27,028 nucleotides of DNA, from IMG/VR virus record IMGVR_UViG_3300038309_000258, positions 919-27,946 of that record. One strand, given 5' to 3'. How positions within the stretch are numbered: position 1 is the first letter of the stretch; each line of letters opens with the position of its first letter. This DNA comes from a virus. Positions 1-27,028 of this stretch are shown in pieces. The notes below the pieces were generated by a model. That model made no database searches, was not told the DNA's origin, and was given only the letters and a program-made list of their open reading frames with translations. The translations under genes and the position numbers were made by a program.

Positions 1-1869
1 ACAGAATCAGGAAGTGATGGAACATATGTCTTGACATATGGTGATCATTCTGCAATGACGGCTGATAATGCTTATATAACATACACAATTAATGTCGTTG
101 ATTTATATGGAAATGATAGAGCATTTACGAGAATACAGTCATTTGCAAAGAGTATCCAAGGAGATGACGGTGCAGCTCAAGAAGGTCCAGGTCTTGTATA
201 TAGGGGTGAATGGAATTCTGGAATATCTTATTATAAAACAGACATAAGAAGAGATATTGTTCAATATTCTGGAAATTGGTATGCTTGTTTAGTGACAAAT
301 ACGGGAATTACTCCGACAAATGCTTCTTATTGGGAATCATCAGATGAATTCAGCTTTGTGGCAACTGATATTCTTTTAGCTCAATCTGCTGTTTTCCTTG
401 AGGATGTTACTATTGGGTGGACAGATTTGGGAGGTCATATTGCAGATTGTTCAATACGTTCAGGCATGACAAATTCCACAACTGGTACTGGTTTTTTTCT
501 TGGCAGAGAGTCTGGAAATCCTGTAGCTTCTTTTATTGGAGGTTCTTCAAGCGGATTACTTATTGATTCAACCGGGTCATATTTTACTGGAACTGTCCAA
601 ATAGGATCAAGTGGAATAGATAATTTTAGTGATATTTCTTATGTTTATAGCGCCTCTGAATTAAATTCATATTCATATAGTTCAAATATATTGAGGACAG
701 GTAATATTTTTACAAAAACTTCGGGAAGTTCTTGGGATACTGAAGTTTATTCTGATTTTTCTTTTGTAGGTGGTTGTAAACTTAGATTCAGACCGGGAGC
801 GTCATCTGGCTACTCTTATATGGTTGGTTTAAATCAAGACCCATTAGTAAATACATCTTATGCATCTATCGATTATTGTTTATACATAAGAAGTGATGGT
901 CAATTATCTATTTATGAATCTGGAGTACATGCTGGTATTTTTTCCTCATCTTATTCTTCAGATGATGTATTTGAAATAATTTATAATGGTTCTTCTATCG
1001 TTTACAGACAGATGAGTTTTTCAACTGGGCTTTGGACAACATTGAGAACAGTAACTTTTACAGCAGGGACGAATAATGATCTTGAATTCTATTTAGATTC
1101 GTCATTCGCTACAAATGGTAGTTCTATAAGTCATGTTAATTTTGAGTCATATGCTGATGTTACTAAGACAGTCATAGAAAATGGACTTATTACAACTGGA
1201 TCTATCGGCGATTCTGCTGGAAATCTCTTGATAGATTTTACAAATGCTACGATGTCTATAGGGAATCCTAATGGATTAACAATTGAGTCAGGTGGTGGAG
1301 TTACTGTAAATGGTGGTGGTAATATTATCGTTGAAGATGGAGGAGATATTAATTTTTATGGAACAGGCTCAAGTTTGAATTTCTATGGACAGAGAACTTC
1401 GAGTCCTACTGAGATTAGATGTAGTGGGGGAGGTTCTTTAAGTATAGAAGCAGGTGATTCTGTTGATGTTTTGTCTGCAACGAATTCTCCTTATTTTCGT
1501 TCGGTACAATTTTATTCAAATGAAGTATTCCGTGCATATGTTTTTGGTTACTCGTCTTTATATTTAACTCAGAGTGGTGTTGATATTTATGGAGATAGTG
1601 TTGATATTTCGTCTAATAATGGTGATATAACAATTGATTCTTCTTCTGATATTTCACTTTCTTCTGTAGGTCAAGCTAATATAAATACTGGTGGAAAAAC
1701 TTTATTTGGATGCCAATATAGAAGTTCTGATCCAGCAGCTTCAGAAATACCATCTCAATCAGCAATGTTTTATACATTAACATCCGGGTCAAATGCTGTA
1801 TTTATAGCTTATGAAAGAGCTGGAGTAAAATATCGCGCTTATCTTAATCCTCAATTGGTATTAACTTAA
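1..1869 (+). CDS. Tail fibre / tail-tip host-recognition protein, 5' partial
   Basis: The reading frame is open from base 1, so the true start lies outside the window; the TTG at 31 is only an internal codon. The protein is rich in Ser, Gly, Thr and Asn and poor in Lys, typical of phage fibres. A collagen-like scrap (GDDGAAQEGPG) precedes a short aromatic module at about bases 202-345 with the W-x(6)-Y...V-x-Y-x-G-x-W-Y...YW pattern of carbohydrate-binding CBM5/12-type domains. Bases about 670-1155 look like a jelly-roll or laminin-G-like beta domain. The 3' third consists of repeated short beta phrases (for example DISLSSVGQANINTGG) typical of a trimeric beta-helical stalk. I infer a virion receptor-binding role. 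The exact fibre type is not recognised. Confidence 0.75.
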   Translation, partial: TESGSDGTYVLTYGDHSAMTADNAYITYTINVVDLYGNDRAFTRIQSFAKSIQGDDGAAQEGPGLVYRGEWNSGISYYKTDIRRDIVQYSGNWYACLVTNTGITPTNASYWESSDEFSFVATDILLAQSAVFLEDVTIGWTDLGGHIADCSIRSGMTNSTTGTGFFLGRESGNPVASFIGGSSSGLLIDSTGSYFTGTVQIGSSGIDNFSDISYVYSASELNSYSYSSNILRTGNIFTKTSGSSWDTEVYSDFSFVGGCKLRFRPGASSGYSYMVGLNQDPLVNTSYASIDYCLYIRSDGQLSIYESGVHAGIFSSSYSSDDVFEIIYNGSSIVYRQMSFSTGLWTTLRTVTFTAGTNNDLEFYLDSSFATNGSSISHVNFESYADVTKTVIENGLITTGSIGDSAGNLLIDFTNATMSIGNPNGLTIESGGGVTVNGGGNIIVEDGGDINFYGTGSSLNFYGQRTSSPTEIRCSGGGSLSIEAGDSVDVLSATNSPYFRSVQFYSNEVFRAYVFGYSSLYLTQSGVDIYGDSVDISSNNGDITIDSSSDISLSSVGQANINTGGKTLFGCQYRSSDPAASEIPSQSAMFYTLTSGSNAVFIAYERAGVKYRAYLNPQLVLT

Positions 1870-1887
1870 TAGTTAGGAGATGAATAA

Positions 1888-2112
1888 ATGACAGATGAAT
1901 CAAAAAAACAATTACAGACAAAAATTAAAGATATGTCTTCAAAACAAATCGGGGAGTTGGTACTCGTCAATATTGAACTAAGAGCTTATCAACAGATTTT
2001 AACTGATGAAAATAATATTTTAACAAATGAGGTTAATCAATTAAGAAAAAAACTTGAAAAATACGAATCAGATCGTAAATATTCAGATGATGAGGTAAAT
2101 AAAATTGAATAA
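1888..2112 (+). CDS. Small coiled-coil protein, 74 aa, unknown
   Basis: The start is ATG 1888 with AGGAG 8 bases upstream, 18 bases after the fibre stop, so it is co-transcribed with the fibre. The product is charged and helical. The C-terminal half (about residues 30-70) has a regular L/I/N heptad pattern with alternating Lys and Glu, which suggests a short dimeric coiled coil. It has no membrane segment and no cysteines. Its place right after a fibre gene would fit a small tail-assembly helper, but that is inference from position only and no family is recognised. Confidence 0.65.
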   Translation: MTDESKKQLQTKIKDMSSKQIGELVLVNIELRAYQQILTDENNILTNEVNQLRKKLEKYESDRKYSDDEVNKIE

Positions 2113-2242
2113 AATCGGTAAATTTGCTTATAAATTTTTCCTTAGAAAATTTATTGTTTCTCATATAAATGATCCAAATAAAAAATGGGATAATTATATG
2201 ATGGAAGCTCTTGATGAAATATTTGATTATAGGATAGGTTAA
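2105..2242 (+). CDS. Small basic protein, 45 aa, TTG start, unknown
   Basis: A TTG start at 2105 lies 9 bases after GAGG (2092-2095) and overlaps the preceding stop by 8 bases. The frame runs 45 codons to TAA at 2240-2242, two bases before the next ATG. The product begins (M)NKIGKFAYKFFLRKFIV and ends in an acidic, aromatic helix. The N-terminal half is an amphipathic basic-aromatic helix that could touch a membrane. The evidence is the tight fit between two genes and the ribosome site. No homologous family is recognised. Confidence 0.5.
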   Translation: MNKIGKFAYKFFLRKFIVSHINDPNKKWDNYMMEALDEIFDYRIG

Positions 2243-2244
2243 AA

Positions 2245-2739
2245 ATGTCTTTTACTGCTTTCCAACAAGCTATTTCTATTTGTTTTTCTGTGATATCCTT
2301 TTTAGCTGTTTTTATCGGAATACCAATTGCTTGGGGAAGATGGCATCAATGGAAAAAAGATATGGACGAATGGAAGGGAGAGATAAATGAATGGAAGATA
2401 GAAGTAGAAAAATGGAAGAATGAAACTTCAGAAAAGATAAACAAAGATTTTTATGGCATTGAAGATGTAAGAAAAAGTATAGAAAATCTTACAAAAATAA
2501 TTAATAGGTTATATACAGAAGATGGGACTCCTTCATATATAACAAGGTCAGTCTGTGAGAAAAATATGGAAGTAATAGCAGAAAAAATTAAAACATCTAA
2601 TGAAAATTTAATAGAAAAAATAAATGGATTGAAATCATCAATTGATAGGAATAGCATCTTTGATGTAAAAGATGATTTTCAATCCATGCAATCAATACTC
2701 GGTATTATATTAAATAAGCTGGAAAAGAAAGAAAATTAA
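2245..2739 (+). CDS. Membrane-anchored coiled-coil protein with tryptophan heptads
   Basis: The 164-residue product starts at ATG 2245, just after the previous stop, with AGGA ahead of it. Residues about 8-30 form one hydrophobic transmembrane or signal-anchor segment (ISICFSVISFLAVFIGIPIAW). The next stretch carries Trp at 36, 43, 50 and 57, exactly seven apart, within a strongly charged helix; a second helical part fills the C-terminus. It is the last rightward gene, downstream of the fibre gene. Position and topology would suit a lysis protein (spanin-like or holin accessory) or a membrane-facing tail-module protein, but neither is proven. Its stop overlaps the stop of the convergent leftward gene by 4 bases. 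Confidence 0.6.
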   Translation: MSFTAFQQAISICFSVISFLAVFIGIPIAWGRWHQWKKDMDEWKGEINEWKIEVEKWKNETSEKINKDFYGIEDVRKSIENLTKIINRLYTEDGTPSYITRSVCEKNMEVIAEKIKTSNENLIEKINGLKSSIDRNSIFDVKDDFQSMQSILGIILNKLEKKEN

Positions 2740-3362
2740 TTATAAATTTGTTTTACTTTACTTTTTTTCCCAATTCTTTTTATTTGGTACTTTTTATTTG
2801 CTATCCTTAAAAGTCTTTCATCATGTGTAGCTATAATAAATTGAGTTCCAAATTTATCAGAAAGATGTTGAACCATATCCCCAAACTTAGGGGTCAAATC
2901 TCCTAAGTTTGCGACTGGTTCATCGAAAAATAATATATTTCTCATTTTATTTGTTTTCATTAAATGGAAAATGACCTTAAAACAAAATCCAATTGTAGAT
3001 ATAAGCCCTCCACCCACATCTCCATCATCTTTTCTTAAATCAAGTTCATTTCCATCTTCAAATAACATCGGTTGCCATTCAAAACCACTTAATTTTTCTT
3101 TTGGCTCTATTTTAAATTCATAATTAAACTCATCCCAAATATAATTTATCACTGAATTTATTGTATTTTCTATATTGAATTTAAAATTTGATTGTATTTC
3201 ATATATTGATTCACTTATTATGCTTTTAGATTTTTCAAAAAGTTCTTTATCATATTTTAAATTTATTACTTTTTTTCTATCATTTTTAATAGAATTTTTT
3301 ATACCTTGGATTCTTGATTTTATAGATACGTATTCAATTTCATTGTTTTCCATGTTTTTCAT
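2736..3362 (-). CDS. SbcC/Rad50-like C-terminal ATPase half
   Basis: This 208-residue protein holds only the C-terminal half of an SMC/Rad50-type ATPase. Residues about 8-75 are coiled coil. They are followed by the ABC-signature region (DDGDVGGGL, 112-120), Walker B (NILFFDEPV, D147/E148), the D-loop (ANLGD) and the switch histidine (THDE, H180). Walker A is absent here but present in the protein at 4971-6020, so the two must pair to form a working ATP site. Start ATG 3362 overlaps the upstream TGA as ATGA and has no clear ribosome site, so translation is probably coupled. The family role is double-strand-end processing with SbcD/gp47. It is the last gene of the leftward block. Confidence 0.85.
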   Translation of the reverse strand: MKNMENNEIEYVSIKSRIQGIKNSIKNDRKKVINLKYDKELFEKSKSIISESIYEIQSNFKFNIENTINSVINYIWDEFNYEFKIEPKEKLSGFEWQPMLFEDGNELDLRKDDGDVGGGLISTIGFCFKVIFHLMKTNKMRNILFFDEPVANLGDLTPKFGDMVQHLSDKFGTQFIIATHDERLLRIANKKYQIKRIGKKSKVKQIYN

Positions 3363-3850
3363 ATTGTATTTTTCTTTTGAGATTTTTTTGTTTTTTTAGG
3401 ATTTTTGATGTAGTTTTTTATTTTATATGAATTTATTTTGCCACCTGTATATGAATTTCTTTTTATGGCCATTTTTATAGATTCTTTTGAAGTCAATCCA
3501 AGATCCATAGCTGTTAATGCGTGTTGTGATCCACTTCCTATTGAATAATGTTTTTTTAGATCAAGAGTATTGATAAACAATTCACCATCACACAAACCGA
3601 CCATTGACACTTCCCCGTGATCAACTATAAAAGATTGACAATCAATATTTTTCAAACTTATTTCTGGGATATTATTCATATACATATCTATAAGTGTTTC
3701 GATGCCATGGACATCTCCACAAAAAAAAGCAATTACATTTTTATTTACAACAACTTTTTTATTGAAATTGTCGTCGATAATAGTGCCAGATTCTGTTGTG
3801 GCCCTTGAATCATAAGATATTACCCCGTCTTTATATGAAATTGTCGTCAT
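3359..3850 (-). CDS. HslV/proteasome-beta-like Ntn hydrolase
   Basis: The 163-residue product begins MTTISYKDGVISYDSR, matching the start of HslV-type peptidases in which Met is removed to expose catalytic Thr1. Counting from that Thr, D13 and the K30/K31 pair fall near the family's Asp17 and Lys33. The later IGSGSQHALTAMD motif matches the HslV IGSGG-x-YALAA region, and a YTGG turn follows. The C-terminal about 20 residues are Lys-rich and probably disordered. The ribosome site is AAGGA. No HslU-like unfoldase is seen nearby. It sits inside the split SbcCD cluster. The fold assignment is solid; the substrate and any self-compartmentalised assembly are unknown. Confidence 0.75.
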   Translation of the reverse strand: MTTISYKDGVISYDSRATTESGTIIDDNFNKKVVVNKNVIAFFCGDVHGIETLIDMYMNNIPEISLKNIDCQSFIVDHGEVSMVGLCDGELFINTLDLKKHYSIGSGSQHALTAMDLGLTSKESIKMAIKRNSYTGGKINSYKIKNYIKNPKKTKKSQKKNTI

Positions 3851-3861
3851 AAAATTCCTTT

Positions 3862-4116
3862 TTAGATATTATCAAGTTCATTTATTTTACTTTTTGTATC
3901 TTTTATTATTTTTTCTATCTTTTCTTCAATTTCATATAGTTCTTCCTCTTTTTTATTTATTAATTTTTTGTATTTATTTTCTTGGAATTCTATATTGTCA
4001 ATATCTATGCCATACTCTTTAGCCTCTTTTACCGCTTCTTGGTATTTAGCCTCTTTTACCGCTATTTTTATTTTTAGTTCATCCAATTGTTTTAATATAT
4101 TTTGAATTTCTCCCAA
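3862..4116 (-). CDS. Coiled-coil protein, probable middle (return-coil) piece of split SbcC
   Basis: The 84-residue product is almost wholly coiled coil, rich in Lys, Glu and Ile, with one break at YGIDIDNIEF (about residues 34-43). Start ATG 4116 has a strong GGAGAT ribosome site. The protein lies 15 bases after the SbcD gene. Phage gp46/SbcC proteins have a return coil after the zinc hook. Adding these 84 residues to the coil at the start of the 208-residue C-half gives a length close to the roughly 180-residue outgoing coil of the N-half. I therefore infer that it is the return coil encoded separately. A stand-alone coiled-coil partner is the alternative. Confidence 0.55.
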   Translation of the reverse strand: MGEIQNILKQLDELKIKIAVKEAKYQEAVKEAKEYGIDIDNIEFQENKYKKLINKKEEELYEIEEKIEKIIKDTKSKINELDNI

Positions 4117-4131
4117 TTTAAATCTCCTTTA

Positions 4132-5007
4132 TTAATCAAAGATTATTTTTTTTAATTCTTTCCAAGATTTTTCTTTTTTTATTTTATTCAATATGAGTTT
4201 ATCTATGTTTTTTTTACTTTCTCCAATATCAAAAATTATATTCCTCTCTCTCTTTTCTTTTAATTCTAAATGAGTTCTCGATATAACATTTTTTTTATGT
4301 GGTATTTCAATTAAAGATATATCACCTTTATCTTTGTTATAGAAAAAAAATGAAGGAGCATAATCTAAAAAATAATTCGATGCATCTTTTCTCAAGATAG
4401 GCCCTGAATTCATTATTACTCTTTTATTTTTCTCTATAAAAAATCTTCTATGAATATCTCCGCATATGATAATATCATATTTCTTATGTTTTTCTAAAAA
4501 CTCTTCAGCCTCTTTGAATTCAACGTTTTTTATGGCTAATTCTTTTGTTGTTATTGAATCATGAATAACAAGTATATTGTTATTCGTTGTTGGCTCTGGA
4601 ACTTCATCTTCAAAATCACACCCATATAGAAAAAAATTTTCAATTTTTATAGGGTCTTTTGACAGCTTTGTCATTTGGTCTAATTTTATCAAGAGATTTG
4701 TTGAGCTTTCATTTTTTGTCCTCATGTATTTATCATGTTGGCCTAAACAGCAATACATTTTCTCTTTTAGATTTTTCAAATGTGAACTTAATTTGTAAAA
4801 AGATATAAAATTCCTTGGAGTATCTGTTTGATCCCCTGAATTTAAAATAATTGCTTTATTTTTATTCGCAAAGTTTATGATAAATTCAAGTTTATTATCT
4901 TGTTCTTCAACAAGATTGTCGGTCCTGCATATAGGGTTTTCGCCTAATATATGCATATCAGATATGAATATTATATTTTTATTAAATTCTGTCCACATTC
5001 TGGGCAA
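4132..5007 (-). CDS. SbcD/Mre11-like nuclease (T4 gp47-like)
   Basis: Calcineurin-type phosphoesterase motifs occur in order: SDMH (D17, H19), SGDQTD (D59), GQHD (89-92), VIHD (H149) and CGDIH (H186), followed by NSGP. The third motif is GQHD rather than the usual GNHD. It is the nuclease partner of the SbcC pieces and resects or opens DNA ends for recombination. The frame opens at TTG 5007, with an in-frame ATG at 4998; either start overlaps the end of the SbcC N-half (28-37 bases), and GGA just upstream could serve both. The tail after about residue 235 is Lys-rich helix and probably docks on the SbcC coil. Confidence 0.85.
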   Translation of the reverse strand: MPRMWTEFNKNIIFISDMHILGENPICRTDNLVEEQDNKLEFIINFANKNKAIILNSGDQTDTPRNFISFYKLSSHLKNLKEKMYCCLGQHDKYMRTKNESSTNLLIKLDQMTKLSKDPIKIENFFLYGCDFEDEVPEPTTNNNILVIHDSITTKELAIKNVEFKEAEEFLEKHKKYDIIICGDIHRRFFIEKNKRVIMNSGPILRKDASNYFLDYAPSFFFYNKDKGDISLIEIPHKKNVISRTHLELKEKRERNIIFDIGESKKNIDKLILNKIKKEKSWKELKKIIFD

Positions 5008-6020
5008 GTTTCCATTTTATTGTATCGTTTTTTTATACCTTCTATTTTTTCTTCGACTTCTTTTATATCTGATCTTATAGATATAATTGATTTTATTGCT
5101 TTCAACCCATTTTTTAGTTCAATAATATTTTGATTTAATCCATCCTTTTTGTTGTTTTGTTTTAATAATTCATTCCCTGATTCTAAGATTATATCTATTT
5201 GTTTTTTATTATCTTTCCATTTTTTTATTATTTTTAGAATTTCTAATATTCTTTTATTTTCTTGTGAGGATCTAACTTTTGAGTTAAATGATTCGTAAAG
5301 ATTTTCAATTTCGTCTATATTATTTTTTATATTTTCTGTATCATTTCTTTTTAATTGTAATTTTATTTTTTCTAATATTTTATTTTTCTCTTTGTATTTT
5401 TTTACTTTATTTGTTATCTCTCTTTTAACTTGTATTAAATTTTCTAAACCACTATATCCACATGTATCTATATCTTTTAATATTTTTTTCTTATTTTTTA
5501 TGTTGGTGTATATTCTTTTTATCTCTTTTTGAGAATCGTTTATATTTTTGGTAATTTCTTTTAGTTTCGTATCCCATTTTTCAATTCCTAATGTTTCATT
5601 TATTTTTTTTGATATAGCACTTTTCTCAGAAAAAATAAGATATGGTCTATCGAACTGTCCTATAAAATTATCTTCATCTAATTTTATAAAATCAGATACT
5701 TCTTCAGGTACTGTTTTGTTTAATGTCCCAAACGGGTTTTCTGAATCTTTATTTAATATATATTCTGCGTTTGATTTTGTTTTTTTAAAATCAATTTCGC
5801 CATTTTTGAATTCTAAATCAATTTCGCATTTTTTATTTTTTGAAAAGTGTGATATATATTTAGATCCAATAGGCCTAAATGTACAAGCTAATTTTATGGC
5901 TCGTATTAGTGCTGTTTTCCCATGAGAACTTAAACCTTGAAAAGCTGTAATTTTTTCATGAAAATCAACTTCCGTATCTTCATGACTTTTGAAGTTTTTG
6001 ATTTTTGCTTTTTTTAGCAT
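4971..6020 (-). CDS. SbcC/Rad50-like N-terminal ATPase half with zinc hook at its end
   Basis: The 349-residue product starts with a Rad50-type N-lobe: Walker A GLSSHGKT (29-36, K35) and a Q-loop at FIGQFDRPYL (Q122). Residues about 150-330 are coiled coil. The protein stops 7 residues after CPEC (C339, C342), the Rad50 zinc-hook motif. Walker B and the signature motif are missing; they are encoded at 2736-3362. Two chains would meet at the hook through zinc, as in whole Rad50. The ATG overlaps the preceding stop by 7 bases. This is not a simple frameshift, because complete SbcD and other genes lie between the halves. Confidence 0.88.
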   Translation of the reverse strand: MLKKAKIKNFKSHEDTEVDFHEKITAFQGLSSHGKTALIRAIKLACTFRPIGSKYISHFSKNKKCEIDLEFKNGEIDFKKTKSNAEYILNKDSENPFGTLNKTVPEEVSDFIKLDEDNFIGQFDRPYLIFSEKSAISKKINETLGIEKWDTKLKEITKNINDSQKEIKRIYTNIKNKKKILKDIDTCGYSGLENLIQVKREITNKVKKYKEKNKILEKIKLQLKRNDTENIKNNIDEIENLYESFNSKVRSSQENKRILEILKIIKKWKDNKKQIDIILESGNELLKQNNKKDGLNQNIIELKNGLKAIKSIISIRSDIKEVEEKIEGIKKRYNKMETCPECGQNLIKI

Positions 6021-6730
6021 TCTGTGTTTTCTTTTATATCTTTTATTTTTTTCAATTGTTCTTCTATGAATTTTGTATCTTTGAAATGATCAAGAAGGTA
6101 TACATTATCTTTAAACTCTCTATAAAACTCTCTATATTTTATTTTTTCTTTTAGAGATAGTTTTAAAGGAATTTCATTGATTGTTTGTGATTCATTAATA
6201 AGAAAATTTACAGATTTTATATTTTTATTATCGAGTCTCTGAGATAAAACTTTTCTTTCTTTCATTCCGTATGGTGAAAAATTAGTAGCTATAAATATAA
6301 AATTAACCCCATTCTTTTTTATATCATTTATTTCAATTGATGTCAACTCATTATATTCTATGAATGATATAGAATTTTTAAAACATAAATTTGACATCAA
6401 TTCACAAAATCTTGAGAACGGATTAAATTTTGTTAAAATAGCATAATTAACTCCTGTATAATGATAGTAATACTGTGGGAGTATTGATGTTTTTAATGTT
6501 TTATTCTTTGATTCAATGATCCTAAGTATAGAATTTTTTATAGTTAAATATAATTTAGATTCTCTCTTTTGGAAATTTAACCCAAGTAATCCTGAATTTA
6601 TGATATTGTATTTTGAAATAATTTCAGTACATAGATAGTTGATCGTAGGCTTAAAATCATTGTCAAGACAATTATTTATTTCATCATTTATTATTAAAGA
6701 AATAAATTCATCTAAATTTTCATTTGGCAT
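6014..6730 (-). CDS. Unknown protein, 238 aa, in recombination cluster
   Basis: No family is recognised. The N-terminal about 80 residues look helical, the middle alternates hydrophobic strands and helices (for example VNFIFIATNFSPYG, about 140-153) and the C-terminus is charged helix. There is no Walker A, zinc motif or membrane segment. It overlaps the EndoVII gene by 11 bases and the SbcC N-half by 7, so it is translated with them. By position it could be a recombination accessory such as a loader or mediator, but nothing in the sequence proves it. Low-complexity Ile/Asn/Lys content matches its neighbours. Confidence 0.6.
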   Translation of the reverse strand: MPNENLDEFISLIINDEINNCLDNDFKPTINYLCTEIISKYNIINSGLLGLNFQKRESKLYLTIKNSILRIIESKNKTLKTSILPQYYYHYTGVNYAILTKFNPFSRFCELMSNLCFKNSISFIEYNELTSIEINDIKKNGVNFIFIATNFSPYGMKERKVLSQRLDNKNIKSVNFLINESQTINEIPLKLSLKEKIKYREFYREFKDNVYLLDHFKDTKFIEEQLKKIKDIKENTEC

Positions 6731-7247
6731 TTTTTAAATACTCCGTGAGATCGTCAAGCATTTTTTCGAATTCTTTGTTTAAATAAATAATTCCATTTTT
6801 CTTTTTTGGTTTTGGGTATTCTGGTATATCTTTTCTTTTTGGATATACCTTGAAATAATATTTTTTTAATTTATTGTAATCTCTCTTATAAAATTTTTTT
6901 CTTTTTTCTTTTTTTTCTGTTGGATGTAAATAATTTGTTTGAGGAGCATCAAGGTAATCTGCTGTATTTCTTAAAATACTTGGAAGATCATTTTGAGATA
7001 TTAAATACCTTTGACATCTATTTTCTAACAGACCAATAAATGTATTACATAGTGAACAACAAACACCCCTACAAAGTCCAGTCCCCTTTATTTTTTTTTG
7101 ATGGTGATGATCAAGAACTGGACTTTGTATTTCTTTTTTACATATTGGACAAATATTGTTTTGCTCTAATCTTAATTTTTCTCTTATTTTTGGAATATCT
7201 GAATATTTTAATTCTACTATTTTCTTTTTTATCTTTTGTTTTGTCAT
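6720..7247 (-). CDS. Recombination endonuclease VII (HNH-type Holliday junction resolvase)
   Basis: The 175-residue product matches phage EndoVII. A zinc pair CPIC (C33, C36) is followed by LDHHHQ (D46-H49), then a second pair CCSLCN (C64, C67, with N68 at the catalytic Asn place) and FIGLLEN. T4 gp49 uses C23/C26/C58/C61 for zinc and D40/N62 near the cleavage site, so the layout agrees. The enzyme cuts four-way junctions and branched DNA before packaging. The N-terminal helix and the Lys/Tyr-rich C-terminus probably form the dimer and DNA-binding parts. Start ATG 7247 follows the previous stop by one base without a clear ribosome site, so it is coupled. Confidence 0.88.
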   Translation of the reverse strand: MTKQKIKKKIVELKYSDIPKIREKLRLEQNNICPICKKEIQSPVLDHHHQKKIKGTGLCRGVCCSLCNTFIGLLENRCQRYLISQNDLPSILRNTADYLDAPQTNYLHPTEKKEKRKKFYKRDYNKLKKYYFKVYPKRKDIPEYPKPKKKNGIIYLNKEFEKMLDDLTEYLKNAK

Positions 7248-7248
7248 T

Positions 7249-7671
7249 TTAATTGTTTTTAGATGTCGTATTTGTGTTTTTATTTATATTATTAAATACA
7301 TCCATTTTTTCAATTATTTCCTGCATTCTTTCTGAAGATTGCCTTACTATATCAGGATTTTGATGATTGATACTAAAAAAAGAACTCATAGCAAAATCAG
7401 CGAAATAACTGAAAGCAACGGTTAGAATATTTTGAAGTATATAGTTTAATATTGGTTCATTTTTATCTGATTCTCCAAGTAATTCATAAATATATTTTCT
7501 TGTTTGGTTAAGTCCAGCTTTCGTAAAAGGAATAGATAAATTCAAAAATTCAATATCTGTCAAGACTTCTGGATTATCTTGTGATGATATAATTCCAATT
7601 ATGTATTCTTGCAATATTGCTTTTTCATCCTTAGTTAACTCTACATTTGTTCCGGATTCTGTTTTTTTCAT
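7249..7671 (-). CDS. Unknown helical protein, 140 aa
   Basis: Start ATG 7671 has AAGGAG six bases upstream and lies 9 bases after the FEN-type nuclease gene. The product is helical and fairly acidic, with a hydrophobic central helix (NYILQNILTVAFSYFADFAM, about 76-95) that looks like a buried core rather than a clear membrane span. The tail is rich in Asn, Thr and Lys and probably disordered. It has no cysteines or nucleotide-binding motif. It lies between two nucleases of recombination and repair, which suggests but does not show a role there. Confidence 0.6.
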   Translation of the reverse strand: MKKTESGTNVELTKDEKAILQEYIIGIISSQDNPEVLTDIEFLNLSIPFTKAGLNQTRKYIYELLGESDKNEPILNYILQNILTVAFSYFADFAMSSFFSINHQNPDIVRQSSERMQEIIEKMDVFNNINKNTNTTSKNN

Positions 7672-7680
7672 GTTTTCTCC

Positions 7681-8538
7681 TTATTTTAGATTAAAAGCTT
7701 TTGTCCATAATGACATTTGTTTATGAGTTAGAAAATTCCCGAAATCCCATTCCATAAAAAGACTTCTAAAATTTTCTTTTGTATTCTCAAATTGTTCAAT
7801 TTCTTTTACGTCAATTGGGATATCTCCTTTTGAAAATGGTAATACAGAAGCATCAAGATAGTCTTCAAATATTTTTTTATCAAAATCAGGGAATGGTATT
7901 TCTTTATTAATTATTTTTAGCGATGTCTTTATTCCAATTTTCGGAACTCCTGGTATCTCATTTTTCTTTCCAACTAAAGCTTTATTTATGGCTAATTCTG
8001 AAGGATTTAAACCCATTTTTTCTTTAATTGATGTTAAGGTGCACGTTTCATTTTTTAATGGATTATAATGGATAATTCTATTATTTATGCATTGCATTAG
8101 ATCATTGTCGGTTGAAAATATGATAACTTTATTTTTTTTAGAATAAATACCAGAATATAGAGCTATTAGATCGTCTCCTTCATATCCTTTCTGTGAAATT
8201 ATTTGAATTCCAAGTTTTTCAATAATATTATATCGAATATGGTTAAATATTTCACTTTTAAAGTTGTCTATTTTCTCCAATTTATGTTGTTTATAAAAAT
8301 CATATAAATTAGCTCTATACGAATGTTCACTATCAAAAAAGAAAACCATTATTGAATTCAGACATAATCTTTTATAATCAAGTATTTGTTTTAAAACAAA
8401 TAATGTTGTTAATTGTTTTTGTTGGTTTGGTGCTGCGTTAACAGCACCATGAAAACATCTATGTAAAAGATTATTTCCGTCAATAAAAAGAAGTCTCTTA
8501 CCTTTTATTTTATTGAAATTTAGGTTTCCGTACTTCAT
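7681..8538 (-). CDS. FEN-1-type 5'-3' exonuclease / flap nuclease (T4 RNase H-like)
   Basis: The 285-residue product carries the 5'-nuclease family motifs: LLFIDGNNLLHR (D20), FFFDSEHSYR (D69), YEGDDLIA (E120, D122, D123) and STDNDL (D144, D146), all of which coordinate two metals. A helix-hairpin-helix region follows (GKKNEIPGVPKIGIKTSLKI). The length fits stand-alone phage 5' nucleases (T4 Rnh about 305, T5 about 290 residues). It removes RNA primers and flaps, feeding the DNA ligase encoded further upstream. The start overlaps the recombinase gene by 29 bases, so the two are expressed together. Confidence 0.88.
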   Translation of the reverse strand: MKYGNLNFNKIKGKRLLFIDGNNLLHRCFHGAVNAAPNQQKQLTTLFVLKQILDYKRLCLNSIMVFFFDSEHSYRANLYDFYKQHKLEKIDNFKSEIFNHIRYNIIEKLGIQIISQKGYEGDDLIALYSGIYSKKNKVIIFSTDNDLMQCINNRIIHYNPLKNETCTLTSIKEKMGLNPSELAINKALVGKKNEIPGVPKIGIKTSLKIINKEIPFPDFDKKIFEDYLDASVLPFSKGDIPIDVKEIEQFENTKENFRSLFMEWDFGNFLTHKQMSLWTKAFNLK

Positions 8539-9556
8539 TAAGCTTCTCTTCCCTTAGTAGCCATGTTTTTTCTGTGACTTTTGATAGTTTTGTTTCAAGA
8601 TTGTTTTCTTCAATGAGTTTGGTTAAATCACTTCTGTTTATTTTTTTAGGTGGCATAAGTGTCGGATCAATTCCAATAATTTCTGAAATTTTTTCAGAAT
8701 CATAAGAGTCTTTATATCCGATTAAATAATTTAAACAAGATCCAATATTATCAATTCCATAATCGAAAGTGATAACAGTGTCTGCTTCTCGATATGGTTT
8801 TGCAACTTTAGATCTTTTGATTTTAGCCCTCGTCACAACACCTCTTGTGAATTCTTGTCCATCAATTGTTTTTGTAAGTTTTTTTAATTGTGCTAACCAT
8901 GGAACCAGATGTGTATAAAAATCAAGCGCCTTACCACCACTTCTTGTTTTTTCAGGGAATACACTTCCAATTTTATCTCTGACTTGAGATATAATAATTA
9001 ATGTGAAATCGACATCAGACATCATTGAACAAATATTTGGGAAAAAATCTCTTGTTCCAAATTTTTGTTTTTCAAGATCGTAAGAACCTTTTTTTACAGT
9101 TTTTTCATCTACAATTTTATCAAATTCTTCAAAAGATTTTTCAGATTTAAGAGCGTCCCATGAATCTACAACATATATAATTCCTTCATCTTTCTTTTTC
9201 TTTTTTAGTGTTCTTGCTATGTCGTAACCTGTTTCTTCTACTGTAGGAATATTTTTCCATATTGTATCATTAACAAATTTATTTCCATACATCTGTTCGA
9301 TATCAAAATCCATAACTTCTTCAGGATTGTTGTAATGAATGATGATTTTTTTTGTATCAGGAAAGGTTTTTGATTTCGGCTTTGAATAATATGCATTTGC
9401 ACATATTTCAAGTGCAAAAATAGTTTTGCCTGAACTACCATCACCCACAGGATTTGTTATTCTCCCCCTTGGAATCCCACCATTAATCCCCTTTTGTGAA
9501 CAGGCAAGATTCATTGGAATTGATCCAGTTGAAAACCAACTTAATTGTTCTGACAT
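8510..9556 (-). CDS. RecA/UvsX-like strand-exchange recombinase
   Basis: In the 348-residue product, Walker A is GDGSSGKT (38-45), Walker B is IIYVVDS (D131), ISQVRDKIG (Q191) is the switch region and RSGGKALDFYTHLV matches the loop-2 and following helix of RecA proteins. N-terminal GSIPMNLACS-x-GINGGIPRGRI matches the RecA entry segment, which in RecA reads S-G-S-L-x-LD-x-ALG-x-GG-x-P-x-GR. It pairs homologous DNA for repair and recombination-primed replication together with the gp32-like SSB upstream. The gene is separated from the SSB gene by 78 bases holding a 34-base palindrome. It could equally be called UvsX; the C-terminal lobe is too diverged to decide. Confidence 0.88.
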   Translation of the reverse strand: MSEQLSWFSTGSIPMNLACSQKGINGGIPRGRITNPVGDGSSGKTIFALEICANAYYSKPKSKTFPDTKKIIIHYNNPEEVMDFDIEQMYGNKFVNDTIWKNIPTVEETGYDIARTLKKKKKDEGIIYVVDSWDALKSEKSFEEFDKIVDEKTVKKGSYDLEKQKFGTRDFFPNICSMMSDVDFTLIIISQVRDKIGSVFPEKTRSGGKALDFYTHLVPWLAQLKKLTKTIDGQEFTRGVVTRAKIKRSKVAKPYREADTVITFDYGIDNIGSCLNYLIGYKDSYDSEKISEIIGIDPTLMPPKKINRSDLTKLIEENNLETKLSKVTEKTWLLREEKLNEVRKPKFQ

Positions 9557-9586
9557 TTTTACTCCATTCTAATAAGTATTTTACAT

Positions 9587-9620
9587 TTCACATAGTTCAA
9601 ATTAATTTGAACTATGTGAA
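9587..9620. repeat. Perfect 34-base palindrome between SSB and recombinase genes
   Basis: The arms ttcacatagttcaaatt and aatttgaactatgtgaa are exact reverse complements with no spacer. In the leftward transcript this folds into a hairpin of about 15 pairs starting 14 bases after the SSB stop. No clear U-run follows on either strand, so it is not a standard intrinsic terminator. A possible sigma70-like element (TTGAAC, 16 bases, TACTTA) overlaps its downstream arm in the leftward direction, so it could also be an operator. The palindrome is certain; the role is open. Confidence 0.85.
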
Positions 9621-9634
9621 TAAATTAGATAGTA

Positions 9635-10864
9635 TTAATCATTAAGATACCAGAGTTCAATAATATTGAATTTTGTTTCTTCAATATCATCTTCATCATA
9701 ATCAATTTCGTGGAATTCACAGAAAGATTTAAGATCTTCTTTGTTTTGAGATATGAATTCTTCAATATCATCAATTTCATCTCTTTGTGGCCATGTTTTA
9801 TTTTCTTTTTTTTCTTTCATTTCTTTGATAAATTTTCTAATGGCAACTTTCATTTTGCGATTATCACCAATATCATCTTCATCAATTTCAACATTATTGT
9901 CTTCAATATACTCTTCAAGTTCTTCTGTATCGGCATTTTTATAGTCGAAATCAAGATTAATTTTTCTCTCTTTTTCTCTCTCTTTTTTCTTTTTAATTTC
10001 TTCTATTTTCTTTTGGAGACTTGATTTCCTATTTTCTTTTTCTTCAGAATCTTTTTCATCAATATTAGATGAAGAATTATCATCAGAACTATCACCATTA
10101 TTTATAAGTTCATATAACTCATCATATGTTTTAACTTCAATAAGTTCTTCAAGTGGCGGTAATTCAGCAGCTTTTTCAATAAGATCATCACCAAGTGGAT
10201 CTCTTTCGAGAAGTTTGTGTCCAGAATAATCCGGCATTTGGAATGGTTTCCCAGAAGGTGGTGTTACAGTTTTTGTAGAAACACTAAATTGGACAGTTCT
10301 TCCATTTTCAACGTCCGAAATATCAATCCATTCCTTATTTACTTTAACGCCTTCTGCTCCAATTTGAGGCTTTGCAAGAGGTTTAATTTTCCAACCCATA
10401 AAAAAAGCAGCTATTTCGAGAATTTGTATACCTTTTGATTTTTCTTTATTGCTTGATACATCTTGAACATAATAAACTTCTCTTTCTTTAACATTTAGTG
10501 CTTTAATGCCTTCTTTATCGTCAGGATCATTGATTGTTTTATCTGTTCTTTTTTCACATATAGGACAAGGCGACCCCAACATAGCCTTTGGACAAATAAC
10601 ATTTCTCATATACCCATTGACCATAATAGAATGGGTTTTTGTTATGAAGACGTATGAACTTTCATTATTTTTGTCAATATAAGGAATCATATTTAAAAAA
10701 TAATCATCATCTCTTGCTTTAATTCTGACAAATTCAAGACCATATTCTTTCATTTTTTCAGAATTTAAATAAGAGAAATTCTCTCCACTTGATGCATGTT
10801 TCTTTGCTCTTTCTGTTGAACTTCTTTTAAGAAGTTTTTTCTTTTCTTTTGCGCTTAAACTCAT
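9635..10864 (-). CDS. Single-stranded DNA-binding protein, T4 gp32-like, with extended acidic tail
   Basis: In the 409-residue product, the N-terminal LLKRSSTERA resembles the LAST motif of gp32 (KRKST), used for cooperative binding. The core has H78-x12-C91-x8-C100-x2-C103, nearly the T4 zinc spacing (H64-x12-C77-x9-C87-x2-C90). After about residue 225 the chain becomes acidic. After a Lys/Glu helix (about 280-305), two similar acidic blocks of about 40 residues follow, each with an E-E-[YF]-I/D-E-D-D-I pattern, ending in NIIELWYLND. An acidic C-terminus recruits replication partners in this family. At 409 residues it is longer than T4 gp32 (301). Start ATG 10864 overlaps the previous stop by 4 bases. 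Confidence 0.85.
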   Translation of the reverse strand: MSLSAKEKKKLLKRSSTERAKKHASSGENFSYLNSEKMKEYGLEFVRIKARDDDYFLNMIPYIDKNNESSYVFITKTHSIMVNGYMRNVICPKAMLGSPCPICEKRTDKTINDPDDKEGIKALNVKEREVYYVQDVSSNKEKSKGIQILEIAAFFMGWKIKPLAKPQIGAEGVKVNKEWIDISDVENGRTVQFSVSTKTVTPPSGKPFQMPDYSGHKLLERDPLGDDLIEKAAELPPLEELIEVKTYDELYELINNGDSSDDNSSSNIDEKDSEEKENRKSSLQKKIEEIKKKKEREKERKINLDFDYKNADTEELEEYIEDNNVEIDEDDIGDNRKMKVAIRKFIKEMKEKKENKTWPQRDEIDDIEEFISQNKEDLKSFCEFHEIDYDEDDIEETKFNIIELWYLND

Positions 10865-11400
10865 TTTTTCTTTTCCTTAAATTTTGATTTTTTCTTTATT
10901 ATACTTTTAGCTTTTTTCTTTGCCGTTTCTGATTCTTTTTTGTATTCTTCTTTTATCTTTTCTGTATTTATGTCAATCCAACCTCCTATCATTAATTTTA
11001 TTCCATCTGTTATTAAATTTCTTTTATTTCCTGCTGAATAATAATTTGAAATAGCTTTTTCATATTCTTCAGTACATTTACCAAGATCTTCAATAGCTTC
11101 TTTCATTATATCTTTTTGATTTAAAAAAAATGATTTGTATTCACTATCTGCTAACACAAATTGTTTCAGTTTTGTATCTGAGATATTTTTATCTTTTTCG
11201 GAAAGTTTTTTATATATTTCTGCAAATTTTATTTTAAGTTCTTCTTTTTGGTTCTTAAGTAATTCTGAATATGTTTTTTCTGAAATGACAAAATCTTTTT
11301 TCTTTTGGCTCATTATAACAGAAAATTCATAAATTGTCTGGGATAATTTATCTATTTCTTCAGGAATATTATTTTTGTTAAATTTAAGTCTGTTATCCAT
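10861..11400 (-). CDS. Unknown helical protein, 179 aa, between clamp loader and SSB
   Basis: The product is almost wholly alpha-helical and rich in Lys and Glu. A coiled-coil-like N-terminal two thirds (about residues 10-115) is followed by a short Gly-containing turn (IKLMIGGWIDINT) and a very basic tail (KKKAKSIIKKKSKFKEKKK). It has no cysteines and no ATPase motif. It starts 3 bases after the clamp-loader stop without a ribosome site and overlaps the SSB start, so it is tightly coupled to both. T4 places accessory loader genes near comparable functions, so it could help load clamp or helicase, but no similarity supports that directly. Confidence 0.6.
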   Translation of the reverse strand: MDNRLKFNKNNIPEEIDKLSQTIYEFSVIMSQKKKDFVISEKTYSELLKNQKEELKIKFAEIYKKLSEKDKNISDTKLKQFVLADSEYKSFFLNQKDIMKEAIEDLGKCTEEYEKAISNYYSAGNKRNLITDGIKLMIGGWIDINTEKIKEEYKKESETAKKKAKSIIKKKSKFKEKKK

Positions 11401-11403
11401 AAT

Positions 11404-12354
11404 CTAATCATTTTCACTGTAATAATTGTAGATTGCGAGAGCCAAACCTGCTTTTCCAGAATAAAATACATTCTCTTTGAAGCATTCAATTCCAAGGGAT
11501 GCTTTAAGTCTCGCAGTCTCTTTGTCTCTAAAAGGTTTTATAAGGATAGTACAAAGATAATTAAGAACACCTTGCCTTATATCTTCTGGTTTTCCTTGTA
11601 TTTTATTCATTAAATCAAGAGCTTTATCCATAGAACTTCTTTTAAATATTTCTTGATTAAATTCTTTCATATTAGAATCTTTACTTAAATCAATTTTATA
11701 ATTTTCTATAAATTCAATACTTTCTTCTGTATTCAATTTTGATATACTTTCAATTATACTTAAAATTTCTCTTGGTGTACCAAATGATGCTTCATATATT
11801 TTTTCATTAAGTATTTCATCAAATTTGACACTTTCTTTTTCTTTTACCCAATTAATAAATTTATCAGAATCGCCTTTTGATAATGGAGAAAATTTTAATC
11901 TCGTACATCTACTTAAAGCTGCTTCTTTAATTTTTTGTGGTTCTGTTGTACATATGATGAAAAAAGTATTTTTAGGATGATTCTCAAAGATATCGAGTAC
12001 AGCATCTTGAAAATTTTTTGTTGCTTCATGGAACTCATTCAATATATATATAGTCGAGTTGAAGAAGCTCCCCATCTTACAATCATCAATAATGCTTCTG
12101 GCTGTTTCTACTCCTGTTTTATCTGAAATATTTATTTCGACAACTGATTCTATTGGTGATTCGTATTTATTGCAGATTTTTTTTGCCATTAGATTTGCAA
12201 AAGTGCTCTTACCTGTTCCTCTACTTCCCGATAAAAGATATGTTGCTCCATCAACTTTTTTTATATGTGATAAAAAAACTTTTTTATTTAAATCACATCC
12301 AAACAATTCTGAAAATTTATTTGGTCTGAGTTTTGTCATTAGTCCTTTATTCAT
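11404..12354 (-). CDS. Sliding-clamp loader AAA+ ATPase (DnaX/RFC/gp44-like)
   Basis: The 316-residue product opens with TKLRPNKFSELFG, the standard RFC/DnaX entry motif (x-x-RP-x-x-F-x-E-x-x-G). Walker A is GSRGTGKS (43-50), the Walker B box is IYILNEFHEA (N106, E107) where DEAH or DExx is usual, sensor 1 lies at CTTEP and the SRC arginine finger at LSRCTRLKF (148-150). It opens the clamp encoded at 16614-17720 and places it on primed DNA. At 316 residues it resembles T4 gp44 (319) and lacks the long tau-type tail. ATG 12354 has AGGAG 8 bases upstream. No obvious small-subunit (gp62) gene is recognised nearby. Confidence 0.88.
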   Translation of the reverse strand: MNKGLMTKLRPNKFSELFGCDLNKKVFLSHIKKVDGATYLLSGSRGTGKSTFANLMAKKICNKYESPIESVVEINISDKTGVETARSIIDDCKMGSFFNSTIYILNEFHEATKNFQDAVLDIFENHPKNTFFIICTTEPQKIKEAALSRCTRLKFSPLSKGDSDKFINWVKEKESVKFDEILNEKIYEASFGTPREILSIIESISKLNTEESIEFIENYKIDLSKDSNMKEFNQEIFKRSSMDKALDLMNKIQGKPEDIRQGVLNYLCTILIKPFRDKETARLKASLGIECFKENVFYSGKAGLALAIYNYYSEND

Positions 12355-12379
12355 AAATTTACTCCTAACGCCTAATATC

Positions 12380-12625
12380 CTAATATTGACATCTCATAAT
12401 TTTTTCTACTAACTCTTTCAAATCATTTTCTTTTTTGTCCAATTCTGACTGAGATAACGGGTATTGTATCATAAGGTTTTTTAATCTGTAAATATATAGA
12501 CTTACAGTATCATCATATTCTTTAGGATATTTTAAAAGTCTATTTAAATTAGATTCACACGCTTCAAATGGTGTTGGATTCCCACAAATTGTACAATGTT
12601 CATGTCCACAAACGTATTTTTTCAT
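12380..12625 (-). CDS. Small Cys-rich probable zinc protein, 81 aa
   Basis: I chose ATG 12625 rather than the in-frame GTG at 12631 because GGAG lies 5 bases before the ATG and would abut the GTG. The product starts MKKYVCGHEHCTICGNPTPF. C6, C11, C14 and C23, with two His between, could bind one zinc; the rest (about 28-78) is helical and charged. It sits between the polymerase and clamp-loader genes, 12 bases after the polymerase stop, so a replisome accessory role is possible. No family is recognised. Confidence 0.65.
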   Translation of the reverse strand: MKKYVCGHEHCTICGNPTPFEACESNLNRLLKYPKEYDDTVSLYIYRLKNLMIQYPLSQSELDKKENDLKELVEKIMRCQY

Positions 12626-12637
12626 ACTCACTCCATT

Positions 12638-15600
12638 TTAATTGTTGATTGTTTTTTGAACTGTTTTTATAAATTTTTTAATTGATTTATCGTATTTCTG
12701 TCTATTTTCTTGATCAATTGATCCATGTCCGAAACTCAATGAATAAAAAATAAAAGCCTTATATTTTTCATTCCAATGAAATGTTCCAGCTTTCTCCATA
12801 ATTTTTTCATCTTCTTCAAAAAATTCAAGGGATATTTTTCCCATAGCTAATATAATTTTTGGTTTCGCCTTTTTAATATCGTCTTCAAGATGTCTCCAGC
12901 ATTTATTTTTATGGTCTTCAGTTGGTTTATTTCCCTTACCTGGATAACATTTTACACTTGTAGCGATTGTTATATCCTCAATATGTAAATCCAATTCATA
13001 TAAATTTTTAAGTAATTCATTTGATAGATTGCATGATAATAATTTTCCATTCTCATTGTCGTGCCATGATGGGTGTTCAGTTATTATCATTATCGTTTTA
13101 TCTCCAAAGTGAGTTGGATATGGTCGACTTTCTAAAGAACATCCTTCGCAAGTGAAATCAATTTCTTCAGATTTCTTATAGTTTTTTATTAGCTTTAATT
13201 TTGATGGATATTTCTTACCTTGATATATTTTATATACATCTTCTTCTTCATATTTATTTTTGCACATTTGTAGAAGTGTAGGCGCAACAACTTTGAGATT
13301 ATTTGATATAGGGAATTCAAAATACTCTTGGATTTCTGTTTTAGGTAATGCATTATAGTCCCAAGCGTCTATAATTGTCAAGAGTTTTCTTATTTTTGTT
13401 TCATTTTCTGACCTATCTTTTGAAACATAAAAAGAGGTTGGTTTAAATTTTTGTTTTTTTTCATGAGATGCTTCTTCTGCTTGTTTATCTCCAAGTCCTT
13501 TTATCTCTGAAAATGGAGCAAGTAGTATTCCATCATTTGAAATCCATTTTTTAGCATCAGAAAAGCCTATTTTAGGCAACTTTATAGACAACCCTTGGTT
13601 GTATGCTTCTTTCACAATTTGGTGCTTTTTAGAGTCTCCTCCGCAGGTTAAATTTGCACAGTAGAAATGACTTGGATAATAATATTTTAACCAAGCTGTC
13701 ACATAGGCTAAATATGCGTATGCTACGGAATGGCTTTTGTTAAAAGAATAATTTGCAGATGCCTCAAGTTCAGTCCAAAATTGTAGAGCTTCATCTTTTG
13801 TCATTGTTTTTTGTTTTAAACAACCTTCAATAAACATATCTTTATATTTATCAAATTCTCTTACGTCCCTTTTCTTTCCAATGATTTTTCTGATACTGTC
13901 AGCTACAGAAAATGGAAGCCCTGCGATTTTTGTAAACATGAACATTTGTTGTTCCTGAAAACAGACTAAGGCCAAAGTTTCTTTTGTGATTTCTTCATAT
14001 ATTGGATGTTTTGGTTCCCACTCTTTACCATGTTTTCTTAAAAGGTATTCATCTGAGATCCCTGAATCTGCTGCTCCTGGACGAACAAGAGCTACCGCAG
14101 CAACCATATCATTAAATGTATCTATCCTTAATTTTTTTATATATGAAGTCATTGTTCTTGTATTCATTTGGAATACGCCAGCAGTATCTCCTTTTGACAG
14201 AGATTTAAACACGTTTTTATCATCAACTGACATAAAATCTTTTATATTGTATTTTTTATTGTCTGTTTTTTCTATGAGTTTAAATGTTTCATCAATAATA
14301 GACAATTGAGATAAACCAAGGAGATCCAATTTACATAATCCACAATACTCTGAATTATGCATATCCCAATTTACAACGATTTGTTTATTATTCTTTGATC
14401 CAACCCTAACAAGATTGCATTGTCCAGATAACATTAAATCATTTTTAGATACGATAATGGCAGAGGCGTGTTGTCCACGTCCACGTATTGTCCCTTCGAG
14501 TTTTATTGCAATGTCAACAATTTTGGGATATTTTTTATAAAATTCTTTTCCTTCTTCTGTTTCATTTTTTCCTCGCTTTACAATATCTGATCCTTTACTA
14601 TCCAAAGCCTTTGCAAATGTATCAACTTCTTTTAAAGGGATATTAAAAACTCTCGCAACATCACGAACAACACTCTTACCCTTTAGGTAAGAAAATGTTG
14701 ATACTCCAGCGATATTATTTTCACCATATTTATCAATGAGATATTGTCTTGCTTCGTCTCTTTTCACATCAGGAATGTCAAAATCAATATCTGGATAATC
14801 CTTTCTCTCTGGATTTAAAAACCTCTCAAAGATTAAATTATATTGAATTGGATCTATTTCTGTAATATTTAAAAAGTCGCAAATTAATGAAGACCCGCTA
14901 CTCCCACGGCCTGGCGACACTGTCCAACCTTGATCTTTACAATATTGTATGAAGTCTTCAAGTATTAAGAAATACATTTCGAAATTTTTCTCAGTAATGA
15001 CTTCAAATTCCATTTCAACACGGTCTTTATACTCTTTCCATTTAGGATCTTCCAAGTCTATATTTTTTAGTGACTTAGCTTTTTCTTTATAGAGCTTCTT
15101 TAAATTATCTTTAGCTGATAATTCTGGATATTTAAGGCATTCTGGTAAAGATATATCCTGTTTTTTGATCCTAAAATCCTTACATTTTTCTGCAATTTTG
15201 AGAGTATTAAATAAACTTTTCTTTACTGTTTTTTGATCTATTTTGCCTATTTTTTTATAATTTTCTAAAATTTCTTCCCAACTCTGAATGTAACTACCCT
15301 CAAAATCAAAACGAAATCTATTTGGATTATCCCATGTACTGCCCGTTTGAATAGCTAATAAAACATCATGTATTTCATGATCTTCTCGTTTAACATAATG
15401 AGCATCAGTTGTTGTAATCAAAGGTATTTTATATGCTTCGTGAAGTTCAAGGCATAATTCATTTATTTCATGTTGAACACTCAGGTCATGTGGCATTATT
15501 TCAAGGAATAAATCACCTTTTATTTTTTTATGGAGTTTTTCAAGAAATTTGATACTATGTTCAAGTTTCAACCAACTTCCGGCACACGCAGTTGTAATAA

Positions 15601-15994
15601 TAAGTCCTTCACATTTTTCATAAAGAATATTGAAATCAATGCGTGGTTTTCTATAGTAATATTCTAAATTTGCTATTGATAGAATTTCACATAAATTTCT
15701 CCATCCTATTTCATCTTTAACATAAACACAACAATGCCCTGATTTTCCCTTGAAATCATTGTATGACGTTAGATAAAGTTCACATCCAATAATAGGGACT
15801 ATATCTCTTTTTGAACATTCTTCTTGAAAGTCGATAGTGGCGTCTATTGATCCATGATCAGATATACCAAGATATTTGAATCCCATTTCTTTAGCTCTTT
15901 CAGCATATTCTGAAACCTTACCAAGGCCATCAAGAAGAGATCCTTTATCTGTATGTAAATGTAATGGGCAAAAATTTCTATTTTTATTATCCAT
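12638..15994 (-). CDS. dnaE: DNA polymerase III alpha (DnaE) with PHP domain and C-terminal uracil-glycosylase-like domain
   Basis: In the 1118-residue product, residues 1-270 are a PHP domain with an intact metal set (LHLHT, ISDHG, GCE, TTDAHY), so it may proofread. The polymerase core has PGRGSSGSSL (361-370), PDIDFD (D402, D404) and KLDLLGL (third Asp, D557), then helix-hairpin-helix material to about 930. The end differs from cellular DnaE: residues about 947-1118 look like a family-4 uracil-DNA glycosylase, with CEGC (C949, C952), VKC (C1016), C1032 and KPKIILAMGKISLEFF. C-x15-C matches the iron-sulfur spacing, but the GEAPG motif reads TEHPSWHD and the HPS motif is unclear, so catalysis is doubtful. 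ATG 15994 overlaps a small upstream gene by 8 bases and lacks a ribosome site. Confidence 0.92.
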   Translation of the reverse strand: MDNKNRNFCPLHLHTDKGSLLDGLGKVSEYAERAKEMGFKYLGISDHGSIDATIDFQEECSKRDIVPIIGCELYLTSYNDFKGKSGHCCVYVKDEIGWRNLCEILSIANLEYYYRKPRIDFNILYEKCEGLIITTACAGSWLKLEHSIKFLEKLHKKIKGDLFLEIMPHDLSVQHEINELCLELHEAYKIPLITTTDAHYVKREDHEIHDVLLAIQTGSTWDNPNRFRFDFEGSYIQSWEEILENYKKIGKIDQKTVKKSLFNTLKIAEKCKDFRIKKQDISLPECLKYPELSAKDNLKKLYKEKAKSLKNIDLEDPKWKEYKDRVEMEFEVITEKNFEMYFLILEDFIQYCKDQGWTVSPGRGSSGSSLICDFLNITEIDPIQYNLIFERFLNPERKDYPDIDFDIPDVKRDEARQYLIDKYGENNIAGVSTFSYLKGKSVVRDVARVFNIPLKEVDTFAKALDSKGSDIVKRGKNETEEGKEFYKKYPKIVDIAIKLEGTIRGRGQHASAIIVSKNDLMLSGQCNLVRVGSKNNKQIVVNWDMHNSEYCGLCKLDLLGLSQLSIIDETFKLIEKTDNKKYNIKDFMSVDDKNVFKSLSKGDTAGVFQMNTRTMTSYIKKLRIDTFNDMVAAVALVRPGAADSGISDEYLLRKHGKEWEPKHPIYEEITKETLALVCFQEQQMFMFTKIAGLPFSVADSIRKIIGKKRDVREFDKYKDMFIEGCLKQKTMTKDEALQFWTELEASANYSFNKSHSVAYAYLAYVTAWLKYYYPSHFYCANLTCGGDSKKHQIVKEAYNQGLSIKLPKIGFSDAKKWISNDGILLAPFSEIKGLGDKQAEEASHEKKQKFKPTSFYVSKDRSENETKIRKLLTIIDAWDYNALPKTEIQEYFEFPISNNLKVVAPTLLQMCKNKYEEEDVYKIYQGKKYPSKLKLIKNYKKSEEIDFTCEGCSLESRPYPTHFGDKTIMIITEHPSWHDNENGKLLSCNLSNELLKNLYELDLHIEDITIATSVKCYPGKGNKPTEDHKNKCWRHLEDDIKKAKPKIILAMGKISLEFFEEDEKIMEKAGTFHWNEKYKAFIFYSLSFGHGSIDQENRQKYDKSIKKFIKTVQKTINN

Positions 15995-16151
15995 TTTGAA
16001 ATTTAATATTTTTTAAGTGTTTTTTGATTGCTTCTGATATTTTTTTACATTGTTCGTTAGATAGTGGTTTAATATCTTTTATTACTATTGATTTCAGGGA
16101 TTTTTCTCTTTGACTTGGAGTTGAATTAGATATCGGTATTTCAAGTGTCAT
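15987..16151 (-). CDS. Small protein, 54 aa, overlapping the polymerase start
   Basis: The frame begins at ATG 16151, 20 bases after the stop of the zinc-protein gene, and ends at TAA 15987-15989, inside the polymerase start (ATGGATAA). The product begins MTLEIPISNSTPSQREKSLK and contains a Lys-rich amphipathic helix with one Cys. The upstream ribosome site is weak (GGG about 13 bases away). Support comes from filling the only 177-base gap in this part of the operon, from the 8-base overlap that would couple it to the polymerase, and from matching codon use. Function unknown. Confidence 0.5.
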   Translation of the reverse strand: MTLEIPISNSTPSQREKSLKSIVIKDIKPLSNEQCKKISEAIKKHLKNIKFQNG

Positions 16152-16171
16152 TTTTATTTCATACCCATAAA

Positions 16172-16408
16172 TTAATTATCATTCCTTTCTCTCTCGATTC
16201 TCGCATTTTTCATTGCCTCAACTAATTTGAGTTTATGTTCATCAGACATAACTCTTTTTGTTCTATATGGGTTTTTCCCAAATCTAAATGGATATAGAGG
16301 ACATGTTTCTTCTCCTCCACAGTTTTCTACTTCTTTGATACTTTTTGAACCTATACATTGAATGCAATTTTCTCTTATTGCTTTAACTGGATTTTTAATT
16401 TTTTTCAT
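16172..16408 (-). CDS. Small phage zinc-binding protein (NPVKAIRxxC family)
   Basis: The 78-residue product contains NPVKAIRENCIQCIG, then VENC and ETCPLYPFRFGKNP, with C15, C18, C30 and C36 as likely zinc ligands. This layout (N-P-x-K-A-I-R-x2-C-x2-C ... C-P-L-x-P-F-R-x-G-x-NP) recurs in small phage proteins of unknown function that I know as conserved hypothetical proteins. The C-terminus is a basic helix. AAGGACA precedes ATG 16408. The ATG overlaps the upstream stop by 4 bases. Confidence 0.75.
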   Translation of the reverse strand: MKKIKNPVKAIRENCIQCIGSKSIKEVENCGGEETCPLYPFRFGKNPYRTKRVMSDEHKLKLVEAMKNARIERERNDN

Positions 16409-16602
16409 AGATTGTCCTTTGCAAAATTAATAAGATCTTCACAGACATAATTAGAATCAGACAATTTGAACATAATTGCCCTTTTTGATTCTTTATTTTT
16501 ATATTCTATCCAGTTGTTAAATCCAAAATATATAAACATGGATACACATAAAACTAAAGTGTATGTAAGAATATAGATAATAATTTTATGTTCGTTTTTC
16601 AT
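16405..16602 (-). CDS. Small single-pass membrane protein, 65 aa
   Basis: Start ATG 16602 follows GGAGG by 4 bases. Residues about 7-29 (IIIYILTYTLVLCVSMFIYFGF) form one transmembrane helix with a short basic N-terminus, followed by a charged soluble tail with one Cys. It lies between the sliding-clamp and zinc-protein genes. It might be a membrane-directed early phage function, but no family is recognised. Confidence 0.65.
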   Translation of the reverse strand: MKNEHKIIIYILTYTLVLCVSMFIYFGFNNWIEYKNKESKRAIMFKLSDSNYVCEDLINFAKDNL

Positions 16603-16613
16603 GCAACCTCCAA

Positions 16614-17720
16614 TTATCCTACTTTCTGATGGAGACTCAGATAATAATTAAATTCGTCAAGATCACCAATATTGACGTTCAATAATGTCTCCTGTTCATT
16701 AATAGTGAATACTTTAGATTTTCTAAGAATCCCCTTTAAATCTTCAAGAAACATTCCGAAATCCAATTCTCCTGCAACAACATTTTCGCTATTTGTATCA
16801 ATAATAATATCGCTTTTAATCCCCTTCTTTGACGATGCGCTTGATAGGATTCTCATTCTTCCCCCGGATTCTATAATTTCAATATCTGGAGATTTCTTTT
16901 TATCATTCATCGCTGAAATTTCTGGCATTCTATCAATAATTTCTTGAGGAATTCTAATTTTATGAAATTCTTGATAATCTTTTGTGAATTGTAAAAAATG
17001 TTTTGGAGTATCGAAATTATATTGCCTTATTCCAATTACTTGTTTAGATGAATAAAAAAAAGCAAATCGATTATCTACAGCATAACTATCTATATCTACT
17101 GTAGATAGAATATCAATAGATTTTTTCGATAATGCAAAATCCTCAAAAAATGTATCTGTTAAATCTACAGTAGATACACATCTTTCGTCTGTTGAAAAAA
17201 TATTATTACCGTGACACCAAACAAGAGATTGTGGAACAACATCTTTAGTTTTTTTGATGGTATCAGAACAGAATTTAATTCCAGGAATAAAGAGATCAGG
17301 AATATTTTCAATTTCTGAAGTTTTTGGCTCTGGGATTAAATTTTTTACATCATCGATAATTTTGACTGTATACTTAGTTGAGATATGTGAATCGTTTGTT
17401 TCGACCCTCGTATATAGTGTGTTATTATCAATGGTAAATTCAATATATTCACCTTTGCCTTTTGGTTTGATTTTGTCAATGTAATTCAAAAACTCATCAG
17501 GAACACAAATTCCTATATTCCCTGGAATTTCGATAGGGATATCCCTTGTCATAAAGACAAGGGAATTAATTGTTGCAACCTTCCCTTTCATAAGAATGAT
17601 CTGGCCCATATAATTATCAAAGATAACAGGCATTGAATCATTCTTAATGAAAGCCCTCTTGATTTCTGAAATAACTTTTTTGAATCGAACAAGTTTAACT
17701 CTAAATTCAAAATTTTTCAT
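16614..17720 (-). CDS. Sliding clamp, probably DnaN-like (beta clamp)
   Basis: The 368-residue product has the length of a three-domain bacterial beta clamp (E. coli 366) rather than gp45 or PCNA (about 230-260). The pattern of repeated strand-helix-strand units fits, and NNIFSTDERCVSTVDL (about 170-187) resembles the beta-clamp ATDGHRLA-type hairpin. No catalytic motif is present, as expected. Genes for polymerase and clamp loader are close by in the same operon. ATG 17720 has AGGGA 7 bases upstream. Sequence identity to known clamps is low, so the call rests on length, pattern and context. Confidence 0.7.
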   Translation of the reverse strand: MKNFEFRVKLVRFKKVISEIKRAFIKNDSMPVIFDNYMGQIILMKGKVATINSLVFMTRDIPIEIPGNIGICVPDEFLNYIDKIKPKGKGEYIEFTIDNNTLYTRVETNDSHISTKYTVKIIDDVKNLIPEPKTSEIENIPDLFIPGIKFCSDTIKKTKDVVPQSLVWCHGNNIFSTDERCVSTVDLTDTFFEDFALSKKSIDILSTVDIDSYAVDNRFAFFYSSKQVIGIRQYNFDTPKHFLQFTKDYQEFHKIRIPQEIIDRMPEISAMNDKKKSPDIEIIESGGRMRILSSASSKKGIKSDIIIDTNSENVVAGELDFGMFLEDLKGILRKSKVFTINEQETLLNVNIGDLDEFNYYLSLHQKVG

Positions 17721-17742
17721 TTATTTATCCCTTTTTTTATTT

Positions 17743-17784
17743 ATTGCCTAACATTGATATTTTATTTCATCAATGTTAGGCAAT
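17743..17784. repeat. 16-pair hairpin between acidic-protein and clamp genes
   Basis: Arms 17743-17758 (attgcctaacattgat) and 17769-17784 (atcaatgttaggcaat) pair perfectly around a 10-base AT loop. A run of six T follows on the plus strand (17784-17789), so it reads as an intrinsic terminator for rightward transcription, opposite to the genes here. For leftward transcription it is preceded by A6 and followed by an A-rich stretch, so it is not a standard terminator; RNA processing, stability or operator roles remain possible. It begins 7 bases after the upstream stop. Confidence 0.8.
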
Positions 17785-17790
17785 TTTTTA

Positions 17791-18816
17791 TTATTTAGAA
17801 ATATCTCCAATAGCGTCGAAAAGTTGAATTACTTTATCAAGAATATCTGGGCTTCCTTTAAGGATAATCGTTTTCTCTCCACAATTGCATTTTTTATTTG
17901 CATCTACTGGAATTTGCTTAGATGTTTCTGTTTCTTGTCGGCTTTTATTTTCTTTAACTTCTTTATCTTTTGTATTGTCTGATTCTTTTACTGCATCTTC
18001 TTTTTCTTCATTTGTTTCATCTACATCTTCTTTGTTTGATTTTTTATTTTGTTTTTTTGTAGATTTTGAAGAATCTTTCTTTTTATCTGTTTTTTTATCA
18101 TCTTTTTTGGTTGATTTATTGTCATCTGATTCATCTGACTCTGACCCAGTATCTTCTGCTTTATAGTCAGACAATTGAAAATCTTTATTATTTAATTTTT
18201 TAAAGAGTTTCTGGGATTTTTCACTCAATTCATCAACGTCTTCATCATCAAGAGATTTAAAAATATCCTGAATAGATTCAACGATATTCGATTTTGTCGG
18301 TTTTTCAACGACGAGGCTTTCATCAATGATAACATCTTCATTTTCTACTTTCTCTTGCACATCTAAAAAGAAATCAAGGAGATCTTCATATGAAATTTCA
18401 TTCTTATTGGATTTCTTATCCTGATTTTTATTGGCCTTTTTGTCTTCTTTTTTATCGGTACTTTTATTTGATTTTTTATTTTTCCCGTCTTCTTTTTTAA
18501 GATCAAAAATTAGCAGATCTTCAATTTCATCTCCGTCTTCCATGCTTCCAACAAATTCATCAAAACCATGAAAAATTTCTTGAACTTCTTGAGTATAAAG
18601 TTCTTGATCTTCTTCATCGAGTTCATTGTAAATTGAAACAAAAACATTATATGCCTCTGTTTCGTCTTCAAGGAATGCCTTTTCGTCGTCTCCAAAAATT
18701 TCTTGAATATCATCTTCAGAAATAGGAAATTCATTATTGTTTTTCTGGATTAGGTCGCACGTTTCCAAAACAATTTTTTCAAGATCGCTGATTTTAATTA
18801 CAAATTCTTTTGACAT
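17791..18816 (-). CDS. Acidic multi-segment protein with two charged Ser/Lys/Asp linkers, unknown
   Basis: In the 341-residue product, residues 1-115 form an acidic, helical, ordered-looking module. About 115-142 is a K/D/N/S linker with repeats of the KKxDKK kind. About 143-225 is a second acidic helical module. About 226-300 is a longer Ser/Lys/Asp/Glu linker. The end has CNCGEK (C310, C312) and an amphipathic helix (SPDILDKVIQLFDAIGD). The linkers resemble the tail of the SSB protein. It is encoded just upstream of the sliding clamp, with GGGAG 6 bases before ATG 18816. A scaffold or decoy-like early protein is possible, but no family is recognised. Confidence 0.65.
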   Translation of the reverse strand: MSKEFVIKISDLEKIVLETCDLIQKNNNEFPISEDDIQEIFGDDEKAFLEDETEAYNVFVSIYNELDEEDQELYTQEVQEIFHGFDEFVGSMEDGDEIEDLLIFDLKKEDGKNKKSNKSTDKKEDKKANKNQDKKSNKNEISYEDLLDFFLDVQEKVENEDVIIDESLVVEKPTKSNIVESIQDIFKSLDDEDVDELSEKSQKLFKKLNNKDFQLSDYKAEDTGSESDESDDNKSTKKDDKKTDKKKDSSKSTKKQNKKSNKEDVDETNEEKEDAVKESDNTKDKEVKENKSRQETETSKQIPVDANKKCNCGEKTIILKGSPDILDKVIQLFDAIGDISK

Positions 18817-18817
18817 A

Positions 18818-19042
18818 TTATTCTCCCGTTTTCATTTTTTTAAAAGTTACTTTATGTCCATCCATTGGACAATAAGCTGGTTTTTGTAAAACTATATTAT
18901 CTTTTGTACTTATTTTTATTGTAAGCATAATGCATGTATTTGACAAATTACATGTTTTTTCATTTTTACATTTGTGTATTTCTCCTTTAAAATTCATGTA
19001 TAAATTTGTTTTGCCTTCATTTAACGATTTTAATTCCATCAT
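18818..19042 (-). CDS. Small Cys-containing protein, 74 aa, possible zinc binder
   Basis: ATG 19042 follows GGAG by 4 bases; a second ATG directly after it is also usable. C25, C31, C37 and C58, with H23 and H63, could form a zinc site (HKCKNEKTCNLSNTC ... YCPMDGHK). The pattern between them is strand-rich. It lies 2 bases before the acidic-protein gene and so is co-translated with it. The function is not recognised. Confidence 0.6.
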   Translation of the reverse strand: MMELKSLNEGKTNLYMNFKGEIHKCKNEKTCNLSNTCIMLTIKISTKDNIVLQKPAYCPMDGHKVTFKKMKTGE

Positions 19043-19056
19043 AATTCTCCTTTATT

Positions 19057-19725
19057 TTATATATAAAAAATAAAATCATTTTTGGTGGGATCTATACGAA
19101 AGTGTCTATTTAATATGCATTTACCAATAATTTTTTTATATAAATCTCTATGACATACACTAAAATTATAATGAATATGTTCTGTTGGATAATAAAATAA
19201 TGTTGATTTGTTATCACTTTTATATACAGTTATTGTTAAAATATCATACTTTTTACACGTTTCACGGATAGTGTGAATTTCATTTTTATGCATATGGTAG
19301 GATTTTTCTATACCTATAATTAATATTTGTTTATTTAAATTTATCAATTGTTCTATTTTTGTATTCAAATTTGAATTTTTAAGATTTTCATAATTAATAT
19401 TAATATAAGCTATATTATAATTTATAGAGCACTCTTCTATAAGTTTATTTATAATAAAATAATTTGGCACATCTTCATTATATGAAAATCCAATATTCCA
19501 ACCGCTTTCTAAGTGTAGTGTTTCGACATTTTGATTATTTTCAAATAAAGTGATTATATTTTTTTCTTTCTCGACTGGATACACAATAGATTTAACAATC
19601 ATACTTCCATCGATTTCGATATTAACCTCTTCTTTTGTTTTTTTGATTCCATTATTTATATCATTTATTTCTTCCATTATAGATTTAAGTTTGTTTAAAT
19701 TGTCTGTTTCTATTGTAATTTTCAT
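19057..19725 (-). CDS. Unknown protein, 222 aa, possible degenerate RecA-fold protein
   Basis: Residues 1-35 are helical. From about 70 the order is a strand, a turn (GWNIGFSYNEDVPN) where a P-loop would sit, a helix, a strand (IAYININYE), a helix, a strand (QILIIGIEKS) and further alternating elements. This is the order of a RecA/DnaB-type core, but the Walker A lysine and Walker B aspartate are absent, so ATP hydrolysis is unlikely if the fold is right. It follows the DnaB-like helicase gene, which suits a helicase partner. AAAGGAG precedes the ATG and a good promoter lies just upstream. The fold call is tentative; the gene is not in doubt. Confidence 0.6.
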   Translation of the reverse strand: MKITIETDNLNKLKSIMEEINDINNGIKKTKEEVNIEIDGSMIVKSIVYPVEKEKNIITLFENNQNVETLHLESGWNIGFSYNEDVPNYFIINKLIEECSINYNIAYININYENLKNSNLNTKIEQLINLNKQILIIGIEKSYHMHKNEIHTIRETCKKYDILTITVYKSDNKSTLFYYPTEHIHYNFSVCHRDLYKKIIGKCILNRHFRIDPTKNDFIFYI

Positions 19726-19752
19726 ATTATTCTCCTTTATTTATTTTTATAG

Positions 19753-19781
19753 ATAATCGCATATGTTTGTCATAATGTCAA
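19753..19781 (-). promoter_or_regulatory. Sigma70-type extended -10 promoter, leftward
   Basis: On the minus strand a perfect -35 TTGACA (19776-19781) is followed by 17 bases ending in TGC and by the -10 hexamer GATTAT (19753-19758), which makes an extended -10. The expected start near 19746 leaves a leader of about 20 bases with AAAGGAG before ATG 19725. It lies directly after the helicase stop and would drive the 222-residue protein, the acidic protein and perhaps the clamp and polymerase genes independently of the upstream operon. Confidence 0.6.
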
Positions 19782-19784
19782 TAT

Positions 19785-21374
19785 TTATTTTGAATATGTA
19801 TGTTTTTGGACTTCAGTTTCTTTTATTTCTACAAGTTCGCAATCTATCATAGGTTGTGATATCTCAAGAAGACGAAGACATAATAAATGTTCTTCTTTAT
19901 TTATCCTTAGATGTCTATGAAGTAAAGGAGCTATTCTTATGACACCATCCTTGTGTTCTTCTTTCGTAACGTTTATAGCGTATTTGGCATTAATATGTCC
20001 ATTCTTTCTTTTGTCTTCGCTTACATCACTTGCATCTTGAGATATTTTATGATTTGCTATTTTATTTGATTGTTCAACTACAAATATCAGAATATTTTTT
20101 GTTTGTGCAAGTTGTTTTAATCTTTTCCAAACGTCATCGATTCTGTCTCTCCCCTTTTCTTTTGAATCGTCGTAACTTAAAATATCTGGATAATCTATAA
20201 TTAAAACCTCTGTAAAAAAATTTTCTATCTCCTCAAGATAATCTAAATAATCTTCAACTTCTGTTAATGTTGCAGAAAAAGCAGGGAAACATTTACCTCT
20301 TAATTTGCCATTAAATATTTTTTTGTATTTTTTAGCCGCTTTTACTGCATCTGAAATTTCCATTTTTTCTATATCTGTTCTGTAACTCCAAATAGCTGGT
20401 TGGAAATCTGTGACTTTATTTCTCCAGTATGGATCACTGTAATCTTTTATTCTACAAGCAGTGCAGGGTTTATAATTTGGTAGAAGTTCTGGTTTTATTT
20501 TATTGCCAACTGGATCGTAACAAGGTATTTTATTTTTTCTCTTTTTAGATTGACACGTATTATGTTGATTTTGCTTGCAATCCATAATAGGCACACTTAC
20601 ATTTAATTCCCGTTCTTCACTTTTTAATGCAATTCTTTGATAATACCTTTTTTTTAATTCGTTTTCTCCAAGCTCAAGAGACACTACCGTAGTATTGTAC
20701 CCCGCCTCAAACGAAGCGAATGAAAACTCTTCGAGTGTGAAACTTTTCCCCGCTTTTTCTGGAGCTATAAGGGATACAAGCCATCCTAATTTGAAGTATT
20801 TAAAAAAGACCTTCTGAACACCATCAAATAGTTCTATTTTAGATCCTTCGTCTTCGATAAAAGCTTTTACGATCTCTTTTTCATCAAAGAAATCAAATCC
20901 ATTATTGGATTCTTTTTGTATCTTCTTTCTTTTCTTTAATGCTCTTATGGCTCCTTCTATATCGTCTGCTCGATAATATAGAGTAGCTTCATCAAGTAAT
21001 TCTTTTAAATCCTTTTTCTTTTTTAAATCTTTAAATATTTCATAAATATATTTTTCACTATGCTGTTCTTCAAGATACATTTCAGAAATATTTATGAGTA
21101 GGGAATCAATTAATTCTGCATCAATTTTATCGAGCCCCATTGATTCTTTTTCATAAATATCTTTTATATTTGTATATGGAACATCTTTTATTTTGTCCCA
21201 GTAATCAAGACACCATTTAGCAATAAGTTGTGAATAATTAGCTTCGAAAAATTGGGGTGTTATTTTGTTTCTTATTGATTGTACTAATTTTTTATTTGTT
21301 ATTAATCCAATTAGAATTTTCTTTTCATCAACGACATCTTTATTAGATATCTTTTCTCTTTCTATATTTCCCAT
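19785..21374 (-). CDS. dnaB: DnaB-like replicative helicase with cysteine-rich insertion
   Basis: In the 529-residue product, residues about 10-150 resemble the DnaB N-terminal helical domain (EKKILIGLITNKKL). The RecA-like motor has Walker A APEKAGKS (204-211) and Walker B VLIIDYPD (D394), then IFVVEQSNK as the sensor motif. Between the strand after Walker A (VVSLELG) and Walker B lies an unusual segment of about 55 residues with C266, C274, C285, C304 and C307, likely a zinc finger. It unwinds the fork ahead of the DnaE polymerase. No primase domain is attached. The gene has a 100-base leader with a weak terminator-like hairpin, and AGGA is 13 bases from the ATG. Confidence 0.85.
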   Translation of the reverse strand: MGNIEREKISNKDVVDEKKILIGLITNKKLVQSIRNKITPQFFEANYSQLIAKWCLDYWDKIKDVPYTNIKDIYEKESMGLDKIDAELIDSLLINISEMYLEEQHSEKYIYEIFKDLKKKKDLKELLDEATLYYRADDIEGAIRALKKRKKIQKESNNGFDFFDEKEIVKAFIEDEGSKIELFDGVQKVFFKYFKLGWLVSLIAPEKAGKSFTLEEFSFASFEAGYNTTVVSLELGENELKKRYYQRIALKSEERELNVSVPIMDCKQNQHNTCQSKKRKNKIPCYDPVGNKIKPELLPNYKPCTACRIKDYSDPYWRNKVTDFQPAIWSYRTDIEKMEISDAVKAAKKYKKIFNGKLRGKCFPAFSATLTEVEDYLDYLEEIENFFTEVLIIDYPDILSYDDSKEKGRDRIDDVWKRLKQLAQTKNILIFVVEQSNKIANHKISQDASDVSEDKRKNGHINAKYAINVTKEEHKDGVIRIAPLLHRHLRINKEEHLLCLRLLEISQPMIDCELVEIKETEVQKHTYSK

Positions 21375-21441
21375 GTTTTAGTTTTATTCCTGGCTTTAAT
21401 TTTAGGCTTTATCTTTGGGTTGGGATTAGATTAATTTAAAC

Positions 21442-21467
21442 AAAAAATAATTAAAAAATTTTAATTA
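21442..21467 (-). terminator. Weak AT-only hairpin with U6, possible leaky terminator
   Basis: On the minus strand, taattaaaa-tt-ttttaatta forms an 8-9 pair stem (21448-21467) followed by six T (21442-21447), 7 bases after the stop of the small membrane-protein gene and before the helicase gene. The stem has no G-C pair, so any termination would be inefficient; partial attenuation between two operon parts is possible. Confidence 0.35.
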
Positions 21468-21473
21468 ACTTAA

Positions 21474-21725
21474 TTACTTTTCTTTGTCTTCTTTTATTTT
21501 TTTATCAAGTTCATTGATTTTTTTATTTAAGAAAGAATCAATTTCTTTATAGTAAATAATGCATGGTATAATTATGAATAGTGATATAAATCCACCGATA
21601 ATTAATATAGAATAAAAATCTTTATTTAAAAATAAAGCTCCAGAATTATTATTTTTGATGTGGAAATCTACAATAATACATGATATAGCTCCAGATATTA
21701 AATAATAAATTAAAAATGTATCCAT
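21474..21725 (-). CDS. Small two-pass membrane protein, 83 aa
   Basis: I chose ATG 21725, which overlaps the preceding TGA by one base (TGATG); an in-frame TTG at 21728 is the alternative. Two hydrophobic segments (about residues 4-20 and 39-59) flank a short polar loop, and a Lys/Glu/Asp helix forms the tail. The arrangement resembles a small holin or other inner-membrane phage protein, but it lies inside the replication block, far from the structural genes. Function unknown. Confidence 0.65.
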   Translation of the reverse strand: MDTFLIYYLISGAISCIIVDFHIKNNNSGALFLNKDFYSILIIGGFISLFIIIPCIIYYKEIDSFLNKKINELDKKIKEDKEK

Positions 21726-22138
21726 CAATATTTTTCCAATATAATTTTCTTTGCAATTTTTCCGTCAATTGCCTTATCACCAAATTCGTTTTTAAGAATT
21801 TTTATTGCTTCAAGTTTATTCCCAAGTTTCGAGAAATCCAAAGTATTTAAAAATTCAATAATTTTATTCTCTGATAATTTTTCAATATCGGGCCTTTTAA
21901 ATGTAAGTAGAGATTCAAGATAATTTGAGGATTCTTTTTTATAGTGACTGAGAACTTCTTTTTCTTTTGAAATGAGTTCATCAATGATATCTAAAATTTT
22001 ATTATCTGTAATGTCTTTTTTATTCTTTATTCTTTGTGTTTCTCCAATAATCATTCCAGTCGCCATTGATAGGCCTTCATTTCTGTCAATTTTGGCTTTC
22101 ATCCTTATTTTTCTGATTTCTTCAAAAAGTTTTGACAT
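21725..22138 (-). CDS. YqeY/GatB-domain-like protein
   Basis: The 137-residue product follows the layout of bacterial YqeY proteins: an N-terminal helix pair (MSKLFEEIRKIRMKAKIDRN), a central segment with repeated S-K-E-K-E-V-L-S-H-Y-K-K-E resembling R-x-x-S-x-x-x-Y-x-x-A, and a C-terminal small domain with LKNEFGDKAIDGKIAKKIIL, like the YqeY phrase R-x-D-G-K-x-V-x-x-I-V. YqeY resembles the tRNA-binding tail domain of GatB; its function is not settled. Strong AAGGAG before ATG 22138. It lies between ligase and helicase genes. The match is by pattern only, with low identity. Confidence 0.5.
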   Translation of the reverse strand: MSKLFEEIRKIRMKAKIDRNEGLSMATGMIIGETQRIKNKKDITDNKILDIIDELISKEKEVLSHYKKESSNYLESLLTFKRPDIEKLSENKIIEFLNTLDFSKLGNKLEAIKILKNEFGDKAIDGKIAKKIILEKY

Positions 22139-22154
22139 TTATTCTCCTTTTAAT

Positions 22155-24089
22155 CTAAATTTCTCTAAAAAATTCATCATCAGTTATAATTTTTATTCCA
22201 AGTTTTTCTGCTTTCTCGACCTTAGATTTTCCTGGGTTATCTCCAATTATAAGAAAATCTAATTTTTTAGATACTCCAGATAAAACTTCAATATTATAAC
22301 TTTCTGCGAGAGCTTTTATGCTTTCTCTCGTTTCTCCCTCAATACTTCCTGTGAATAATACATTCTTCCCAGAAAAAATGCAAGAAGTTTTTTGTGTTTC
22401 TTCCTTTGATTTTTTAATATTGAAATTTAAATCAATAAGACGATTATAGAAATCTTTATTTTTTGAAAACCAATCTTCAAAATTTTTGGAAATTACTTCA
22501 CCGAATCCATTTAGTTCAATAATATTTTCTTTTTTCAGTCCAGGAAGATCTTTAAGATTCCATTTTTTAAGAAGTTTCTTTGAAAGACCCTTTTCTATTC
22601 CAGGAATTCCAATAGCAGCAAGAAATTTCCAATCCCATATTTGTTTACTTTTACTTAATTTAAGAGATTCGAATAAGTTCTTTGATTGAGTTTCTCCAAA
22701 TCCACATTCAATAAAACAATCTTCTGTCATTTCATATATTTTATCTATAAAATAGAATCCGCATTTAGACATTTTTCTTATTGTTTCAATTCCAAACCAG
22801 TCAGAATTATCAAGACATTTAAACCAATGGAAGACCATTTGAGCTAATCTTTCAGGACATATTTCGTTAGGGCATTTTAAAAACAATCCGTCTCTTTGAA
22901 GTTCAACAGCACATATAGGACACCTTTTAGGAATATTTGGAGTTCCAGTTTTTACTACACTAATAATTTTTGGAATTATTTCACCACTTCTAATTATCTC
23001 AATTATTGATCCAACTCCAATCTTTTCGTCAATTAGCATTTGAACGTTATGTGCTGTAACTGATGATATTTTAGCCCCAGATAGATATATGGGTTTTAAT
23101 TTTAAAACTGGGGTTAATACTCCAGTTCTTCCTACTTGATATTCTTCCCCTTTTACTTCAGTCTCACCTGATTCTGCTTTTTCTTTTAAAGCGATTTGCC
23201 ATCTATAATGGTGTTCCGTATTTCCAAGTTCTTTTCGTATTTCTTCGTCTAAAATCGTAAAGACAATTCCATCAGTAGGGAAAATATTATCGCTCTTTAT
23301 TTTATCAATAGATTCAAGAATTTTTTCTTTAAAATTATCGTCATTGGAATTTATTAGACATGTCGTCATTTGATCCTCATGTGGAATAAATTGGATAATT
23401 TTAAATTCAAGAGCTTTTTTCTGAGTTTCATTTAAATTTTTTACTTCAGTATTGATAAGTCCGCTCACAAAATTTCTTGAATGAGAATATTCTTCTGATA
23501 GATATTTTTCAAAATTTTTATTTGAAACAACAATTTCTCCACGTATTTCATTCTCAAGATAATTTAATTCATCCTCAGTAACGATTCCTTTAAATATTTT
23601 ATGTGGTATCAAATAACCCTTTTCACCATCCCCTCTTGTGACTAATCCTGGAATATTATGTCCATTAGAATTAGTCAAAAATTCTCCTGCAAGTCCATCA
23701 AGTTTAGGTGAAATAAGGATCTCATAATTTTTATTTACTTTTTTATTTACTTTGTCGAAATATTTAAATAAATCTTCGACTGAAAATACTTTTTCAACTG
23801 AAAGCATTTTCTTTCTATGTTTAACTTCCTTTCTCCCCTTTGGTTTAGGTTCTTTTTCAACTTTATTAATGAATTTATTTTTGGGATCTTTTTTCTTTAT
23901 TTTCTCTATAATTGTGTCATATTCTCCATCATCAATAAATGGGTTTCCAACTCTATACGCAGCATTGGCCTTTTCAGCTTTACTTACAAGATCTTCTATA
24001 TCTGGAATTTCATAGTTTATCTCGGGTTTTTCTGTTTTTGGCTTATTCAATTTATTTAATTTAGGCTTTAGCTTTATCTTTTTTTTCAT
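22155..24089 (-). CDS. ligA: NAD-dependent DNA ligase
   Basis: In the 644-residue product, residues about 28-60 form domain Ia (AYRVGNPFIDDGEYD), which binds NMN. The adenylation site is SPKLDG with nucleophile K129. Later nucleotidyltransferase and OB motifs follow (TRGDGEKG, DGIVF, YQVGRTGVLTPV), then a four-cysteine zinc finger (C390, C393, C406, C411), a helix-hairpin-helix region and a C-terminal BRCT domain (about 568-644). The length is near bacterial LigA (about 670). It seals Okazaki fragments after the FEN-type nuclease. The N-terminus has a Lys-rich extension of about 20 residues. A whole LigA with a BRCT domain suggests acquisition from a bacterium, though base use matches its neighbours. 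Confidence 0.95.
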   Translation of the reverse strand: MKKKIKLKPKLNKLNKPKTEKPEINYEIPDIEDLVSKAEKANAAYRVGNPFIDDGEYDTIIEKIKKKDPKNKFINKVEKEPKPKGRKEVKHRKKMLSVEKVFSVEDLFKYFDKVNKKVNKNYEILISPKLDGLAGEFLTNSNGHNIPGLVTRGDGEKGYLIPHKIFKGIVTEDELNYLENEIRGEIVVSNKNFEKYLSEEYSHSRNFVSGLINTEVKNLNETQKKALEFKIIQFIPHEDQMTTCLINSNDDNFKEKILESIDKIKSDNIFPTDGIVFTILDEEIRKELGNTEHHYRWQIALKEKAESGETEVKGEEYQVGRTGVLTPVLKLKPIYLSGAKISSVTAHNVQMLIDEKIGVGSIIEIIRSGEIIPKIISVVKTGTPNIPKRCPICAVELQRDGLFLKCPNEICPERLAQMVFHWFKCLDNSDWFGIETIRKMSKCGFYFIDKIYEMTEDCFIECGFGETQSKNLFESLKLSKSKQIWDWKFLAAIGIPGIEKGLSKKLLKKWNLKDLPGLKKENIIELNGFGEVISKNFEDWFSKNKDFYNRLIDLNFNIKKSKEETQKTSCIFSGKNVLFTGSIEGETRESIKALAESYNIEVLSGVSKKLDFLIIGDNPGKSKVEKAEKLGIKIITDDEFFREI

Positions 24090-24095
24090 ATTTAA

Positions 24096-24491
24096 TCAAA
24101 CCTTGATTTGGAATATATCTAATTTTGTAGAGAACGGTTTAAATAGGTATCCATATTCTGAACCGCAATGATAAATTACGATGCAATTATGATAACATTT
24201 ATCAGGACATAGAAAATCTTTATCAGAAATATATTTAATTTTATACTTATGTCCAGTCGAATTATCAATTACGACATCTCCGACTTCTGTATTTTCTCTT
24301 GTGCATGTTTCAAATTTTTCTTTCTCTTTCAAAATAATTCCACTCTCACACGCTTTCCCTGTCAGAATTGTAAATGTCTCAACACAATGTCCATCTCGCA
24401 TTTTATCCAGAATACATTCATTGCATTCACCAGTAGTTATTCCAAATTCTTTTTCTATACTTTCTTTCCCATCTTCAGTTATTTTAATCAT
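24096..24491 (-). CDS. Cys-rich small protein, 131 aa
   Basis: I chose ATG 24491, preceded by AGGGAGAGGA and overlapping the upstream TGA as ATGA; the frame could open earlier (24542), but without such a site. The product has nine cysteines: GECNEC (C23, C26), C36, C48, C63 and a cluster LCPDKC-x3-C-x5-C (C95, C99, C103, C109). A beta-rich middle (EVGDVVIDNSTGHKYKIKYI) resembles a small SH3-like barrel. Two metal sites are likely. Function not recognised. Confidence 0.65.
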   Translation of the reverse strand: MIKITEDGKESIEKEFGITTGECNECILDKMRDGHCVETFTILTGKACESGIILKEKEKFETCTRENTEVGDVVIDNSTGHKYKIKYISDKDFLCPDKCYHNCIVIYHCGSEYGYLFKPFSTKLDIFQIKV

Positions 24492-25318
24492 ATTCCTCTC
24501 CCTATACTGTACATGTGTTTTATAAAGCTCTTGTAAAACCATTTAGCATTTAAATATTTTTCATTAAAATTTTGACTTAATTTTTCATTTATGAAATTCA
24601 TAATCCATTTAAAAAACATTTCTGTGTTGTAAAATAAATGACAGTTTTGTATTTCAAAATCGCTTACAATCCCTTCGTAGAAAATAAGCTTATTTTTATT
24701 TTCATCAAAACATTTTTGTAGAGAAAATTTAGACCATTTTTTTAAATCTTCTGGGATGTCATTTTCACTCATATCAATTATACACATTCTATTCAAATTA
24801 ATTATTATGTTTGAGTATAATATGTCAAACTCTTCTCTTGGCTTTTTCTGTTCCCAATAAAATTCTTCTTGATTTTTATATAAAGAATAAAATAACGATC
24901 TTTTACCTTTAAGTATTTCAAGAGGTCTGCTTCTATCTATTCTATCTCTTTGAAATTTAGAAAATTTAAAAAATTCGTCAATTGAAAATTTGAATACTGC
25001 CCCATCACCTATTGACATTCTTGAATATCCTGTTTTAAGATGCTTTTCATAAATATCAATAACATCTTTTATATTGTCGAATGAAAATAAGGATGGAGCA
25101 GTTTTTACGCCATTTGATATAATAGAATCAAATCTTTTAAGAATTTTTGTCTTTTTTATTTGATGTTTTTTAATACCTTTAGAATTCCAATATTCGATAA
25201 CTTTCACTGTCAGTTCAGAAAAACCAGTTTCTTGAACTTTTATATCGATCATGTTTTGTTTAACATTTTTCGATTTATTTTGAAAATTCTTGAAAGACGA
25301 TGGCGTAAAATTATTCAT
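24488..25318 (-). CDS. Possible replisome organizer / helicase-loader-type protein
   Basis: In the 276-residue product, residues about 34-120 show the pattern VIEYWNSKGIKKHQIKKTKI ... VIDIYEKHLKTGY ... KFSIDEFFKFSKF. It resembles the conserved segment of phage replication organizers and DnaD-related proteins (I-x-x-YWN-x-x-x-I-x-H-R ... I-x-x-AI-x-NY ... W-x-L-x-x-F-x-x). The C-terminal part is helical, aromatic and charged, without recognisable motifs. It is encoded upstream of ligase and the DnaB-like helicase. ATG 25318 lacks a good ribosome site. The assignment is pattern recognition only; a fully unknown protein is the alternative. Confidence 0.4.
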   Translation of the reverse strand: MNNFTPSSFKNFQNKSKNVKQNMIDIKVQETGFSELTVKVIEYWNSKGIKKHQIKKTKILKRFDSIISNGVKTAPSLFSFDNIKDVIDIYEKHLKTGYSRMSIGDGAVFKFSIDEFFKFSKFQRDRIDRSRPLEILKGKRSLFYSLYKNQEEFYWEQKKPREEFDILYSNIIINLNRMCIIDMSENDIPEDLKKWSKFSLQKCFDENKNKLIFYEGIVSDFEIQNCHLFYNTEMFFKWIMNFINEKLSQNFNEKYLNAKWFYKSFIKHMYSIGRGI

Positions 25319-25342
25319 ATTTTTTATTTACTTTTTATTTTT

Positions 25343-25951
25343 TTATCGAAAATCACCAGAACCCTGAATAGCATTTCTTTCTTTTCTTGAATAAAGTTTA
25401 TCAATATTTTTTTGAGCAACTTTTTCAAGCGTACTTCCTGTAAGCTTTGCAAAATTCGAAATCAATTGGAGCAAGTGAGATAAAACTGTTTCATCTTCTG
25501 AGCCGATTCCAATATAATTATTCACACAATAAGAGAGATCTAAAGACATTGTACTTAATTCATTAGTAATAGAAACATATTCGTAGAATTCTGAATCAAA
25601 TTTTTGCCAGTCAGCAAAATCATTTTCCTCATACCATTTTTTAATTAATGCTGTATACCAAAGAACATCCCCAAGTTCAAGATGGATTTTTTCAATTTGG
25701 TCTTCAATTTTATGTCCGTCTCTAATACTTTTCTTGACGATATCACAAATTTCTCCAACTTCAGAAATAATCCCATTCCTTAAATAATATAAATTAAAAC
25801 TTTTTTCTAAGCATGTTCCAAATGCCTTATCCTTATAATTGTTAAACCACTCTTCATTGTAGACTTTGACTTCTTCATAAAAAATTTCAAGATTTTCGAC
25901 ATCAACAATAAAATCAACATTTACATTTTCCTCATTGTACTTAATAATCAT
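25343..25951 (-). CDS. MazG-like nucleotide pyrophosphohydrolase
   Basis: I chose ATG 25951 (202 aa), which has AAGGAG 6 bases upstream; the longer frame to 25999 lacks a site. The MazG metal motifs are present: ISEVGEICD (E64, E67) and LELGDVLWY (E92, D95). The end, NIDKLYSRKERNAIQGSGDFR, matches the usual N-x-x-KL-x-x-R ... G-x-GD-R finish. The protein would hydrolyse (d)NTPs to monophosphates, cleaning or remodelling the nucleotide pool. It overlaps the kinase gene by 11 bases. Both it and the thymidylate synthase point to dNTP pool control. Confidence 0.82.
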   Translation of the reverse strand: MIIKYNEENVNVDFIVDVENLEIFYEEVKVYNEEWFNNYKDKAFGTCLEKSFNLYYLRNGIISEVGEICDIVKKSIRDGHKIEDQIEKIHLELGDVLWYTALIKKWYEENDFADWQKFDSEFYEYVSITNELSTMSLDLSYCVNNYIGIGSEDETVLSHLLQLISNFAKLTGSTLEKVAQKNIDKLYSRKERNAIQGSGDFR

Positions 25952-26528
25952 TTGAATCTCCTTTACTGTTTTCTGTTGTATTATTTTTAAATCCTTCATT
26001 GGAAATAAAATTCATAGCTGAATTAAAAAGATCAAGTTTCGTATCAACGGTATAATGAATATCATAATTTATACTTTTGATATTTTTAGGATCATCCTTA
26101 TCACAATTGGGCGCGAGATGATCAATTCTTTCAATAAGTAGAGTACTAATATTGCATAAATCTATTGATCTTTCAAGAGTTTTTTTAATATTTTGAGGTT
26201 CTCTACAATGAATAAAAAGATAAATGTCTTCTCTATGAATTGAAATCTCATCAAGAAGTGAATTAATGAGGTCTATTGTTTCATTTATTGAACCTTCATT
26301 ATATTCATCCCAAGCATTTTTTACTTTAGATCTGAATTCTCTTGCTTTATCAGACTTATCATTGATAGGACATCCGAGATTTTCAATTGCTTCATTTATA
26401 GGTTCAATGGTTGAATAATTTACAACACTTATTTTGTAGTTATTTTCTTTTATAATGTGTTCAATATACTCAACAAAAAGATCTTTTCCACTTCCACCAC
26501 TGCCATTAATAATATATGCCTTTAACAT
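25941..26528 (-). CDS. P-loop kinase, deoxynucleoside monophosphate kinase-like
   Basis: The 195-residue product opens MLKAYIINGSGGSGKDLFVEY with Walker A GSGGSGKD (9-16). The GKD ending occurs in T4 gp1-type dNMP kinases and some related small kinases. IYLFIHCREPQNIKKT (about 104-119) corresponds to the middle strand and R-E-P phosphate contact. GAGG precedes ATG 26528, 12 bases after the thymidylate synthase stop. Likely role: phosphorylation of dNMPs made by thymidylate synthase or host DNA breakdown. The exact substrate cannot be read from sequence. Confidence 0.65.
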   Translation of the reverse strand: MLKAYIINGSGGSGKDLFVEYIEHIIKENNYKISVVNYSTIEPINEAIENLGCPINDKSDKAREFRSKVKNAWDEYNEGSINETIDLINSLLDEISIHREDIYLFIHCREPQNIKKTLERSIDLCNISTLLIERIDHLAPNCDKDDPKNIKSINYDIHYTVDTKLDLFNSAMNFISNEGFKNNTTENSKGDSNDY

Positions 26529-26540
26529 TTTATCCTCTTT

Positions 26541-27028
26541 TTATTTACCTCTAAGAATTTTTGCACTTTCCCAAACATAATCATATAAATGTAATCCACT
26601 ACATGAATAAATTATTTCGCCATTATTGACGCCTATTTCTCCAGCCATATATTGTTTTAGAATTTCAATTCCAGCTAAATTCGCAGGGAATCCTCCCCAT
26701 AAATCATTAGACCTGAAAAATGGGAAAAAGTGAAGAGATCCATTCTGAATCCTAACAAAAATATGCCTAAGACATGGTGGATCATAAAGGACTAAATCAG
26801 TCGGTTGTGCTATTTGAAGAACCATTTGATTGTTCCTATGTCCTTTATTTTTATATGTCCAAATAATTTCATCTATTTGGTTAATTGTCATTGTCATTTT
26901 TTTTATATGACTTTTTACATGATTTTTTTTAAAGAAAAGTAATTCATTCAAAATAGGGACAGAACAAAGTCTTGATCCATAACTATAAGCTTCATTTTCA
27001 TCTTTTTGATCTGTCATTAAGTATGGGA
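26541..27028 (-). CDS. thyA: Thymidylate synthase, short archaeal-like type, 5' partial
   Basis: The frame stays open to the window edge, and the family's N-terminal about 70-80 residues are missing, so the start lies outside; the ATG at 27017 is internal. Residues counted from that ATG: EAYSYGSRL (9-17), catalytic DPPCLR (C82), RSND (102-105), PAN (N113) and LHLYDY (H143, Y145). The PAN asparagine at the position of E. coli N177 favours dUMP over dCMP as substrate. The chain ends soon after the H-x-Y motif, like short archaeal enzymes and unlike E. coli ThyA, and RNNQ replaces the usual double-Arg. It supplies dTMP to the kinase downstream. Confidence 0.82.
   Translation of the reverse strand, partial: PYLMTDQKDENEAYSYGSRLCSVPILNELLFFKKNHVKSHIKKMTMTINQIDEIIWTYKNKGHRNNQMVLQIAQPTDLVLYDPPCLRHIFVRIQNGSLHFFPFFRSNDLWGGFPANLAGIEILKQYMAGEIGVNNGEIIYSCSGLHLYDYVWESAKILRGK

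What the first reader, a model, noticed from the sequence alone, without database searches (positions are those of the whole stretch)
12638..13160. DnaE polymerase fused to a uracil-glycosylase-superfamily domain
The last about 170 residues of the polymerase carry C949-x2-C952, C1016-x15-C1032 and the KPKIILAMGKIS strand, the layout of iron-sulfur family-4 UDGs, in place of the usual DnaE tail (OB fold and tau-binding region). The catalytic phrases are altered (TEHPSWHD for GEAPG-x-x-E; no clean HPS). The domain could be a uracil sensor that stalls or steers the polymerase, or a redox/structural Fe-S part, instead of an active glycosylase. With MazG and thymidylate synthase in the same block, control of uracil in phage DNA is a reasonable theme.
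Basis: partly seen in the sequence, partly recalled or inferred. Interest (0 to 1): 0.75.

Follow-up and report, generated by a model that had tools for sequence, protein, structure and literature searches.

The report
Phage polymerase carrying a dead uracil-glycosylase domain
This virus of bacteria builds its DNA-copying enzyme with a uracil-repair domain fused to the end; most of its relatives keep that domain's active site, but here it has lost key catalytic residues while keeping its iron-sulfur cysteines, so it most likely helps the enzyme handle DNA instead of cutting out uracil.

Summary
The DnaE gene (12638-15994, minus strand, 1118 aa) ends in a family-4 uracil-DNA glycosylase (UDG) domain: PF03167 at twice its cut-off; AlphaFold pLDDT 90; best PDB fold matches are family-4 UDGs and UdgX. 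All four cysteines are present, but three of four pocket residues are gone: Asn to Thr1012, His to Ser1087, Phe to Leu; only Glu973 stays. It is not an artefact: 53 of 191 distinct DnaE genes in my (biased) viral sample carry the tail, against 0 of 76 bacterial ones. Most keep GEAPGxxED, TNVVKC and HPA intact, including the window's sister on a polymerase-core tree (support 98/96). The catalytic set was lost at least 8 times while the domain was kept. In Nickievirus, where it is lost, the domain evolves under strong purifying selection (dN/dS 0.05-0.10, like the core). So a non-catalytic role is favoured, most simply DNA binding by the replicase, as for vaccinia D4. Neither uracil sensing nor DNA binding is shown. 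The architecture was noted in 2014 for some Yersinia pestis and Salmonella strains (PMC3919608), and UDG domains on family-A phage polymerases are known. New here: breadth, intact relatives, repeated catalytic loss under selection, and inteins inside the UDG motifs.

The parts
12638..15994 (-). Phage DnaE (DNA polymerase III alpha, C-family) with C-terminal UDG domain, 1118 aa
   Evidence: TIGR00594 710 bits (cut-off 434); PF07733, PF17657, PF02811 and PF03167 all above cut-off; polymerase residues D402, D404, D557 and PHP metal-site residues H12, H14, H47, E72, H87, C137, D197, H199 invariant in a 28-member alignment; full-length model pLDDT 86.9, best fold match Taq DnaE 2hpi
12641..13162 (-). 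UDG family-4-like domain, residues 945-1118
   Evidence: PF03167 50 bits on the tail; AF2 pLDDT 90.3; Foldseek to 4zby, 1ui1, UdgX
13139..13150 (-). C949 and C952, first two [4Fe-4S] ligands (inferred)
   Evidence: sequence; columns at least 90% conserved in the family
13067..13081 (-). altered motif A: T972-E973-H974-P975-S976 in place of GE(A/G)PG; the Glu is kept
   Evidence: HMM alignment with 50 relatives
12947..12961 (-). T1012-S-V-K-C1016 in place of N-V-V-K-C: uracil-binding Asn lost, third Cys kept
   Evidence: role of the Asn (N91) from PMC10359453
12899..12901 (-). C1032, fourth [4Fe-4S] ligand (inferred)
   Evidence: invariant
12731..12736 (-). S1087-F1088 in place of His-Pro of motif B
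   Evidence: role of the His (H178) from PMC10359453
11404..12354 (-). clamp-loader AAA+ subunit (same replication block)
   Evidence: phrog_5846 160.8 bits; PF00004, PF13177
16614..17720 (-). sliding clamp / processivity factor (same replication block)
   Evidence: phrog_947 E = 1.9e-9
25343..25999 (-). MazG-like nucleotide pyrophosphohydrolase
   Evidence: PF03819 35.2 bits, cut-off 22
26541..27017 (-). thymidylate-synthase-like ORF, homologous to about half of the profile
   Evidence: PF00303 42.7 bits, cut-off 24.3, profile 103-217 of 266

Best explanation
Shown: a replicative phage DnaE whose bacterial-type C-terminal tail is replaced by a family-4 UDG domain, inherited from a phage DnaE-UDG lineage in which most members keep a complete UDG catalytic set. 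In the window's lineage that set has decayed (Asn, His and the stacking Phe lost; Glu kept) while the fold and the four Fe-S cysteines stay. Inferred: the domain is now a non-catalytic, Fe-S-stabilised DNA-binding module of the replicase, working in cis the way the UDG D4 works in the vaccinia polymerase holoenzyme. It would hold DNA near the polymerase and raise processivity, doing a job the OB/CTD tail does in bacterial DnaE. In catalytically intact relatives the same module could additionally find or remove uracil during replication.
For: Fold and family. Breadth and position: PF03167 matches all 41 tails scanned; 53 of 191 distinct viral DnaE genes versus 0 of 76 bacterial ones (biased sample). 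Catalytic state; pocket roles from PMC10359453. Ancestry: polymerase-core tree puts the window with L110 (intact) at 98/96, and intact/degenerate needs 8 changes. Domain kept under selection after catalytic loss: dN/dS of the UDG in Nickievirus pairs 0.053, 0.048, 0.102 against core 0.079, 0.088, 0.065. L129 keeps 27/35 other conserved positions and 4/4 Cys but 2/12 active-site ones (p = 0.0004). Precedent for a catalysis-independent UDG in a polymerase holoenzyme: vaccinia D4 (PMC1936997).
Against: No DNA binding, Fe-S content or processivity effect is shown. The selection test is on Nickievirus, not on the window's own lineage, for which no close relative was found (nearest 46% core identity). 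In the window, loss at active-site positions (2/12 kept) is not significantly worse than at other conserved positions (17/35 kept; p = 0.09), so general decay is not excluded. Some relatives lack the domain altogether (L117-L126), so it is dispensable somewhere. The phage also encodes a clamp and clamp loader, so an extra processivity element is not obviously needed.
Confidence: 0.6

Rival explanations
1. Uracil (or modified-base) reader: the domain still binds a flipped base in template or product and signals or stalls the polymerase without excising it.
For: Glu973 and the fold are kept. MazG and a TS-like gene lie in the same block. Family-A phage polymerases also carry UDG-like domains; a solved one, 9qhs, is titled 'with modified template'.
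Against: Both residues that hydrogen-bond uracil in family-4 UDG/UdgX (Asn and motif-B His) are lost, as is the Phe, so specific uracil binding is unlikely. No evidence of modified DNA in this phage.
Confidence: 0.17
2. Vestige: the domain is decaying in the window's lineage after loss of a catalytic function and will be lost, as in the truncated DnaE of related phages.
For: Related DnaE genes end about 50 residues after the core, with neither UDG nor OB (L117-L126). The window retains only 17/35 non-active conserved positions.
Against: The frame is open to the end, all four Cys are kept, and the model is confident. Other catalytically dead tails are under strong purifying selection.
Confidence: 0.13
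3. The domain is still an active glycosylase with an unconventional catalytic set that clears uracil behind or ahead of the fork.
For: The motif-A Glu is kept; most relatives look catalytically intact; a His lies three residues after the motif-B position (H1090).
Against: Asn, Phe and motif-B His-Pro are lost together; TIGR00758 scores 46.5 against a cut-off of 125.3.
Confidence: 0.05
4. Redox control: the [4Fe-4S] cluster switches DNA affinity or polymerase activity.
For: The four Cys are the best-kept positions of the tail in the window's clade.
Against: In family-4 UDGs the cluster is generally regarded as structural (own knowledge). Nickievirus keeps 3 of 4 Cys, V1VFA-S and CMS-2020a none, while keeping the domain.
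Confidence: 0.05

Closest known systems
DnaEX variant with UDG domain (some Yersinia pestis and Salmonella enterica strains; Timinskas et al., PMC3919608)
   Same: PHP-Pol3-(HhH)2 core with OB and CTD replaced by a PF03167 UDG domain. That is the window's architecture.
   Different: The paper gives one sentence, treats it as a bacterial accessory polymerase, and in the passages read does not discuss catalytic residues. Here it is a widespread phage replicase lineage, mostly catalytically intact.
Nickievirus DnaE (Pseudomonas phage nickie), Rhizobium phage V1VFA-S, Escherichia phage CMS-2020a
   Same: DnaE with a C-terminal UDG-like domain lacking the catalytic set.
   Different: About 25-28% identity to the window; Fe-S cysteines partly or wholly lost; the tree places them apart from the window's clade.
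Family-A phage polymerases with UDG-like domain (SPO1-type; phrog_17; PDB 9qhs phiLo; predicted models of SP-15, EFLK1 and others)
   Same: UDG-4-like domain on a phage replicative polymerase.
   Different: Unrelated polymerase family and usually N-terminal; a convergent fusion.
Family-4 UDGs (4zby, 1ui1) and UdgX (6ail)
   Same: Fold and four-Cys layout.
   Different: Window lacks the pocket Asn, the motif-B His and GEAPG; it has no KRRIH R-loop of UdgX.
Vaccinia D4 UDG in the E9-A20-D4 holoenzyme
   Same: UDG fold recruited to a viral replicase with a catalysis-independent role (PMC1936997): works like.
   Different: Family-1 UDG, separate subunit, no Fe-S; not homologous at family level.

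Membership tests
C-family DNA polymerase III alpha (DnaE) | PHP, Pol3 palm and finger domains; catalytic Asp triad | tested here: met
   PF02811, PF07733, PF17657 and TIGR00594 above cut-offs; D402, D404, D557 invariant
C-family DNA polymerase III alpha (DnaE) | C-terminal OB and tau-binding CTD (typical DnaE1) | tested here: not met
   no such match; about 80-residue linker then UDG; Pfam also failed to detect OB in other DnaE, so this rests mostly on length
DnaEX-UDG architecture of PMC3919608 | PF03167 domain in place of OB and CTD | tested here: met
Family-4 UDG | alpha/beta UDG fold | tested here: met
   AF2 model and Foldseek; PF03167 above cut-off
Family-4 UDG | four cysteines of the [4Fe-4S] cluster | tested here: met
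   C949, C952, C1016, C1032; the cluster itself not testable
Family-4 UDG | motif A GE(A/G)PG | tested here: not met
   TEHPS, only Glu and Pro kept
Family-4 UDG | uracil-binding Asn (TNxV) and motif-B His (HPS/HPA) | tested here: not met
   T1012 and S1087
Family-4 UDG | NCBIfam TIGR00758 cut-off | tested here: not met
   46.5 of 125.3 bits
Family-4 UDG | uracil excision from DNA | not testable with these tools
   needs an enzyme assay
UdgX | R-loop KRRIH with crosslinking His | tested here: not met
   segment after VKC reads YPGKGNKPTEDHKNKC, with no insert; TIGR03914 21.4 of 190 bits

The most novel reading that the evidence does not exclude
Phages repeatedly turned a uracil-DNA glycosylase fused to a bacterial-type replicase into a catalytically dead, selected-for DNA-holding or base-reading part of the polymerase, independently of poxviruses; the window's DnaE is one such end state with the Fe-S cluster kept.
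Probability: 0.45. Interest if true: 0.72.

Novelty: new variant of a known kind. Interest (0 to 1): 0.55.

Why it matters
UDGs are thought of as repair enzymes; a large phage replicase family carrying one on the polymerase itself, mostly intact but catalytically lost at least eight times while still under selection, makes a long-suspected second role of the UDG fold (as in poxvirus D4) testable in a simple system. Intact and dead natural versions give ready-made comparisons: does the polymerase need a UDG, or only its shape? It also suggests how phage replicases may replace the bacterial tau-binding tail, and whether some phages screen or tolerate uracil or modified bases during replication.

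Tried and rejected
Single-protein scan of viral contigs with the window DnaE: no hits; alignment queries solved this. Idea that all phage DnaE carry the tail: rejected; Streptomyces-phage DnaE have an unrelated tail. Idea that the roughly 120 extra residues before the UDG in many relatives are an OB fold: not supported by PDB profile search or profile comparison; left open. UdgX-like crosslinker: rejected, no R-loop. P-loop ORF 25941-26528 as a dNMP kinase that would hint at a modified base: no support. Standalone UDG elsewhere in the own record: none, one PF03167 match only (28-kb fragment). dN/dS for intact pairs failed from saturated synonymous sites. No held paper found that describes a phage DnaE-UDG fusion.

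Full report
WHAT IS THERE. The window (919-27946 of a 27,946-base virus record) carries on its minus strand a phage replication block. The DnaE gene at 12638-15994 is one open frame of 1118 residues. Pfam finds PHP, DNA_pol3_alpha, DNA_pol3_finger and then, at 966-1082, the uracil-DNA glycosylase superfamily PF03167 at 45.7 bits (50 bits on the tail alone; cut-off 24.3).

STRUCTURE. AlphaFold2 with a 41-sequence alignment of tails gives mean pLDDT 90.3 and pTM 0.89. Foldseek against the PDB returns family-4 UDGs first (4zby, 4zbx, 1ui1), then UdgX. The full-length model (pLDDT 86.9) matches Taq, E. coli and M. tuberculosis DnaE and, separately, UDGs. Between polymerase core and UDG lie only about 80 residues and no OB or CTD domain was recognised. 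The sequence shows this directly for length; Pfam also missed the OB of ordinary phage DnaE, so the absence of an OB rests on length, not on a negative search.

CATALYTIC STATE. In UdgX/family-4 enzymes N91 and H178 hydrogen-bond uracil and help it leave, and the motif-A Glu activates the nucleophile (PMC10359453). In an HMM alignment of the domain the window has Glu973, but Thr1012 for the Asn, Ser1087 for the His and Leu for the conserved Phe; all four Cys remain. It is therefore very probably not a glycosylase (inference from residues).

THE FAMILY. Alignment-based scans and an iterated HMM found the tail on more than 50 distinct viral DnaE genes: 53 of 191 distinct viral DnaE with a complete C-terminus, against 0 of 76 bacterial ones. 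These samples were drawn by similarity to the window, so the fractions are not prevalence. PF03167 matches all 41 tails tested individually. Most have GEAPGxxED, TNVVKC, HPAxVLY and four Cys intact. Named phages with the tail are Pseudomonas phage nickie and relatives, Rhizobium phage V1VFA-S and Escherichia phage CMS-2020a; all three lack the catalytic set.

HISTORY. A maximum-likelihood tree of the polymerase core alone (72 rows, 838 columns) puts the window with L110, whose UDG keeps Glu, Asn and His, at 98/96, inside a starred clade of mainly intact members. Intact versus degenerate needs 8 changes; the degenerate label needs 8 changes even if only starred branches are believed. So the active set was present near the base of the window's clade and has been lost repeatedly. 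Whether the Nickievirus-like C-terminal fusion shares that origin is unresolved. Three loci (L178, L179, L185) carry an intact UDG at the N-terminus of DnaE, one clade at 100/100, a separate fusion event.

DEAD BUT SELECTED. In the three Nickievirus genomes the UDG segment, without the catalytic set, has dN/dS 0.053, 0.048 and 0.102, against 0.079, 0.088 and 0.065 for the polymerase core. In L129 active-site positions are lost (2/12) while other conserved positions (27/35) and all Cys stay (p = 0.0004). For the window itself this contrast is weaker (2/12 versus 17/35, p = 0.09), and no close relative exists in the collections for a rate test; this is the main weakness of the case.

INTEINS. 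In L106/L107 and L192 an intein-like insert of about 390 residues (starts Cys, ends His-Asn before a Cys) sits exactly at the VVK|C Fe-S cysteine. In L194 a different insert of about 340 residues sits directly after GEAPG. Inteins tend to occupy conserved functional sites (own knowledge), which fits a working domain in those phages.

MECHANISM. Most likely the window's domain is a non-catalytic, Fe-S-stabilised DNA-handling part of the replicase, standing where bacterial DnaE has its OB/tau-binding tail. The nearest working analogy is the vaccinia UDG D4, whose role in the polymerase holoenzyme is catalysis-independent (PMC1936997). Fold, motif state, ancestry and (in a relative) selection are shown; DNA binding and processivity are inferred. 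A uracil reader is less likely because the residues that recognise uracil are lost.

KNOWN OR NEW. Timinskas et al. (PMC3919608) already reported a DnaE variant in some Y. pestis and S. enterica strains with OB and CTD replaced by a PF03167 UDG domain, so the architecture is known. UDG-like domains on family-A phage polymerases are also known (phrog_17; 9qhs; predicted viral models). No held paper describing the phage DnaE-UDG family, its intact members or its repeated catalytic loss was found, but most subscription papers are not held. Hence: new variant of a known kind.

Noticed in passing
L106 (ORF 8194-12858), L107, L192 (ORF 5908-10539), L194 (ORF 5986-10416): Intein-like inserts inside the fused UDG domain: at the VVK|C Fe-S cysteine (L106, L107, L192) and directly after GEAPG (L194, a different element).
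   Followed up: partly
L178 5959-9981, L179 5929-10032, L185 5974-9993: DnaE with a catalytically intact UDG at the N-terminus instead of the C-terminus: a separate fusion event.
   Followed up: partly
L117, L118, L120, L121, L125 and relatives: DnaE of about 900 aa ending some 50 residues after the core, with neither UDG nor OB, in phages related to the UDG carriers.
   Followed up: partly
L191, L196, L198 (DnaE tails): Motif A reads GQDPG (Glu to Gln, recalling GQDPY of family-1 UDG) with Asn and His kept.
   Followed up: no
tails of most intact members, e.g. L015 6625-7209: A conserved stretch of roughly 120 residues (GGVYGN..D.TDF.M..F...Y...K..IEHC) between HhH and UDG, missing in the window; no match in the PDB.
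   Followed up: partly
window 3359-3850 (-): Small proteasome-subunit-like (Ntn-hydrolase) ORF, PF00227 just above cut-off, inside the recombination genes.
   Followed up: no
window 4971-6020 and 2736-3362 (-): Two ATPase-half ORFs (AAA_23 and AAA_15) resembling the two ends of an SbcC/gp46-type protein, with a nuclease-like (SbcD-type) and other ORFs between them; possibly a split gene.
   Followed up: no
window 26541-27017 (-): Thymidylate-synthase-like ORF, short (profile 103-217 of 266), with PPCL where TS has PPCH; the remainder may be missing or elsewhere.
   Followed up: partly
window 25941-26528 (-): ORF with P-loop-like IINGSGGSGKD start and no confident family match; weak UDG-like hit is probably chance.
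   Followed up: partly
L257 2066-2929 and 3194-6817: In an Acidobacteria MAG a standalone intact UDG-4 gene lies directly upstream of dnaE.
   Followed up: no
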